Shown piece after piece: positions 1-64,000 of a stretch of DNA of 64,000 nucleotides (positions are counted from its first letter, which is position 1; the number at the start of each line of letters is the position of its first letter). A model generated the notes under the pieces. It saw nothing but the letters and a program-made list of their open reading frames with translations, made no database searches and was not told where the DNA came from. This stretch comes from Burkholderiales bacterium (GTDB lineage Bacteria; Pseudomonadota; Gammaproteobacteria; Burkholderiales; Burkholderiaceae_C), in assembly GCA_017302655.1 (NCBI GenBank), contig JAFLDE010000015.1, positions 1-64,000 of the forward strand. The letters run 5' to 3'. A program made the position numbers and the translations under genes.

Positions 1-1315
1 GGCGCGCGGCGCCGAGCGCCGGGCCGACTTCGGCGCCCGCTGGCCGCGCCAGCGTGGTTTGCAAGGTGTCGGCCAGCAGTTGCAGCCAGGCGTCGGAGCG
101 CGCGCCGCCGCCAATGGCCAGCAACTCGGCCGCCCCCTCGTTCGTGCGGCTGTCACCCGCCTGCATGGCCTGCAAGCCGTCGGCGAAGCTGAAGGCCACG
201 CCTTCGATCACCGCGTAGCTGAGGTCGTCGCGCTCTTGCGACTGGCGCAGGTTCAGGAAGCAGCCGGCAGCGGCCGGGTCGGCATGCGGGGTGCGTTCGC
301 CGCTCAGGTAGGGCAGGAAGAGGGGCGCGCGCTCACGCACCTCGCCCACCGTCAGGGGCGCCACCAGATCGGCCGGCGCAGCACCGGTCATGCGGCTCCA
401 CCAACTCAGCGAGTCCGCAGCCGACAGCATCACCGCCATTTGATGCCAGGTGTTCGGCAGGGCGTGGCAGAAGCTGTGCACGCCGCGGTCCGGGTTGGCG
501 CTGTGCTGCGCGCTGGCCACGAAGAGCACGCCCGAGGTGCCGAGCGACACAAAGCCCTGGCCTGCACGCACCACGCCGACGCCCACGGCGCCCCCGGCCT
601 GGTCTCCGGCCCCGGCGGCCAGCAGCACGCGGGGGCTCAGGCCCCAAGCGGCCGCCCAGTGCGGGCGCAGGGTGCCGATGGCCTCGCTGCCTTCGCACAC
701 GCGCGGCATCTGCGCTTCGGTCAGGCTGGTGGCGGCCAGCATCTCGGCGCTCCAGCGGCGCTGGGCCACGTCCAGCCACAGGGTGCCGGCGGCGTCGCTG
801 CAGTCGATGGCCCTCTCGCCACTGAGCTGGAAGCTGAGCCAGGACGCCGGCAGCAGCACGGTGGCCACCTTGGCGAAGCAATCCGGCTCGTGCTCGGCCA
901 CCCACATCAGCTTGGGGGCGGTGAAGCCCGCCATCGCGCGGTTGGCGCTGATGCGCCGCGTCGCCGGTTCGCGCCGTTCAAGCTCGGCGCACTGTGCCTG
1001 GCTGCGGCCGTCGTTCCAGAGGATGGCCGGGCGCAGCACCTGGCCGGCTGCATCGAGCAGCACGGCGCCATGCATCTGGCCGGCCACTGCCAGCGTTGTC
1101 ACGGCGGCCCAATCAGAGGCGTCCACTCGCGCGCGCAGCGACCTCACTGCCGTGTCGGCAGCGGCCAGCCAGTCGGCCGGCTGCTGTTCGCTCCACAGCG
1201 GGTGAGGGCGCTGCACGCCCAAGGGTGCGGTGGCCTCCGCCAGCAGCCGGCCGTCGGCCGACAGCAGCACGGCCTTCAGGCCCGAGGTACCCAGATCCAG
1301 GCCGATGGCGTTCAA
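1..1315 (-). CDS. xylB: Xylulokinase (FGGY family), 3' end cut by window edge
   Basis: Phosphorylates D-xylulose to xylulose 5-phosphate in the cytoplasm, the step that feeds xylose into the pentose phosphate pathway. The frame gives an FGGY-kinase N-terminus (GLDLGTSGLKAVLL), the substrate motif GQMHGAVLLD, the ATP-site region FVSLGTSGVLFVAS, and a late IGGGARSDAWLQLLADTL motif. About 438 residues are present and the family is near 480-500, so roughly the last 50 are outside the window. I chose the TTG start at 1315 because GGAGGA lies 7 bases upstream and the TTG overlaps the stop of the ATPase gene (TTGA), as expected in a translationally coupled operon. It is the last visible gene of the xylose operon. 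Confidence 0.93.
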   Translation of the reverse strand, partial: MNAIGLDLGTSGLKAVLLSADGRLLAEATAPLGVQRPHPLWSEQQPADWLAAADTAVRSLRARVDASDWAAVTTLAVAGQMHGAVLLDAAGQVLRPAILWNDGRSQAQCAELERREPATRRISANRAMAGFTAPKLMWVAEHEPDCFAKVATVLLPASWLSFQLSGERAIDCSDAAGTLWLDVAQRRWSAEMLAATSLTEAQMPRVCEGSEAIGTLRPHWAAAWGLSPRVLLAAGAGDQAGGAVGVGVVRAGQGFVSLGTSGVLFVASAQHSANPDRGVHSFCHALPNTWHQMAVMLSAADSLSWWSRMTGAAPADLVAPLTVGEVRERAPLFLPYLSGERTPHADPAAAGCFLNLRQSQERDDLSYAVIEGVAFSFADGLQAMQAGDSRTNEGAAELLAIGGGARSDAWLQLLADTLQTTLARPAGAEVGPALGAAR

Positions 1316-2073
1316 GGCGCTTCCTCCGCATGCTGGGGCTTCTTGCCGGCGACGATCAGGGCCAGCACATCGTCTTCGCTCACGTCGGCACGCTTCCACA
1401 TGCCAAGCAGGCGGCCGTGGCGCATCACCGCCAGGCGGTCGGCCAGCAGGAACACGTCGGGCAGGTCATGGGTGACGAGCACGATGCCCACGCCCCGCTC
1501 ACGCAGGCGCTGAATGAGCGCGTGCACCAGCGAAGATTCCTCGGGCCCGAGCGCGGCGCAGGGTTCGTCGAGGATGAGCACGCGGGCCTTGAAGTGCAGC
1601 GCGCGGGCGATGGCCACCATCTGCCGCTGTCCGCCCGACAGCGAGGCCAGCGGCACGCCACGCGCCTGTGTAAAGCGTGGGTTGAGCTGAACGAACGCGG
1701 TGCGTGCGGCCTGCTCCATCGCGGCTTCGTCCAGCAGGCCCCAGCGCGTGCTCAGTTCACGGCCAAGGAACAGATTGGCGGTCGCATCCAGGTGGTCGGC
1801 CACCGCCAGGGTCTGGTGGATGGTCTCGATTCCGGCGGCCTGCGCGGCCTGCGGGTCGGCAAAGTGCTGGGCCTGGCCCTGCAGCAGGATCTGCCCGCAG
1901 TCGGGTTGCTCGGCACCGGCCAGCAGTTTCATCAGGGTGCTCTTGCCCGCGCCGTTGTGGCCCAGCAGGGCCAGCACTTCTCCAGGGCGCACGTTCAGGC
2001 TCACGTCCTGCACGGCATGCACGCCGCCGAAGGCCTTGCTGAGCGATTCCAGTTTCAGCAGCTCTTGGCTCAT
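1312..2073 (-). CDS. Sugar ABC transporter ATP-binding protein, CUT2 type, single domain
   Basis: ATPase of the xylose (CUT2) importer, working with the permease and binding protein encoded just upstream. It shows Walker A GHNGAGKS (residues 38-45), signature LSGGQ (145-149) and Walker B VLILDEP (165-171). It is 253 residues with only one nucleotide-binding domain. Classical XylG/RbsA have two domains in about 500 residues, so this is the short FrcA-like form, which must work as a dimer. It overlaps the permease stop by ATGA and the xylulokinase start by TTGA. Xylose as substrate is inferred from xylF and xylB in the same operon. Confidence 0.92.
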
Positions 2074-3170
2074 CGTGCGCTCCTGCGGTCGAGCACCACG
2101 GCCACGATGAGCACCTGGCCAATCAGCACCATGCGCCAACCAATCGGTACATCGAGCAGCAGCAGGCCGTTGTCCAACACCTGCATGAGCAATGCACCCA
2201 GCACCGTGCCGAGGGGCGAACCCGCCCCGCCGGCCAAGGCCACGCCGCCGATCACTGCTGCGGCAATCGCCTGCAGTTCCAGCCCAGTGCCCAGCGAGTT
2301 GGTCCCGGCGTTCAGCCGTGCCACCGCCACCAGCGCGGCCAGCGCCACGGCGGCACCGAGCAGCAGGTAGAGGCGCACCAACACCCAGGGTACCGGCACG
2401 CCCGCCAGTCGAACGGCCTCCGGATTGCTGCCCAGCGCATAGGTGTGCCGGCCCAGGCGCGTGCGCGTGGCCAGCAACTGCAGCAGGGCCACTGCGGCAG
2501 CCCAGACCAACAGTGGATAAGGCAGGCCCTGGCCAAGGCGTTCCGGCATCACGCGGTAGCTGGCACAGAGCGCCGTCACGCCCAGCAACACCAGCGCATA
2601 GATCGCGGCCCGCCGCGGTTCCCGCCACCACGGCAGCAGGGCCAGAAGCAGCAGCGCCAGCAGCCAGGAGCCCATCACGCCGAGGCTGCCATCCAAGCCG
2701 CCGCCCAGTGCCAGAAAGGACTCGTCCGTCACCGGCTGCGTCTTGCCATCGGCCACCAGGAAGGCCGCGCCTCGCAGGCTGACCAGCCCGCCCAGCGTGA
2801 CCACGAAGGAGGGCACACCCAGCCAGGCGGTGAGTCCGCCCTGCACCAGCGACACCGCCAGCGACACCGCCAATGCCGCGCCGACGGCGAGTGGCCAAGA
2901 CCAGCCGTGCTCGTACATCAGCCAGGCCATCAGCACGCCGACCACGCCGAGCAGCGAGCCCACCGAGAGGTCGATCTGCCGCGCAATGATGAGCAGTGAC
3001 AGCGCCGCCGCCACGATGCCGGTGACCGCCGTCTGCTGCAGCAGGTTGTAGAGGTTCTCGGCCGTGAGGAACTGCGAGGTGGCCGCATGAAAGCCCACGC
3101 CCAGGACCAGCAGCACGGCACCCAGCAGGGCGGCGCGGCGGTCCTCGGCGGTCCAGGAGTCCCATGGCAT
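2070..3170 (-). CDS. xylH: Xylose ABC transporter permease (CUT2, BPD_transp_2 family)
   Basis: Inner-membrane channel subunit of a CUT2 importer, 366 residues with about ten hydrophobic segments. The diagnostic stretch ARQIDLSVGSLLG lies near residue 65, and ALGSNPEAVRLAGVPV near residue 240 is the cytoplasmic loop that contacts the ATPase in this family. ATG at 3170 overlaps the xylF stop (TGATG), and the stop overlaps the ATPase start (ATGA). A longer reading of the frame upstream would run through xylF and is not used. Substrate assignment rests on the operon context. Confidence 0.92.
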   Translation of the reverse strand: MPWDSWTAEDRRAALLGAVLLVLGVGFHAATSQFLTAENLYNLLQQTAVTGIVAAALSLLIIARQIDLSVGSLLGVVGVLMAWLMYEHGWSWPLAVGAALAVSLAVSLVQGGLTAWLGVPSFVVTLGGLVSLRGAAFLVADGKTQPVTDESFLALGGGLDGSLGVMGSWLLALLLLALLPWWREPRRAAIYALVLLGVTALCASYRVMPERLGQGLPYPLLVWAAAVALLQLLATRTRLGRHTYALGSNPEAVRLAGVPVPWVLVRLYLLLGAAVALAALVAVARLNAGTNSLGTGLELQAIAAAVIGGVALAGGAGSPLGTVLGALLMQVLDNGLLLLDVPIGWRMVLIGQVLIVAVVLDRRSAR

Positions 3171-4183
3171 CACTTGCAGGCCGCCGGGGCCTTGGCGGCA
3201 TCGACGCCGCGGCACAGTGCCGCCTTGCTGATGTGCCCGGCTTCGACGACCACACCGAGGTTGGCCTGCGTGATTGGTGTTGGGGTGAGGAGCATGGCGT
3301 CCATCGCCAGCTTCTTGGGCCCGCCGCTCCACTTGCTGCTGGCGCCGACGGGCTTGCCCGAGGCCAGTTGCAGGGCGGCCTTGGCCGCTTCGCGGCCCAG
3401 CTGACGGGCGTCCTTCCATACCGACACGGTTTGCGTGCCAAGGGCCACGCGGTTCAGTGCCGCGTGGTCGCCGTCCTGCCCCGAGACCGGCACGCCGCGC
3501 AGGCCGCGCGACAGCAGCGCGGCGATGGCGCCGCCCGCCGTGCCGTCGTTCGATGCCACCACGGCATCCACCTGGTTGCCGTTGCGCGTCAGCATCTGCT
3601 CCATGTTCTTCTGCGCCACCTCGGGCTTCCAGCCTTCGGTGTATTCGTCGCCGACGATCTGGATGTCGCCCTTGGCAATGGCGGCGGCCAGCACCTCCTG
3701 CTGGCCGGCACGCAGGAAGTCGGCGTTCGGATCGGTGGGCGAGCCTTTGATCATCACGTAGCGGCCCTTAGGCTTGACCGCCAGCACCGCGCGCGCCTGC
3801 GCCCGGCCGACTTCCTGGTTGTCGAAGGAGATGTAGAACACGCCGGGTGCCTCAATGAGGCGGTCGTAGGCGATGACGGCGATGCCGCGCGCCCGGGCCT
3901 TGGCCAGCGCAGGGGCGATGGCGTCCTTGTCCATGGCCAGCAGGATGAGCACCTTGGCGCCTTTGGCGATCAGGCTGTCTACGTCTGCCAGCTGCTTCTC
4001 GGGCGAGCCGCCGGCGTCGGCGCCGATGTACCTGGCGCCGGTACGCTCCAACTCGCCTTTGATGGCGGCCTCGTCGGTCTTCCAGCGCTCCTCCTGGAAG
4101 TTGGACCAGCTCACACCCACGGTTTGCGCCAGCGCGGGCAGCGCCAGCAGGGTCATCACGACGGACAGGACGGATTGCTTCAT
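3170..4183 (-). CDS. xylF: D-xylose periplasmic substrate-binding protein
   Basis: Periplasmic sugar-binding protein of the LacI-like fold (Peripla_BP_4), 337 residues, captures the sugar for the XylH permease. A clean Sec signal peptide is visible (hydrophobic core ending LLALPALAQ at about residue 20). XylF-like features are the segments [29 protein letters not shown] and [17 protein letters not shown]. It starts at an ATG that overlaps the stop of the GH43 gene by four bases, so a glycoside hydrolase, a sugar importer and xylulokinase are read from one message. Confidence 0.93.
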
Positions 4184-5790
4184 GGCAGCGGTTCGTAGCG
4201 GAAGTTGCGGAAGTCAGCCGCGCGGGCCGATCCTGAAGTGTCGAACGCCAACATGCCCACAAAGGCTCCGGTAAAGCTCCCGTGTTCGCCAAATCCGGCT
4301 TCGTCGGAGACAAGGCTGGCGTCGAGCACGGGGCCGAGCGGTTGCCAGCCGCTGCCCGAGTCGTAAAAGAACTGCAATGCGGCGTCACGCACCTCGGCGG
4401 CCAGACGCAGTTCGAGCGCGCTGACCGACACGGGGGTCGAGAGCGGGAACTGCAAGCGGCCGCTCGGCCACTCACCGGGGCAATTCATCAGCGTCAGGCA
4501 GCGGCCATGGATTTCGTGCCAGGTGACGAGAGCGGCATGAAATTTGGTGCGGTTGTAGTAGAGCGTCAGGCCAGCCGCCTGCTGGTAGCTGTCGGGCTCG
4601 AAGCGCAGCACAGTCTCGGCACGAAAACGGAAGTCCTCCTGGCGGCGTGCCACCAGCGACTGTTCGAACCAACTGCCGACCGACTCGCGGCCGATCAAGC
4701 GCAGGCCCTCGCTGCCGAGTTGGAAGAGGCGCTCGGGGTAAGGCGTGCGCAGCCACTGGAATTCAATCGGCAGGGCCTTGCATTGGCGGAAGTCGTGCGT
4801 CACCGCGCCGCGCGGCATCTTCACGGTGGCGGGGTTGGGCGCTGGTACGTCAACGGCAGGCACCTGGTCGCCGTGGGCCAGGTAGAGCCAGCCGTCCTCG
4901 CGCCACTCGACGCGCTGCAGCGCGGTCTCACGGCCCATCGGGCAGCGCGGGCCGGCGGGGGTCTTGAGCGGACGGCCGCACAGATGCGTGTGGTACGAGG
5001 ATCCATCGGGCATCTTGACGAGTTGGCCGTGGCCGGCGCGCTGCAGCGGCGCCTCGGGGGCATGCTGGCTGGTGATGAGATGGCGGTCGGGGTGCAATTC
5101 GTAGGGGCCGTCGATGCGGCGGCTGCGCGCCATCGTCACCGCGTGGTCGTAGCCGGTGCCACCCTCGGCGGTGGTCAGGTAGTACCAGCCCCGGCGCTTG
5201 AACAGATGCGGGCCTTCCACCAGGCCATGAGGGCTGCCGCGGAAGATGTTCCTCACCGGACCGACGAGCTTGCCGGTGTTGGCATCCCATTCCTGCAGCA
5301 GGATGCCGTCGAAGGCGGGGCTCTTGGGGCTACCGCCGATGCTCTCGGTGCGGTGGTTCCAGACCATGTTGACGAACCACTTGCGGCCGTCGTCGTCGTG
5401 GAAGAGCGAGGGATCGAAGCCCGAGCTGTTGACGTACACCGGGTCGCTCCACGGCCCTTCGATGGACGGCGCGGTGACGATGTAGTTGTGCGCGTCCTTG
5501 AAGTTGCCCTCGAAGCGCTTGACGTCGGTGTAGACCAGCCAGAACAGCCCATCGGCGTACGACAGGCAAGGTGCCCAGATGCCGCAGGAGTCGGGGTTGC
5601 CGCGCATGTCGAGCTGGCTGGCGCGGCTGAGCGGTCTGGCTACCGGCGTCCAGTTCACCAGGTCTCGCGAGCGATGGATCTGCACGCCCGGATACCACTC
5701 GAAGGTGGAGGTGGCGATGTAGACCTCGTCTGCGACGCGGCAGATGGACGGGTCAGGGTTGAAGCCGGGGAGGATGGGGTTCTGGATCAT
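4180..5790 (-). CDS. GH43 beta-xylosidase / bifunctional arabinofuranosidase (subfamily 11-like)
   Basis: Removes xylose (possibly arabinose) from the non-reducing end of xylo-oligosaccharides. The 536 residues split into a five-bladed catalytic domain with the expected carboxylates: general base D13 (FNPDPS), pKa-tuning D126 (FDPSLF) and acid E192 (VEGPHLF). A C-terminal beta-sandwich (from about 330) is typical of the xylosidase subfamily. No signal peptide is seen, so it probably acts in the cytoplasm on imported oligosaccharides. It starts at ATG 5790, 73 bases after the MalK-type gene, without a strong ribosome site. The open frame continues upstream but that part reads through the other gene. 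Confidence 0.92.
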
Positions 5791-5863
5791 GGAGTCGGCC
5801 GCTGGTGGTGGTGCGTGGAGGGGGGCGGCCCGGCCGCCTGTGGGGCTGAGCCCGGCGCGAAGT

Positions 5864-6916
5864 TCATGGCCCCAGCCTCCGGCCGTCGTCGTCGAAGGCA
5901 TGCCAGACCCGAGGACGAAGGTGCAGCCCATCTCCACGCTGGGCGGCCCGCTGCCCAGGGCGTTGTACAAGGACCTCCTGTCCGCCGAGAAGGCGCGCGC
6001 GCAGCACGCTCTCGGTGCCGTGTTCTTCGACATGCAGCACCTCGGCCGGCCACCCCTGATCGGCAAGCTCCCAGTCGCTGGGGCGAACCCCCAACGCGAG
6101 GCGGGTGCCAGCGGGCTGAGTCAGTTCGGTCAGTGCGAGGGGCGGCAGACCGTCGGCGGAGAACACCCCGTCTGACTGCATGCAGCCGTCGATGAAGTTC
6201 ATGCGCGGCAACCCCAGAAAGCCGGCTACGAAGCGGTTGGCAGGGCGGTTGTAGAGCGTCAGTGGCGCGCCTTGCTGTTCCAGCTTGCCGGCGCGTAGCA
6301 GCACGATGCGGTCCGCCATCGTCATGGCCTCCACCTGATCGTGCGTCACGTAGAGCATGGTGTTGCCCAAGCTGCGGTGCAACTGCGTGAGCTCACTGCG
6401 CATGGTGGCGCGCAGCTCGGCGTCCAGGTTGGACAGGGGCTCGTCGAACAGGAATAGGCCCGGCTCACGTGTGGTGGCGCGCCCGATGGCAACGCGTTGG
6501 CGCTGACCGCCTGACAGCTCCTTGGGCAGGCGGTGCAGCAAGGTGTCCAACTGCAGCATCTGCGCGGCTAGCGCCACGCGACGCTCGATCTCTTGGGCCG
6601 GCGTCTTCAAGTTCTCCAAACCGAAGGCCAGGTTCTCGCGCACCGTCATGTGTGGGTAGAGCGCGTAGTTCTGGAACACCATGGCCACGCCGCGGTGGGC
6701 AGGGTCGAGGCCGACCACGCTGCGACCGCCGATGGCGATGTCTCCGGCGTCGGGATGATCCAGGCCGGCGATGAGACGCAGCAGGGTGGATTTTCCGCAG
6801 CCCGACGGACCGAGCACAACGACAAATTCCCCGTCTGGGATGTCGAGGTCGATGCCGTGAAGGATGGGGGTTGCGCCGAAGGACTTGCGGAGCCGTTGCA
6901 GTTGCAGTTGAGCCAT
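5864..6916 (-). CDS. CUT1 sugar ABC transporter ATP-binding protein (MalK/UgpC/MsmX type)
   Basis: Cytoplasmic ATPase for oligosaccharide importers of the CUT1 class, 350 residues. It shows Walker A GPSGCGKS (36-43), Q-loop near 82, signature LSGGQ (134-138), Walker B LFLFDEP, the H-loop YVTHDQVEAM and a C-terminal TOBE domain. It is the first gene of the leftward xylose operon, with an AGCGCT operator 33 bases upstream. Two CUT1 transporters in this window (14573-17565 and 28757-31809) have no ATPase of their own, so this protein is the obvious partner for the first and possibly both. The sharing is inference. Confidence 0.92.
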   Translation of the reverse strand: MAQLQLQRLRKSFGATPILHGIDLDIPDGEFVVVLGPSGCGKSTLLRLIAGLDHPDAGDIAIGGRSVVGLDPAHRGVAMVFQNYALYPHMTVRENLAFGLENLKTPAQEIERRVALAAQMLQLDTLLHRLPKELSGGQRQRVAIGRATTREPGLFLFDEPLSNLDAELRATMRSELTQLHRSLGNTMLYVTHDQVEAMTMADRIVLLRAGKLEQQGAPLTLYNRPANRFVAGFLGLPRMNFIDGCMQSDGVFSADGLPPLALTELTQPAGTRLALGVRPSDWELADQGWPAEVLHVEEHGTESVLRARLLGGQEVLVQRPGQRAAQRGDGLHLRPRVWHAFDDDGRRLGP

Positions 6917-6948
6917 GCGGCGCGAAGAACCGAGTCGGTGTTGATGAA

Positions 6949-6962
6949 AGATAGCGCTAACA
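6949..6962 (-). promoter_or_regulatory. Probable XylR-type LacI operator in the MalK/xylose operon promoter
   Basis: The minus strand reads TGTTAGCGCTATCT, built on the perfect palindrome TAGCGCTA at 6952-6959. It lies 33 bases before the ATG of the first gene of the xylose operon. XylR-type LacI repressors of xylan regulons in gamma- and beta-proteobacteria are known to bind TGNTAGCGCTANCA-like sites. The 129-base gap between the xylanase gene and this operon holds nothing else I recognise. Confidence 0.7.
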
Positions 6963-7045
6963 TTCAGTGTAGGGGGCCGTCCGGGATTGCGTCAACGCAC
7001 GAGCACCTGTCGACAACCCGAATGCCGGCCCGTGGAGCAGGAGCG

Positions 7046-8242
7046 TCAGCGCGGCGGCGCCGCGCGCAACGCTGCAGCCAGGGCCTGGCGCAAGGGTTTG
7101 GGCTGGAGATGCGCGTCGTACGGCGTGCCACGCTTCATCAATTGGTCTGTGCGGGGGCCGAACACCTGCAGCCATGAGTAGGCGTCGGCCATGCCCCAGC
7201 ACAGCACGTCGCGCAACTGGCGATAGCTGAGCGTGATGTCCAGAAAGGCCTTGCCGATGGCTGCGACCTCGGTGTCGCGCCGCGCTGTATCGGCAAGCAG
7301 ATGCTGGTCGCTCACGTCGAACTCGGTGATCAGCAGCTTGAGCCCCATGCCGGTGACTTCGTCCAGGAATCGTCGCCACTCGCGTTCGTCTTCGCCCCCG
7401 CGCCCCGACCACTCGCCGTTTGCACTGGTGCCTACGTGGGCCTGGAGGCCGAGTGCGTGAACCGGTGCGTCGCGCTTTCTCAGTCCATCCAGCAGCTTGA
7501 GCACACCGGCACGGTGCTTGATGAAGTAGCGGCCCATGCCCATGTAGTCGTTGTAGACCAACTCAGCATGCGGCGCGTACTCCGCCGCGTAGCGGAAAGC
7601 GAGCTCGACCTGCCCGAAGGTGCCCAGGTGGGGGCTGAAGGCGTTGGCGCGCAGCTCACCGTCCTCGTGCGCGACGGACTCGTTGACCACGTCCCAGCTC
7701 ATGATGCGACGGCCGTAGCGTTGCGTCACGGTGCGAATGTGCTCTCGCAAAATGGCCTCGGCGGCCTTCACCGGGGTCGAGCCGAAGTCGAGCTGATTCA
7801 GCCAGGCAGGCAGCCAGCGGGGGGCCTGCCAGAGCAGGGTGTGTCCGCGTGTGCTCAAGCCTTGAGTTTCGGCCCACTGCAGGATGGCGTCGGCGCGTGT
7901 GAATTCGAAGCGATCGCGGCTGGGGCGCAGCGCTTGCCACTTCATCTCGTTTTCGTGGACCAGCAATTCGCACTCGCGAGCGATGAGTGCACGGTAGGCA
8001 GGGTCGGCGAAGCCGAATCGCTGTTGGGATTCGGGTTCCTGGCCGCCCAGCGCACTGCCGAAGCGCAGCCCGCGCGAGCGGGCGATGGCTTTCAGGCTGT
8101 CGGCCGGCCAGTCTGCAGGCCAGTCGGTTTGTGCGCTGGCGCAGGTGCTCAGCCCCGCGATGCCCGCTACGCCGCTCAATCCACTGAAGGCGGCCATCGA
8201 TCCGAGCGCGTGGCGTCGTCTCATCTGTGTAACTCTTTTCAT
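7046..8242 (-). CDS. GH10 endo-1,4-beta-xylanase
   Basis: Cuts internal beta-1,4 linkages of xylan. It is 398 residues, the size of a single GH10 barrel, with the acid/base in WDVVNE (E188) and the nucleophile in TEFD (E307). The substrate-binding HENEMKWQALRP (residues 96-107), GHTLLW and LGLQAHV stretches are present. The N-terminus (MRRRHALGSMAAFSG, then hydrophobic, then CASAQ) looks like a Tat or Sec signal, so export to the periplasm or beyond is likely. There is no carbohydrate-binding module. Its start overlaps the stop of the broken GH3 gene by four bases, so it shares that gene's promoter. Confidence 0.94.
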   Translation of the reverse strand: MKRVTQMRRRHALGSMAAFSGLSGVAGIAGLSTCASAQTDWPADWPADSLKAIARSRGLRFGSALGGQEPESQQRFGFADPAYRALIARECELLVHENEMKWQALRPSRDRFEFTRADAILQWAETQGLSTRGHTLLWQAPRWLPAWLNQLDFGSTPVKAAEAILREHIRTVTQRYGRRIMSWDVVNESVAHEDGELRANAFSPHLGTFGQVELAFRYAAEYAPHAELVYNDYMGMGRYFIKHRAGVLKLLDGLRKRDAPVHALGLQAHVGTSANGEWSGRGGEDEREWRRFLDEVTGMGLKLLITEFDVSDQHLLADTARRDTEVAAIGKAFLDITLSYRQLRDVLCWGMADAYSWLQVFGPRTDQLMKRGTPYDAHLQPKPLRQALAAALRAAPPR

Positions 8243-9608
8243 GGTTGGATGAACAGGCTCACGGCCTGCAGGTTCTGGCTGCTGTTGCTGGTGAGCAGCT
8301 CGTACTCCCCGGGTTCGACGATGCGCTGCATCGCTTCATTCCAAAGCGCCAGCTGAGCAGCACGCAAGGTCAGGCGAACGATTTGCCGCTCACCGGCCTG
8401 CAGGTGCACGCGGCGGAAGGCCTTCAGCGCCAGCACCGGTTGGGTGACTGAGGGCCGCAAGGGGCGCGCATCGAGCTGCAGCACCTCGTCGCCAGCACGT
8501 TCGCCGCAGTTGTGCACTGCGAACTCCACCTGCACCGCGCCCTCTCGATCGAGCACCGGCCGGTCGAGCTGCGGCGCAGAAATCTCGAAGCGCGCGTAGC
8601 TGAGCCCGAAGCCGAAGGGGTACAGCGCCTGCACGTCGCCGAACAGATAGCCGCGGCGCGCCGAAGGCTTGTGGTTGTAGTGGCAGGGCAATTGACCGAC
8701 GCCACGCAGAAGGCTCAGCGGCAGCTTGCCACCGGGGTTGACGTCGCCGGCCGGCACGCGCGCCAGCGCCGTTCCGCCGGCCTGGCCCAGCGTCCAGGCC
8801 TCGACCACCGCTGTGGCCTGTTCGTACAGGCGTGGTTCAGTCACCGGGCGGCCATGGATGAGGATCACCACCACCGGCGTGCCGGTGGCCACCAGTCGAT
8901 CGAACAGCGCTTGCTGCCGGCCGGGCAGGCTCAGCTCGGCGCGGTCGCCCAAGTGGTGTGCCGCCCAGGGCTCGGGGCAGGTGCGCTCGTCGTCGCCCGC
9001 GGCGAACAACCCCACATCGCACTCTCGGGCAAGTTGCTCGGCCTGCTGGATCAGGGGCTCGTCCACCTCGGGTGGCGCCATGCGGACCTCATCGCCCCAC
9101 CAGTCTTCACCCACACTCAGGCGAACCCCTTGGGCGTGACGCACACCCAGCCCGAAGCGCTGCCGCAGGCCTTCGAGCAGGCTCACCGCGTGCGGTGGTT
9201 CCCCGCTGTAGGCGTCCAAGCGGGCCACGGCCGCGTTGGGGCCAATCGCCGCTAAGCGAAGGCCCGGCCGAAGCGGCAGGAGGGTGCGTTGCAGCGCGTC
9301 GGCTTGAAAGGCGTCGCACAGCTCGGCCGTGGCGCGCGGACCGCGGCCGTTGACCGCGCTGTTCACGCCTTCGCCCTTGGAGTCCGACGGACGCGCGACC
9401 TGGCCGACTCCCAGAGGATGGCGTGCCGCCAGCCGCGCGGGGTCCAACTGGCGAGCAGCATTCATCGGTTCGCCTTTTCCATCCCAAAGGCAGAGCACAA
9501 CTGGTTGACCTTTTCTTCGAGGCTCAGGCGCAGGACTCGATCGGTCGCGCGGTCAGCCGAAGCCAGGGAGCGGTCGAGGTAGGGAGGGCAAGCGGTGGTC
9601 AAAGACAT
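8239..9608 (-). pseudogene. Broken GH3 beta-xylosidase/beta-glucosidase (frameshift plus loss of the catalytic barrel)
   Basis: ATG at 9608 opens a typical GH3 start (PPYLDRSLASADRAT, then LSLEEKVNQLC), but this frame stops at 9462. The continuation (CLWDGKG, then ARHPLGVGQVARPSDSKG, then RATAELCDAFQADALQRT) is in another frame, so a one-base indel near 9490 is likely. At about 9283 the sequence jumps from the early part of the barrel (QADALQRT) to the linker before the C-terminal domain (LLPLRPGLRLAAIGPNA). Some 300 residues, including the nucleophile Asp, are missing. The GH3 C-terminal sandwich and fibronectin-III-like end are intact. The downstream ATG at 9465 could still give a 409-residue product, but it should be inactive. 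Confidence 0.82.
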
Positions 9609-9618
9609 ATCAAAGTAA

Positions 9619-9632
9619 AGGGAGCGCTATCA
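9619..9632 (-). promoter_or_regulatory. Probable XylR-type LacI operator before the GH3 remnant/GH10 operon
   Basis: The minus strand reads TGATAGCGCTCCCT, matching the left half and core of the TGNTAGCGCTANCA motif. It lies 10 bases upstream of the GH3 ATG at 9608, where a repressor would block transcription of the GH3 remnant and the GH10 xylanase. The rest of 9633-9910 holds no gene I can support; it separates two divergent units, and an operator here could also affect the epimerase gene. Confidence 0.6.
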
Positions 9633-9910
9633 TTCTTCGGCGCGCTTTTCGAAAGTCAATCCGTTGAGAACCTCGGGATCGATGAGTCGAGTCTCCTTTC
9701 GCAGCCCCCGCTGGCTGGTCGTGAGCGACCCGGAGGGGGACGGCCCGGAGGGGGAGCCGAGTGCCGGGAGTTGCGCGCCCCATGCAGCCGAACCGATGGC
9801 GCGAATGGTTGCGCCGGTTCTTGCAAGCATCTCGCCGGACCGCAGGTGTACAGATTCCGATCGTGGGTGGAGCAGCGCGAAGCTCGGCTTGCCCCTTGCT
9901 CGCGTCAGCC

Positions 9911-10867
9911 GTGTCTGAGACCTTCGAGCTCGACGACGGAGCCGGGCTGCGCTTGCAATTCAGCGCTCTGGGTGCGTGTTGGTTGGGGGGGCAACTGCAG
10001 GGTCGTGAACTGCTGCTGAGCTTGGGGTCGCCCGAACAGCATGCGGCACAGCCGGGTTTCGTTGGTGGCATCGTGGGTCGCTACGCCAACCGCATCGGCG
10101 GTGCACGCTTCCCTGTGGACGGTCAACTGCACCAGTTGCCGCCCAATGAAGGTCCCAACTTGCTGCACGGCGGCGCGCCGGGTTTTCACACCCGCCTTTG
10201 GACGGTTCGACGGCACGACGCTCATGCCCTGCACTTGGCCCTGCATGCAAGCGACGGCGACCAAGGGTTTCCCGGTGCGCTCGATATAGAGCTCAGCTAC
10301 TGCCTCTTGGGCCCCGGACACCTGCGTCTTGCCTGGGCGGTGCGCTGCAGCCGCCCTTGCCCGGTCAACCTAACCAGCCATGCCTACTTCAACCTCGATG
10401 GCGACGGATGCAGCATCGAGGGTCATCGCTTGCAGGTGGACGCATCACGCGTGCTGCTCACCGGCCCGCAGGGCCTGCCGCTCGGTGAGCCCTCCGATGT
10501 GACGGGCACGCGATTCGACCTGCGCGAACCCGGGCCGGCCTGCGGCCGCGACGGCGCAGGTTTCGACCACAACTTCTGCTGGACGCCGCTTTTTGAAGGT
10601 GGCAGGGGGGCCCGGCTGCTGTCTGCAGACGGCCGCGTGTCTTTGCAGGTGACCAGCGACTTGCCAGGCCTCCAGGTCTACACGGGCGACCACTTGCGTG
10701 AAGCTCGCCGGCTGGATGGCTCGGCAACACCGCCCCGCGCCGGCTTGGCGCTGGAGCCGCAGTACTGGCCCGATAGCCCGAACCACGCTCACTGGCCGCA
10801 GTCGCTGGTGCGACCGGGTCTGGTGCAGGAGCATGGCATCGACTACCGCTTCAAGTGGCAGGCTTGA
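9911..10867 (+). CDS. galM: Aldose 1-epimerase (mutarotase)
   Basis: Interconverts alpha and beta anomers of free sugars, useful after hydrolysis of xylo-oligosaccharides. Family landmarks are GRYANRIGGARF, NLLHGG (first His), TSHAYFNLDG (catalytic His) and the late LALEPQYWPDSPNH, which carries the catalytic Glu. About 318 residues from GTG 9911, slightly short for the family. The frame is open back to 9761, but those 50 extra residues do not look like protein of this family and no ribosome site stands out, so the start is uncertain. No signal peptide is evident. Confidence 0.85.
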   Translation: MSETFELDDGAGLRLQFSALGACWLGGQLQGRELLLSLGSPEQHAAQPGFVGGIVGRYANRIGGARFPVDGQLHQLPPNEGPNLLHGGAPGFHTRLWTVRRHDAHALHLALHASDGDQGFPGALDIELSYCLLGPGHLRLAWAVRCSRPCPVNLTSHAYFNLDGDGCSIEGHRLQVDASRVLLTGPQGLPLGEPSDVTGTRFDLREPGPACGRDGAGFDHNFCWTPLFEGGRGARLLSADGRVSLQVTSDLPGLQVYTGDHLREARRLDGSATPPRAGLALEPQYWPDSPNHAHWPQSLVRPGLVQEHGIDYRFKWQA

Positions 10868-11240
10868 GGCCCAAGCCGAGGCGCAAGCTCTCGGCCAGGC
10901 GCGGTGCGAACGGCGAGGCCTGATGGGCATCCTCGATCTGTCGCGGCTGAGCGGGTGGCGCCGCAGCGGCGGGATCCCCTGGTTCCAGAATCACCAAGGC
11001 CAGAGCCTCATACGGCGGGGCCGGCCACTCTGGCTGCGTGCCGCAGGGTCCGCAGCATCAACCCGTGCCTGCTTCCGGCGCTCTGCGCCGATCGGTGCCG
11101 CATCTTTCAGTCCTTGCGAGGCCAAGTTGATGCCCAGAGACCCACGCGGTTGGCCTTGCAGGTCGTGGCTGGAGCGAAGGTGGGTCCTCCCGAACTCGCC
11201 TTGGTGACTTGTCGGCCAACCCTTGCTGAGGCCCTGTCAA
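10868..11240. other. 373-base gap, no supported gene; possible eroded coding sequence
   Basis: No open frame here looks like a normal gene. One minus-strand stretch (about 11060 to 10870) is open for about 65 codons and has protein-like composition (PAPPYEALALVILEPGDP), but a stop precedes it and it has no start. With the GH3 remnant close by, a decayed gene end is possible. I see no operator or terminator. Confidence 0.3.
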
Positions 11241-12872
11241 TCAGGGGCTGAAGGCCTGGACGGCGTAGAGCCCGATCAGCGCGCCGGTGAAGTGCAGGCC
11301 ATCGCCCGCCGCTTGCACGGAAATGTCGCGCGCGTCCACCGAGGCTGGCAGCGCACGCCAACCTGCATCCGTCGTCGCAAGGTCAAAGCTGACGCGGTCG
11401 CCATCGCAGCGCATGCGCAAGCGAAGCGATGCCGCGCCATGGCCCAGCGCCAGCGCACCGACTCGCTGCGCGTGGCCCGCATTCACTTGCTCCACCGCCA
11501 CTTGCAACTCGCTGCCCACCCGTCCGGCGAGCAGCCGCAGTTGCTGGCGCTCGCTCTGAAACAGCAGCAGCCCTGCAACGCCCTGCGAAGGGGGTGCCAG
11601 CGCACACTCGGCTTCGAATGCGCCGTGCTGCACTCGGCGCAGCAGCACGGCAGGTGTCTGCTCGGACGAATCGGCACGGTCTGCGCGCACGGGGAGGTGC
11701 AGCTTGCCGTCCACCACACGCGCCGCGTGCGGTGCGCGCAGCGCCAGCCAGTAGGCGTCCAGCGTGTCACCGGCTTGCCAGCGAAAGCTCGCGGGCTGCG
11801 GACGCTGGGTGGCCCCGAACGGAGCGCGGAGCCGAAGCGGGATACGTTCGCGGCGGGGCAGGATGCGCGGCCAGCCGTCGGCAGTCCATTGCACTGGCAG
11901 CAGGAAGGTCTCGCGACCGTTCAGCCAGTGACCTCCGCGACGCACGCGGTTGTCGGGCCGGCAGGCCAGGAAGCTGGCCCACCAACTGCCATCGGCCAAT
12001 TCCACGAGTTGCGCGTGGCCGGCGCAGGTCACGGCGTCGGGCGCACTCGGGTCCAGGTCGCGCTGGGTGAGGATTGGGTTGCCCGCTTGCCAGGCTTCGA
12101 ACGGACCGTCGAGTGAGTGCGCGCGAAGGATCACCTGCGAGTGTTCCAGGGAGGTGCCGCCTTCGGCACAGCACAGGTAAAGCCACTCCCCGCGCCGAAA
12201 CAGGTGCGGACCCTCAATCCAGATTGGCCGCGAGGAGGGGTCGGCGCCGCCGTCGACCAGCATGCGGCGCGGGCCGACCATCTTCAGGGTCTGCAGATCG
12301 ATGCGTTGCAGCCACAGGGCTCTGTGGCCGTCGTAGCGCGGGGGGCCTTGCGGCTCGTCGTTGTGAACGATCCAGGCGCTGCCGTCGCGATCCACAAAAA
12401 GCGAAGGGTCGATGCCGCCGAAGTCCAGCCACACAGGATCGCTCCATGGGCCTTCCGGCTTCTCGGCCGTGAGGATGAAGTTGCCGCCAGCGTCGACCAT
12501 GGTGCAAAGCAGGTACCAGCGGCCGGCATGGTGGCTGAGGCTGGGTGCGAACAGGCCACGCGAGGTCGACAGACCCGCGTAGCGAAGCTGCGTGGGCCGA
12601 TCGATGGCGTGCGTGAGCAACGACCAGTTCACCAGGTCTCGGCTGTGGTGGATGGGCAGGCCAGGGAACTGCGTGAAGCTGGAGTTGGCGAGATGGAAGT
12701 CGGCGCCCACCCGGATCAGCGTGGGGTCGGGCCAGCAGCCGCTGAGGATGGGATTGAGGAACTCCCCCGGCGCCGCGGAAGTGGGAAGGAGCGCCGAGTT
12801 CAGAGCCTGGTAGGCGAAGCCGCTGAAGACCGCTCGGGGCGTCGGGGAAGATTGGGATCGTTCGGAGTTCAA
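11241..12872 (-). CDS. GH43 glycoside hydrolase, beta-xylosidase/arabinofuranosidase (subfamily 12-like)
   Basis: Exo-acting enzyme on xylan-derived oligosaccharides or arabinose side chains. From TTG 12872 it has 543 residues, with base D49 (CWPDPTLI), D155 (GIDPSLF) and acid E220 (IEGPHLF), followed by a C-terminal beta-sandwich. I chose TTG 12872 because AAGGAG lies seven bases upstream; the frame is open to 12974, but the extra 34 residues (Pro/Gln rich) look unlike the family. It lies downstream of the LacI regulator gene on the same strand and probably shares its message. There is no evident signal peptide, suggesting intracellular action. Confidence 0.88.
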   Translation of the reverse strand: MNSERSQSSPTPRAVFSGFAYQALNSALLPTSAAPGEFLNPILSGCWPDPTLIRVGADFHLANSSFTQFPGLPIHHSRDLVNWSLLTHAIDRPTQLRYAGLSTSRGLFAPSLSHHAGRWYLLCTMVDAGGNFILTAEKPEGPWSDPVWLDFGGIDPSLFVDRDGSAWIVHNDEPQGPPRYDGHRALWLQRIDLQTLKMVGPRRMLVDGGADPSSRPIWIEGPHLFRRGEWLYLCCAEGGTSLEHSQVILRAHSLDGPFEAWQAGNPILTQRDLDPSAPDAVTCAGHAQLVELADGSWWASFLACRPDNRVRRGGHWLNGRETFLLPVQWTADGWPRILPRRERIPLRLRAPFGATQRPQPASFRWQAGDTLDAYWLALRAPHAARVVDGKLHLPVRADRADSSEQTPAVLLRRVQHGAFEAECALAPPSQGVAGLLLFQSERQQLRLLAGRVGSELQVAVEQVNAGHAQRVGALALGHGAASLRLRMRCDGDRVSFDLATTDAGWRALPASVDARDISVQAAGDGLHFTGALIGLYAVQAFSP

Positions 12873-13017
12873 TGCCTGCTCCTTGGGTGGGCAGGGGTGC
12901 TGGCTGGTGCAGATCGGCGCAGCCGGTTGGCCGTTGGGGCCGTCTTGACGCCCTTGCGCATCCCATTGCGCCAAGCCCTGCGCAGCATGTCTTCAGATGG
13001 GGCGCTTTGCGCTGGGG

Positions 13018-14067
13018 CTAAGTCACCCGAGGCCGCACACGCGGGGCTGCATCGGACTGGCGCCGCACGAGTTCGTGTTCCAGCACCTGGTGCGCCACGA
13101 GGTCCTCCTGGCCGCTACGGCGCGCGCGGATTTGCCTCACCAGCAACTCCACGGCGCGACGCGCCATTTCGGCAATCGGCTGGCGGATGGTGCTCAGTTC
13201 GGGCCAGATGGTGGTGGCGATAGCGGTGTCGTCGAAGCCCACGACGGTCAGGTCGCTGGGCACATCGAGGCCTTGCCGGTGAGCGACGGCCACGGCCGCG
13301 GCGGCCATGTCGTCGTTGGCGGCGAACACGGCGGTCGGTCTTGGTTCCAGGGTCAGCAGCTGCTCGGCTGCGTCGAGCCCCGAGCGGTAGGAGAACAGCC
13401 CAGGTGCGACGAGCGACTCGTCGAAGGGGATCTGCGCGGATTCCAGCGCATCGCGATAGCCCTGCAGCCGGTGCGCGCTGGCAGTCTGGAGCGGATGGCC
13501 GGTGATGAAGCCGATGCGCTGGTGGCCGAGCGCCAGCACGTGTCGGGTGATCTCGAAAGCAGCGCGACGGTCGTCGATGTCAACGGTGTTGCAAAACTCG
13601 TCGGGCCGGCCGCTGGCCACGAGCACCGTGGGCAGTCCCAGTTCGACCAACGTGGCGAGCAATTCGGGCATGTCACACAGAGGCGGAGGCAGCACAAGGC
13701 CGTCGATGCCGCTGGCCACCAATTCGCGAGCGTGAGAGGACTCGTCGGCTTCGACGTCGCACTTCTCCACCACCAGTTGCACATGGGCGCGGCTGGACTG
13801 GTCGAGCAATCCAACCAGGAACTCGCTCAGGTAAGCCGCGCTGGGGTTGCTGTAGAGCACACCCACACGAATCTGCTCGGACCCCGCGAGCCGCTGCGCC
13901 GCGGTGTTGGGGCGGTAGTTCAGACGGGTGATAGCGGCCTGGACCTTTTCGCGCGTGCTGTCGCGCACGTGACCGACGCCGTTGATAACGCGCGACACGG
14001 TCATGGGCGACACGCCGGCGAGTCGGGCGACCACTTCGATGGTAGGGGCGTTGCTCTTTTGGGCCAT
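13018..14067 (-). CDS. LacI-family transcriptional regulator, probable xylan/xylose repressor
   Basis: 349 residues from ATG 14067. It has an N-terminal helix-turn-helix (TIEVVARLAGVSPMTVSRVI) and hinge (YRPNTAAQRLAG), then a periplasmic-binding-protein-like effector domain ending FDDTAIATTIWPELSTIRQP. The frame extends 34 codons further upstream without resembling the family. It is divergent from the xylo-oligosaccharide transporter and surrounded by xylan genes. I infer that it is the XylR-type repressor acting on the AGCGCT palindromes at 6949, 9619 and 14231. The effector is probably xylose or a xylo-oligosaccharide. Confidence 0.88.
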   Translation of the reverse strand: MAQKSNAPTIEVVARLAGVSPMTVSRVINGVGHVRDSTREKVQAAITRLNYRPNTAAQRLAGSEQIRVGVLYSNPSAAYLSEFLVGLLDQSSRAHVQLVVEKCDVEADESSHARELVASGIDGLVLPPPLCDMPELLATLVELGLPTVLVASGRPDEFCNTVDIDDRRAAFEITRHVLALGHQRIGFITGHPLQTASAHRLQGYRDALESAQIPFDESLVAPGLFSYRSGLDAAEQLLTLEPRPTAVFAANDDMAAAAVAVAHRQGLDVPSDLTVVGFDDTAIATTIWPELSTIRQPIAEMARRAVELLVRQIRARRSGQEDLVAHQVLEHELVRRQSDAAPRVRPRVT

Positions 14068-14230
14068 GGATATGAGCGAGGTTGCGTCGCAATTGTGAGC
14101 GGTATCTCGTTGAGGCCCATACGGACTCTCCCCATCCGAGCTTGGTACGACTTCGCGCCGCTGGATCACTCGCAGTTATGCAAGGGGGAACCCTTGTTGA
14201 CGCGACGTCACTTGCTTGAAAAGATCCAAA

Positions 14231-14244
14231 TGTTCGCGCTACCA
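14231..14244 (+). promoter_or_regulatory. Probable XylR-type LacI operator between the lacI gene and the CUT1 transporter
   Basis: Plus strand TGTTCGCGCTACCA; the minus strand TGGTAGCGCGAACA matches the consensus half TGNTAGCGC. It sits in the 505-base divergent region, 164 bases from the regulator start and 329 bases from the binding-protein start. The remaining leader (14245-14572) has no gene I can support; it may hold the transporter promoter and an unusually long untranslated leader. Confidence 0.6.
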
Positions 14245-14572
14245 GTGTCTTTAAAGGGACTTGCGCTTCTAGCGCGCGCACCAGATACCCGGCGTCAGAG
14301 CACCCCGTGACCTGTCCTTACACGGGCATCCATGCAGCCCAGGAGACCCCAAATGTGCAGTCCCAGCGCCTCTCCGAGTCGGAGACTGGCCGCCGCCCGT
14401 TGCCAGCAAAGGCTCTGGCATCGATCGGGACCGTCCCTTAGCGCCTTGGGTCAACGGCGCGGACTTTCGCGCTCGTTGGGCCGAGGCCCTTGGAAGAGCG
14501 ATCTTGAACTGCGGGCTGTGCAGGCTTGGTGCTGCTGCCGGGTGCCGGGCGTCAGGGCAATGACTTGAGCGA

Positions 14573-15835
14573 ATGAAGATGCGCAGAAGAAATCTGATGG
14601 CCGCTGCAGGCTGCTTGCCTTGGGCTGTTCGAGCCAGTACCACCGTCCGCTGGTTGCATATAGAGCAGAACAGCGTGGTGGCGGCTTTCTACGAGGCGGC
14701 TGCCAGGGCCTTTGAGGCAGCCACACCGGGTGTGAAGGTGCACCCGCAGTTTCTGGAGAACGAGAGCTTCAAGCGCAAGCTCACCACCTTGCTGCAGTCG
14801 CGCGACCGGCCGCATGTGCTTTACAGCTGGGGTGGGGGTGCGCTTCGTGAGCAGGTGCGAGCGGGCGTGATCGAAGACCTGACCGCGTCGCTCGATCAAG
14901 GGGGGTGGCGCCAGCAGTACAGCCCCATCAGCTTGCTGCCGTATACGGTGAACGGACGCATCTACGGCGTGCCCATGCTGACCAGCCTGGTCGGGTTTTT
15001 CTACAGCAAGCCATTGTTTGCCAAGGCAGGCGTGACGGCGGAAGCCATTCGAACCTGGGACGACTTGCTGGCCGCGGTGAGAAAGCTGCAATCGGCCGGC
15101 ATCACGCCTATGGTGGCTGGTGGGGCCGACAAATGGACCCTGATGTTCTATTGGGCGTTCCTGGCCCTTCGTCTGGGCGGACGCGCGGCGCTCGAACTGG
15201 CCATGCAGGGCAAGACGGTCGATGGATTCGCTGGCCCAAGTTTTGTGCGCGCCGGCGAATTGTTTCGCCAGCTCACGGACATGAGGCCCTTCCAGCCGGG
15301 CTTCCTCGCCGCGAGCTATCCGCAGTCTGCCGGCCAGTTCGGTGACGGCAGGGGCGCCATGATCCTCATGCTGGACCAGTTGCGAACCGCCATGCAATCC
15401 AACGCGGCCAACAAGGTCGGGGTTCCTGACGCGGATCTGGGGTGGTTCCCGTTCCCGACCGTGCCGGGGGGCAAGGGCCACGCGGACGACACGATGGGCG
15501 GCATGAATGGCTGGCTCGTCACCAAGGGGGCGCCGCGCGAGGCCGTCGCATTCTTGCGTTTCTTCCTCTCGCCGGCTTGGCAGCGTCAGGCCGGTGAGAG
15601 CGGTTGGTTCATTCCGGTGACGCCGGAGGCGCGTGCTGCGCTCAACAAGCCACTCCTGCAGCGCATGGCCGAAGCCGTCGGCCGCTCGCCCTATCACCAG
15701 CTTTTCCTGGATCAGTTGCTCGGACCTTCGGCGGGGGCGGTACTGAACGACGTGGCAGCCGACCTGGCCAGCCAACGTCTGACGCCCAAGGCTGCTGCTG
15801 ACCGTGTGCAGGACGCTTTGAGGCAGACCTTGTGA
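14573..15835 (+). CDS. CUT1 sugar ABC transporter substrate-binding protein
   Basis: Periplasmic solute-binding protein (SBP_bac_1 family), 420 residues, delivers oligosaccharide to the permeases encoded directly downstream. The N-terminus (MKMRRRNLMAAAGCLPWAVRA) has twin arginines and a short hydrophobic stretch, so Tat or Sec export is possible. Family-like parts are LPYTVNGRIYGVPML, FFYSKPLFAKAGV and DTMGGMNGWLVTKGAP. The stop is four bases before the first permease. Placement beside the xylan repressor and its operator suggests xylo-oligosaccharides as substrate; this is inference. Confidence 0.9.
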   Translation: MKMRRRNLMAAAGCLPWAVRASTTVRWLHIEQNSVVAAFYEAAARAFEAATPGVKVHPQFLENESFKRKLTTLLQSRDRPHVLYSWGGGALREQVRAGVIEDLTASLDQGGWRQQYSPISLLPYTVNGRIYGVPMLTSLVGFFYSKPLFAKAGVTAEAIRTWDDLLAAVRKLQSAGITPMVAGGADKWTLMFYWAFLALRLGGRAALELAMQGKTVDGFAGPSFVRAGELFRQLTDMRPFQPGFLAASYPQSAGQFGDGRGAMILMLDQLRTAMQSNAANKVGVPDADLGWFPFPTVPGGKGHADDTMGGMNGWLVTKGAPREAVAFLRFFLSPAWQRQAGESGWFIPVTPEARAALNKPLLQRMAEAVGRSPYHQLFLDQLLGPSAGAVLNDVAADLASQRLTPKAAADRVQDALRQTL

Positions 15836-15839
15836 AGCC

Positions 15840-16748
15840 ATGTTTGAATGTCCGGGTTCAGGTTTGCGCCGGAGGCGGGAGGTGAGGGCTGCCTACGCCC
15901 CGCTCTGGCGCAATCAGGCCGGATGGCTGTTGCTGGTGCCAGCGATGCTGTTCTTTACCCTGTTCGTCGTGCTGCCGATGGGAGAGGCGGCCTGGTACAG
16001 CCTTCACCGCTGGAACGGGTTTGGCGACTTGACCGACTTCGTTGGCTTGCGCAATTTCGAGCGCCTGCTGGCTGGCGCGGACTTTCGCACTGCCATGCTG
16101 AACAACGGCCTGGTGATCGCTGTGTCGCTGGCAGTGCAACTGCCGCTTGCGCTGTTGCTTGCACTGCTGTTAGCCGATGCCACGCGCGCCAATCAAGCCT
16201 ACCGCCTGTTGTTCTTTCTGCCTTTCGTGCTGGCGGATGTGGCGGCTGGACTGATCTGGCGCTTTCTGCTCGATGGCGATCAAGGCCTACCGACGCTGAT
16301 GGGTCAGCCAGCGCCTCAATGGCTGGCGGACCCAGTGAGCGCTCGCGTCTGCCTGCTGGGCGTCGTCGTCTGGAAGTACTTTGGCTTTCACATGGTGCTG
16401 CTGATTGCAGCATTGCAAAGCATCGACGGCTCGTTGTACGAAGCTGCACGCATGGATGCCGCCTCCCGTTGGCGGGTGTTCCGCCGCATCACGCTGCCGC
16501 AGCTCGCCCCGACGCTGCGCCTGTGCGTGTTCTTCTCCGTGCTTGGCGCACTGCAGCTCTTCGACCTGGTGATGCCCATCACACAAGGCGGACCGTCGAA
16601 CAGTACGCACACCCTCGTTAGCTTTCTGTACCAGCACGGCGCCACCCGCATGGATGTGGGGTTCGGCAGCGCCGCAGGCGTGCTGCTCTTCTTGTTGTGC
16701 CTGGGTTTTGCGCTGGGCTGGCAACGCTGGGACCGTCGCCGTGCATAG
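15840..16748 (+). CDS. CUT1 sugar ABC transporter permease (MalF/UgpA type)
   Basis: Inner-membrane permease, 302 residues, six predicted membrane segments starting at AGWLLLVPAMLFFTLFVVLP. The conserved ATPase-coupling EAA loop is clear near residue 200 (EAARMDAASRWRVFRRITLP), followed by FDLVMPITQGGPSNST, typical of the family. It starts four bases after the binding-protein gene and overlaps the next permease by eight bases. It needs a MalK-type ATPase, and the only one in the window is at 5864-6916. Confidence 0.92.
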   Translation: MFECPGSGLRRRREVRAAYAPLWRNQAGWLLLVPAMLFFTLFVVLPMGEAAWYSLHRWNGFGDLTDFVGLRNFERLLAGADFRTAMLNNGLVIAVSLAVQLPLALLLALLLADATRANQAYRLLFFLPFVLADVAAGLIWRFLLDGDQGLPTLMGQPAPQWLADPVSARVCLLGVVVWKYFGFHMVLLIAALQSIDGSLYEAARMDAASRWRVFRRITLPQLAPTLRLCVFFSVLGALQLFDLVMPITQGGPSNSTHTLVSFLYQHGATRMDVGFGSAAGVLLFLLCLGFALGWQRWDRRRA

Positions 16749-17565
16749 CCCCTTGCCTTCCTGGGCGCGCCATTGGGTGCTGCTGACCGTGGCTGCATTG
16801 GTGCTGTTGCCATTGCTGGCGACTCTGTTCGGGGGCCTGAAGAGTCTGGGTGAGTTGCGCGCCCATCCCATGGCGTTACCGCAGCAATGGATGTGGAGCA
16901 ACTGGTGGGAGATCCTTCAGGGGCAACGCTACTGGGCACAGATGGGGAATTCGCTGCAGATCGCACTGCTGAGCGTGGGTCTGACCGTCGTGCTTGCGAG
17001 CTTGGCCGCCTTCTCGCTGGCGTTCATGAAGCTGCGAGGGGCCAATCTGCTGCTGGGCTACATCATGTTGGGGCTGATGTTCCCGCTCGCCGCGTCCATC
17101 CTGCCGCTGTTCCTTCGCGTGCGCGACCTCGGCCTGCTGGACTCAGCCTGGGGGGTGGTGCTGCCGCAAGCTGCGTTCGGGTTGGCCACCGCGGTGCTGC
17201 TGCTGAAGAACGCGTTCCAAGCGCTGCCAAGGGAACTGCTGGAGGCGGCCGTGATGGACGCCTGCCCTTGGTGGCGCTGCTGCTGGCGCATCGTCTTGCC
17301 ACTGGCTCGGCCCACCTTGGCGACCGTGGCGGTGCTCAGTTTCGTTGGCAGCTGGAACGCGTATCTGCTGCCCTTGGTGGTGCTGAACGACGACAAGGCC
17401 TACCCCTGGCCACTGGGCATCATGGCCTACCAGGGGGAATACACCACCGACTGGCAGTTGGTACTGGCCTTCGTCACGCTGACCTTGTTGCCGGCCGTCC
17501 TGCTTTTCCTGTTGGCGCAGCGGCACATCGTGGCCGGACTCACCGCTGGAGCGGTGAAGTCATGA
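16741..17565 (+). CDS. CUT1 sugar ABC transporter permease (MalG/UgpE type)
   Basis: Second inner-membrane permease of the transporter, 274 residues from GTG 16741. I chose this start because the frame before it lies inside the first permease gene. Membrane segments begin at HWVLLTVAALVLLPLLATLF, and the EAA loop is LLEAAVMDACPWWRCCWRIV. The C-terminus LAQRHIVAGLTAGAVKS is the usual MalG-type ending that touches the ATPase. It overlaps the first permease by eight bases. Confidence 0.92.
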   Translation: MHSPLPSWARHWVLLTVAALVLLPLLATLFGGLKSLGELRAHPMALPQQWMWSNWWEILQGQRYWAQMGNSLQIALLSVGLTVVLASLAAFSLAFMKLRGANLLLGYIMLGLMFPLAASILPLFLRVRDLGLLDSAWGVVLPQAAFGLATAVLLLKNAFQALPRELLEAAVMDACPWWRCCWRIVLPLARPTLATVAVLSFVGSWNAYLLPLVVLNDDKAYPWPLGIMAYQGEYTTDWQLVLAFVTLTLLPAVLLFLLAQRHIVAGLTAGAVKS

Positions 17566-17911
17566 GCGAAGGCCTGTTGCCCGCTGGATTCGCCGGTCGA
17601 TCGGTCTGCTTGCAGCGGCCTGGTTTGCGGGCAGTTCGGGGCTGGTTGACGAAAAGTGACCTTTCGAGCGGGTCGGCCTCCATTCGCCCATGCATTGGCT
17701 GGCTCCACTGGTGTGGTCCTGCGTGTCACTGGGATCGGCCACGCCTGCGCGCGGTGACGCCACCGCACTGCGTTCGCCCGGACTGCGGCAGCCAGAAGTG
17801 CTACGCCCTGCTCCCAATGGGCAGGCGTTCTGTGCATGGGGCCTCATGAGCAGCGCTCGACGCCACGCATGTTTTGTTAACCCCTGTGAAAACACGGATA
17901 CCCAAAACCTG
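17566..17911. other. Intergenic stretch after the transporter, no convincing gene
   Basis: An ATG at 17562 overlaps the permease stop (ATGA) and opens a 95-codon frame to 17849. Its translation is rich in Arg, Trp and Cys and resembles nothing I know. A second frame starts at 17690 with a signal-like MHWLAPLVWSCVSLG but soon loses protein character. These may be the worn remains of a gene that once ended this operon. AT content rises after 17860, where the receptor promoter begins. Confidence 0.3.
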
Positions 17912-17953
17912 TTGTTCACATAACCTTGCGCCACTAAACAGACAACGTTGTCA
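17912..17953 (+). promoter_or_regulatory. Promoter with LacI-type palindrome controlling the TonB receptor
   Basis: A -35-like TTGTTC (17912-17917), a 17-base spacer and a -10-like TAAACA (17935-17940) are followed directly by AGACAACGTTGTCA (17940-17953). ACAACGTTGT is a perfect palindrome with the central CG of LacI-family sites. It covers the expected transcription start, a classic repressor position. The same site occurs at 31879-31892. The second LacI protein (25238-26260) is the likely binder. The leader to the ATG at 18079 is about 125 bases. Confidence 0.7.
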
Positions 17954-18078
17954 TCCGCGGCGAGACGGGGCGGAGCTCCCTGAATCAGCGGTGGCAGTGA
18001 GTAGAGATGGGGCCTAGGCCAGCCGTGGCAGCCCCTGCAGTCCGGTCGATGTATCCACCCAGCCCGTTGAGGAGACAC

Positions 18079-21000
18079 ATGAACCCCGATAAGTCGCGCG
18101 CCAAGCGGCACCAGCCCCTGCGCACCCCTCGTTCCATGACCCCAGTCGCAGCTGCCTGCGCACTGAGTCTGTACGCGCTGCCTGCATTTGCCCAAGTAGC
18201 GGCTCCGCAGCAACTGGACACCGTGGTGGTGACCGGTATTCGAAAGTCACTGGACACGTCGCTGAACCTGAAGCGCGGTTCGGCGGGTTTGGTGGATGGC
18301 ATCGTCGCCGAGGACATCGGCAAGTTCCCCGACTCCAATCTGGCGGAGTCCCTGCAGCGCGTGGCGGGGGTGTCCATCGACCGCGCTCCGAGCGGGGAAG
18401 GTGCCAAAGTCACCGTGCGTGGAGTCGGTCCCGACTTCAACATGGTGCTGCTCAATGGTCGGCAGATGCCGACTTCGGTCATCAGCAACGAAAACGGCGG
18501 TGCCAACGGCTCGCGCGCCTTCGATTTCTCCAATTTGTCTGCTGACTCGATCTCCGCGCTGGAGGTGTTCAAGACCTCGCGCGCTTCGTCGCCCACAGGT
18601 GGCATTGGCGCCACGATCAATGTGAGGACGGCACGCCCTCTGGACATCAAGGACACCATTGCCTCGATCGGGGTGAAGGCAAACCTGGACCAGTCGAACA
18701 AGCGCCTGCCAACGCCCTTCCAGGGTAGCAACGTCACGCCCGAGGTGTCCGGCATTTACAGCACCACGCTGGCAGACGGCACCATCGGCATCGCCATCAG
18801 CGGTTCCTACTCGAAGCGCGATTCGGGCTCCAACAAGGCCTACACCCAGAACGGCTGGCGCACCTTCACGGCCACCTCGGGTGACTGGGGTGCGGTGCCG
18901 CCCAAGCCGGCCTCCGGCCCCGATCCGATCACCAACCGCCCGACGGGCAACACGCTCTATTCCACCTCGGTGGACATGCGCTACTCCCTCACGGCCATCC
19001 AGCGCGAGCGCATCAACGGCCAGGCTGTCCTGCAGTTCGCCCCGAGCAAGGATCTGAAGATCACGCTCGACTACACGATGGTCGACAACACGCTCAACAA
19101 GAAGAACGCAGAAAACTCGAGCTGGTTCAACTTCTCCTTCGGACCGACCACGTTCACGACGGGTGGTCCGGTGGTGTCGCCGGTCATCCAGACGGCACTG
19201 TTCCCCAACAACGACCACGACTACGCCGTCAACAACGGCCTGTACGGCGAGAAGTCGCAGGTCCGCTCGACCGGCTTCAACACCGAGTGGAAACTGAGCA
19301 GCGCGCTGAAGGTCGAGGTGGACGCACATCATTCGACCTCGGTCACCAAGCCCAACAGCCCATTCGGCACCTACTCGCTGATGGATCTGGCGCTCTTCAA
19401 CGCCGGCAATGCGGTCGCCTACTACGACCAGAAACTGCCCATCCTGAGCCAGCCGACCACGGTCTTCAACCGCGACAAGCTGCAGCTGACGGGTTCTCAG
19501 TTCGTCAACAACCTCAGCGATCAGACGGTCGATCAGTTCCAAACCAGCGCCAGCTGGAAGATGGATGCTGACAACAAGTTGAATGCTGGCTTGGGTTTCA
19601 CGAAGGTGAAAGACCGCCGCGCCAGCTACAACAACCAAAACAACGACTGGGGCGGCGTCGGTGCCCAAGGTGATTACAAGAACGTGGTGACCAACACCAG
19701 CAGCCTTCCCGGCTACTTCAGCGCCATCCCGGGCAGCGGAGACCCCCGGCTGTTCCAGGAGTTCTACCTGTTCGACTTCAACAGCCTGCGCGCCCGGTCT
19801 ATCGAGGTGTTGATGGCTTCGCGCAACATGTCTCGCGCCGCAGCCGAGGCCTATTTCTCGGCCTCGTCCGACTACTCGCTGGGCAACGACTGGCGCACGC
19901 AGGAGAAGTCGACGGCTGCCTTCGTGCAGTGGGATCACGCCTTCGAAACCTCCAATGTCTCGGTGGGCCTGCGCTACGAGAGCACCAAGGTGAGTGCTTC
20001 GTCGCAGGTCGTGTCTCGCACCAGTTCCTCGTGGATCTCGCAGAACGAGATTGCGCTGGGCGCCGGGCCGACGACTTTTGGTGACTCGACCGGCAAGTAC
20101 TCCTACGTGCTGCCTTCGATCGACTGGGACATGGACGTGGCCTCGAACGTGAAGGTGCGTGCGTCCTATGGCGAGAACATTGGCCGTCCGGGTTTTGATT
20201 CCCTGGTCGGCGGCGTCAACGTAGGCGCCAACGCTAACGCAGGTGGGGGCACCGGCAGTACCGGCAACGCCAACCTGAAGCCCCTGCACTCGAAGAACTT
20301 CGACTTCTCGGCCGAGTACTACTACGCCCGCTCCAGCTACCTGGCAGCGTCTGCCTTCTACAAGAAGGTGAGCAACTTCATTGGCACCTCCACGGTCTCG
20401 ACGACGTTGCCGGGCCTCACCACGCCGATCGGTGGCGCGTACTACAACGCGGGCTTGGCGGCTTGCGGCGGCAACACCCAGCCGCTTTGCATCCGCAACT
20501 GGATCTTCACCAACCGGGCCGGACAGCCCGGCGTGGTGCAGACCGGTGTCAACGCCTCCGGAGAAATCCTCGGCACCATCGCCGGCCTGCCGAGCGATCC
20601 CGCGCTGCGCTTCAACATCACCACGCCTTCGAACGAGAAGGGCGACACCATCAAAGGCCTGGAGTTGAACTTCCAGCACATGTTCAGTGGCACGGGCTTC
20701 GGGGTGTCGGGCAACTTCACCAAGGTGAAGACGGGCCTGAAGTACAACGATGCGGATCTCGGCACGCAGGCGGCTTTGGTGGGGGTCAGCGACTCGGCCA
20801 ACTTGGTCGGCTTCTACGAAGACGACGACTGGTCGGTGCGCGCCGCCTACAACTGGCGCGGCGAGTTCCTGGCCGGGAAAACGGACGGCGCGGGCAACAA
20901 CCCGGTGTACGTGGAGCCCTATGGCCAGGTGGATGTGTCGGTGGGCTACAAGATCGGCAAGAACTTGACGCTGCAAGCTGACTTCATCAATCTGAACGAC

Positions 21001-21096
21001 GGCTATATCCGTGCACACAGCCGAACCAAGGAGTCGTTGCAGTCGGTCACGCAGACCGGTCGGCGCTACCTGATCGGCGCACGCTACCGCTTCTAG
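18079..21096 (+). CDS. TonB-dependent receptor, Xanthomonas/Caulobacter carbohydrate type
   Basis: Outer-membrane active transporter, probably for beta-glucan oligosaccharides. 1005 residues from ATG 18079, preceded by GAGGAG. The signal peptide ends ALPAFAQ near residue 39, the TonB box is DTVVVTG (47-53), the plug follows (IGKFPDSNLAESLQRVAGVS, then VRGVGPDFNMVLLNGR), and a 22-strand barrel ends in the aromatic signature YLIGARYRF. This is the family usually found with sugar regulons in Caulobacter and Xanthomonas. The LacI-type operator in its promoter matches that of the transporter/GH1/GH5 operon. It is followed by the SapC-cupin-halogenase set. Confidence 0.93.
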   Translation: MNPDKSRAKRHQPLRTPRSMTPVAAACALSLYALPAFAQVAAPQQLDTVVVTGIRKSLDTSLNLKRGSAGLVDGIVAEDIGKFPDSNLAESLQRVAGVSIDRAPSGEGAKVTVRGVGPDFNMVLLNGRQMPTSVISNENGGANGSRAFDFSNLSADSISALEVFKTSRASSPTGGIGATINVRTARPLDIKDTIASIGVKANLDQSNKRLPTPFQGSNVTPEVSGIYSTTLADGTIGIAISGSYSKRDSGSNKAYTQNGWRTFTATSGDWGAVPPKPASGPDPITNRPTGNTLYSTSVDMRYSLTAIQRERINGQAVLQFAPSKDLKITLDYTMVDNTLNKKNAENSSWFNFSFGPTTFTTGGPVVSPVIQTALFPNNDHDYAVNNGLYGEKSQVRSTGFNTEWKLSSALKVEVDAHHSTSVTKPNSPFGTYSLMDLALFNAGNAVAYYDQKLPILSQPTTVFNRDKLQLTGSQFVNNLSDQTVDQFQTSASWKMDADNKLNAGLGFTKVKDRRASYNNQNNDWGGVGAQGDYKNVVTNTSSLPGYFSAIPGSGDPRLFQEFYLFDFNSLRARSIEVLMASRNMSRAAAEAYFSASSDYSLGNDWRTQEKSTAAFVQWDHAFETSNVSVGLRYESTKVSASSQVVSRTSSSWISQNEIALGAGPTTFGDSTGKYSYVLPSIDWDMDVASNVKVRASYGENIGRPGFDSLVGGVNVGANANAGGGTGSTGNANLKPLHSKNFDFSAEYYYARSSYLAASAFYKKVSNFIGTSTVSTTLPGLTTPIGGAYYNAGLAACGGNTQPLCIRNWIFTNRAGQPGVVQTGVNASGEILGTIAGLPSDPALRFNITTPSNEKGDTIKGLELNFQHMFSGTGFGVSGNFTKVKTGLKYNDADLGTQAALVGVSDSANLVGFYEDDDWSVRAAYNWRGEFLAGKTDGAGNNPVYVEPYGQVDVSVGYKIGKNLTLQADFINLNDGYIRAHSRTKESLQSVTQTGRRYLIGARYRF

Positions 21097-21111
21097 TCTG
21101 ACCGCACCCAC

Positions 21112-21139
21112 ACGAGGGCCGGGGAAACTCGGCCCTCGT
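21112..21139 (+). terminator. Strong hairpin after the TonB receptor gene
   Basis: ACGAGGGCC (21112-21120) pairs perfectly with GGCCCTCGT (21131-21139) around a ten-base loop, 15 bases after the receptor stop. There is no T-run, so it may be an attenuating or mRNA-stabilising hairpin rather than a full stop, leaving some read-through to the SapC gene at 21287. Confidence 0.55.
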
Positions 21140-21286
21140 CGCTTGTGCAGGCCTTCCAGAATCCGGCAGGCGGCAGCCACGGCGCTAGGAATGGAGCGCC
21201 TCACTGGCCGCCGGAACTCAACGCCAACGCTGCCGCGCCCCCTCCTGAACCTGCCATGCGCACGGCCCCCTCCGTCGCTGTAAGCC

Positions 21287-21985
21287 ATGCTCGAACTGCT
21301 CAACAACGTTCAACACCGAGACCTCCGCATCCATTCGCAGCGCGGCGCGGCCTGGGGTGATGCCGTCATGTGCTGCCCGGTCACGCCGGACGAATTCCGC
21401 AGCCTCCAAGCTCATTACCCCATTGTTTTCCAGCCCGATGGCGAAGGCAGCTTCCTGCCAGTGGCGCTGTTCGGCTTGGTCGAAGGCGAGAACCTGTTTC
21501 TAGGCCCTGAAGGCTGGGAGGCGGATTACATCCCCTTGGCCATGCGTCGCATGCCGTTCTCGATCGGTGTGGCAGGCGACGAGCTCCGCATGATGGTGGA
21601 CATGGCCAGCCCTCGTATCGCCCGATCCGCGGCGGAAGGGGAGGCGCTCTTTCTGCCGCAGGGCGGGAACAGCCCACTGCTGGAAGAGGCGAATTCGGTG
21701 CTGCAGGCGCTGCACGAAGGCCTGCAGTCGGGCGCCGAGTTCGTGCGCACCTTGCAGGCGAACGATTTGCTGGAATCCTTCGTGCTCGAGGTCCCTCGCC
21801 CCGATGGCAGCAAGGGCAGCCTGCAGGGCTTCTTCATGATCCACGAAGAGCGCCTGGCCGCGCTCGACGCCGGCACGCTCTCCTTGCTGCATCAGGCGGA
21901 CTACCTGCAGCCGATCTACATGGCCGTGGCGTCGATGTCGCGCTTGGCTGCGCTCGTTCGTGCGCACCTGGCACGCGAGGCCTGA
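21287..21985 (+). CDS. SapC-family protein (PF07277-like)
   Basis: 232 residues, no signal peptide. The sequence has the family pattern: N-terminal LNNVQHRDLRIHS, then FLPVALFGLVEGENLFLG, WEADYIPLAMRRMPF, and a C-terminal ADYLQPIYMAVASMSRL. These proteins occur next to TonB receptors and flavin halogenases in Caulobacter, Xanthomonas and relatives; the biochemical role is not established to my knowledge. Despite the name, I see nothing linking it to the Sap peptide transporter. It overlaps the cupin gene by 26 bases, and the three downstream genes form one translational unit. Confidence 0.85.
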   Translation: MLELLNNVQHRDLRIHSQRGAAWGDAVMCCPVTPDEFRSLQAHYPIVFQPDGEGSFLPVALFGLVEGENLFLGPEGWEADYIPLAMRRMPFSIGVAGDELRMMVDMASPRIARSAAEGEALFLPQGGNSPLLEEANSVLQALHEGLQSGAEFVRTLQANDLLESFVLEVPRPDGSKGSLQGFFMIHEERLAALDAGTLSLLHQADYLQPIYMAVASMSRLAALVRAHLAREA

Positions 21986-22946
21986 GTTGCTCGACGCTGC
22001 GCTGCTGCAGTCCACCGAGCCGGTGCTGCTGCGCGGCTTGGCGGCCGACTGGCCGTTGGTGCAGGCGGCCAAGCGCTCGGATGCGGACTTCTGCGCGCAG
22101 CTGCGGCCCTACGCGGACACGCGAGTCGGCCTGTGGCGCGCACCACCCGCGGCGCAGGGTCGCTTCTTCTACAACGAGGCCTTCAATGGCTTCAATTTCC
22201 AGCGCGAGCTGGCGCGCTTCGGTGGGCTGCTTGACGAGTTGCTGGCCGGCTCACCAGATGCGCTCTACCTGGGTTCCACGGAATTGGACGGCAGCTTCCC
22301 GGGCTTGCGCGCTCAGCACGACTTTCCGCAGCTCGCGACGCTCTCGGGCCGCGACCCGCTGGTCAGCCTGTGGCTGGGCAACCGCGCCCGCGTGGCGCCG
22401 CACTTTGATGTGCCAGACAACGTCGCTTGCGTCGTCGCGGGACGGCGGCGTTTCACTTTGTTCCCGCCGGAGCAATTGCCCAACCTCTACATCGGCCCGC
22501 TGGATCTCACGCCAGCCGGCATGCCCATCAGCCTGGTGGATCTCTCCGCCCCCGATCTGCAGCGCTTCCCGCGCTTTGCGCAGGCACTCGCTCAAGCTCG
22601 CGTCTTCGAACTCGAGCCCGGCGATGCGCTCTTCATCCCCAGCCAATGGTGGCATGGCGTGGAAAGCCTGTCGCCCATCAACGCCTTGGTCAACTTCTGG
22701 TGGCGGCAGAGCCCTGAGTTCATGGACACGCCGCTGCATGCCCTGATGCTTGCGTTGCTGACTCTTCGCGACCTGCCACCTGTGCAACGCCAAGTGTGGC
22801 AGCAGGTATTCGATCACTACGTCTTTGCCGCTGACGAAGCCACGGCCGCGCACATTCCACCCGCCGCGCGTGGTGTGCTAGGCCCGCTCAACGACCCGCT
22901 GGCGCGTTCGCTGCGTGCCTACTTGCTGAACCGCTTGAACCGATGA
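21960..22946 (+). CDS. Cupin-like JmjC-type protein (Cupin_8), probable Fe(II)/2-oxoglutarate hydroxylase
   Basis: 328 residues from GTG 21960. Metal ligands expected for a JmjC hydroxylase are present: H148 and D150 (APHFDVPDN) and H232 (QWWHGVES). The ARVAPHFD and RRRFTLFPPEQLPNLYIGP segments are standard for the family, in which known members hydroxylate protein or peptide side chains. It overlaps SapC by 26 bases and the halogenase by four (ATGA). Substrate unknown. In context I infer a role in modifying a product or protein linked to the TonB receptor. Confidence 0.85.
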   Translation: MRTWHARPELLDAALLQSTEPVLLRGLAADWPLVQAAKRSDADFCAQLRPYADTRVGLWRAPPAAQGRFFYNEAFNGFNFQRELARFGGLLDELLAGSPDALYLGSTELDGSFPGLRAQHDFPQLATLSGRDPLVSLWLGNRARVAPHFDVPDNVACVVAGRRRFTLFPPEQLPNLYIGPLDLTPAGMPISLVDLSAPDLQRFPRFAQALAQARVFELEPGDALFIPSQWWHGVESLSPINALVNFWWRQSPEFMDTPLHALMLALLTLRDLPPVQRQVWQQVFDHYVFAADEATAAHIPPAARGVLGPLNDPLARSLRAYLLNRLNR

Positions 22947-25201
22947 CGCCACTGCTTCCCACTCCCATCCGTCGCATCGTCATCGCCGGAGGCGGCACCG
23001 CCGGCTGGATGGTGGCTGCGGGCCTGGCCAAGTGTCTGGGCCGCCAGTACGACATCTGTCTGGTCGAGTCCGAGGAAATCGGCACCGTTGGGGTCGGCGA
23101 AGCCACGATCCCGACCTTGCACTTCCTGCACGAGATCCTTGACCTTGACGAGCAGGTGTTCATCCGCGCCACGCAGGCCACCTTCAAGCTGGGCATCAGC
23201 TTTGAAAACTGGCGCAACGTGGGTGAGCACTACTTTCATTCCTTCGGACGTACCGGCAAGCCGCACTGGACGGCAGGTTTCCACCACTTTTGGCTGGAAG
23301 GCCGACGACGCGGTGTGGCCAGCGACTACGGCGACTACTGCTTCGAACTGCGTGCCGCGCTGGAACAACGATTCGAGGCCTTGCGCGACGGTGCCATCAA
23401 TTACGCCTACCACTTCGACGCCACGCTGTACGGCCGCTTCCTGCGTGAATACGCCGAAGGCCTGGGCGTCCGGCGCCATGAAGGCAAGATCGCGCAGGTC
23501 CTGCGAGACCCAAGCAGCGGCGCGTTGACAGCGCTGCAACTCCATGAAGGACCGCGCATCGACGGTGACTTTTTCATCGACTGCACCGGGATGCGCGCGC
23601 TGCTGCTCGGCGAAGCGCTGGGCGTGGGTTTCGAGAGCTGGGCCCAATGGCTGCCTTGTGATCGCGCCGTGGCCGTGCAGACCACGCTGGTGGGCGAACC
23701 GCTGCCCTACACCCGCTCCATCGCGCACCCCTGGGGTTGGCAATGGCGCATTCCTTTGCAGCATCGGGTGGGCAACGGCTTGGTCTATAGCAGTCGCCAC
23801 ATCAGCGACGAGGCGGCTCGGCAGGCCTTGCTCGCCAATGTGCAGGGTGAGGTGCTGCGCCAGCCGCGCGTCATCCCGTTCACCCCAGGCCAGCGCGATG
23901 AAGTCTGGAGGCTGAACTGCGTGGCCATCGGCTTGTCCAGTGGATTCCTGGAGCCGCTGGAGTCGACCAGCATCCATCTCATCCAGAAGGGCCTGACCCG
24001 ACTGGTGCAGATGTTCCCCACCGACGGCATCTACCAGAGCGACATCGACGAGTACAACCGCCAGAGCCGGACGGCGATCGAAGGCATTCGCGACTTCATC
24101 ATCCTGCACTACCACGTCAACCAGCGCAGCGACTCCGATTTCTGGCGCCACTGCCGAGAGATGTCGGTGCCCGAGCCGCTGCGGCACCGCATCCAAATGT
24201 TCCGCGACAGCGCCCGCCTGAATGTCTCGGCCGACGAGTTGTTCGCGGAGAACTCCTGGGTGCAGGTCATGATGGGGCAGGGCATTCAACCGGCGGCGCA
24301 CCACCCGATCACGCGACAAATGGAGACACGCGCGCTCGCCGACTTCCTGGGTGAGGTGCGCAAGGACGTGGCACGCAAGCTGATCCAGTTGCCACGCCAT
24401 CAGGCTTTCATCAACACCTACTGCAAGGCCGGCCCGCCGCCCGACACGAGCAGCATGGGTGCTCCAGTGGCATCTGCGTCTCAGCAGCATGCAGCGCCGC
24501 TGTGGCAGCCGCAGCCGAGCGTTCAGACCGTGGAGTTGGAGGGCGGCGCACGGGTTTATGTCGTGGATGACTTTGCTACCGATCCAGCGTCCTTGGTGCG
24601 CTGGGTTCAGGCCCAGCAGGCTGCCTTCCAGTCCGTGCCCGGTCATCCCTACCCAGGGCCGCAATTGTCCTTGCCTGAGCCTTTGGCCAAGCCCCTGGAA
24701 GCCTGGTACCAAAGGCACGCATTGCCGCTCCTGGGCGGGGGGCTTCCGCAGGGTATGAACGCACGTTTCTCACGCGTCCTGCTCGATCCGGCCCAACTCG
24801 ACCCACGCCAGCGCATCTGCCACCGCGACGACTCCGGATTGGCTGCCGACCAGCGCGTGGGTGCACTCGTGCACTACCTGTTTGAAGACGAGCGACTCGG
24901 CGGCACCGTGTTCTTCCGCTCCCGTCTTTCGCAGGAAGACACGGAGCGCCTCTTCCAGGATGCCAATCATCTCGATGCCATGCGCTTCGAGCGGCGGTAT
25001 GGCGTGCCGGCGGCCTACATGACTCAGAGCAATGCACTCTTTGAGGTGATAGGACGTGTGCCGGCCCGCTGGAACCGCGCGGTGTTCTACGACGGCAGCC
25101 TGCTCCATTCCGGGGACATCCAGTGTCCTGCCGCGATGCTGCGGGCGCCCGGTCCTGGGCGGCTCACGCTCAATGGGTTCTTCCAGCGCCGGATGAACTG
25201 A
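22943..25201 (+). CDS. Flavin-dependent tryptophan-halogenase-like protein fused to a DUF6445 (2OG-Fe(II)-like) domain
   Basis: 752 residues, two enzymes in one chain. Residues 1-500 are a flavin halogenase: FAD motif GGGTAGW (16-22), K82 in the position of the catalytic lysine of PrnA/RebH, WQWRIP (266-271, the halogenase WxWxIP signature) and GFLEPLEST (334-342). After a linker (about 485-510), residues 515-752 match the DUF6445 pattern with H627, D629 (CHRDD) and H722 (LLHSGD) plus a late GRLTLNGFF, as in Fe(II)/2OG oxygenases. No partner flavin reductase is nearby. BrvH- and Xcc4156-like halogenases from such neighbourhoods halogenate indoles in vitro; the natural substrate is unknown. 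Confidence 0.88.
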   Translation: MTPLLPTPIRRIVIAGGGTAGWMVAAGLAKCLGRQYDICLVESEEIGTVGVGEATIPTLHFLHEILDLDEQVFIRATQATFKLGISFENWRNVGEHYFHSFGRTGKPHWTAGFHHFWLEGRRRGVASDYGDYCFELRAALEQRFEALRDGAINYAYHFDATLYGRFLREYAEGLGVRRHEGKIAQVLRDPSSGALTALQLHEGPRIDGDFFIDCTGMRALLLGEALGVGFESWAQWLPCDRAVAVQTTLVGEPLPYTRSIAHPWGWQWRIPLQHRVGNGLVYSSRHISDEAARQALLANVQGEVLRQPRVIPFTPGQRDEVWRLNCVAIGLSSGFLEPLESTSIHLIQKGLTRLVQMFPTDGIYQSDIDEYNRQSRTAIEGIRDFIILHYHVNQRSDSDFWRHCREMSVPEPLRHRIQMFRDSARLNVSADELFAENSWVQVMMGQGIQPAAHHPITRQMETRALADFLGEVRKDVARKLIQLPRHQAFINTYCKAGPPPDTSSMGAPVASASQQHAAPLWQPQPSVQTVELEGGARVYVVDDFATDPASLVRWVQAQQAAFQSVPGHPYPGPQLSLPEPLAKPLEAWYQRHALPLLGGGLPQGMNARFSRVLLDPAQLDPRQRICHRDDSGLAADQRVGALVHYLFEDERLGGTVFFRSRLSQEDTERLFQDANHLDAMRFERRYGVPAAYMTQSNALFEVIGRVPARWNRAVFYDGSLLHSGDIQCPAAMLRAPGPGRLTLNGFFQRRMN

Positions 25202-25237
25202 CCCACCCCATGCGAGGTCCCGCTGCCGAGGTCTGGT

Positions 25238-26260
25238 TCAGGCCTCGGCGCGCTCTTGCACCGACTGGCGCAACATCAAACGGTGCGGCATCACGATGCG
25301 GCAGGGTTGAGTGTTCTGTCCCACCAGCAGATGCACCGCCCGGGCAGCCATGTCCTCCAGCGGCTGGCGCACGGTGGTGAGACCGGGCCAGACCATGGAT
25401 GCTGCAGGGGCATCGTCGAAGCCGACCACCGACAGGGCTTCCGGCACCTGGTGACCGAGCCGGCGCGCTTCGGCCATCAACCCAAGCGCCATGTCGTCGT
25501 TGGCTGAAAACACGGCGCTGGGGCGGTTGGGCTGGTCCTGCCAGATGCGTGCGGCTGCCACGCCGGACTGGAAGGTGAAGTCTCCAGGCCAGACCCAGGC
25601 GGCCTTGCGACGCGCGGCGCGCAGCGCCGCGCTGAAGCCTTGCTGCCGACGCTGGCTGGCGATTTGATCCGGGGGGCCTTGCAGAAAGCCGATGCGCTGG
25701 TGGCCGGCGTCCAGCAACAACTGGGTGAGTTCGCGCGCCGCCTGAACGTCGTCGATGCCGATGCAACTGCCCTGCAATTCCCGTGGAGAGAGTTTCACGA
25801 TGCGCGTGCCCTGGCGCTGCATGGCTTGCAGAACCTCGGCGTGGTCGCACAGCGGTGGAGCCAAGATGACGCCGTCGGGGCGGAGTGCGGACAGAGAGCG
25901 TTCGACATGCGAGACGAGGTCGGTCGCGCTGGCCTGCAGCGGCTCCACGATGAGGTGATAGCCCAGTTCACGGCATGTCTGTGTGGCACCGCGCTGCAGG
26001 TTGCCGATGAAGGCTGATTGCTCATCGAAGTAGAAGAGACCCACGATGAAGCTGCGCGCGCCTGCCAGAGCCCGAGCGCTGAGCTTGGGCCGATATTGCA
26101 GGCGCTCGATCGCTTCTTTGACCCGCTTGAGTGTCTCCTCATGCACACCGGGCTCGGCGTTGACGACGCGCGATACGGTCTTGATGGAGACCTGGGCCTC
26201 GCGCGCGACGTCGATGATGGTTGCCGGCCCACCGGCTTCGCGTTTCGTCATGCGCGGCAT
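25238..26260 (-). CDS. LacI-family transcriptional regulator, probable beta-glucan/cello-oligosaccharide repressor
   Basis: 340 residues. Helix-turn-helix ATIIDVAREAQVSIKTVSRV, hinge YRPKLSARALAGARS, and an effector domain ending GFDDAPAASMVWPGLTTVRQP. It is 36 bases downstream of the GH5 gene on the same strand, the last gene of the transporter-GH1-GH5 operon. It probably binds the ACAACGTTGT palindromes at 17940 and 31879, giving autoregulation and control of the TonB receptor; that is inference from position. A start at ATG 26251 is also possible. Confidence 0.88.
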   Translation of the reverse strand: MPRMTKREAGGPATIIDVAREAQVSIKTVSRVVNAEPGVHEETLKRVKEAIERLQYRPKLSARALAGARSFIVGLFYFDEQSAFIGNLQRGATQTCRELGYHLIVEPLQASATDLVSHVERSLSALRPDGVILAPPLCDHAEVLQAMQRQGTRIVKLSPRELQGSCIGIDDVQAARELTQLLLDAGHQRIGFLQGPPDQIASQRRQQGFSAALRAARRKAAWVWPGDFTFQSGVAAARIWQDQPNRPSAVFSANDDMALGLMAEARRLGHQVPEALSVVGFDDAPAASMVWPGLTTVRQPLEDMAARAVHLLVGQNTQPCRIVMPHRLMLRQSVQERAEA

Positions 26261-26296
26261 TGTGCGGTGGCGGTGCTGTCCGGCTTTTGCTCGCTG

Positions 26297-27340
26297 TCAG
26301 CGCGGCTGCGCGGTGTCTGGGCCGAACAGGGCCTGGTAGAGAGGCTCCCGCCACTGCCGCCGCTCCGGGTCATAAAAGCCGTAGCCGGCCGAGAACTCCC
26401 AGTACAGCCAAGGCAATCCACGTTCCTTCATGAGCTCGCGCATCGTGCGGGTGTAGCGCAGCCGCGCAGCAGGCGGCGCTTTGCTGTAGGCCCCCCACTC
26501 GCCCACAAAGAAGGGGTATCCGCGACGCTCCTGGTCTTGCACGGCCAGGTCGAGCATGCGGGCCATGTGCGCGCGTTGCGCAGCGTCGCAGCAGTCCAGA
26601 CCTGTGGGTTTGCGCGGCTCCACCCATTCCGCACCCTGGTGCGTGAAGTCAAAGGGCTCGTAGTGGTGAACGGTGAGGATGAGGTGCGGGTCGGGCGGCA
26701 ACTGCAGTTCGGGCAGTGCCGTCGCGGCGTTCCAGTGGGTGGGCCCGATCACCACCAGTCGCGTCGGGTTGCTGGCCCGGATGACGCCGAGGGCTTCACG
26801 CAGCAGGTCGTTCCAGCGTGCCGTGAGCCGACCATGGGGCTCGTTGTAGACCTCGAACAGCAGGCGGGGGCTGCGCTGTGCGAAGTGTTGTGCCACTTGG
26901 CGCCAGATGGACAGGAAGCGTTGCTCCACCACCGCGTCGTCCACACGGGTCTCGCCTGGGTCCAGGGGATCGCCGTCCAGTTGGCGGTAATGGTGTAGGT
27001 TGAGGATGACCACGACGCCGCGTGCCAGCAGGCGGTCCACGACACCGGTGATGCGCGTGATGAACGCGGGGTCGATGCGCGCAGCGGAATCGGTGCTGGC
27101 GTGGTTGCTCCAGCGCACCGGCAGGCGAACGCTGCGAATCGGCGTGCCATCGCCCACGCGCTCGAAGTAGTCGTCGGTCAGGCGCAGGCCCCAGGCACCC
27201 TCCTGCGGGGCGTCGAAGATGTTTCCGAAGTTGACCCCTTGGCCGATGGCGCGGGCCATTTCATGTGCGGCTTGCGAGCCTTGCGCCAGCGCGGTCAACG
27301 GTGCAAGGGTGAACACCAGGGCAGCCAGGAGCTCATGCAT
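26297..27340 (-). CDS. GH5 endo-glucanase (cellulase family)
   Basis: Cleaves beta-1,4-glucan or a related beta-linked chain. 347 residues from ATG 27340, preceded by GGGAG. The signal peptide ends LAPLTALAQ near residue 20, so it is exported. Acid/base E167 (VYNEPHG), nucleophile E281 (FVGEWGAY), VRLPVRW and LNLHHY are all as expected for GH5. There is no carbohydrate-binding module or linker. The start overlaps the end of the GH1 gene by eight bases. Earlier in-frame residues lie inside the GH1 gene and are excluded. Confidence 0.92.
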   Translation of the reverse strand: MHELLAALVFTLAPLTALAQGSQAAHEMARAIGQGVNFGNIFDAPQEGAWGLRLTDDYFERVGDGTPIRSVRLPVRWSNHASTDSAARIDPAFITRITGVVDRLLARGVVVILNLHHYRQLDGDPLDPGETRVDDAVVEQRFLSIWRQVAQHFAQRSPRLLFEVYNEPHGRLTARWNDLLREALGVIRASNPTRLVVIGPTHWNAATALPELQLPPDPHLILTVHHYEPFDFTHQGAEWVEPRKPTGLDCCDAAQRAHMARMLDLAVQDQERRGYPFFVGEWGAYSKAPPAARLRYTRTMRELMKERGLPWLYWEFSAGYGFYDPERRQWREPLYQALFGPDTAQPR

Positions 27341-28712
27341 TCGCAGCTCCCTGGCGCGTGGCTTGCGCGGTGCGCCGGTACCAATCGAAGCTGGCCTTGG
27401 GCGTGCGCTGTTGGGTGGCGTAGTCCACGTGCACAAGGCCGAAGCGCTTGGCATACCCGCTGTCCCATTCGAAGTTGTCCATCAGGCTCCAGGCGAAATA
27501 GCCTCGGATGTCGACGCCTTCTGCCTTGGCTTCGGCCAGCGCCTGAAGGTGTCTGCGCAGGTAGTCCACGCGCTCCAGATCCTGCACCTGGCCATCGACC
27601 ACCTGGTCCGCGTTGGCCATGCCGTTCTCCATGATGTAGATCGGTGGCAGCGGGTATTCGCGCTGCAGGCCCACGAGCAGTTCGCGCAGTCCGTCGGGGT
27701 AGATCTCCCAGCCCATGTCGGTGCGGCCCAGTTCGGCGGGCGGCGGCAAGCCGTCCTGGCTCACCCACAAGCGGGTGTAGTAGTTGATACCGAGGAAGTC
27801 GAGCGGTTGTCGAATCAGGGCCATGTCACCTTCGAGCGCCGTGGGCTGCACGAAGCCGTCCAACTGCGGGTAGCGGCCCAGCAGCAGGGGGTCCATGAAG
27901 CGGCGCACGAACTTGGCGTAGGCCAGGTCGGCGGCGGGCTGGTCCTTGGGCTTGGCGGCGCTGCGGCTGCTCTGGTTGAGCACGATGCCCAAGGGGCACT
28001 TCACGCCGGCGGCGCGCAGCGCCTGCAGCGCCAGCCCGTGTGAAAGCAGCAGGTTGTGAGAGACCTGTACGGCGGCCACTTGATCGCGCCATCCTGGTGC
28101 GAACTGGCCGGTTTCATGCCCGAGCACGGCGGTGCACCAGGGTTCGTTGTGGGTGGCGAGCGAGTGCATGCGATCACCGAAGAGGCGGCCCATGCGCTCG
28201 GCGTACTCCGCAAATCGCTGCACGGTCACGCGCGACAGCCAGCCGCCCTCGTCTTGGAGCGCCTGAGGCAGGTCCCAGTGGTACAGCGTGGCATGGGGCT
28301 GAATGCCGGCATCCAGCAGGGCATCAATGAGGCGGTCGTAGAAGGCAATGCCCTTGTCGTTCCAGGCGCCATGACCGAGTGCCTGCACGCGGGGCCAGGC
28401 GATGGAGAAGCGGTAGGCGTCGATGCCGAGCTGGCGCATCAGCGCCACGTCCTGCGGCCAGCGGCGGTAGTGATCGCAAGCCTGGCTGCCGTCATCACCG
28501 TTGCGCACCTTGCCTGGCGTGGCACAAAAGCGATCCCAGATCGACTCGCCGCGTCCATCGGTCTGGTTCGCGCCTTCGATCTGAAAGGCAGCCGTGGCCA
28601 CGCCCCATGTGAAGCGCTGTCCCAGTTGCTGCAGGGTTTCCGGCGCTGGCAGGCTCAGGCCTGAGGGAGCGGTGGGCACGTGCGCGGCGGCCGAGATGTC
28701 AAGCATGGACAT
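27333..28712 (-). CDS. GH1 beta-glucosidase
   Basis: Hydrolyses cellobiose and cello-oligosaccharides to glucose. 459 residues, normal for GH1: FTWGVATAAFQIEG near the start, acid/base in THNEPW (E190), nucleophile in YIMENG (E362, where I/VTENG is most common), and the WSLMDNFEW aglycone region. No signal peptide, so cytoplasmic, consistent with import of intact oligosaccharides by the adjacent transporter. It lies 44 bases after the permease gene and overlaps the GH5 gene by eight bases. Confidence 0.95.
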   Translation of the reverse strand: MSMLDISAAAHVPTAPSGLSLPAPETLQQLGQRFTWGVATAAFQIEGANQTDGRGESIWDRFCATPGKVRNGDDGSQACDHYRRWPQDVALMRQLGIDAYRFSIAWPRVQALGHGAWNDKGIAFYDRLIDALLDAGIQPHATLYHWDLPQALQDEGGWLSRVTVQRFAEYAERMGRLFGDRMHSLATHNEPWCTAVLGHETGQFAPGWRDQVAAVQVSHNLLLSHGLALQALRAAGVKCPLGIVLNQSSRSAAKPKDQPAADLAYAKFVRRFMDPLLLGRYPQLDGFVQPTALEGDMALIRQPLDFLGINYYTRLWVSQDGLPPPAELGRTDMGWEIYPDGLRELLVGLQREYPLPPIYIMENGMANADQVVDGQVQDLERVDYLRRHLQALAEAKAEGVDIRGYFAWSLMDNFEWDSGYAKRFGLVHVDYATQQRTPKASFDWYRRTAQATRQGAANA

Positions 28713-28756
28713 GAAAGGATTCGTGGGGCAGGGAAGGGATGGGATTGCGCCGGCCG

Positions 28757-29599
28757 TCAGCCTTTGACGGCGCCCGCAGCGAGGCCCGCAATCAAGCGGC
28801 GAGAGAAGAACACGAAGAGAAGCAGCAGCGGCATGACAGTGATGGCTGCACCTGCGCTCAGTGCGCCGACCGTGGCACCTGTGGTGCCCTGCAGCGAGCG
28901 CAGCACCAGGGGCACGGTGAATACATCCTGGTCGCGCAGCACCAGCAGAGCACCGACGAAGTTGTTGTACTGGCCGATGAAGGTGATCAGACCCAGCGTG
29001 CCGAGGGCCGGTCCAAGCAGGGGCAGCACCACGCGCCAGAAGATCTCGAACTCACCGCAACCGTCGATGCGCGCGGCATCGATGAGCTCGCGGGGTACGG
29101 CGCTGCGCACGTACTGGCGCATCATGAAGATGCCCAAGGCGCCACAGGCGCCGGGTATGACCAGCGCCTTGGCGCTGTCGATCCAGCCCAGCTGCTGCAT
29201 CAGCATGACGGTGGGGATCATGCTGAGGAAGCTCGGCAGCAGCATGGTCGCGAGGATGAATCCGAACAGCGCTTCCTTGAATCGGAACTCGAGCAGCGCG
29301 AAGGCGTAGCCGGCGAGCGCGCAGAAGAACAGATTGAGCAGCGCCGTGAGCCCCGCGATCCAGAGCGAGCGCCACAAGGCCGACCAGAAATGCGGCCGCC
29401 GCTCGATCAGGTCGTTGACATTGGCGCCGAGCTGGTCTCCGAACCAGATGGGCGGTGGCATGGAAAGAATCTCGGCACTGCCATGGGTGGCGAACACCAG
29501 CATGGTGTAGAACGGCGCGAGCATGATCAACGCGCCCAGCCCTACCAATAGGTAGGTCAGCGGCGCCGTCAGCCGTTCAGTCCTTGGGCTTGAGAACAC
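28757..29599 (-). CDS. CUT1 sugar ABC transporter permease (MalG type)
   Basis: 280 residues, six membrane segments beginning TYLLVGLGALIMLAPFYTML. The EAA loop is ELIDAARIDGCGEFEIFWRV and the C-terminus RRLIAGLAAGAVKG is the usual coupling end. It starts with GTG 29599, inside the end of the partner permease (23-base overlap). The first residues are poorly conserved, so a slightly later start is possible. Substrate probably cello-oligosaccharides, from the GH1/GH5 context. Confidence 0.92.
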   Translation of the reverse strand: MFSSPRTERLTAPLTYLLVGLGALIMLAPFYTMLVFATHGSAEILSMPPPIWFGDQLGANVNDLIERRPHFWSALWRSLWIAGLTALLNLFFCALAGYAFALLEFRFKEALFGFILATMLLPSFLSMIPTVMLMQQLGWIDSAKALVIPGACGALGIFMMRQYVRSAVPRELIDAARIDGCGEFEIFWRVVLPLLGPALGTLGLITFIGQYNNFVGALLVLRDQDVFTVPLVLRSLQGTTGATVGALSAGAAITVMPLLLLFVFFSRRLIAGLAAGAVKG

Positions 29600-30578
29600 G
29601 GTTGTTCAGCGCAGTGAGCGCCGCCACGAAGAGGAAGAGCAGCCAGGCGATGGCCGAGGCGGTGCCGAAGTCGCCGTCGTTGAGAGCAACTTTCAGCAGG
29701 TACATGGCCGAGGTCTCGGCTTCCTGAATGACACCGCCCGGCACCTCGCCCCCTCGGAAGTTGGTGAGCACATAGGGCTCCTCGAAGAGCTGCAGGCTTC
29801 CGATCAGGGAGAGCGTCACGGCGAAAAAGATCATCGGCCGCAGCTGCGGCAGCACCACGTGCAGGAGTTGCTGCCAACGCGTCGCTCCGTCCACGCGCGC
29901 AGCCTCGAACAGGTCCTTCGGAATGGTCTGGATGGCCGCCAGGTACAGCACGGTGTTCCAGCCCACGTAACGCCACCAGACCACGAAGGCCACGATCCAC
30001 TTGGTTTTGTCGGGCCGATCCCAGTCGATGAAATCCGTGGGGAAGAGCCAGGCCAGCGGCTGTATGCCGGCCACCTGCCACTGTCCGATGCCTGTCAGCA
30101 CCGCGTTCACCAGCCCGTACTGCGAGGAGAACATGGCCTGGAACACCAGCACGATGGCGACCGAGTTCGTGATGAATGGCAGGAAGTACATGCCAAGCAC
30201 GGCATTGCGCATCCTGGTGAGGCGCGTGTGCAGGAACCAGGCCAAGGGGATGGCGACCAAGTGCTGCGGCAAGCTGGCGGCGATGCCGATCCACAGCGTG
30301 TTGCCCAGCGCGCGCCAGAAGTCGCGCTCGTACAGGTCCAGCCAGAACGCACTGCTCAGCACCTGTGACCATGGCAGGTCTTCCAGGTACAGCGCATAGA
30401 CGTAATTGCCAAAGCCCTCCCAGCGCATCTCGCCCACGCCGTCCCAGCGGAAGAAGGAGACGCAGGCCGAGAAGAGCAGGGGATACAGACCAAAGATGGC
30501 GAACAGGACGAAGAACGGCGCGACGAACAGGTAGGGTGCCCAGCGCTTGCTGAGCCGCCACGGCTTAGCGACGCGCAC
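29577..30578 (-). CDS. CUT1 sugar ABC transporter permease (MalF type)
   Basis: 333 residues from GTG 30578; the frame also offers ATG 30602, but AAAGG upstream of the GTG and the smaller overlap with the binding-protein gene favour the former. Membrane segment APYLFVAPFFVLFAIFGLYP, a large periplasmic loop (about residues 55-100, longer than in the 15840 permease), and EAA loop LFEAARVDGATRWQQLLHVV. With the 28757 permease and 30565 binding protein it forms a complete importer apart from the ATPase. Confidence 0.92.
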   Translation of the reverse strand: MRVAKPWRLSKRWAPYLFVAPFFVLFAIFGLYPLLFSACVSFFRWDGVGEMRWEGFGNYVYALYLEDLPWSQVLSSAFWLDLYERDFWRALGNTLWIGIAASLPQHLVAIPLAWFLHTRLTRMRNAVLGMYFLPFITNSVAIVLVFQAMFSSQYGLVNAVLTGIGQWQVAGIQPLAWLFPTDFIDWDRPDKTKWIVAFVVWWRYVGWNTVLYLAAIQTIPKDLFEAARVDGATRWQQLLHVVLPQLRPMIFFAVTLSLIGSLQLFEEPYVLTNFRGGEVPGGVIQEAETSAMYLLKVALNDGDFGTASAIAWLLFLFVAALTALNNRVLKPKD

Positions 30579-31809
30579 GACGGAGCACCTTTCTCTGCGC
30601 ATCGCGAAGCGCAGCGGGGATGGGTTTTCCGCCCTCCAGAACGCGATCCATCTCGGCGGTCATGACTTCGATCGCCATGCGGTCCAGACGATTCACCACC
30701 AACGCCGGGATGCGCGTGCTGGCCTCGCGCCAGATCTTTCGCGCCGCTTGGCCGCCCAGGAATTCGACGGGCTGATCAAGGAAGGGGTCCTGCGCCGCGC
30801 TGAGCAGCGAGGGGTAAGCGTCCAGTCCCTTGAAAGCGGCCAGTTGCATGCCCCGGTCGGTGGCCAGGAACTCCAACAGCCGCCACGCGCGGAGCTTGCG
30901 TTCGGGTGGCAATGCAGCCGGGATGGCGTAGAACGAGCCGCCCCAAGACGCGAAGGCTCCCGCCGGAAGCTGGCTCACGCGCCATAGACCTTTGGTGCCC
31001 GGGGCAATGTAGGTGGCCATCTGACCTGCCATCCAGGCTCCACTCATCTCGGTGACGAAGCGACCGCGTCGGAAGCCTTCCGCCCACTCGGTGCTCCAGG
31101 CAGTGACTTTGCCGTCCAAGCCATCGCGTCGCGCCTGCCGGGCCAGTTCAAAGGCCAATTCGAACCGAGCCTCGTTGAACAGGGGGCGGTTGTCGGCGTC
31201 GAAAAAGATGCCTTGGCCGTTCGGCACATTGGCTCGCACCACCAGCTTGGCCAGCGAGTTCGCGCTGGGTATCAGCAGCCGGCCGGTGCGCATCTTCACT
31301 TGCCGACCGGCGGCGAGGAAGTCGGCCCAGGATCCTGTCAACTGCTGGGGGTCAACGTGAGCTTGCTGAAGCAAGTCGTGCCGATAGAAGAGGCAGCCGG
31401 GGCCGATGTCCACCGGCAATGCGCACAGCGCACCGTCGCTGCGTCGGGCTTGAGCCAAGGTGTACGGCACCAGCGCAGCTGCATGGCGCAGCGCCAGGTA
31501 GGGCGGCTTGCGCAGGTCTTCGAGTGCGCCGGACTCGATCAACTTGCTGATGAAGTCCAGTTCCAATCCCATCAGATCAGGAAGGCTGGTGCCCGTGGCC
31601 AAGCTGGTCAGCATGGCGTTGTGATGATCGCTGTACGAGAGGCTGCGCAGGCGCAGACGGTCTGCCTGGAGATGTGTTTCGAATAGCGGCTTGGCGACCT
31701 TGATTCCTTCGTCCAGGCTGGGGTAGCTGGCCACAACCAGCGGATCGCGATCGTTCGCCCTGGCCGAGGCACTCAGTCCTGCGGCCAAGAGCACGCGTCG
31801 ATTCAGCAT
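30565..31809 (-). CDS. CUT1 sugar ABC transporter substrate-binding protein
   Basis: 414 residues, first gene of the leftward beta-glucan operon. The N-terminus MLNRRVLLAAGLSASARAND is a short export signal. Family-like parts are LPDLMGLELDFISKLIESG, LPVDIGPGCLFYRHDLL and the aromatic SWGGSFYAIPAALP region. The LacI-type palindrome 31879-31892 lies 70 bases before its ATG. Substrate probably cellobiose or other beta-glucan oligomers, inferred from the GH1 and GH5 genes downstream. Confidence 0.9.
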   Translation of the reverse strand: MLNRRVLLAAGLSASARANDRDPLVVASYPSLDEGIKVAKPLFETHLQADRLRLRSLSYSDHHNAMLTSLATGTSLPDLMGLELDFISKLIESGALEDLRKPPYLALRHAAALVPYTLAQARRSDGALCALPVDIGPGCLFYRHDLLQQAHVDPQQLTGSWADFLAAGRQVKMRTGRLLIPSANSLAKLVVRANVPNGQGIFFDADNRPLFNEARFELAFELARQARRDGLDGKVTAWSTEWAEGFRRGRFVTEMSGAWMAGQMATYIAPGTKGLWRVSQLPAGAFASWGGSFYAIPAALPPERKLRAWRLLEFLATDRGMQLAAFKGLDAYPSLLSAAQDPFLDQPVEFLGGQAARKIWREASTRIPALVVNRLDRMAIEVMTAEMDRVLEGGKPIPAALRDAQRKVLRRARR

Positions 31810-31878
31810 GGGGTCACCCGCCCGCCACCGACCGCAGCCATCGCCAGTTCAACCAAGAAGCGCATGCCAGGATTAGAC

Positions 31879-31892
31879 TGACAACGTTGTCT
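31879..31892 (-). promoter_or_regulatory. LacI-type operator of the transporter-GH1-GH5-LacI operon
   Basis: TGACAACGTTGTCT, a near-perfect palindrome centred on ACAACGTTGT (31881-31890), identical at the core to the site in the receptor promoter at 17940. On the minus strand a possible -10, TCTAAT, follows it immediately; no good -35 is visible, so the operator probably lies inside the promoter. Two exact copies at the heads of two units with related function are strong support for one regulator. Confidence 0.75.
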
Positions 31893-32477
31893 GTTCGCAT
31901 CCGGATTGGCCCTGAGTTGGCGTACTGGCGCTTCATGCAAGGGGGGGCGCTCTCAGGGCGTCGATGGCTGAATGCTCTTGGGCTTCCGGGTGACGTTGAC
32001 CATCTAGCCGAGCGCCCGTCAGGCTGGCGCAGGCGCTTGTGCGCACCGAGATGCCGACCTCGATGTTCGACGAAACCGACAAGCCCGTTCTCGCCACCGA
32101 GCCGCCAGATGAAGGCCTGGGCCGTATGGAGCCAACGCGGGGTCATCCACCGCATGGGCGCGGGTGATGCGAGCGCCGCCGACCCCGACAGCGCCTCTCC
32201 AGTGCGCCAGGTAGCGGGCGTTATCACTGCTCGGTGGGTTTGCCCGAGTTGCTGTGCGGTCTCGTCGAAGCAGCCGCAGGTGACGGCGTCGCACCAACTT
32301 AAGCCGGGACGCACGCGGGTGCGGCGCAAAAGCTGGTCGACCGTTGTTTGCTGTCGCGCGCCTGCTCGAGCAGGCCGGGTTGCGAGGCTGCGAAGGCCTT
32401 TGCCGTTGCCAGCAGGGAGCCGATGGGCCGCGTGAGGGTGGGCATCTGTCCAGTCTTGAAGCGCACGCCTCAGATGA
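31893..32477. other. 585-base stretch without a supported gene
   Basis: Open frames exist on both strands (for example minus 32494-31814), but their translations are rich in Arg, Pro, Ser and Trp, contain no recognisable motif, and overlap one another. The minus frame runs straight through the operator and promoter of the transporter operon, which argues against it. I see no repeats, transposase motifs or structural RNA. Confidence 0.4.
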
Positions 32478-32768
32478 TCAGTCCACTTCATCATCGGGCT
32501 TCGGAGGCGCGGCGGTGAAAAGGCCGGTGTGACGCGCCTGTATGAGCGGCGCCAGCCGCTTCATCGGCAAACCAAAGCGCGGTTGGTTCGGCCCAAGCGC
32601 AAGGGCATCCGAAGCGCACAGGTTCAACGCTCGGTTGAACGCCTGCCCCAAAGTCTTCACGACCTTGGCATCGGCCTCGACCTCCCAGATCAAACGGCCA
32701 GGGCGCGGCCGGCAGTGCCCCTTGGCAAACGGGCATGCAAGAGGTGCCCATCCGAGTTCGCGGGACAT
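32478..32768 (-). CDS. Possible small hypothetical protein, 96 aa
   Basis: An isolated frame whose middle part (GRLIWEVEADAKVVKTLGQA, then FNRALNLCASDALALGPNQ) has a normal amino-acid mix, unlike the overlapping frames. No domain, signal peptide or membrane segment is evident and I do not recognise it. It could be a fragment of a decayed gene. It is 69 bases downstream of the end of the large molybdenum hydroxylase gene, on the same strand. Confidence 0.3.
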   Translation of the reverse strand: MSRELGWAPLACPFAKGHCRPRPGRLIWEVEADAKVVKTLGQAFNRALNLCASDALALGPNQPRFGLPMKRLAPLIQARHTGLFTAAPPKPDDEVD

Positions 32769-32837
32769 GCCACAAGACCTGGTGCCAAGCCCCCGGCAGC
32801 CGAATCGGCAAAGGCCCTGTCTACAGGCGCCAGGGGT

Positions 32838-35066
32838 TCAGGCGGGAATCTGGAAGGGCAGTTCGCGTTGGCGTCCGCCGCCCAGTCGTGCCAGGGCGTT
32901 GGCCAAGGCCGGCGCCAAAGGAGGTACTCCGGGTTCGCCCATGCCCTTGGGCGGATCGGAGGAAGGCACGATGTGAACGCTCAGCACCTTGGGCATCTCG
33001 GGCAGTCGGGCCACGCGGTAGTCGTGGAAATTGCTCTGTTCAACGACACCGTCCTTGAGCGTGATTGAGCTCCCAGGCAGTGTGGTCGACAGCGCCATGG
33101 CCACCGAGCCCTGCACCTGCGCCTCGACGGTGCGCGGATTCACAGAGAGGTTGCAATGCACGCCGGCGTGCACTTCGTCGAGCACGAGGCTGCGCGCCTT
33201 GCCCTTGCCGCTGAGATGGGCCACGACCACATAGGCCACCACCGACTCGAAGCTCTCATGCACCGCCACGCCCCAGGCCTGGCCGGCCTTGAGCTTGCGC
33301 TTTCCGTAACCGCTCTGGTCGACCGCCAACTGCAGGGCGGCGCGGTGACGCTGCGCCTTGTCCCCAAAGAGGCGCATGCGGTAGGCCACCGGGTCCTGCT
33401 TCGTAGCCTGGGCGATCTCGTCGATGAGCGTCTCCATCACGAAGGCGGTGTGGGTGCTGCCCACGGAGCGCCACCACAGCACCGGCACATTGACCTTGGG
33501 GTGGTGCACGTTCAACTGCATGGGAATGGCGTAGGGCTCGCGCATGCCTTCGGTGGTCGTCACGTCCACCCCCTTTTGCACCATAAAGGGTTCGAAGGGC
33601 GAGCCGGCGAGGATGCTCTGGCTGGCGATGCGGTGGTCCCAGGCGAGGATGCGCCCCTGGGCGTCGAAACCGATCTCGGCGCGGTGCAGGGTCAGCGGGC
33701 GGTAGTAGCCGGACTTCAGGTCGTCCTCACGGCTCCACACCACTTTCACTGGCGCGCGCTGCCCGGCCTGTGCCAGGCCCATGGCCACCCCCGTGGCTTC
33801 GCGCACGAACTCCGCCGTGGGCGTGGCGCGGCGGCCGAAACCGCCACCAGCCATCTGCACATGAATCTGCACGCGTTCCGGCGGCAGCCCCGTCAGCGCC
33901 GCGACGGCGCCGGCGTCCACGCCGGGCATCTGCGAGGCGTAGTAGAGGTCGGCACGATCGGCCCGCAGGTCCACCGTGCAGGTCAGGGGCTCCATCTGCG
34001 CATGGTTCAGGTAAGGGAAGCTGAACTCGGCCACCAGCTTGCGCGGCGCGCCTGCCAGCGGCGCCAGATTGGCCTTGAAATGCGGCTGTGGCGCGGGCAG
34101 GCCGGGTTGATCCCGCAGCATCTGGCGCCAGCGCGCCGCCAGCGCGGCGCTGTCAGCGCGCTCCAGTCCGTCCAGGTCCCATTCGATGACCAAGGCCTCG
34201 CGCGCCTGCTTCGCCGGCCAGTAGCCGCTGGCCACCACGGCCAGGCCCTGCCCCCCGCGATCCAGCGCGACGGGGAAGACCGCCTTGATGCCGGGCAGCT
34301 TGAGCGCCGCCGTTGCGTCGTGGCGGCGCAGGCGGCCGTTGAACACCGGCGGCCGCACGATGACGGCCGTGAGCATGCCCGGCAGGCGGATATCCATGCC
34401 GTAGACCTGCGTGCCACGGCTCTTGGCGTCGGCCACCTTGAGGCCGGTGGGGCGGCCGATCAATTGAAACTGCGCCGGATCCTTCAGCGGCACGGTGGCC
34501 GGCACGCTTTGTCGCATGGCAGCGTCGAACAGTTCACCGTAGCCGGCGCTGCGCCCGCCGCCGCTGACCACGCCCTTGGCTGCTTGCAACTGCGCAGGGG
34601 GCAGTTGCCAGGCCTGTGCCGCAGCCGCGATCAGCATGGCGCGCAGGCGCGCGCCCAACTCGCGGTACTGCTGGTAGCTGTTCTTCACCGAGTTCGAGCC
34701 GCCGGTGAGGTGCATGCCCATGCCGGGGTCGACGTAGTTTGGTCGCTGGTCGCCAAAGCCGGTCTTCACGCGGCTCCAGTCTGCGTCCAGCTCTTCGGCG
34801 CAGATCATGGCCAGGGCGGTTTCGATGCCCTGGCCCATGTCCATGCGGTTGCAAAGGATCGTCGTGCTGCCGTCCGGCGCGATGCTGATGAAGGCTGCAG
34901 GCTGCTCGGTCGGTTTCAGGGCCTGGCCCTTCGATTCACCACTTGATTGCGCGAAGCCCGAGGCGGGCCAGAGCGCGAGGCCGGTGAGGCCACCGACGCT
35001 GCTGACCATGAAGCGGCGGCGCGAGGGCGCAGACTGCGGCAGGCATTGCGTGAGGTGCTTGAGCAT
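32838..35066 (-). CDS. Isoquinoline 1-oxidoreductase-type molybdopterin subunit (IorB-like aldehyde/xanthine dehydrogenase family)
   Basis: Large, molybdopterin-cytosine-dinucleotide-binding subunit of a molybdenum hydroxylase. 742 residues from ATG 35066. The N-terminus [20 protein letters not shown] is a Tat signal, as expected for periplasmic IorB proteins. Family segments are [60 protein letters not shown] and the late [18 protein letters not shown] that carries the catalytic Glu. The [2Fe-2S] subunit is encoded 10 bases upstream. The true substrate cannot be told from the sequence. No cytochrome or maturation gene is adjacent. Confidence 0.9.
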
Positions 35067-35076
35067 GTCGATTCCT

Positions 35077-35538
35077 TCAGCGCAGCGCCCGGGCGGCGTC
35101 GTGGATGGCGGCGCGAATGCGCAGGTAAGTGCCGCAGCGGCACAGATTGCCGGCCATGGCCGCATCGATGTCGGCGTCGCTCGGCACCGGCTTGGCCTTC
35201 AGCAGCGCCGTGGCGGCCACCACCTGGCCGCTCTGGCAGTAGCCGCATTGCGCCACATCGTGACGCACCCAGGCGTCCTGGACGGCGCGACCCACCTGGT
35301 CATCGGACAGGCCCTCGATGGTGGCGACCTGCTGCCCGGCCAGCGTCGAGACGGGCAGTACGCAGCTGCGTGTGGCCTGGCCGTTCAGCATCACCGTGCA
35401 GGCGCCGCACTGCGCCATGCCGCAGCCGAACTTGGTGCCGGTCATGCCGAGTTCGTCGCGCAGCGCCCAGAGCAGGGGCGTGGAAGGGTCGATGTCGAGG
35501 CGATGCTCGCGGCGGTTGACTGTCAGGGTGATGGACAA
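35077..35538 (-). CDS. Isoquinoline 1-oxidoreductase-type [2Fe-2S] subunit (IorA-like)
   Basis: Small iron-sulphur subunit, 153 residues, passing electrons from the molybdenum site. The ferredoxin-like cluster uses C39, C44, C47 and C59 ([12 protein letters not shown]), and the second, alpha-helical cluster uses C98, C101, C133 and C135 ([16 protein letters not shown]). I chose TTG 35538 because GAGGAG lies six bases upstream; the frame runs on to 35718 but overlaps the divergent phaR. It is the first gene of a two-gene operon with the large subunit. Confidence 0.92.
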
Positions 35539-35638
35539 GGTGCGCTCCTCGGCGGTCGGAAGCCGCGCTTGTACGCGATCTGAACCAAGCTTGCACGGCC
35601 GCTCCCTAGAATGCCGTCCACCTTCAGGAGAGCCCCCT

Positions 35639-36190
35639 ATGGCCACCCGCCGCCGCGCCAGTGCCGACGCCGCCGAACCCAGCCCGAGCCCGGTGCGCGT
35701 GCTCAAGAAGTACCCCAACCGCCGTCTCTACGACACCCAGGCCAGCGCCTATGTGACCCTGGCCGATGTCAAGCAGATGGTGCTGGCCGGCGAGGATTTC
35801 GAAGTGCGTGACGCCAAGAGCAGCGAAGACATCACCCGTTCCATCCTGCTGCAAATCATTCTGGAAGAGGAGACCGCCGGCGCGCCGATGTTCTCCACCA
35901 ACATGCTGCAGCAGATCATTCGCTTCTACGGCCAGGCCTTGCAAGGTCCGCTGCAAGACCTGATGGCCCGCAATCTGCAGGCCGTGAGCGAGATGCAGCA
36001 GCAGTTCGCGAAGTCGGGCGCCGGCGCCGCCGGTTTCAATCCCGAACTCTGGTCGCAGTTCATGCAGGGGCAGGCGCCGGGCATGCAAGGCTTGCTCGGC
36101 AACTACATGGAACAGAGCAAGCAGCTCCTGGCCCAGATGCAGGAGCAGATGAGCAAGGTCGGCGGCTTCAACCCCTTCGGGCGCAAGTAG
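35639..36190 (+). CDS. phaR: Polyhydroxyalkanoate synthesis repressor PhaR
   Basis: 183 residues from ATG 35639, preceded by CAGGAGAG. The N-terminal PHB/PHA accumulation DNA-binding domain starts at [20 protein letters not shown], followed by the PHB_acc repeat region ([19 protein letters not shown]) and a Met/Gln-rich tail that in this family binds polymer granules. It represses phasin and PHA genes until granules form. No pha biosynthesis gene is in the window. phaR beside rimO is a common order in Burkholderiales. Confidence 0.95.
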
Positions 36191-36220
36191 CGCCTCGCCG
36201 GGCGCGGGACAATCCGCGCC

Positions 36221-37588
36221 ATGAACGACCTCGCCACGCCCAAGGTGGGCTTCGTCTCGCTCGGCTGCCCCAAGGCGCTGACCGACTCCGAACTCATCCT
36301 CACCCAGCTCTCCGCCGAGGGCTACACCACCTCCAAGACCTTTGCCGGCGCCGACCTGGTGATCGTCAACACCTGCGGCTTCATCGACGACGCCGTCAAG
36401 GAAAGCCTGGACACCATCGGCGAGGCCCTGGCCGAGAACGGCAAGGTCATCGTCACCGGCTGCCTGGGCGCCAAGCAGGCAGAAGGGGGCGAGAACCTCG
36501 TGCGTTCCATCCACCCCAAGGTGCTCGCCGTGACCGGTCCGCATGCCACGCAAGAGGTGATGGACGCGGTGCACGCGGCGCTGCCGAAACCGCACGACCC
36601 CTTCCTGGACCTGGTGCCCGCGGCGGGCATCAAGCTCACGCCCAAGCATTACGCCTACCTGAAGATCAGCGAGGGCTGCAACCACCGCTGCTCGTTCTGC
36701 ATCATTCCGAGCATGCGAGGCGATCTCGTCTCGCGACCAGTGGGAGATGTGCTGAAGGAGGCGCGTGCGCTCTTCGAAGGCGGCGTCAAGGAATTGCTCG
36801 TCGTCAGCCAGGACACCAGTGCCTATGGCGTGGACACCAAGTACCGCATGGGTTTCTTCGACGGCAAGCCGGTGAAGACGCGCATGCTCGATTTGGTGCG
36901 CGAACTGGGCGAACTGGCCAAGCCATACGGCGCCTGGGTGCGCCTGCATTACGTGTACCCCTACCCGCATGTGGACGAACTGCTGCCGCTGATGGCCGAG
37001 GGCCTGGTGCTGCCCTACCTGGACGTGCCCTTCCAGCATTCGCACCCCGAGGTGCTAAAGCGCATGAAGCGCCCGGCCAGCGGTGAGAAGAACCTCGACC
37101 GACTGCAGGCTTGGCGCGCAGCCTGCCCCGAGCTGGTGGTGCGCTCCACCTTCATCGCCGGCTTCCCCGGCGAGACCGAGGCGGAGTTCCAGCACCTGCT
37201 GGACTTCGTGCAGGAGGCCGGCATCGACCGCGCCGGCTGCTTTGCCTACTCGCCGGTCACCGGCGCAACGGCCAACGAGCTGCCGGGCGCGTTGCCCGAC
37301 GCTGTCCGCGAGGAGCGCCGGGCGCGCTTCATGGCGGTGGCCGAGAAGGTCTCCACCGAGCGCCTGGCGCGCCGCGTGGGCCAGGAGCTGCAGGTGCTGA
37401 TCGACAGCGCGCCGGCCATGGGCAAGAAGGGCGGCGTGGGCCGCAGCTTCGCCGATGCGCCGGAGATCGACGGCACCGTGCGCCTGTTGCCGCCGCAAAA
37501 GGCGAGCAAGCAGCTCAAGGTGGGCGAGTTCACGCGCGCCCGCGTGGTGGCCGCCGAAGGGCACGACCTCGTCGCCATGCCGGTATGA
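36221..37588 (+). CDS. rimO: Ribosomal protein S12 methylthiotransferase RimO
   Basis: Radical-SAM enzyme that methylthiolates the conserved Asp of ribosomal protein S12. 455 residues: UPF0004 domain with cluster cysteines C16, C52 and C81 ([24 protein letters not shown]), radical-SAM CxxxCxxC at C153, C157, C160 (CNHRCSFC), and a C-terminal TRAM domain. The [15 protein letters not shown] and [13 protein letters not shown] motifs separate RimO from MiaB. Stop overlaps the metC start (ATGA). Confidence 0.97.
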
Positions 37589-38757
37589 CGCAGCGCAGCA
37601 CCTCGCTCATCCACCACGCGTACCAGCCACCCGCAGGGTTCGAGTCGCCGGTGCTGCCGGTGCACAAGGGCAGCTCCATTTTCCTGCCCAGTGTGGCCGC
37701 GCTGCGCCGCACGAGTTGGAAGGACCGCGATGGTTACACCTACGGCCTGCACGGCACGCCCACGACCTTCGCGCTGGAGAGCCGCATCGCTGAGCTGGAA
37801 GGCGCCACCCATGCACTGCTGGCGCCCAGCGGCCTGGCGGCGTTGAATCTCGTCAATCAGACTTTGCTGGCCAGCGGCGATCAGCTCTGCATTCCTAGCA
37901 ACGTCTACGGCCCAAGCCGCGCCAGTGCTCGCCACGACCTTGCGCGCTGGGGCGTGCAGCACGCCGTCTACGACCCGCTGGACGCCGAGAGCCTGCGTGC
38001 CGTCATCACGCCGCAGACGAAGCTCATCTGGCTGGAAGCCGCCGGCTCGGTGACGCTGGAGTTCCCCGATCTGCTCGGCCTCATCCATGTCGCGCGCGAA
38101 GCCGCGCCGCAGGCCGTGGTGGCGCTGGACAACACCTGGGGCTGCGGTCTGGCCTTCGACGCCTTCGCGCTGCCCGGCGGCCTGGCCGTGGATCTGACCA
38201 TCCACGCGCTCACCAAGTACCCCAGCGGCGGGGGCGATGTGTTGATGGGCTCGGTCTGCACGCGCGACGAAACCCTGTTCGCCCGCCTGGCCACCGCGCA
38301 CGGTCGCAGCGGCCTGGGCGTGGGCGCCAACGACGTGGAGCTGGTGCTGCGCAACTTGCCCAGCCTGGCGCTGCGCTACGCCGCGCAAGATGCCGCCGCG
38401 CGCCGCATCGCTCAGTGGGCGCAGCAACTGCCCGGCGTGGCTCAGGTGCTGCACCCGGCACTGCCGAACTCGCCCGGTCACGCCCACTGGGCGCAGACTT
38501 GCCGCGCGGCCGCTGGCCTGGTCTCGTTGCGCTTTGCCCCCGAGGTGTCTGCCTCTCAGGTGGAGGCCTCGGTGGACGCCCTGCAGCTGTTTCGCATCGC
38601 TTGGAGCTGGGGCGGCCCGGTCAGTCTGGCCGTGCCCTATGAACTGGCTGGTATCCGCGACGGGGCGCAAGGCACGGTGCTGCGCCTGGCCATGGGCCTG
38701 GAAGACCCGCAGGACCTCATGGACGACTTAGCCAACGCGCTGCGCATCATCCGATGA
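37585..38757 (+). CDS. metC: Cystathionine beta-lyase (PLP-dependent Cys/Met metabolism enzyme)
   Basis: Converts cystathionine to homocysteine, pyruvate and ammonia in methionine synthesis. 390 residues from ATG 37585, four-base overlap with rimO. PLP lysine K211 lies in [18 protein letters not shown], and [15 protein letters not shown] and [12 protein letters not shown] are standard. The YGLHGTPT form and length match MetC of the beta-lyase group better than gamma-synthase. The next gene also overlaps by four bases. Confidence 0.92.
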
Positions 38758-39215
38758 GCGAGTCCGGCCGCGAAGCCATCCTGATGTTTCTGGAAGGCAT
38801 TGGCTTGCGGGTGGAAGTCGGCGCGGTTTCGTCAGACAGCTTTCTCCCCGGCGTGACCCTGATCCCTGGCGGACTCCGTCACGATCCGGCCTGTCTGCTC
38901 AGCCCGGGCGACCTGCTTCACGAGGCCGGTCATCTGGCAGTGCTCACCCCAGCCGAGAGGGCAAGGGCAAGCGGGACCCTGGACGCTGGGCCGCAGGAGG
39001 AGATGGCGGCCATCGCCTGGTCCTGGGCAGCGCTGGTGCACCTTCGCCTGCCACCGCCCCTTTTGTTCCACCCGGGGGGCTACAAGGGCCAGGCAGGTGC
39101 CTTGCTCATGAATTGCCAATGGGGCGTGGTGCCCGGGGTAGCCACCTTGCTAGCCCTCGGCATGTGCAAGCCGGGCGGCTACCCCGACCTGGATCACTGG
39201 CTTCGCCAGGGTTAA
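38754..39215 (+). CDS. Uncharacterised protein with HExxH motif
   Basis: 153 residues, overlapping metC by four bases (ATGA), so it is co-translated with it. HEAGH at residues 56-60 (LLHEAGHLAV) is a zinc-metallopeptidase-like HExxH, and an acidic QEEMAAIAWSWAA segment follows about 25 residues later and could supply a third ligand. A hydrophobic VVPGVATLLALGM lies near the end, but there is no signal peptide. I do not recognise the family. It could be a small peptidase or simply a metal-binding protein. Confidence 0.75.
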   Translation: MSESGREAILMFLEGIGLRVEVGAVSSDSFLPGVTLIPGGLRHDPACLLSPGDLLHEAGHLAVLTPAERARASGTLDAGPQEEMAAIAWSWAALVHLRLPPPLLFHPGGYKGQAGALLMNCQWGVVPGVATLLALGMCKPGGYPDLDHWLRQG

Positions 39216-39379
39216 CCCCCTGTCGGTGTCGCTGACAGTCGCGCGTAGCGTCTGAGTGATCAGCAAGCCAAGTGCTCACTTGGCAACACGAATTCGAAGC
39301 TGGCGCGCGATATGCGTCATCACTTTGAGCCGATTGCGACGCGGCGCCGCTTGCGCCGGATTTCTTTCTGGAGCTTCTG

Positions 39380-40027
39380 ATGAAGTGGTGGCGAATGGGA
39401 TTGGCGAGCCTGGCCTTGGTGCTGTCGGGCCTCACGCAGGCGGCCGGGCTGACCGGTGACCAAGTCAAGATCAGCCTGCTGTCACCGAACGGCATCGCGG
39501 GCGACTCGAACCCGGTGAGTCTGGTGGATCAGGTCCTGGTAGGCGCGGGCGCGGAGATTGCGGCCGGGGACGCTACCAACATTGGTAGCTTCATGCTGCC
39601 AGGCGAGTCGGTGGATCTTGGCGAGTACACCATCCAGGTGCGCTTGGGCAGCGGTGCGGTAAATGGCCAGGGTCAGCAGAACCCCGGCTATGCCGCAGGC
39701 GCCGAGTACCTGTTCGAGCAGCTCGATATCTTTGGCGAGACCATCGTCGGTGCCAGCATCTCCAGCCACAGCGGCTTCTCGAACTTCAGCGATGGGTGGT
39801 TGAGCTTCCTTGGCCCGCATTCGCTGTCGCTCGACATCGGCAGCATGCTGTTCACTGGGGGATTGGCCGACTTCGAGACCTTTGGCCTGATCACCATCAC
39901 GCTGCAGACCCGCCCGGATGACGGCGGTGGCGGTGGTGGCAATGTGCCCGAACCCGGCGCATTGCTGCTGGCGGGCGTGGCCCTGCTGGCTTGGCGCGCC
40001 GGCGCGAGGCGGCGTCGCCCGTGCTGA
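39380..40027 (+). CDS. PEP-CTERM sorting domain protein
   Basis: 215 residues, Sec signal peptide (LASLALVLSGLTQAAG). The C-terminus has the full PEP-CTERM signal: VPEPGALLLAGVALLAWRAG followed by an Arg cluster, after a Gly-rich spacer. In this class of protein the tail is cleaved by exosortase and the protein is placed on the surface or in exopolysaccharide. The middle domain is unrecognised. First gene of a nine-gene operon; the 164 bases upstream must hold its promoter, though none is clear. No exosortase gene is in the window. Confidence 0.88.
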   Translation: MKWWRMGLASLALVLSGLTQAAGLTGDQVKISLLSPNGIAGDSNPVSLVDQVLVGAGAEIAAGDATNIGSFMLPGESVDLGEYTIQVRLGSGAVNGQGQQNPGYAAGAEYLFEQLDIFGETIVGASISSHSGFSNFSDGWLSFLGPHSLSLDIGSMLFTGGLADFETFGLITITLQTRPDDGGGGGGNVPEPGALLLAGVALLAWRAGARRRRPC

Positions 40028-40293
40028 ACACCCTGACCCTGCAGGACTTCGAGCCCGAGCAGGGCCAGACGATTAGGGTGGCGGGCTTGCCCATGCAGTT
40101 GGTCAGCGCTACGCCGCTGCGGTTTCCGCGACCGGGGGTACGCAGCGGCTTCTCGCTGCTGTTCCGGGCGCAGTCCCCCGCGCCGCTTGCGCAAGGGCAG
40201 CACCCCGTGGAACATCCGCGCCTCGGGTCAATGGACATCTTTCTGGTGCCGCTGGGTGGGGAGCCCGCGGAGTTTGAAGCCATCTTCAACTGA
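40021..40293 (+). CDS. DUF6916-like small protein
   Basis: About 90 residues from GTG 40021, which overlaps the stop of the PEP-CTERM gene by seven bases. The pattern LTLQDFEPEQGQTIRVAG, then LRFPRPGVRSGFSLLFRAQ, then MDIFLVPLGGE matches the short beta-rich proteins found beside tail-collar genes. A second, exported copy is at 42405. No signal peptide here. Function unknown. Confidence 0.75.
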   Translation: MLNTLTLQDFEPEQGQTIRVAGLPMQLVSATPLRFPRPGVRSGFSLLFRAQSPAPLAQGQHPVEHPRLGSMDIFLVPLGGEPAEFEAIFN

Positions 40294-40304
40294 AGGAGGC
40301 CGCT

Positions 40305-40829
40305 ATGGCCGTACCGTTCCTCGGCGAAATCAAGATGTTTGCCGCCAACTTCGCCCCGCGGGGCTGGGCGTTCTGCGCGGGCCAGTTGCTGCCCATCATG
40401 CAGAACCAGGCGCTATTCGCCCTGCTTGGCACCACTTACGGTGGCAACGGGGCGACGACCTTCGCGCTGCCCGACCTTCGCGGGCGGGCCCCCGTTCACT
40501 GGGGAAATGGCCCGGGTCTGCCCAACGTCACGCAGGGCGAGCTTTCCGGTCAAGCCAGCGTCACACTCATCCAGCAGCAACTGCCGCCCCACAGCCATGG
40601 CGTTCGGGCTTCGGGTGACATCGCAGGCGCCACCAACCCTTCCAATGCTGCCTTGGGGGCCAAGGGGCGGGGCGGAGTCGACGCTTACGCAACCGGCGGC
40701 ACGCTGACACCCTTGGCGGCTGGTACGGGCGGCATCGCGGGCAGCGGCCAGGCGCACAACAACATGCAGCCCAGCCTGGCCGTGAACTTCATCATCGCCC
40801 TAGAGGGTGTCTTCCCTTCGCGCAACTAG
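40305..40829 (+). CDS. Tail-collar domain protein, MdpB-like (copy 1 of 3)
   Basis: 174 residues. N-terminal collar domain (FLGEIKMFAANFAPRGWAFC, then LLGTTYGGNGATTFALPDLR), a QLPPHSHGV metal-binding-like turn, a variable Gly/Ala-rich middle, and a conserved end SLAVNFIIALEGVFPSRN. Such proteins resemble phage short tail fibre collars and the microcystin-related MdpB family; bacterial copies outside prophages have no proven role that I know. No phage genes are nearby. First of three tandem paralogues separated by nine bases each. Confidence 0.88.
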   Translation: MAVPFLGEIKMFAANFAPRGWAFCAGQLLPIMQNQALFALLGTTYGGNGATTFALPDLRGRAPVHWGNGPGLPNVTQGELSGQASVTLIQQQLPPHSHGVRASGDIAGATNPSNAALGAKGRGGVDAYATGGTLTPLAAGTGGIAGSGQAHNNMQPSLAVNFIIALEGVFPSRN

Positions 40830-40838
40830 GAGCCGACC

Positions 40839-41354
40839 GTGACCACTCCCTTCATTGGTGAAATCCGCATGTTTGGCGGCCACTTCGCTCCGGCCGGTTG
40901 GGCCATGTGCCAGGGTCAGTTGATGCCGATCGCGCAAAACGACGCGCTGTTTGCGCTCATCGGCACCACGTATGGGGGTGACGGTCAAGTCACCTTCGCA
41001 TTGCCCAATCTGTCCGGGCGCGTGCCGATCGGCATGGGTACGGGGCCGGGTCTGCCCAGCTACGTGATTGGTCAGGCGCTCGGGACGGAGGCGGAATCAC
41101 TGAGCGCGCAGCAACTGCCGCCGCATGCCCATGCACAGCAGGCCAGCACCGCGGCGGTGAGTGCCGCCGTTGGGCCCACCGGGGCGCCGGGTGCTGCCAG
41201 CGTCAACCTGTATGGCGACGGCGCCCCTTCGGTGGCCATGGCCGGCGGGCTGATCAGCCCCGCGGGCGGTGGCCAGCCGCACAACAACATGGCCCCCAGC
41301 TTGGCGGTGAATTTCATCATCGCGCTGTTCGGCATCTTCCCGTCGCGCAACTAG
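40839..41354 (+). CDS. Tail-collar domain protein, MdpB-like (copy 2 of 3)
   Basis: 171 residues, paralogue of copy 1: FIGEIRMFGGHFAPAGWAMC, LIGTTYGGDGQVTFALPNLS, QLPPHAHAQQ and the end SLAVNFIIALFGIFPSRN. The middle (about residues 100-145) differs most among the three copies, which suggests a common scaffold with diverged tips. Start follows copy 1 after nine bases with AGGAGC as ribosome site. Confidence 0.88.
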   Translation: MTTPFIGEIRMFGGHFAPAGWAMCQGQLMPIAQNDALFALIGTTYGGDGQVTFALPNLSGRVPIGMGTGPGLPSYVIGQALGTEAESLSAQQLPPHAHAQQASTAAVSAAVGPTGAPGAASVNLYGDGAPSVAMAGGLISPAGGGQPHNNMAPSLAVNFIIALFGIFPSRN

Positions 41355-41363
41355 GAGAGTGCT

Positions 41364-41876
41364 GTGAGTGAACCCTTCATTGGCGAGATCCGCATGTTCG
41401 GCGGCAACTTCGCGCCGCGTGGCTGGGCCCTTTGCAACGGTCAGATCATCTCCATCGCGCAGAACACGGCGCTCTTCTCGCTGCTTGGTACCACCTATGG
41501 CGGTAACGGTCAGACCACCTTCGGCCTGCCGAACATGCAAGGGCGCATGCCCATGCATGCGGGGCAGGGCCCTGGCCTCACGCCGCGCGTGCTGGGCGAG
41601 CAGGTGGGCGCGCCCACCCACACGCTGACGAGCGCCGAGATGCCTGCGCACACCCATGGCCTGAATGCTGCGGCGGCCGGGACCACCGGGACACCTGGCC
41701 CCGGCGTCGCACTGGCGGCTGGCGCGAAGGTGTATCGCACGCCTGCCAGCAATTTGGTCAACATGGCAGCGGGAACGACGTCGAGCGGTGGTGGGCAGGC
41801 CCACGAGAACCGCCAGCCCTATCTGGCCGTCACCTTCATCATCGCCATGCAGGGCGTCTTCCCCGCGCGCAACTGA
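41364..41876 (+). CDS. Tail-collar domain protein, MdpB-like (copy 3 of 3)
   Basis: 170 residues starting with GTG: FIGEIRMFGGNFAPRGWALC, LLGTTYGGNGQTTFGLPNMQ, EMPAHTHGLN and the end YLAVTFIIAMQGVFPARN. Closest in its first third to copy 2. Two bases separate its stop from the acetyltransferase start, so the modifying enzyme genes belong to the same transcript. Confidence 0.88.
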   Translation: MSEPFIGEIRMFGGNFAPRGWALCNGQIISIAQNTALFSLLGTTYGGNGQTTFGLPNMQGRMPMHAGQGPGLTPRVLGEQVGAPTHTLTSAEMPAHTHGLNAAAAGTTGTPGPGVALAAGAKVYRTPASNLVNMAAGTTSSGGGQAHENRQPYLAVTFIIAMQGVFPARN

Positions 41877-41878
41877 CC

Positions 41879-42376
41879 GTGGCCATCACCCTGCTCGCTC
41901 GCCAAGCCTCGGCCGATCGCCCGTTCGGGTTGGCGCTGTACGCCAGCACGCGCGCCGGCGAACTGGCTGCCACCGGGTGGCCGGAGGCTGTGAAGCAGGC
42001 ATTTCTGGGGCAGCAGTTTGACTTGCGCGAAGCCCATTACGCGCGTGTTTATCCTGCTGCGAAGGACTGGTGGGTGATGGAAGACTCGACGCGCGTGGGT
42101 CGCCTGCTCATGGCCGAAGACCCCGACGGACACACCGTCGTTGACTTCGCGTTGCTGCCTCAAACCCACGGCCGAGGCATCGGCACCCAATTGCTCTGCC
42201 GATTGCAGGCTCAAGCTTCGCATCTGGGCGTACCGGTGCACCTGCACGTGGCGGCTGACAACCCTGGCGCCATGCGCCTTTACATGAGGCTGGGATTCCG
42301 TTTCGTCGGCGATGACGACCGTGACCAGCTTTACCGTGCCATGTGCTGGCGACCCGAAGAGTTGGTCGCCGTGTGA
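41879..42376 (+). CDS. GNAT-family N-acetyltransferase
   Basis: 165 residues from GTG 41879. The acetyl-CoA-binding motif LLPQTHGRGIGTQLLCRLQ (Q/RxxGxG/A form: HGRGIG) and the later LHVAADNPGAMRLYMRLGF mark a GNAT fold. The first 60 residues (FLGQQFDLREAHYARVYP) resemble acetyltransferases found in tail-collar clusters. Substrate unknown; context suggests a protein or amino group of the cluster's products. Confidence 0.85.
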   Translation: MAITLLARQASADRPFGLALYASTRAGELAATGWPEAVKQAFLGQQFDLREAHYARVYPAAKDWWVMEDSTRVGRLLMAEDPDGHTVVDFALLPQTHGRGIGTQLLCRLQAQASHLGVPVHLHVAADNPGAMRLYMRLGFRFVGDDDRDQLYRAMCWRPEELVAV

Positions 42377-42404
42377 GCGCATCTCATTTGAACCGGAGAA
42401 CCGC

Positions 42405-42767
42405 ATGAACCGTCGTCGCTCCCTGATGCTTGCCGCCGCCAGCGGCTCCATGCTCGCCCCCTTGCCCGCACTCGCCACGGCAGCGCCAGGAACGGGCCGG
42501 GCCATGCCTCCGGCCGCCGCTTTCGCGGCTTTGCTAGGACAGCGGGTTCGGCTCGCCGGACATGCCTATCGTGTCAAGGCCGTTCGTGCCAAACCCAGCC
42601 GCAACGCGCGCATCGAGCAGTTTTCGCTGGTGCTGCAAGGTTCTGCCGCGCTGGCCGGCGGCCTGCATGCTTTGCACCACGCAAGCTTGGGCACCTTGCA
42701 CCTTCAGTTCTCCGCGAGCAACGAAGGCGGCACGCAGCTGCGTGCTGACATCAGTCGTCTGGCTTGA
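42405..42767 (+). CDS. DUF6916-like small protein with export signal
   Basis: 120 residues from ATG 42405, with CCGGAG upstream. The N-terminus MNRRRSLMLAAASGSMLAPL carries consecutive arginines and a hydrophobic run, a likely Tat signal. The mature part (FAALLGQRVRLAGHAYRVKA, SLVLQGSAALAGGLHALHHA) is related to the protein at 40021. It overlaps the hydroxylase-like gene by four bases. Confidence 0.72.
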   Translation: MNRRRSLMLAAASGSMLAPLPALATAAPGTGRAMPPAAAFAALLGQRVRLAGHAYRVKAVRAKPSRNARIEQFSLVLQGSAALAGGLHALHHASLGTLHLQFSASNEGGTQLRADISRLA

Positions 42768-43597
42768 TTTCGGCACCCCGTTTCGCTCGGCTGCCATCGC
42801 TGGACCGACCCGCTGCGCCGATGGCGCAAGAATTGGCGGGCATGTCCGATGCACCGTGGACGGCGCATTTCAACCAGGGTTACCACGACGGCGGGTGGAG
42901 TGGCCTGGCTCTGCTGGCGGTCGATGCCGATCCCACCCAGTTGCTCTGTCGCGACTTGGGATCTTCGGCCCTGCAACCCACCGTCTGGCTGCAGCGCTGC
43001 CCCCTGTTGAGCGCATGGTTGCAGGCGTTCCCAGCGCCCTTGCGAAGCGCGAGACTGCTGCGCCTGGCGCCTGGGGCTGTCATTCGCGAACACCGCGATT
43101 ACGACATCGGACTGCCACGGGGCTTGGTGCGCGTGCACCTGCCGATCGTGAGCCCGTCGCAGGTCGAGTTCCATGTCGACGGCGTCCGCGTGGCGATGCG
43201 TGCGGGCGAGTGCTGGTACCTGGATCTGAGTCTTCCGCATCGCGTGCGCAATGACAGCCCGGACGAGGCTCGCATTCACCTGGTGGTTGACTGCGAGGTG
43301 AACGCGGCCTTGCAGTCCCTGTTGCCCACGGGCGAGGCCGCGCTGGCTGCCGAGGCGGAAGTGTTCGCGCGACAAGCGGCGGCACCGGAAGGTGCCCGGG
43401 AGCGCTTGGAGCGCTTCCTTGCGCGCGCACTGGAAGACAGGGCCCTGCTCGATCGGCTGCAGGTGTTGGCTGCAGAGAGCTTTGATGCCGAGGTGAGCGC
43501 TGCCGGAGCCGCCATGGGCTTGCGGTTCGATGCCGACGAAGTGCGTGCCGCACGCCAACAGGGGCAGCGGCGCTGGCTGGAGCAAAGGGGCTTGTGA
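42764..43597 (+). CDS. Aspartyl/asparaginyl beta-hydroxylase-like 2OG-Fe(II) protein with C-terminal Nif11-like segment
   Basis: 277 residues. The hydroxylase domain shows iron ligands H110 and D112 (REHRDYDIG) and H159 (LPHRVRND), with R170 (EARIHLVVD) as the probable 2-oxoglutarate anchor. Residues about 215-264 (RALEDRALLDRLQVLAAESF, then AAGAAMGLRFDADEVRAA) look like a Nif11 leader-type helical domain, which is unusual on an enzyme. Overlaps both neighbours by four bases. Likely hydroxylates Asp/Asn of a protein, perhaps one made by this operon. Confidence 0.8.
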   Translation: MISAPRFARLPSLDRPAAPMAQELAGMSDAPWTAHFNQGYHDGGWSGLALLAVDADPTQLLCRDLGSSALQPTVWLQRCPLLSAWLQAFPAPLRSARLLRLAPGAVIREHRDYDIGLPRGLVRVHLPIVSPSQVEFHVDGVRVAMRAGECWYLDLSLPHRVRNDSPDEARIHLVVDCEVNAALQSLLPTGEAALAAEAEVFARQAAAPEGARERLERFLARALEDRALLDRLQVLAAESFDAEVSAAGAAMGLRFDADEVRAARQQGQRRWLEQRGL

Positions 43598-44577
43598 TGG
43601 CGGCATCGTTGCAGGGGTGGTTGCCGGTCGCCGTACGCATCGAAAGCGGAGCGCCTCGTTTCGAACTGGCCCGCCTGGGCGACCTGCACCTCACCGCGCC
43701 TTTCTTCGAAGAAAGCTTGGCCGGGCAGATGCATCGACCCTTCCATCAACTGTTCCGCCGCAGCATCTCGCTCGGCGAAGCGGAAGCCTGGCTGGTGGAG
43801 CATCCCGGCCTGGCCCCGACCGGCTTCATCTTCCACGTGTCTCGCTGTGGCTCAACCTTGGTCAGCCAACTGCTGGCCGACAGCCCGGCGCATCGCGTGC
43901 TGTCCGAGCCGGGTCCGGTGGACCGGGTGCTGCGTGCCGCCGTTGACGACGGTCAGCGGCGTCGCTGGCTGCGCGCTGTCCTGGGTTTGCTCGCTCAGCC
44001 GGCGCGCGAAACGGAGCGCCGATTCTTTGTCAAATTCGACAGCTGGCATGCGCTGCACATGGAGCAGATTCGCGCCTGCTATCCCGAAGTGCCGTGTCTG
44101 GTGCTGGTGCGGGAACCCCTTGAGGTGATCGCCTCTCACCTGCGTGCCCCGGGTGCCCAAATGGTGCCTGGCATGCTGGGCTACGCGCTGCCGGGCCTCG
44201 ACCCGGCTACGAGCTGGCAGCTTCCCCGCGAGGTGTACGCCGCTCGCGTGGTGGAGACGCTGCAGGCGGCGCTGCTGGCGGCACTGGAGGCGGCCCAGGC
44301 GGCACCCGCCCACGCTCCACTGCGGGTGATCGACTACGCCCGCCTCGTGTCGGCGCTCGACGCCGAAGTCTGGCCCTTATTCGGTTGGCGGCCCGACGCC
44401 GCGGAGCGCGAGGCGCTGGCGCAGGCGATGCAACGAGACGCGAAGAATCCCTCGTTCACCTTCGCCCCGGACGTCGAAGCCAAGCGCCGCCAGGCCAGCG
44501 CGGCCGTCCACGCTGCCGCCGAGGTGCATTGCGTCGACAGCTACCGCAGGTTGTTGGCGCTGCAGACGCCAGCCTGA
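43594..44577 (+). CDS. Sulfotransferase-family protein
   Basis: About 327 residues, starting at GTG 43594 or ATG 43597, overlapping the upstream stop. The PAPS-binding loop is FIFHVSRCGSTLVSQLLAD near residue 80, and the 3'-phosphate region is probably VLVREPLEVIASHL near residue 170. The size and the RCGST form match aspartyl-hydroxylase-linked sulfotransferases of tail-collar clusters. Acceptor unknown. It is the last gene of the nine-gene operon; the efflux operon converges from the other side 28 bases on. Confidence 0.85.
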   Translation: MMAASLQGWLPVAVRIESGAPRFELARLGDLHLTAPFFEESLAGQMHRPFHQLFRRSISLGEAEAWLVEHPGLAPTGFIFHVSRCGSTLVSQLLADSPAHRVLSEPGPVDRVLRAAVDDGQRRRWLRAVLGLLAQPARETERRFFVKFDSWHALHMEQIRACYPEVPCLVLVREPLEVIASHLRAPGAQMVPGMLGYALPGLDPATSWQLPREVYAARVVETLQAALLAALEAAQAAPAHAPLRVIDYARLVSALDAEVWPLFGWRPDAAEREALAQAMQRDAKNPSFTFAPDVEAKRRQASAAVHAAAEVHCVDSYRRLLALQTPA

Positions 44578-44605
44578 ACCCGGCCCCGTGCTGCCGCCCG
44601 GGCGG

Positions 44606-46030
44606 CTACTGCGCGAAGGCCCGCACCAGTTGCACCCTCTGCACCCGTTCGCGCAGCTGCAGTTGCAGGGCGCCGACCTCCGCCTCCAGCCGCGCCACTT
44701 CGAGCTGCAGCCAGTCGGCACGGCTGATGGTGCCCAGTTCGTGGCGCAAGGCGGCCTGCCGAGCGGCCTGCGTGGCTTCGCGCAGGCGCAGCTGGTTGGC
44801 GGCTTGCTGGCCTCGCAGACGCTGGTTCTCCACCAGGAGACCCTCCACCTCGGCCAGGCTGCGAGCGATCTGATCGCGAAGCTGCAGCGCTGCCAGTTCC
44901 AACTCGGTGCGCGCGTTGTCCTGTTGCAGGTCGAGGCGCTGCCAGTCGATCAGCGGCACCACCAGGTTGGCCGCCAGGGAAAGCAGCGGCTGGGCGAGCC
45001 AGTCGGAGGCGCTGCCGCCGCCCGTGCTCAGGCCGGCGCTGAAGCTGAGGCTCGGGTAGCGCTGCGCCTGACTGACCCGCAATCGGGCCAGCGCGGCGTC
45101 CACCTGGGCGCGGGCGCGTTGCAGCTCGGGCCGGCGCGCCAGCACCTCGGCGGGCGCGGGCAGGGTGAGGGCCGGGAGTGCGGGTAACTCGCCACCTGGG
45201 CTCTCCGCCGCCAGCTGGGGGCCAGGCAGGACCTCATCCAGCAGCAGGGCGAGCTGCTGGCGTTGCAGCAGGGTGTCGGCATCGAGGTCGGTCAGGCGCA
45301 CCTGGGTCTGCTGAAGGCTGGCGGCGGCGCGGTCGACCTCGATCGGCAGCAGCTTGCCCTCTTGCACACGCAGCCGCACACGCTGCAAGATGTCCTCGGC
45401 CAGCTCGCGCTGACGGGCCAGCAAGGGCCGCTGGGCGGCGAGCAGGCGCAGGGTCCAGTAACGCTCGGCCACCTGCTGGCGCAGCTGGGCACGGGCAGTG
45501 GCGAGGTCGGCCTGTGCCGCTTCGCTCTGCGCGGCGGCGGCGGCGCGACCCTGGGCGAGGCGATCCCACACGTCCCACTCCCAACCGATACCGATTGAGG
45601 CGCCATAGCTGCGGCTCCAGCCTTGCTGGCTGGTGACTGGCACGCTCACGCCTCCCACGTCCACGAATCGCGTGCTGCTCTGCGGCTCGACCGGGCGAGA
45701 GGCGCTGTGGCTGAGTCCGGCGCTGGGTGTGAAGCGCAGGCCGCCGAGCTGTGCCTGGATCCGTGCCTGCTTCAGTCGCAGGCCGGCGGCGGCGAGGTCG
45801 CGGTTGGCGGCCTCCGCGCGGGCCAGCAGATCACGCAGTTCTGGCGTGAGCAGCGCATCTGCGTCAGCTTGGCCGGCGGTGGCGCTCGTCGCTGCGGTGA
45901 TCCAGGCCGCCGGGGCGGCGGGTGGCAGGGGCGCATGGGTCGGTGCTTGCGCGCAGCCCGCCAGGATCAGCAGGGCCGGCAGTGAGCACCAGGGGCAAAG
46001 GGTCATTGGATGCGTCGTCATGCTTGTCAT
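44606..46030 (-). CDS. Outer-membrane efflux lipoprotein, NodT/TolC family
   Basis: 474 residues. A lipobox (LLILAGC) near residue 27 marks a lipoprotein anchored in the outer membrane. Two OEP repeats follow, with GIGWEWDVWDRLAQGRAA in the first half and a long coiled coil at the end (REATQAARQAALRHELGTIS). It forms the outer channel for the MacAB-type pump encoded upstream. Start overlaps the MacB stop (ATGA); a second ATG nine bases later is possible. Confidence 0.93.
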   Translation of the reverse strand: MTSMTTHPMTLCPWCSLPALLILAGCAQAPTHAPLPPAAPAAWITAATSATAGQADADALLTPELRDLLARAEAANRDLAAAGLRLKQARIQAQLGGLRFTPSAGLSHSASRPVEPQSSTRFVDVGGVSVPVTSQQGWSRSYGASIGIGWEWDVWDRLAQGRAAAAAQSEAAQADLATARAQLRQQVAERYWTLRLLAAQRPLLARQRELAEDILQRVRLRVQEGKLLPIEVDRAAASLQQTQVRLTDLDADTLLQRQQLALLLDEVLPGPQLAAESPGGELPALPALTLPAPAEVLARRPELQRARAQVDAALARLRVSQAQRYPSLSFSAGLSTGGGSASDWLAQPLLSLAANLVVPLIDWQRLDLQQDNARTELELAALQLRDQIARSLAEVEGLLVENQRLRGQQAANQLRLREATQAARQAALRHELGTISRADWLQLEVARLEAEVGALQLQLRERVQRVQLVRAFAQ

Positions 46031-48045
46031 TCCCGAGCCAAGGCGTCCACCGGGCTGAGCGCCGCGGCCCGGCGGGCGGGTACGGTGCCGAACAGCAGGC
46101 CGACAGCGCTGGACACCAGAAAGGCCACGGCCAGGGCCTGCCAGTCCACGCTCACGCGCAGCAGCTGCTGAGCGGCGTTGAGTCCCTGGGCACCGAGCCA
46201 CGAGAGGCCCACGCCAACCAAGCCGCCCAGACAGCACAACACCACGGCCTCAATGAGGAACTGCAGGCGCACATCGCTTTGCCTCGCGCCCACTGCCATG
46301 CGGATGCCGATCTCGCGCGTGCGTTCGCTCACCGACACCAGCATGATGTTCATCACTCCCACGCCCCCCACGATGAGCGCGATGGCGCCCACACCGGCCA
46401 GCAGCGCGGCGAAGCCGGCGTTGAAGTTCTGGAACTTCTTGAACTCCTCATCGCCCACGAACTGCCCGAAGTCTTCGCTGCCGCGCAAGGCACGCAGGCG
46501 GTGACGCGCCTGCGCGACGACGGGTTGCGGGTCCGTTCCTTTTTCCAGATTGACCGCAAAGGCCTGCAGGTTGGCGCTGGCGTCCAGCTTGGCGCGGTAG
46601 TTGCGCTCGGGCAGATAGATCATCTGGTTGCCGAAGCTGAATCCCATCTGGCTGGCGCTTTCGACCACGCCAATCACGCGGTAGGGCATGGAGGCCGAGG
46701 GCGGCACCGGCGGGGCGCCGGGCACGGCCACGGCCTCGGGGCCGCCGGCGGCGCCCGCCATGGCCCCCAGAAAGATCGTCTTGCCGACGGGCGACTGCCC
46801 GTCCTTGAAAAGCTTCTTGACGGTCTGAAGGTCCAGCAGCGCCACCTGCGCGCCTTCGGCTTGCTCGAAGGGCGAAAAGTTGCGCCCCTCCTTGATCCGA
46901 AGCGTGCGTTCCTTGAGCAGATCCGGCCCGCCGGCCATGGCCTGGGCCGCCACATCTCGCGTGCCGTGGCGGGCGGAGACGCCCGTCTGGCGCTCGCGCA
47001 GCACGCTGCTCACGCCGGGCAGCGCTGCCAAGGCGTCCACTTGCTTGGGCGTGAACAAGGGGGGCTGCATGCCAGGCGGCAGATCCGGATTGCCCGTCCA
47101 GAACCAGATCTTGCCGGCGAAGGCGCTGGCGAATTCGCCCTCGAAGGTGTCGCGCGCCGCGTTGGTCAAGGCCACGATGCTGACCACCGAAGCGATGCCG
47201 ATACTGATGCCCAGCATCGACAGCGCGGTGCGCAGGCGGTTGCCCTTCAGGCTCAGCCAGGCGGTGGCGATGGCTTCGCGCCACTGCACCTGCACCCGGC
47301 GAAGCCAGCCACCCGGTGGCGGTGCATGGCTTTCGGGCGGCTCGGCGGGCGGGTGGTGACCGGCGGGCGTGCCGTCGTCGCGCACCACGCGGCCGTCCTT
47401 CAGCTCGATGGTGCGGCGCGCGTGTGCTGCCACGCCAGCGTCGTGGGTGACGATGATGACGGTGTGCCCGCGCTCGTTCAGTTCGCGCAGCAGCTTGAGC
47501 AGCTCTGCGCCGGACGCGGAGTCGAGCGCGCCGGTGGGTTCGTCGGCCAGGATGATCTGGCCGCCATTCATCAGCGCGCGAGCGATGGACACCCGCTGCT
47601 GCTGGCCGCCCGATAGCTCGCTGGGTTTGTGGTGCAGGCGCGTGCCCAGGCCCAGACGCTCCAGCAAGGCCTGCGCGCGGCTGCTGCGTTTGGCTCCCCC
47701 CACGCCGGCGTAGATGGCCGGCAAGGCTGCGTTGCCCCGTGCATCCAGGTGGGGCAGCAGGTGGTAGCGCTGGAAGATGAAGCCGAAGTGCTCGCGACGC
47801 AGTGCCGCCAGTTCGTCCGGCCCCAGCGTGCTGGCGTCCTGGCCTTGAATGACGAACTGGCCGTCCGTCGGGTTGTCCAGGCAGCCCAGCACGTTCATGA
47901 GAGTGCTCTTGCCCGAACCTGACTGGCCCATGATGGCGACGAACTCGCCGGCCTCGATGGCGAGGTCGACGCCGTCTAGCGCACGCACCTCGATGTCGCC
48001 GATGCGGTAGTGGCGCGCGATCCCGCGCAGCTCGATCAGCGCCAT
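46027..48045 (-). CDS. macB: MacB-type ABC efflux protein (ATPase plus permease)
   Basis: 672 residues from ATG 48045. An N-terminal ATPase (Walker A GQSGSGKS, signature LSGGQQQR, Walker B IILADEP) is fused to the MacB membrane part: first membrane helix near 275, a periplasmic MacB_PCD domain, and three C-terminal helices with NIMLVSVSERTREIGIRMA. Such proteins drive export of macrolides, lipopeptides, haem precursors or siderophores through the periplasmic adaptor and outer channel. Substrate here unknown. Confidence 0.94.
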   Translation of the reverse strand: MALIELRGIARHYRIGDIEVRALDGVDLAIEAGEFVAIMGQSGSGKSTLMNVLGCLDNPTDGQFVIQGQDASTLGPDELAALRREHFGFIFQRYHLLPHLDARGNAALPAIYAGVGGAKRSSRAQALLERLGLGTRLHHKPSELSGGQQQRVSIARALMNGGQIILADEPTGALDSASGAELLKLLRELNERGHTVIIVTHDAGVAAHARRTIELKDGRVVRDDGTPAGHHPPAEPPESHAPPPGGWLRRVQVQWREAIATAWLSLKGNRLRTALSMLGISIGIASVVSIVALTNAARDTFEGEFASAFAGKIWFWTGNPDLPPGMQPPLFTPKQVDALAALPGVSSVLRERQTGVSARHGTRDVAAQAMAGGPDLLKERTLRIKEGRNFSPFEQAEGAQVALLDLQTVKKLFKDGQSPVGKTIFLGAMAGAAGGPEAVAVPGAPPVPPSASMPYRVIGVVESASQMGFSFGNQMIYLPERNYRAKLDASANLQAFAVNLEKGTDPQPVVAQARHRLRALRGSEDFGQFVGDEEFKKFQNFNAGFAALLAGVGAIALIVGGVGVMNIMLVSVSERTREIGIRMAVGARQSDVRLQFLIEAVVLCCLGGLVGVGLSWLGAQGLNAAQQLLRVSVDWQALAVAFLVSSAVGLLFGTVPARRAAALSPVDALARE

Positions 48046-48046
48046 G

Positions 48047-49216
48047 TCAACGCGAGGCCGCGGATGCCGCCTCGGAGGCACCCGGCCCTGGCGCCGACGC
48101 GGCGGAGGGCGGTGCCAGCAGCACCTTGTCGCCTGCTTTCACGCCTTCCAGCACTTGCACGCGGGCGCCGTCCTGCAGACCCGTGCGCACTTTTGCAGGG
48201 AGCTGCTTGTTGTCCTTGTCGAGCTTGGTGACCGCGAATCGCCCATCCTTGTCGCGCTCGCCCAGTGCCACCATGGGCATGGTCAGCACACCCTTGGCTT
48301 CGCCGGTCTCGATGTCGACCTGCACGGTCATCTCAGAGAACAGCTTGCCGTCTCGGTTGTCCACATCGAAGAGCACGTTGTAGAAGACCGCGTTGCCGCT
48401 GCGCTCGGGCACCGGCTGCACCACGCGCACCTTCCCCTCGTAGCGCTGCCCTTCGCCCGAGAGCGTGAGGAAACTCGCCTTCTGGCCGACGCGCACGCTC
48501 TGGATGTCGACCTCGGGCACTTTCGTGCGCACGGTGATGGTGTCCAGATCGGCCAGCGTCAGCATGACCGGGGTGATCTGCACCGCAATCACGGTCTGCC
48601 CCACTTGCACAGGAATGTTGACGACTGTGCCGTCCATGGGAGCGCTGATGCGCGTGTAGCCAAGGCGCAGTTGTGCCTGAGCGAGGTCGGCCTGCAGGCG
48701 GCTTTGCACCGCGGTCTGGCCACGCACGTCGGCTTCCAACTTGGCCAGTTCGTTTTCCGCTCGCTCCAGTTCCAGGGCTGCGCTGGCCTGGCCGGCCAGC
48801 AGGCGCTGCTGTCGCGCCAGCTCGCGCTGCGCGGCCTGCACATCGACCCTGCGTGCCTCAAGCAGCGCGCGCTGTTGCAGCAGCGCGGCTTCGGCGCGTG
48901 CCACGTCGTTGCGTGCCAGCTCGGGATCCAGGCTGACCAGCAACTCACCCTTCTTCACCTTCTGGCCGAGCTGCACGTGCAGGGTCTGCACCTGGCCACT
49001 GACCTGCGCACCCACGTCCACCTTGGTCTTGGCCTGCAGCACGCCGGCCGCCTGCACGATCTGCAGGATGTCGCCCTTGGCCACCTCCCCGCTGGGCGGC
49101 GGCGGCGGCGGGGGCGGCGGAAACACTGCTCGGTAACCCGCCCAAGCTGCTCCGCCCACGGCGGCCGCCACCAGGAGCTTCGCCCACCAGGGCTTGATCA
49201 GGGTCTTGAGGTTCAT
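48047..49216 (-). CDS. macA: MacA-type periplasmic adaptor (membrane fusion protein)
   Basis: 389 residues from ATG 49216, preceded by GGGAGG. N-terminal membrane anchor (KLLVAAAVGGAAWAGYRAVF), a run of nine prolines, then barrel-sandwich (VDVGAQVSGQVQTLHV), alpha-hairpin with long coiled coil (residues about 100-170), lipoyl return (TRISAPMDGTVVNIPVQVG) and beta-barrel domains. One base separates it from macB. The Pro run just after the membrane helix is unusually long for MacA. Confidence 0.93.
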   Translation of the reverse strand: MNLKTLIKPWWAKLLVAAAVGGAAWAGYRAVFPPPPPPPPPSGEVAKGDILQIVQAAGVLQAKTKVDVGAQVSGQVQTLHVQLGQKVKKGELLVSLDPELARNDVARAEAALLQQRALLEARRVDVQAAQRELARQQRLLAGQASAALELERAENELAKLEADVRGQTAVQSRLQADLAQAQLRLGYTRISAPMDGTVVNIPVQVGQTVIAVQITPVMLTLADLDTITVRTKVPEVDIQSVRVGQKASFLTLSGEGQRYEGKVRVVQPVPERSGNAVFYNVLFDVDNRDGKLFSEMTVQVDIETGEAKGVLTMPMVALGERDKDGRFAVTKLDKDNKQLPAKVRTGLQDGARVQVLEGVKAGDKVLLAPPSAASAPGPGASEAASAASR

Positions 49217-49392
49217 GCGCCTCCCGCGCGTTTCAGCAAGCGGGCGCAATGTATCGAGCCTGGGCTTCGGCTCAGCAAACTTCCGACGAAACGCCCAACG
49301 GAAAGGATGAGGCCCACTGGAGGCAGGTTAAAGCCTGCCTCGGCCGGGGCGTGCGAGCCCTCAAGCGACCGATGACAGGCGCTTCGCTGCGC

Positions 49393-49854
49393 TCAGCTCT
49401 TGCCCGCTGAGATCTTCGATCTCATCAGTTGCCCCTTCTCCTTTTCCCAATCGCGCTTCTTCTCGGTCTCGCGCTTGTCGTGCAGGGCCTTGCCCTTGCC
49501 CAATGCGAATTGGCACTTCACGCGGCCGGCCTTGAAGTGGAGGTCCAGGGGCACCAGGGTGTAGCCCTTTTGCTCGGTCTTGCCGATCAGGCGACGGATT
49601 TCCTGCTTGGCCAGCAACAGCTTCTTGCTGCGCTGGGCCTCGGGGCGCACATGGGTGGAGGCGGTGCGCAGTGGGTTGATCTGGCAGCCGACGAGAAAGA
49701 GCTCGCCGTCGCGCACGATGACGTAGCTGCCGGTCAGCTGGACTTGCCCGGATCGGATGGCCTTGACCTCCCAGCCTTCCAGCACCATGCCGGCCTCGTA
49801 CTCTTCTTCGAGGTGGTATTCAAAACGGGCGCGGCGGTTTTCGACAATTGACAT
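49393..49854 (-). CDS. smpB: SsrA-binding protein SmpB
   Basis: Binds tmRNA and brings it to stalled ribosomes. 153 residues, the usual size: [34 protein letters not shown], and the basic tail [20 protein letters not shown] that enters the mRNA channel. Divergent from ratA with 57 bases between, a conserved arrangement in proteobacteria. The tmRNA gene itself is not in the window. Confidence 0.97.
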
Positions 49855-49911
49855 GGCTGGAGACGCGAACGCCCCCAGGGCAGGGGGCGTTTCTAGAATG
49901 ACGCCGATTCT

Positions 49912-50373
49912 ATGAAGCCTGTCAAAAAGTCCGTCTTGCTCTGGTACAGCCCGCAGGAGATGTACCGCCTCGTGACCGAGGTCGAGCAGTACCCGCAGTT
50001 CCTGCCCTGGTGCGACGAGGCGCTGGTGCTGGAGCGCCGCGAAGACGGGTTGACTGCGCGTCTGCACCTCTCCTTCGCCGGCGTGCAGACTCACTTCACC
50101 ACCCGCAACACCCACCGCGAGGGCGAGGAGGTGCGGGTGGAACTGGTTGAAGGGCCGTTCTCACACCTGGAGGGAGACTGGCGGTTCAAGCCACTGGCGC
50201 GTCCTGGCACGCCTCCAGGCGAAGTCAACGCCTGCAAGGTGCTGTTCGAGATGCGCTACGCGATTGCCTCAGGTGCGTTGCAGACGGTGCTCACGCCGGT
50301 TTTCGACAAGGTCGCGCAGACCTTCGTGGATCGCTTCGTGGCGCGTGCCGAGCAGGTCTATGGCCCCCGCTGA
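49912..50373 (+). CDS. ratA: Ribosome association toxin RatA (START/coenzyme Q-binding fold)
   Basis: 153 residues: [34 protein letters not shown] and LLEGPF-like [15 protein letters not shown] are family hallmarks. In E. coli the homologue binds 50S subunits and blocks 70S formation when overproduced, while related Coq10 proteins bind ubiquinone, so the native role may be either. It overlaps rnfH by 14 bases. Confidence 0.94.
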
Positions 50374-50677
50374 GGCGCCCCCGCTGCAGGTCGAGTGGCT
50401 GTGCAGCCCAGCGCCGGGCGCGCCGCTGAAGCGTCTGATGTTGACGCTACCCGCTGGCTCATTGGCGCGCGACGCGCTGCATGCGGCGGGACTGGACGAC
50501 TTGCCCGAGGGGTGGGGCATGGCCATCTGGGGCCGCCACATCGGGCCGCTCGAGATCTTGCACAGCGGTGACCGTTTGGAGCTCTTGCGCCCATTGACCG
50601 TGGATCCGATGGAAGCGCGACGCCGGCGTCAGGCGCATCAACGGCCGCCTCGCCGCTCCCGCCACAAGGCGGGCTGA
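50360..50677 (+). CDS. rnfH: RnfH family ubiquitin-like protein (RatB, UPF0125)
   Basis: 105 residues from ATG 50360 inside the end of ratA. The beta-grasp pattern LQVEWLCSPAPGAPLKRLML, GWGMAIWGRHIGPLEILHSG and GDRLELLRPLTVDPMEARRR is typical of RnfH. The Arg-rich tail is also usual. Despite the ratAB label, antitoxin function is not established. Confidence 0.93.
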   Translation: MAPAEAPPLQVEWLCSPAPGAPLKRLMLTLPAGSLARDALHAAGLDDLPEGWGMAIWGRHIGPLEILHSGDRLELLRPLTVDPMEARRRRQAHQRPPRRSRHKAG

Positions 50678-50685
50678 CTCTCAAT

Positions 50686-51189
50686 TCAACGGCACTCGCT
50701 GGCCACGGCGGCCTGAGCTCGTTGCAGGGCCTGAGCGCGTTGCGCGTCGTCGATGACCTCGCGCTCGCCCTTTTCGTTCACGCGCGCCACGCGCATGCCG
50801 CTTTGCAGGCTGGCCAGGTTCTCGCGGGCGTTACGGCAGTTCTCGGCGCGCTGCTGTTGCTGGCGTTGCTCTTCCGCCTTGCGCTGGTTCTCGTTCTCAC
50901 GGGCTTGGCGGGCCTTGTCGTTGGCGGCGGAGCGCTCCACGGCGGTGGAGGCAGCCGGTGCTGCCGCGCGAACGGGCTCGCTGGGAGCCTGGCCCACGGG
51001 CAGCACCTGCACGGTGCGGGGCCGTTGCGCACCAGGAGGCCGGGCGAGGATGTCCTTCTCCGCCACGCCCGCAGGGGGTGGGCGGTCGCTGTACTGCACC
51101 TGGCCCTGCGCGTCTCGCCACTTCCACTGCGTCTGGGCGCTGGCTACCAAGGGCAACACGAGCATGGCGATAAGCAAGGTGCGGTGCAT
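50686..51189 (-). CDS. DUF4124 domain-containing exported protein
   Basis: 167 residues, signal peptide LLIAMLVLPLVASAQ. The DUF4124 part WKWRDAQGQVQYSDRPPPAG follows at once; then a Pro/Ala linker and a Gln/Arg/Glu-rich coiled coil (residues about 95-120). Very common in beta-proteobacteria at this place beside guaB; function unknown, periplasmic. Convergent with rnfH, eight bases between stops. Confidence 0.9.
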   Translation of the reverse strand: MHRTLLIAMLVLPLVASAQTQWKWRDAQGQVQYSDRPPPAGVAEKDILARPPGAQRPRTVQVLPVGQAPSEPVRAAAPAASTAVERSAANDKARQARENENQRKAEEQRQQQQRAENCRNARENLASLQSGMRVARVNEKGEREVIDDAQRAQALQRAQAAVASECR

Positions 51190-51285
51190 GGGGAAACGCA
51201 GAGTGTGGCGCTGTGCGGAGTGTAGGAGGGCGGCTGCGCTCAGGCGGTTTGCGATAATTCCGCTTTGAGACCGGAGTTTTCTCCC

Positions 51286-52752
51286 ATGCGCCTACTCGGC
51301 AAAGCGCTGACCTTCGACGATGTGTTGCTGGTCCCTGCCTTCTCAACGGTGTTGCCGCGCGACACCGATCTCTCCACCCAGCTGACGCGCCGCATCCGCA
51401 TCAACCTCCCGTTGGTGTCGGCCGCGATGGACACGGTGACCGAGGCTCGCCTCGCCATCGCCATCGCCCAGGAAGGCGGCATTGGCATCGTGCACAAGAA
51501 CCTGCCCGCTGCCGCTCAGGCGGCCGAGGTCGCACGCGTCAAGCGCTACGAGAGCGGCGTGCTGCGCGACCCCATCACCATTGGCCCGGAGCTGAAGGTG
51601 AGTGACGTGATGGAGTTGACTCGTCAGCATGGCGTGAGCGGCTTCCCGGTGCTGGAGGGCAAGCGCGTGGTGGGCATCGTCACCGGCCGCGATTTGCGCT
51701 TCGAGACGCGCATGGACATTCCAGTTCGCGAGATCATGACGCCGGCCGAGCGCCTGGTGACGGTGAAGGAAGGCGCTTCTCTGGAAGAAGCCAAGGCCCT
51801 GCTTCAGCGGCACCGATTGGAGCGCGTGGTGGTGGTGAACGACGCCTTCGAGCTCAAGGGCCTGGTGACGGTGAAGGACATCACCAAGCAGACCAGCTTC
51901 CCGAACGCCGCCCGCGACGCCCAGGGCAAGCTGCGCGTGGGCGCGGCGGTGGGTTTCGGTGACGACACGGACGAGCGCGTGGAGCGTCTGGTGAAGGCCG
52001 GCGTGGACGTGCTGGTGGTCGACACGGCGCACGGCCACAGCGCTGGTGTGGTGGACAAGGTGCGCTGGGTGAAGTCCCACTATCCGCAGATCGACGTCAT
52101 CGGCGGCAACATCGCCACCGGCGCGGCCGCGCTGGATCTGGTGAAGGCCGGCGCCGATGGCGTGAAGGTCGGCATCGGACCCGGTTCGATCTGCACCACG
52201 CGCATCGTGGCGGGTGTGGGCGTGCCCCAGATCACCGCCATCGCCAACGTGGCGGCCGCGCTCAAGGGCACCGGCGTGCCGATGATTGCCGACGGCGGCG
52301 TGCGTTTCAGCGGCGACCTGGCCAAGGCCATCGCCGCCGGCGCCGACGCGGTCATGATGGGTGGTGCCTTTGCAGGCACCGAGGAAGCGCCGGGCGATCT
52401 GATCCTCTATCAGGGGCGCTCGTACAAGAGCTATCGCGGCATGGGAAGCCTGGGTGCCATGGCGAAAGGCAGTGCCGATCGCTACTTCCAGGAAGGCGGC
52501 AACAACCCCAACACCAGCAAGCTGGTGCCGGAAGGCATCGAGGGCCAGGTGCCCTACAAGGGCTCCGTGGTGCAGGTGCTGTTCCAGATGGCTGGTGGCT
52601 TGCGCGCGTCCATGCACTACTGCGGTTGCGCCAGCATCGCCGACATGCAAGGCAAGGCGGAGTTCGTCGAGATCACATCGGCGGGCATGCGCGAGAGCCA
52701 TGTGCACGATGTGCAGATCACCAAGGAAGCGCCCAACTACCGGGCGGAGTGA
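51286..52752 (+). CDS. guaB: Inosine-5'-monophosphate dehydrogenase
   Basis: Oxidises IMP to XMP, the committed step to GMP. 488 residues from ATG 51286 (a TTG seven codons earlier is also in frame): [20 protein letters not shown] start, a CBS pair at about 95-200, and catalytic C303 in [13 protein letters not shown]. The flap motif is [10 protein letters not shown]. The stop overlaps a GTG of the MFS gene. Together with guaA this gives both steps from IMP to GMP. Confidence 0.97.
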
Positions 52753-52793
52753 ACAAGCGGGGCGTCGTGCCCCAGTCCGGCCCCGCTTCCCCT

Positions 52794-54026
52794 ATGCAGC
52801 CACGCCAGGCCTCGATGGCCTTCATCTTCGCCACGGTGCTGATCGACATGATCAGCATCGGGCTCATCATTCCGGTGCTGCCGGTCATTGCTGGCAGCTT
52901 CAGCAGCACGCAGGCCGAGCACGCGCAGGCCTTCCTTTGGGTGGCTGCGGCTTTCGGCATCGCCAATTTCATCGGCTCACCCGTGTTGGGAGCGCTGTCC
53001 GACCAATACGGTCGACGGCCGGTGTTGCTGCTGGGCTTCTTCGGCTTGGCCCTGAGCTTTTTCGTGACCGCCAGCGCCACAGCCTTGTGGATGCTGGTGG
53101 CGGTGCGGCTGTTCAGCGGTGCCATGCAGGCCAATGTGTCGGTGGCCAACGCCTACGTGGCTGACATCACACCGCCCGAGGACCGTGCCAAGCGCTTCGG
53201 TTTGCTGGGCGCGGCCTTTGGCGTGGGCTTCATCCTGGGCCCGGCCACGGGCGGTTTGCTGGGCGAGATCGACGTTCGCTTGCCCTTCTGGGTGGCGGGC
53301 TGTTTGGCGCTGGTGAACCTGGCCTACGGCTATTTCGTGCTGCCCGAATCGCTGCCGCTGGACAAGCGACGTCGCATGGACTGGCGCAAGGCCAACCCGG
53401 TGTCGGCGCTGTCCGGTCTGGTGCAACTGAAGGCGGTGGGGCCGCTGGTCGGCGTGATCGCGCTGTCCTCGCTCGCTCAGTTCATCCTGCACGCCAGCTG
53501 GGTGCTGTTCACCAGCTTCAAGTTCGGCTGGGGTCCGAAGGAGAACGGGCTCTCTCTGTTCGCCGTGGGCTTCATGTCGGCGCTGGTGCAGGGCTTCCTG
53601 CTGCCGCGCATGCTCAAGCGCTTCCCCACGCAGCGCCTGGTGGTCTGGGCGTTGCTCTCCAGCAGCCTGACCTACTTCGGCTGGGCGCTGGTGCCCGAGG
53701 GATGGATGCTGGTGTTGCTGATCGTGCTCAACGTGTTCGGCTATGCGTCCTCAGCGGCCATTCAGAGCATCGTTTCCAACGCCGTCGATGCCACCCGACA
53801 GGGCGCCGCAATGGGCGCCGTGGCCTCACTGAACAGCCTGATGGCGGTGCTCGGGCCCATCATCGGGCCGACGCTGCTCATCCAGGTCGCTGAGCTGCCC
53901 CGCGGCGACTGGCGCATCGGTGCTCCTTTTCTGCTCTGCGCGCTGCTGCAGGTGCTAGCCCTGGTGCTGGCCTTGCAGTGGCAGCGCAGCCACCCCATGA
54001 ATCCGAAAGCCCCCGCCCATGCATGA
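52794..54026 (+). CDS. MFS transporter, tetracycline-resistance (TCR/Tet) type
   Basis: Twelve-helix drug/proton antiporter-like protein, 410 residues from ATG 52794; GTG 52749 overlapping the guaB stop is an alternative. Motif [17 protein letters not shown] between helices 2 and 3, and the helix-5 motif [17 protein letters not shown], place it with TetA-like exporters. It sits between guaB and guaA and overlaps guaA by eight bases. Actual substrate unknown; resistance cannot be claimed from the sequence. Confidence 0.88.
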
Positions 54027-55578
54027 CAAGGTCCTGATCCTCGACTTCGGTTCGCAGGTCACCCAGCTGATCGCACGTCGCGTGCGCGAGGCCAATGTCT
54101 ATTGCGAGATCCACCCGAACGACGTCACGGATGCATTCATCCGCGACTTCGCACCCAAGGCCATCATCCTCAGTGGCAGCCACGCCAGCACCTACGAAGA
54201 CCACCAGCTGCGCGCGCCCGAGCAGGTGTGGCAGCAGGGCGTGCCGGTGCTCGGCATCTGCTACGGCATGCAGACCATGGCGGTTCAGCTGGGCGGCCAG
54301 GTGAGCTGGAGCGAGCACCGAGAGTTCGGTTACGCCGAAGTGCGGGCGCTCGGCCACACGCAGCTGCTCAGCGGCGTGCAGGACTTCTTCCACGATGGCC
54401 ACGCCATGCTGAAGGTCTGGATGAGCCACGGCGACAAGGTCACCCAGCTGCCTCCCGGCTTCAAGCTGATGGCTGCCACGCCGAGTTGCCCGATCGCCGG
54501 CATGGCCGACGAGAAGCGGCGCTTCTATGCCGTGCAGTTCCACCCCGAGGTGACGCATACCGAGCAGGGCGCCACCATGCTGCGCCGCTTCGTGCGCGAC
54601 ATCGCCGCCTGCGCCGGCGATTGGCAGATGGGCTCTTACATTGACGAGGCGGTGGCGCGCATCCGCGAGCAGGTCGGCAGCGAGGAGGTCATTCTCGGGC
54701 TCTCCGGCGGGGTGGACTCCTCGGTGGCTGCCGCGCTCATCCACCGCGCCATCGGTGACCAGCTCACCTGCGTCTTCGTCGACCACGGCCTGTTGCGCCT
54801 GAACGAGGGCGACGCGGTGATGGACATGTTCGCCGGCAAGCTGCACGCCCGGGTGATTCGCGTGGATGCCGCCGAACAATTCCTCGGCAAGCTCGCCGGC
54901 GTGACCGACCCGGAACGCAAGCGCAAGATCATTGGCGCCGAGTTCGTCGAAGTCTTCCAGGCCGAGGCGAAGAAGCTGGTGAACGCCAAGTGGCTGGCCC
55001 AAGGCACCATCTACCCCGATGTGGTGGAAAGCGGCGGCACCAAGACCAAGAAGGCCACCACCATCAAGAGCCATCACAACGTCGGCGGCCTGCCCGAGAC
55101 GCTCGGGCTGAAGCTGCTCGAGCCGCTGCGGGAGCTCTTCAAGGACGAGGTGCGCGCGCTGGGCCTCGCTCTGGGCCTGCCAAGCGAGATGATCGACCGC
55201 CACCCCTTCCCAGGCCCTGGCTTGGGGGTGCGCATCCTGGGTGAGGTCAAGCGGGAGTACGCCGACCTGCTGCGTCGCGTCGATGCCATCTTTATCGACG
55301 AACTTCGGCAGGCAGGCTGGTACGCCAAGACCAGCCAGGCATTCGCCGTCTTCCTGCCGGTGAAGAGCGTGGGTGTGATGGGTGATGGCCGCACGTACGA
55401 CTACGTGGTCGCCTTGCGGGCCGTGCAGACCAGCGACTTCATGACCGCCGACTGGGCCGAACTGCCCTACAGCCTGCTGAAAAAGGTGAGCAGCCGCATC
55501 ATCAACGAGGTGCGCGGCATCAATCGTGTGACCTACGACGTGAGCAGCAAACCTCCCGCCACCATCGAGTGGGAGTGA
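54019..55578 (+). CDS. guaA: GMP synthase (glutamine-hydrolysing)
   Basis: Converts XMP to GMP. 519 residues: class I glutaminase with nucleophile C81 ([10 protein letters not shown]) and [11 protein letters not shown]-pyrophosphatase P-loop [15 protein letters not shown], and the C-terminal dimer domain ending [18 protein letters not shown]. Overlaps the transporter gene by eight bases. Confidence 0.98.
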
Positions 55579-55588
55579 GCGAACGCGC

Positions 55589-56155
55589 ATGAACGAACCG
55601 GCCGTCGCTACTTCGTCCCGCGACGAAGCCTGGATGCGCGTGGCGCTGGATCAGGCGCAGAACGCCTGGATCAGCGGTGAGGTGCCGGTGGGCGCGGTCA
55701 TCGTTCGCAAAGGGCAGCTCATTGCCACCGGCTACAACCGGCCCATCACCACACACGACCCGACCGCGCACGCTGAAATCGTGGCCTTGCGCCATGCCGC
55801 GGTGCTGCTGGGCAACTACCGGTTGCCCGAGTGCGAGCTTTTCGTCACCTTGGAGCCCTGTGCCATGTGCGCCATGGCGCTCATGCATGCGCGTTTCTCG
55901 CGCATCGTGTACGCCGCCGCCGACGCGAAGACCGGCGCGGCGGGCTCGGTGGTGAACCTGTTCGAACAAACGCAGCTCAACCACCACACGCGCGTGGAAG
56001 GTGGTCTGCTGGCTGCCGAAGCCAGCCAGCTGCTGCGTGACTTCTTTGCAGAGCGCCGCGCGCAGGCACGGGAGCGGCGCGCGGCGCGCCAAGTCCTGCT
56101 GCCGGTTGGCGACACCCTGGAGCTTCCCCTTGACGCAAAGCCTGACGATCTTTAG
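55589..56155 (+). CDS. tadA: tRNA-specific adenosine(34) deaminase
   Basis: Makes inosine at the wobble position of tRNA-Arg(ACG). 188 residues with zinc ligands H61 (HAEIVALRHA, catalytic E63) and the PCAMCAMAL cysteines; ARFSRIVYAAADAKTGAAGS is TadA-like. The C-terminal extension (RAQARERRAARQVLLPVGDT) is about 25 residues longer than in E. coli and overlaps the next gene's start. Confidence 0.95.
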   Translation: MNEPAVATSSRDEAWMRVALDQAQNAWISGEVPVGAVIVRKGQLIATGYNRPITTHDPTAHAEIVALRHAAVLLGNYRLPECELFVTLEPCAMCAMALMHARFSRIVYAAADAKTGAAGSVVNLFEQTQLNHHTRVEGGLLAAEASQLLRDFFAERRAQARERRAARQVLLPVGDTLELPLDAKPDDL

Positions 56156-57062
56156 CCCTGCGGGCGCCGTGCAAAAGGCGGTGGAAATTCGGCGTGCGCA
56201 GCGCCGTCTCACGCAGCGCGGCTTCGAAGTACAGCTGGATGCCGACGTGCTGGCGCGCCAGCAGCGCTTCGCGGGCAGCGACGAACAGCGACTGGCGGCG
56301 CTGCATCGCGTGGCCGATGCCGTGCCCGACGTGGCGCTGGCGGCGCGGGGCGGTTACGGTCTCACGCGATTGCTCGATGTGATCGACTGGCGGCGCATCG
56401 CCGCGTCCATTGAACGCGGCACGCGCTGGGTGGGCATGAGCGACTTCACGGCGCTGCAACTCGGCCTGCTCGCTCACGCCCGGGGCTGCGGCGTCACTTG
56501 GGCTGGCCCGCTGGCTGTGGAGTTCGGCCGGTCGGAGGCGGAGGGCGGTGCCGACGACATCACCGAAGACTGCTTCGTCGAGGCCATGCAGGAAGAGCTG
56601 GAGGCCATCGGCTTTCGCGAGCGTGTGGCCGTTCGTGGCGCTGCGCCACACGACGGCTTCGAGGCCGAGGGCCTGCTTTGGGGCGGCAATCTGACCCTGC
56701 TGTGCGCACTGCTCGGCACGCCGCACGCTCCGAAGGTCAAGGGCGGCATCCTCTTCGTCGAAGAGGTGGGCGAGCACCCCTATCGGGTAGAGCGCATGCT
56801 GCTGCAACTACATCAGGCTGGCGTGCTGGACGCTCAGAAGGCCGTGCTGATCGGCGACATGGGGAGCGTACGCGCGGCGCCCAACGACCGTGGCTACCGC
56901 CTGCAAGACGCACTGCATGCCGTGCAGGCGCGTACCCAGACGCCCCTGCTCGTAGGACTGCCCCACGGGCATGGCAGCACCAAGGTCTGTCTGCCCGTTG
57001 GAGCGCGTGCCCAACTGGTGGTTCAGGGGCGCGAAGTTATGCTGGCTTGGGGTCATGTCTAG
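56130..57062 (+). CDS. LD-carboxypeptidase (muramoyltetrapeptide carboxypeptidase, S66 family)
   Basis: Trims the terminal D-Ala from cytoplasmic tetrapeptides in murein recycling. 310 residues from TTG 56130, with GGAG upstream and a 26-base overlap with tadA. The nucleophile Ser lies in GMSDFTALQLGLL, the preceding ARGGYGLTRLLD loop and LWGGNLTLLCALLGT are S66 features, and the probable late Glu/His pair lies in LFVEEVGEHPYR and GLPHGHG. Cytoplasmic, no signal peptide. The 276 bases that follow hold the promoter region of the receptor gene; I see no further gene there. Confidence 0.9.
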   Translation: MTQSLTIFSPAGAVQKAVEIRRAQRRLTQRGFEVQLDADVLARQQRFAGSDEQRLAALHRVADAVPDVALAARGGYGLTRLLDVIDWRRIAASIERGTRWVGMSDFTALQLGLLAHARGCGVTWAGPLAVEFGRSEAEGGADDITEDCFVEAMQEELEAIGFRERVAVRGAAPHDGFEAEGLLWGGNLTLLCALLGTPHAPKVKGGILFVEEVGEHPYRVERMLLQLHQAGVLDAQKAVLIGDMGSVRAAPNDRGYRLQDALHAVQARTQTPLLVGLPHGHGSTKVCLPVGARAQLVVQGREVMLAWGHV

Positions 57063-57338
57063 GCGAAGGTTCCACTGCCATGTTGTTGGAAACGGACAAC
57101 GCTCATGACTTCTTGCCTGGTGGAATGCGTCTGAAAAGTCATTGAAAAACAAATACTTGCGAGGAAATTGAGGCGCCTCCCTGGAATTGCCTGGGTGTTC
57201 CCCGCGACGGTTCAGCCATAAGGCATGGGGATACTCCACGCACCTTCGGCCAGGCGTGCGCCTGGCTCCGGTCGAGCGTCAAGCTCACCGTGCCGAGATT
57301 CCCTTTGGTACGGAACCATCCCCCTGTAGGAGTCCTTC

Positions 57339-60266
57339 ATGTTCAAACGCAAGAGCGTCAATGTGGCCGCATTGCTGGCCCTGGGCGCCGTCGCCGCCGG
57401 TTCGGCCTTCGCGCAACAACAACCGCAAACCCTGGAGCGTGTCGAAGTCACCGGCTCGCGCCTGCTGAAGCTGTCCACCGACTCGCCGTCGCCGCTGCAA
57501 GTGCTGAGCAGCGAAGACATCCGCAAGTCGGGTGCCACCAACATTCAGGAACTGCTGCTGAAGAACCCCGCGCTGGGCACGCCCGGCATCAGCCGCACGA
57601 ACTCGAACTTCTCGACCGCCAGCGCCGGTGTGGCCACGGTTGACCTGCGTGACCTGGGCGCCGACCGCACCCTGGTGCTCGTGAATGGCCGCCGCTATGT
57701 GGCCGGCATTCCGGGCAGCGCCTCGGTGGACTTGAACACCATCCCGACCGACTTCATCGAGCGCGTAGAAATCCTCACGGGTGGCGCTTCGGCCGCCTAC
57801 GGCTCGGACGCCGTGGCCGGTGTGGTCAACATCATCTTCAAGAAGAACTTCCAGGGCGTGACCTTCAGCGCCGAGAAGGGTGAGTCGCAAAAGGGCGACG
57901 ACAAGAAGGACAAGTTCAGCGTCAGCTTCGGCTCGAACTCGGGCGACGGCAAGGCCACCCTTATGGCCCACTTCGGCTACTCGCGCCAGGGCGCGGTGTA
58001 CCCGAAGGACCGCGCGGGCAACGAGATCGACAACATCGGTGAGTACAACTTCACCGGCGACCCGGCCGATCTGTACAACTTCCGTGCTCCGTTCCTGTCC
58101 GGTTTTGCACCCCAGGGCCGCTTCTACTTCGGTGGCGGCGTGCGCACCTTCGACGCGGCCGGCAACGTCATCACGACCAGCACCAACGGCAGCGCCACGC
58201 GCTCTCCCACGGGCTTCAACCGCCAGGAATTCCGCACCATCGCGATCCCGACGGAGCGCTTCCTGTTCGCCACCAAGGGCGAAGTGGCCCTGGCTGAAAA
58301 CCACAGCGCCTACATCGAGGGCACGTATGCCCAGACCGGCACGCGCACCCGCCTCGAGCCGTTCCCGCTCGCCTCGGGTGACATCCTGCCGGCCAGCGGC
58401 GGCGTGATCCAGGCCGAGCACCGTGTCGGCAACCAAATCATCCGCAACCCGCTGGTCAAGGACGCCGTCTACAACCTGCTGACCGACACCGACGGTGACG
58501 GCCTGCGCGACTACTCGTTCGATCGCCGCCTGAGCGAAGTGGGCAACCGTGGCAACGTGGCCGACCGTGACACCTTCCGCATCCTGACCGGTGTGCAAGG
58601 CAACATCACCGGCAGCTGGGATTACGACGCCTACGTCAGCTACGGCTCGACCAAGGAGTCGCAGGTCAGCAGCGGCCAGGTCAACGTCCTGAACTTCCGC
58701 AACGCGCTGAACGCCATTGCCGACATCAACGACATCGACGGCGACGGCAACACCACCGAAGCGATCTGCTTGGACGCGGAAGCCCGTGCGCAAGGTTGCG
58801 TGCCCATCAATGTGCTGGGCTTCAACACCATCACGCCGGCGATGTACGACTACGTGAAGGCGCCCAGCATGCTGGCCACCTTCACCACGCAGAAGCTGGC
58901 GGCTGCCACCGTGCGCGGCGAGCTGTTCGAACTGCCCGCCGGCCCGGTGGGTCTGGCCGTTGGTGCCGAGTACCGTGAAGAGTATTCGCGCAGCGAATTC
59001 GACGCGCTGCAGCAAGCCGGCCTGAATGCTGGCAACGCGATCCCGCGCACCGAAGGCAAGTTCAGCGTCAAGGAGTTCTTCGCCGAGACCCGCGTGCCGC
59101 TGCTGAAGGGCCTGCCCCTGGTCAAGCAACTCGACCTGACCGGCACCGTCCGTCAGGGCAAGTACAGCACCGTGGGCAACGCGAATTCGTGGAGCGCCGG
59201 CCTCGAGTGGACCGTGGTCTCTGACCTGAAGGTCCGCGCTTCGAGCGCCCTGGCCACCCGTGCGCCGAACATCAACGAGCTGTACTCGCCGCCGAGCCAG
59301 ACCTTCCCGTCGGTGGTGGATCCTTGCGTTGGCGTGACCGCCACGTCCACGACCTCCGTGTCGGCCGCTTGCCGTGCCAACCCTGGCGTGGCCGCAAACA
59401 TCGCCGCCAACGGCAGCTTCACGCTGACCCAGGCCGATTTGCAGGGCACCAGCGGCTTCGACGCCGGCAACCCGAACCTGAAGGAAGAAGAAGGCAAGAC
59501 CTTCACTGCCGGCTTGGTGTACGCACCGAAGGGCATCGACTTCCTGAAGAACTTCGTCTTCACGGCGGACTACTTCAAGGTCAAGATCGAGGACGCCATC
59601 GTGCCGACGCCGCGTCAGTTCATCCTGGAGCAGTGCTACAGCGGCGCCAACACCGCCATGTGCGCGTTCATCACCCGTCGTGCCACCAACGTGGGCGCCA
59701 ACAGCGCCGGTTCGCTGGAGTTCATCAACTCCGGCGTGACCAACAGCGGCGGCCTGCTGATGGAAGGCGTGGACCTGACGGCCAACTGGTCGGGCCGCGT
59801 CGGCCCGGGCAACCTGAGCGCCAAGCTGTCGTACACGCACCTGCTGGATGGCTACAGCATCCCGCTGCCGGGCGCGGCCAAGGACATGATCGCTGGCGAA
59901 CTCGGCACGCCGAAGGACAAGTGGTCGCTGAACATGGGCTATGTGTGGCAGAACTTCGGGGTCTCGGCGCAGATCACCGGCTTCGCTGACACCTACCTGG
60001 ACGACCAGTGGCGCGAGTCGAACTTCCCGGGTGAAGACAAGAGCAAGTTCAAGGCTCCGGGCAAGACCTACACGGATCTGAACTTCTCGTACAGCCTGGG
60101 CAAGGCGACCTTCTCGCTGGGCATCGACAATGCCTTCGACGTGAAGCCCCTGCGCATGGACACCAACGCGCTGCTGCCGGGTGGTACCACCGGTGCTGGT
60201 ACCGCCGCGGACGTCTACGACGCCATCGGCCGCCGCTACTACGTCGGCGTGCGCATGAACTTCTGA
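57339..60266 (+). CDS. TonB-dependent receptor (carbohydrate/peptide type, no recognised substrate)
   Basis: 975 residues, outer-membrane transporter. The signal peptide ends GSAFAQ near residue 25, TonB-box-like ERVEVTGSR follows, then the plug (IQELLLKNPALGTPGISRTN, LVNGRRYVAGIPGSASVDLN, ERVEILTGGASAAYGSDAVA), and a barrel ending in YYVGVRMNF. This NxxxG/AVAGVVNI plug type is common in Burkholderiales, Caulobacter and Alteromonas. It stands alone, upstream of the tonB-exbBD operon. Codon use is strongly biased to C/G third positions, suggesting high expression. Confidence 0.93.
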   Translation: MFKRKSVNVAALLALGAVAAGSAFAQQQPQTLERVEVTGSRLLKLSTDSPSPLQVLSSEDIRKSGATNIQELLLKNPALGTPGISRTNSNFSTASAGVATVDLRDLGADRTLVLVNGRRYVAGIPGSASVDLNTIPTDFIERVEILTGGASAAYGSDAVAGVVNIIFKKNFQGVTFSAEKGESQKGDDKKDKFSVSFGSNSGDGKATLMAHFGYSRQGAVYPKDRAGNEIDNIGEYNFTGDPADLYNFRAPFLSGFAPQGRFYFGGGVRTFDAAGNVITTSTNGSATRSPTGFNRQEFRTIAIPTERFLFATKGEVALAENHSAYIEGTYAQTGTRTRLEPFPLASGDILPASGGVIQAEHRVGNQIIRNPLVKDAVYNLLTDTDGDGLRDYSFDRRLSEVGNRGNVADRDTFRILTGVQGNITGSWDYDAYVSYGSTKESQVSSGQVNVLNFRNALNAIADINDIDGDGNTTEAICLDAEARAQGCVPINVLGFNTITPAMYDYVKAPSMLATFTTQKLAAATVRGELFELPAGPVGLAVGAEYREEYSRSEFDALQQAGLNAGNAIPRTEGKFSVKEFFAETRVPLLKGLPLVKQLDLTGTVRQGKYSTVGNANSWSAGLEWTVVSDLKVRASSALATRAPNINELYSPPSQTFPSVVDPCVGVTATSTTSVSAACRANPGVAANIAANGSFTLTQADLQGTSGFDAGNPNLKEEEGKTFTAGLVYAPKGIDFLKNFVFTADYFKVKIEDAIVPTPRQFILEQCYSGANTAMCAFITRRATNVGANSAGSLEFINSGVTNSGGLLMEGVDLTANWSGRVGPGNLSAKLSYTHLLDGYSIPLPGAAKDMIAGELGTPKDKWSLNMGYVWQNFGVSAQITGFADTYLDDQWRESNFPGEDKSKFKAPGKTYTDLNFSYSLGKATFSLGIDNAFDVKPLRMDTNALLPGGTTGAGTAADVYDAIGRRYYVGVRMNF

Positions 60267-60280
60267 TCAAGGTCATTGAG

Positions 60281-60351
60281 CGTCCGTCGGGAACGACGGA
60301 CGCCGATAGCCCTGCGGCCCGGCCATCGCCCGATGTCCGGGCCTTTTCTTT
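60281..60351 (+). terminator. Two hairpins, the second a rho-independent terminator, after the receptor gene
   Basis: CGTCCGTCG/CGACGGACG (60281-60302) forms a tight stem with a four-base loop. It is followed by GGCCCGG (60316-60322) pairing with CCGGGCC (60337-60343), then TTTTCTTT. The second hairpin plus T-run is a normal terminator 50 bases after the stop. Confidence 0.8.
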
Positions 60352-60381
60352 GGTTGAGTGCCTACAGTAGCGGCCTTGCCG

Positions 60382-60915
60382 ATGGAGTCCCGATTGAAGT
60401 TCCTTGTCTTGTCGAAGCTGAGCTTGACCGCCCTTTGTCTCGCGGCCGGCGCGGCCGCCGCGCAAACGACCACCGAATTGAAGGCCGAGTTGCAAAAGTG
60501 CCGGCTGATCCAGGAAGTCGACAAACGCGTGGCCTGCTACGACGCCCTGACCCCGGCCCCCTGGGGGACGCCAGCGGCTGCCGTCACGGCGCCCGTCGTT
60601 CCTAATTCGCCCAGCGCTGGGGGGGCGCAAGCCGCGCCAGCCGCCGCGCAGGCCGCGGCCTTTGGCTTGCCTCAGGCTGTGCAGCGGGAAGCGGTTCAGG
60701 AGATCCAGACGCACATCGTTGGCCGACTTCTAGGCTGGAAGTCGGGGGACCTCTTTCAGTTGGGGAATCGACAGGTTTGGCAGGTGGTCGACGGCACCGA
60801 GGCGAGTTACGACCTGAGCAACCCGAAAGTGCGCATCAAGCGCGGCATGATGGGAAGCTTCATCATGGAGATCGAGGGCGTGGCCATCACCCCGCGCGTT
60901 CGCCGGGTTCGATGA
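60382..60915 (+). CDS. Exported hypothetical protein, 177 aa
   Basis: From ATG 60382 (TTG 60394 also possible). Signal peptide SLTALCLAAGAAAAQ, then a cysteine-containing ELKAELQKCRLIQEVDKRVACYD segment as in proteins of the type VI/YgdI-like small periplasmic group, an Ala/Pro-rich linker (about 65-100), and a beta-rich end LLGWKSGDLFQLGNRQVWQV ... VRIKRGMMGSFIMEIEG. The last part recurs in many beta-proteobacterial exported proteins without a known role. Monocistronic between the receptor and tonB. Confidence 0.8.
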   Translation: MESRLKFLVLSKLSLTALCLAAGAAAAQTTTELKAELQKCRLIQEVDKRVACYDALTPAPWGTPAAAVTAPVVPNSPSAGGAQAAPAAAQAAAFGLPQAVQREAVQEIQTHIVGRLLGWKSGDLFQLGNRQVWQVVDGTEASYDLSNPKVRIKRGMMGSFIMEIEGVAITPRVRRVR

Positions 60916-60999
60916 AACCGCGCGTTACTCCCTGGCTTGCTGGGACTTTCCCTTAGCGGTTTTAGGGGGGCGCTCCACTAGCATGCGCGGCTTTGCCGA

Positions 61000-61024
61000 A
61001 GGGCGATGCCATCGGCTTCGCCCT
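61000..61024 (+). other. Hairpin in the gap before tonB
   Basis: AGGGCGA (61000-61006) pairs with TCGCCCT (61018-61024). No T-run follows. It lies in the 256-base gap between the small exported protein and tonB and may be a weak stop or part of the tonB leader. No promoter or Fur-like box is clear here. Confidence 0.35.
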
Positions 61025-61171
61025 ATGAGGGGAAATCCTCCGCCGCATCGCGATGCAGCGGTTAACCTGCGCCGGCTGGCGTTGGATGGATTGCGTTTGG
61101 GTCGGCCGCCGCCGTGAGCAAAGCTCGCAGCTTGAAGTGGTCAGTGTTGATGTCGTACTGAAGGAGAGCGC

Positions 61172-61813
61172 ATGGATTTTGCGCAGGAGAACAAGGCAGG
61201 ATCGCGAACAACGGCCTTCATCCTGGTGGTGGGTATCCACATCCTGCTGATCTGGGCCATCGTGTCCGGTCTGGCCCAGAAGATGGTCGAGAAGGCTGTG
61301 GGGCCTATCGAGACCAAGGTCATCGAGGAGGTCAAGCCGCCGCCGCCGCCCGAGGATTTGCCGCCGCCACCGCCGCCTGACCTGAAGACGCCGCCTCCGC
61401 CCTTTGTGCCGGTGCCGGAGATCCAGATCCAGACGGCTGCGCCGCCGCCCCCCATCACCACGCAAAGCCAGGCTGCGCCGCCACCGCAGGAGTTCCGCCC
61501 TGCGCCGCCGCCTGCGCCGGTGGTTGCGCCGCCGCCACCGCGTCCGGCTGGTCCGGTGCAGGCCAAGGTGGTCTGCACGAAGATGCCGCTGCCTGAAATC
61601 AGTGCCGACTTTGACTCCCCCGGTGAGTTCGAAGCCACCATCACTCTCAAGGGTGGTAGGGTGTCTGCGATCACCATGAAGGTCATCAAGGGCATCCCGG
61701 ATCGCCGAGCCCAGCGCGCCATCATCTCGTCTCTTGACTCCGCCATCCGCCAGTACGAATGCGGCAGTTACGACGGCGAGGTCGTCCAGCCCTTCCTAGT
61801 CAAGCCGGAGTGA
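61172..61813 (+). CDS. tonB: Energy transducer TonB
   Basis: 213 residues. A single N-terminal membrane helix (TTAFILVVGIHILLIWAIVS) has the His seen in TonB anchors. A periplasm-spanning Pro-rich region (about residues 55-125; runs of up to six prolines alternating with acidic then neutral residues) leads to a C-terminal domain (AKVVCTKMPLPEISADF to PFLVKPE). It passes energy from ExbBD to the two receptors of this window. First gene of a four-gene operon. Confidence 0.92.
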   Translation: MDFAQENKAGSRTTAFILVVGIHILLIWAIVSGLAQKMVEKAVGPIETKVIEEVKPPPPPEDLPPPPPPDLKTPPPPFVPVPEIQIQTAAPPPPITTQSQAAPPPQEFRPAPPPAPVVAPPPPRPAGPVQAKVVCTKMPLPEISADFDSPGEFEATITLKGGRVSAITMKVIKGIPDRRAQRAIISSLDSAIRQYECGSYDGEVVQPFLVKPE

Positions 61814-61887
61814 GCGGTCGCACGCCGCCTCCACACCCCATTGCTTTCTGAGCCCTTGAAGGCTCATTCCCCCAGAGGAGTTGATCG

Positions 61888-62721
61888 ATGTTCTCTCGTG
61901 TTTTTGCTCTTGTTGCCGCCGGCCTGATTGCCGTGGCTTCGCTGGCTCCTTCGGCCGCCTTCGCTCAAGACGCCGCTTCGGCGCCGGCGGCAGCCACGCA
62001 GGAAGCCGCACCGGCAGCCGTGGCTGACGCTGCCGCGACGGGCGGCAAGGTTGCTGTTGAAAACCCCTATGGCCTGATGAACCTGATCAAGAACGGTCAC
62101 GCCGTTGACCAGGTGGTGTTGGTCATCCTGCTCATCATGTCCGCCGGTTCGTGGTTCATCACCTTCACCAAGCTCTGGGATCAGTCCAAGCTCGGCAAGG
62201 AGATCAAGGAAGCTCGCGAAGTGTTCTTCAAGAAGTCCAGCTTGGCAGAGGGCGTCAAGGTGCTGCGCGAAGGCTCTGCCGTTCGTTACATCGCCCAGAC
62301 TGCAGTGGAAGCCGGCGAGCACCACGAGGGCACCCTTACCGAGAACGTCGACCGTAACAGCTGGGTCACGATGAACATTGAGCGCGCAGTGGACGAAGTC
62401 AACCGCAAGCTCTCCTCCGGTCTGGGCTTCCTCGCTACCACCGGCTCGACCAGCCCCTTCATCGGCCTGTTCGGTACGGTCTGGGGCATTCTGAACGCGC
62501 TGACCGCCATCGGTGTCGCAGGTCAGGCTTCGATCGACAAGGTGGCCGGCCCCGTGGGCGCGGCGCTGATCATGACCGCCATCGGCCTGGTCGTGGCGGT
62601 GCCCGCGGTGATCGGCTACAACTGGCTGCTGAACCGCAACAAGGCGGTCATGGCCGATGTGCGCGCCTTTGCTGGCGATCTGCACGGCGTGCTGATGGGC
62701 AGCCGTCAGGTCAAGCGCTGA
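61888..62721 (+). CDS. exbB: Biopolymer transport protein ExbB (MotA/TolQ/ExbB channel)
   Basis: 277 residues. An apparent signal peptide (LIAVASLAPSAAFAQ) and Ala-rich stretch precede the channel part, as in the long ExbB form of Xanthomonas and other proteobacteria. Membrane helices: VVLVILLIMSAGSWFITFTK, then the pair around TGSTSPFIGLFGTVWGILNA and IMTAIGLVVAVPAVIGYNWL, whose Thr/polar residues line the proton path. Ribosome site GAGGAG is seven to twelve bases upstream. Confidence 0.94.
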   Translation: MFSRVFALVAAGLIAVASLAPSAAFAQDAASAPAAATQEAAPAAVADAAATGGKVAVENPYGLMNLIKNGHAVDQVVLVILLIMSAGSWFITFTKLWDQSKLGKEIKEAREVFFKKSSLAEGVKVLREGSAVRYIAQTAVEAGEHHEGTLTENVDRNSWVTMNIERAVDEVNRKLSSGLGFLATTGSTSPFIGLFGTVWGILNALTAIGVAGQASIDKVAGPVGAALIMTAIGLVVAVPAVIGYNWLLNRNKAVMADVRAFAGDLHGVLMGSRQVKR

Positions 62722-62755
62722 AGCAGCGTAACCCCGTTCGATCAGGAGTCCCCGC

Positions 62756-63184
62756 ATGGGCATGAATGTCGGCAACGAGGGTGGTGACGAGTCGCTGAAC
62801 TCGACCATCAACACCACGCCCCTGGTGGACGTGATGTTGGTGATGTTGATCATCTTCATGATCACCATTCCGGTGGTCACGCAGTCGGTCAACCTGGAAC
62901 TGCCCAAAGAGGAGAACGTCATTCGCGTGACCAAGCCCGAGAACATCGAGCTGGCGGTCACCAAGGATGGCGAGATCTACTGGAACACGGCCAATGTGCC
63001 CAACATCGACGATCTGAAGGATCGCATGCGTGCCATCGCAAAGAATGATCCGCAGCCGGAGATTCATTTGCGCGGTGACACAGGCGCCCGTTACGAGCAT
63101 GTTGGCCGCGTGATCTTTGCCGCCCAACAGGTCGGCATCGTGAAGCTGAGCTTCGTCACCGAGCCGCCGGCTCGCGGCGGTTGA
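62756..63184 (+). CDS. exbD: Biopolymer transport protein ExbD (copy 1)
   Basis: 142 residues. The N-terminal helix INTTPLVDVMLVMLIIFMIT carries the conserved proton-carrying Asp (LVDVMLV), followed by the periplasmic domain ending AQQVGIVKLSFVTEPP. Two ExbD copies after ExbB are normal in Xanthomonas-like Ton systems, where the second can be specific for certain receptors. Confidence 0.94.
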   Translation: MGMNVGNEGGDESLNSTINTTPLVDVMLVMLIIFMITIPVVTQSVNLELPKEENVIRVTKPENIELAVTKDGEIYWNTANVPNIDDLKDRMRAIAKNDPQPEIHLRGDTGARYEHVGRVIFAAQQVGIVKLSFVTEPPARGG

Positions 63185-63206
63185 GGCTGCGGCCAGGAGA
63201 AAAGTT

Positions 63207-63641
63207 ATGGGTATGAACGTAGGAGGCGGTGGCGAGGCGGACGTCATCATGGACGTGAACACCACGCCGCTGATCGACGTGATGCTGGTGTTGCTGGTCT
63301 TGTTCATCATGACCATCCCCATCCAGTTGCACGCCGTGAATCTGGACATGCCGGTGCCTAACCCCAATCAGGCACCTCCGCCGCAAGATCCTGTCATCGT
63401 GGTGCTGCTGATCGACTTCGACGGCACGCTGTACTGGAACGAATCGGTGGTGGCGAAGAGCGATCTGTTCGCGCGCATGACGGAAGCTGCCAAGGGTGGC
63501 AACGTGGCGGAGCAGCCCGAGATGCACATCAAGCCGCACAAGATGGTGGATTACGGCCATGTGGCTCACGTGATGGCCACCGCCCAAAAGGTCGGGCTGA
63601 AGAAGCTCGGCATGGTGGGCAACGAACAGTACATGAACTGA
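63207..63641 (+). CDS. exbD: Biopolymer transport protein ExbD (copy 2)
   Basis: 144 residues, diverged paralogue of copy 1: VNTTPLIDVMLVLLVLFIMT with the same Asp, then DMPVPNPNQAPPPQDPVIVV, with a Pro insertion absent from copy 1. Ends ATAQKVGLKKLGMVGNEQYM. It starts 22 bases after copy 1; a terminator follows 25 bases after its stop. Confidence 0.93.
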   Translation: MGMNVGGGGEADVIMDVNTTPLIDVMLVLLVLFIMTIPIQLHAVNLDMPVPNPNQAPPPQDPVIVVLLIDFDGTLYWNESVVAKSDLFARMTEAAKGGNVAEQPEMHIKPHKMVDYGHVAHVMATAQKVGLKKLGMVGNEQYMN

Positions 63642-63665
63642 ACGCCATCCAAGGCAAGAGGATCT

Positions 63666-63700
63666 GCGCTGCCCAAGCCAACGCCTGGGCGGCGCTTTTT
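63666..63700 (+). terminator. Rho-independent terminator of the tonB-exbBDD operon
   Basis: GCGCTGCCCA (63666-63675) pairs with TGGGCGGCGC (63686-63695), with one mismatch, around a ten-base loop, then TTTTTGTTTT. It ends the transport operon and separates it from the gene at 63726. Confidence 0.88.
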
Positions 63701-63725
63701 GTTTTCGCAGAAGGACGTCGACATC

Positions 63726-64000
63726 ATGAAGATGAACACCCTGGCTCTCGCACTGGCTGCCGCCCTGGCGCTGGCCCCCGGTGCCCATGCTCAGGAAAAG
63801 GTCAGCCCTGAAGTGGGCAAGGCCATGACCGCCGTACAGACCCTGCTGAAGGCAGGCAAGGCCAAGGAAGCACTCGCCAAGGTGCGCGACATCGAGGCCA
63901 TCTCCGGCCGCAATGCTGGCGAGACGGCCATCATGGAAAAGCTGCGCTTCGCTGCTGCCCAGCAGTCCAGCGAGCCCGACACCATGGTGCGCGCCTTTGA
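63726..64000 (+). CDS. Exported protein, N-terminal part only
   Basis: 91 codons before the window ends. Signal peptide MKMNTLALALAAALALAPGAHAQ, then helical sequence VQTLLKAGKAKEALAKVRDI typical of tetratricopeptide-like repeat proteins. Starts at the second, terminator-separated unit after exbD. Such proteins often follow exbD in related genomes, but I cannot name it from this fragment. Confidence 0.75.
   Translation, partial: MKMNTLALALAAALALAPGAHAQEKVSPEVGKAMTAVQTLLKAGKAKEALAKVRDIEAISGRNAGETAIMEKLRFAAAQQSSEPDTMVRAF

Follow-up and report, generated by a model that had tools for sequence, protein, structure and literature searches.

A halogenase, SapC and two oxygenase-like domains encoded beside TonB-dependent receptors: a candidate surface-protein modification unit in a predicted glucan regulon

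Why should a putative glucan-uptake locus carry, directly downstream of a TonB-dependent receptor gene, a SapC family protein, a JmjC-type cupin and a halogenase fused to a second oxygenase-like domain? The question is raised by a 64,000-nucleotide stretch of DNA from a Burkholderiales bacterium (hereafter the window), in which an original prediction had singled out these genes. All four ORFs were recovered within 18079-25201, with the entire fusion ORF at 22943-25201, and each matched the family proposed for it (Table 1). A longer frame starting at 18007 is an alternative for the receptor ORF. By hydropathy, the receptor N-terminus resembles a signal peptide, whereas the enzymes have no such N-termini. 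The 4-base overlap (ATGA) between the cupin and fusion genes stands as first described, while the 26-base SapC/cupin overlap holds only if the cupin gene begins with the GTG at 21960, a TTG at 21987 being the alternative. The claim that neither a flavin reductase nor an NRPS gene lies nearby also holds: PF01613 and PF00668 (NRPS condensation domain) had no match in the window, with two and one matches, respectively, elsewhere in the genome.

Table 1. Positions of genes, domains and regulatory features at the receptor locus and the neighbouring opposite-strand operon.
Feature	Position	Strand	Evidence
Operator palindrome GACAACGTTGTC, upstream of receptor gene	17941-17952		exact match
TonB-dependent receptor, TIGR01782 type	18079-21096	+	Plug and TonB barrel; TIGR01782, 588 bits
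Hairpin 3' of receptor stop codon; 10 perfect Watson-Crick pairs, no T-run	21112-21139	+	fold z-score and stem search
SapC family protein, PF07277	21287-21985	+	219 bits
Cupin_8/JmjC-type putative hydroxylase, PF13621	21960-22946	+	228 bits
HalA halogenase domain of fusion, about residues 1-510	22943-24472	+	PF04820, 616 bits, residues 11-461
DUF6445 domain of fusion, PF20043; predicted 2OG/Fe(II) oxygenase	24509-25183	+	212 bits, residues 523-747
LacI-family regulator; final gene of opposite-strand operon	25238-26260	-	family match
GH5 (Cellulase family) enzyme	26297-27454	-	family match
GH1 enzyme	27333-28712	-	family match
Two ABC permeases (28757-29599, 29577-30602)	28757-30602	-	ORFs and family matches
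Extracellular solute-binding protein; first gene of GH1/GH5/LacI operon	30565-31809	-	family match
Second exact GACAACGTTGTC copy, about 70 bases before solute-binding protein gene	31880-31891		exact match

The operator palindrome was said to be common to the receptor unit and the GH1/GH5 operon, and it was found at 17941 and 31880, against a mean of 0.00 in 100 shuffles; the 4.43 Mb assembly has no further exact copy. This distribution supports the view that the enzyme unit and the GH1/GH5 operon are wired into a common regulon. Among relatives, the sequence recurs upstream of the receptor with at most one mismatch in 16 of 24 loci of the fused type versus 3 of 48 unfused ones, and the operator sequence varies between loci. 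The arrangement in the window, with a TonB receptor, degradative enzymes, an inner-membrane transporter and a sugar regulator under an operator common to both operons, is of the CUT (carbohydrate utilisation locus) type, and the CUT loci described previously likewise bring together receptor, sugar transporter, glycoside hydrolases and sugar regulator (PMC1790865). What distinguishes the present locus is the added enzyme module; the main text of that report makes no mention of "halogenase", "SapC" or "cupin" (PMC1790865).

Control of all four genes by a single promoter, as originally proposed, did not find support, since a simple scan of 17560-18100 revealed no sigma-70 promoter-like site and, moreover, a strong hairpin separates the receptor from the enzyme genes. 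The region 21094-21180 folds with a z-score of -3.29, and no terminator-like site was found at the hairpin. Stems of at least 8 pairs occur at the receptor/enzyme boundary in 40 of 75 relatives, so that a hairpin at this position is often present, a feature described here for the first time.

The HalA domain carries the motifs of a flavin-dependent halogenase of family PF04820 (GGGTAGW at 16, K82, GWQWRIP at 265 and E340 within LEPLEST), from which halogenase activity is predicted. Besides 9luq, its closest PDB sequences are the indole halogenases Xcc4156 (6y1w, E 7e-198) and BrvH (6frl, E 7e-135), with which it has the halogenase motifs in common. In the reports on these two enzymes, their native substrates are given as unknown; they brominate indoles in vitro, do not take free tryptophan and, unlike PrnA and RebH, lack the site that binds the amino acid portion of free tryptophan, and the authors suggest a peptide substrate (PMC7336383, PMC5945002). 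HalA differs from both in being fused to DUF6445 and in belonging to a described gene context. Its similarity to QhpG and LodB is distant, with scores of 25.3 and 15.9 bits against model cut-offs of 240 and 400 bits, so that it is a member of neither family. QhpG and LodB are flavoproteins that modify tryptophan residues of partner proteins, and they serve here as a precedent for protein-tryptophan modification only.

Both remaining enzyme-like domains resemble hydroxylases acting on proteins. The JmjC protein has the H-x-D ... H triad of FIH/JMJD5-type hydroxylases (H148-F-D150 and, in W-W-H at 230, H232), which makes it a putative hydroxylase, and its nearest PDB sequences are JMJD5 and FIH, both protein hydroxylases (E-values of 13-17 orders of magnitude). 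The suggestion that the fusion contains a second 2OG-like domain was well founded. DUF6445 presents a metal triad (H627, D629 and H722) and a 2OG-binding arginine (R740), all invariant in 9 of 9 sequences, and its predicted fold, a double-stranded beta-helix, gave 23 matches to 2OG oxygenases at E <=0.001, headed by PHD2 with its HIF peptide. Metal motif and predicted fold are both those of the prolyl-hydroxylase type, at TM-scores of only about 0.5, and DUF6445 is therefore likely, judging from the model, to be a 2OG/Fe(II) oxygenase of this type, an assignment that is new here. Unlike FIH, JMJD5 and the prolyl hydroxylases, the cupin and DUF6445 are bacterial and operon-borne next to a receptor.

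For SapC, the structure model is confident (pLDDT 96.2), yet it matched no fold in the PDB at E <=0.001, and a PDB sequence search likewise yielded no match (best E 0.94). The model thus points to a family whose predicted fold is unlike any solved structure, which had not been noted before. Such novelty would suit a role in which the enzymes are chiefly helpers or quality controllers of receptor biogenesis, working as binding factors or redox sensors with catalysis secondary, and a few halogenase-like members have indeed lost the catalytic lysine (5/195) or glutamate (5/195). However, 190 of the 195 halogenase ORFs retain the lysine and 190 the glutamate, and the DUF6445 triad and arginine are invariant; we consider this explanation very unlikely. 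At 20 SapC loci without an adjacent receptor unit, compiled by rough ORF picking that missed SapC itself in at least 4, HlyD-type secretion genes were found at four (L227, L229, L231 and L235), an RTX protein followed SapC at L231, and the remaining neighbours were mixed; these secretion and RTX neighbours are suggestive only. Separately, a pair of contigs, one with SapC (C93) and one with a halogenase and DUF6445 (C66), was considered as the two ends of one operon and set aside, neither carrying a cupin fragment.

How regularly are these genes found together? In the 15 genomes (of 150) that had a Trp_halogenase match of at least 140 bits, 51 of 58 strong halogenase matches had a TIGR01782 receptor no more than 10 kb away, far above the 2.5 expected by chance; receptor counts are lower bounds, taken from the 87 candidates listed above the cut-off. 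The conserved association with TonB receptors put forward originally is thus upheld against the chance-level association that would have refuted it, as is the recurrence of the same companions elsewhere. For Caulobacter, one control genome had family matches, counted anywhere in the genome, to Trp_halogenase, SapC, Cupin_8 and TIGR01782 and no match to DUF6445. The fuller unit has the order receptor-HalB-SapC-JmjC-HalA(-DUF6445), HalB being a second halogenase, whereas the copy at 18079-25201 lacks HalB and has the HalA-DUF6445 fusion. The same fusion occurs in 26 named relatives of the Roseateles group and is a lineage-specific form of what are usually two separate genes. We recognised no description of the receptor-HalB-SapC-JmjC-HalA unit in the open-licence PMC literature. 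In SEED-style annotation such clusters are labelled "Pass1-related protein", a term for which a search of the same literature yielded no paper.

Since the enzyme set lies downstream of such receptors in many bacteria, the receptor or another surface protein becomes a candidate target. Seven halogenases were without a TIGR01782 receptor. Immediately upstream of one of them stands a TonB receptor of another kind, and two others are close to giant ORFs exceeding 6,000 residues, of which one carries DUF11 and RTX domains (the first 2361 residues of one giant frame had no Pfam match). These three count in favour of a surface-protein target, the giant cases being few and noticed post hoc; for two of the seven, no surface-protein partner was seen.

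HalA was also compared with its receptor across loci. Over 103 loci the two sets of distances correlate with r 0.924 (0/999 shuffles), and within 5 genomes the correlation persists (r 0.557, 25 pairs, 10/999 shuffles). In these comparisons HalA co-varies with its receptor, a relationship first reported here. This bears on the idea that, in the presence of sugar, the unit produces a halogenated indole or another aromatic that diffuses away and serves as a signal or weapon. Indole bromination in vitro by the nearest characterised enzymes (PMC7336383, PMC5945002) speaks for such a product, but HalA tracks its receptor even among loci of a single genome, a pattern that a metabolite common to them would leave unexplained, and the window contains no NRPS condensation domain; we regard it as quite unlikely.

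Co-variation would also follow if HalA and receptor had a ligand in common, and it does not discriminate between receptor and ligand as the target. The enzymes might oxidise or halogenate the imported ligand, for instance an oligosaccharide or glycoside bearing an aromatic part, after uptake, with GH1/GH5-type cleavage next. GH1 enzymes often cleave aromatic glycosides, and the operator common to the enzyme unit and the GH1/GH5 operon fits this scheme. Against it, there is no evident benefit in halogenating a food molecule, and the glycoside hydrolases near such loci are of many kinds (GH13, GH97, GH3, GH16, GH10, GH67, GH42 and melibiase among the 25 families listed first, out of 105 in one set and 96 in another, from Pfam scans of 70 and 75 of the 311 ORFs chosen around 39 loci, 437 ORFs around named loci being left out), so that no single aromatic-bearing glycan is evident among the families listed. 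An imported aromatic therefore fits less well, and we think it unlikely. With glycoside hydrolases varied and the operator differing between loci, the constant partner of the enzymes is the receptor.

If the receptor is modified, a conserved tryptophan might be expected to mark the site. Receptors linked to halogenases were therefore aligned with unlinked ones, first 33 with 51 and then 58 (107 reduced at 70% identity) with 51. In neither alignment was any tryptophan column common to all linked receptors, and tryptophan content is similar (1.27% linked versus 1.31% unlinked). The columns that best separate the groups overall are D439, T353 and R152. In the larger set, several tryptophans are enriched in linked receptors, namely W676 (35/58 versus 3/51), W548 and W373 (each 45/58 versus 15/51) and W950 (44/58 versus 13/51). 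W676 is near-diagnostic for SapC-linked receptors (34/37 versus 4/72), a set that is largely one clade; because the enriched columns follow this SapC-type clade, they are weak evidence at most. The named loci, moreover, are the 80 most similar to the fusion out of 333 and over-represent its relatives, which also exaggerates how strongly linked receptors group together on the tree.

A comparison of 14 with 11 receptors differing in HalB loss gave a similar picture: the near-invariant tryptophans were kept in both groups and none was lost. The best columns were S504 (14/14 versus 3/11), T873 and Y639 (11/14 versus 1/11), of which Y639 is frequent among unlinked receptors as well (44/51); differences of this size can arise when many columns are tested on a tree. 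No tryptophan universal to linked receptors or lost with HalB was therefore identified in the alignments, and a target may lie in receptor loops that cannot be aligned or be a residue other than tryptophan. A RiPP-type precursor gene was also considered, but the listed gaps between receptor and next gene in fused relatives, from an overlap to 258 bases, leave little room for one.

Taken on its two sides, the proposal that the receptor is modified agrees with gene order and co-variation and finds no counterpart in the tryptophan comparisons. The case for a protein target draws on the receptor linkage (51/58), the co-variation, the peptide substrate suggested for Xcc4156 and BrvH, and the position of JMJD5/FIH and PHD2 as nearest relatives. 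That the unit oxidatively modifies or halogenates the receptor or another surface protein is accordingly our favoured reading, and we hold it tentatively, as a real possibility somewhat short of an even chance. The module would then be a receptor-linked modification unit inside a LacI-type glucan-uptake regulon. When sugar is present, the regulator would release both operons, and receptor and enzymes would be made together, in a ratio perhaps set by the hairpin after the receptor stop codon. With N-termini unlike signal peptides, the enzymes would work in the cytosol, before export, on the unfolded receptor or another exported surface protein, which SapC may hold or present. HalA, drawing its reduced flavin from a general reductase, would halogenate tryptophan or another electron-rich aromatic side chain; the JmjC protein, in the manner of FIH and JMJD5, would be a side-chain hydroxylase; and DUF6445, as a prolyl-hydroxylase-like 2OG oxygenase, would add further hydroxylation. 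The outcome could be a glycan-binding surface that is tuned or protected.

A wider formulation, which we regard as rather doubtful, is that bacteria possess a dedicated system that halogenates and hydroxylates surface proteins before export (TonB receptors or, in a few cases, giant proteins of RTX type), with SapC as client handler. DUF6445 gains a likely biochemical identity, on the strength of its model, as a 2OG oxygenase. For Xcc4156 and BrvH, linkage to outer-membrane receptors reduces the candidate substrates to a small number of co-induced proteins or ligands, and surface-protein modification, if true, would be the native role of these orphan halogenases.

Open reading frame (ORF) calling in the window recovered all four genes where the original prediction had placed them. 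With Pfam and NCBIfam profiles, the first was matched to TIGR01782 receptors (588 bits), the second to SapC (PF07277, 219 bits) and the third to the cupin family Cupin_8 (PF13621, 228 bits), and the fourth was found to encode a 752-residue protein joining a Trp_halogenase domain (616 bits), here HalA, to DUF6445 (212 bits). By hydropathy only, a signal-peptide-like N-terminus is present on the receptor and absent from SapC, cupin and fusion. Set against PMC1790865, the window locus is a CUT locus carrying an added enzyme module.

Coordinates of the unit, its surroundings and related loci
Feature	Located on	Coordinates	Strand	Remark
Solute-binding protein (SBP) gene (PF01547), two ABC-permease-like ORFs	window	14573-17565	+ (SBP gene)	immediately 5' of receptor
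Operator GACAACGTTGTC	window	17941		
TonB receptor	window	18079-21096	+	
Possible 10-pair stem	window	21112-21139		3' of receptor stop codon
SapC	window	21287-21985	+	
JmjC-type cupin	window	21960-22946	+	
HalA-DUF6445 fusion	window	22943-25201	+	
Operator GACAACGTTGTC	window	31880		~70 bases 5' of SBP gene
ORF with molybdopterin cofactor-binding domains	window	32841-35165	-	adjoins glucan operon
Second full unit, HalB and unfused HalA	L016 (own genome, C2:48001-67000)	873-14590		adjoins LacI, SBP gene, GH16
TGAAAGCGCTTTCA	L016	2300 and 6601		
Halogenase-like ORF	L084	5981-7714		lacks catalytic Lys and Glu motif; adjoins normal halogenase
Halogenase-like ORF	L061	12041-13528		as L084
Small receptor-DUF6445-halogenase unit	L247 (Sphingomonas sanguinis pNP2-R2)	5408-10509		plasmid typed mobilizable
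Halogenase and divergent DUF6445 of G131	L088 (also L244)	10269-19900		no TIGR01782 receptor

The association of these families was surveyed across a sample of 150 genomes of the phylum, of which 60 encode SapC, 6 DUF6445 and 60 a Trp_halogenase above cut-off; strong halogenases (matches of at least 140 bits) occur in 15. Within these 15 genomes, a TIGR01782 receptor lies no more than 10 kb from 51 of 58 strong halogenases (uniform placement would give 2.5), on the same strand in 39 cases, and SapC (17; 0.74 expected), Cupin_8 (27; 0.77) and DUF6445 (9; 0.41) are likewise enriched at that distance, so that association by chance, which would have spoken against the unit, is not what was found. 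Conversely, a strong halogenase is found within 10 kb of 14 of the 27 SapC genes and of 35 of the 87 receptors listed.

Among the best 80 of 333 loci retrieved with the fusion protein as query, the receptor is present in 76, SapC in 72, the cupin in 77, the second halogenase HalB in 56 and DUF6445 in 32 (26 fused, 6 separate); three of the four receptor-less loci are on short contigs of 5-6 kb. The usual order is receptor, HalB, SapC, JmjC, HalA and, in some, DUF6445. The fused loci belong to Roseateles, Pelomonas, Paucibacter, Rubrivivax and related bins, and HalB is absent from the window unit and from 10 of these 26. The window DUF6445 is the only fusion among nine such genes examined. Four further strong halogenase genes are encoded in its genome: HalB and HalA of the unit on contig C2, a third next to a different receptor that has a cupin, and a fourth on contig C66 with an unfused DUF6445. 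Annotated plasmids carry variants in Sphingomonas sanguinis (receptor, DUF6445 and halogenase, by a GH43 gene), Sphingobium (receptor, SapC, cupin, halogenase, GH16, LacI, MFS, GH3) and Catenovulum (receptor, halogenase, divergent DUF6445).

The palindrome said to link the receptor unit with the GH1/GH5 operon was borne out by two exact copies in the window (mean of 0.00 in 100 shuffles), with no further exact copy across the 4.43 Mb assembly; the second precedes a minus-strand series of SBP, two ABC permeases, GH1, GH5 and LacI. A scan of 17560-18100 gave no sigma-70-like promoter. Among named loci, the operator, allowing one mismatch, precedes the receptor in 16 of 24 fused ones (9 exact) versus 3 of 48 unfused ones, and a TG.AARCGYTT.CA palindrome, also found at the C2 unit by its LacI and GH16 genes, occurs in 21 of 48 unfused loci versus none of 24 fused. 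The enzyme unit thus travels with the receptor, and the operator varies between loci. The stem region behind the receptor (folding z -3.29) is not terminator-like. Of 75 named relatives, 40 have a perfect stem of at least 8 pairs within 120 bases 3' of the receptor stop; such stems arise in only 2.45% of shuffled sequences and in 12 of 750 windows taken from within receptor genes. The hairpin sequences of 24 relatives differ from one another, and thus position is conserved rather than sequence. We infer that this hairpin acts in processing or attenuation and may favour receptor over enzymes.

HalA retains the halogenase motifs, and HalB has WDI[GA] and EPLEAS where HalA has WRIP and EPLEST; the catalytic Lys is kept in 190 of 195 halogenase ORFs, as is the Glu (190/195). 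The nearest solved sequences are Xcc4156 (6y1w), 9luq and BrvH (6frl). According to PMC7336383 and PMC5945002, Xcc4156 and BrvH do not accept free tryptophan, and their native substrates are unknown, a peptide being possible. The cupin is closest to the protein hydroxylases JMJD5 and FIH. DUF6445, with H-x-D, H and Arg invariant in 9/9 sequences, has a predicted model (pLDDT 91.6) matching 2OG oxygenases, the top match being PHD2 with HIF peptide (E 3e-5, TM-scores 0.48 and 0.53). The SapC model (pLDDT 96.2) matched no PDB fold at E up to 0.001. Halogenase-less SapC genes near recurrent HlyD-type secretion genes were seen at four loci (L227, L229, L231, L235), with an RTX protein 3' of SapC at L231.

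We tentatively favour, at somewhat less than even chances, a surface protein as what the unit modifies. HalA and receptor distances correlate over 103 loci (r 0.924, 0/999 shuffles), a value that includes shared host ancestry, and also within five genomes with at least three loci each (r 0.557, 25 pairs, 10/999 shuffles). Halogenase linkage switches 9 times on the receptor tree versus a mean of 36 with shuffled labels, sampling favouring a low count. This co-variation cannot tell the receptor from an imported ligand as target; modification of the ligand is unlikely in our estimation. Glycoside hydrolases near units, among the first 25 families of each of two listings, included GH13, GH3, GH16, GH5, GH67, GH1, melibiase, GH97, GH10 and GH42. 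Against a modified receptor, alignment of linked and unlinked receptors revealed no Trp column that every linked receptor shares and the others mostly lack, and no near-invariant Trp is lost in receptors of HalB-less loci. W676 (34/37 SapC-linked receptors versus 4/72 others) and R1006 (37/37 versus 6/72) are among many residues shared by SapC-linked receptors, which are largely one clade.

Seven strong halogenases are without a TIGR01782 receptor. That of C66 begins 328 bases from the contig end, and another (G147:C3) has a different TonB receptor directly upstream. In G131, a giant open frame (more than 6,000 residues) that matches DUF11 and RTX lies ~1 kb downstream of the halogenase; in G143 (L234, L245), SapC adjoins another (more than 6,600 residues), of which a scan of 2361 residues gave no Pfam match, the halogenase being 5.5 kb away. 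SapC and DUF6445 accompany that of G126:C5, with a Calx-beta/PKD protein ~5 kb past DUF6445, and no surface-protein partner was seen near those of G115 and G127. A diffusible product of the unit we regard as quite improbable. In the open-licence PMC literature we recognised no description of the enzyme module; if a surface protein is indeed its target, the unit would represent a modification system of a new kind.
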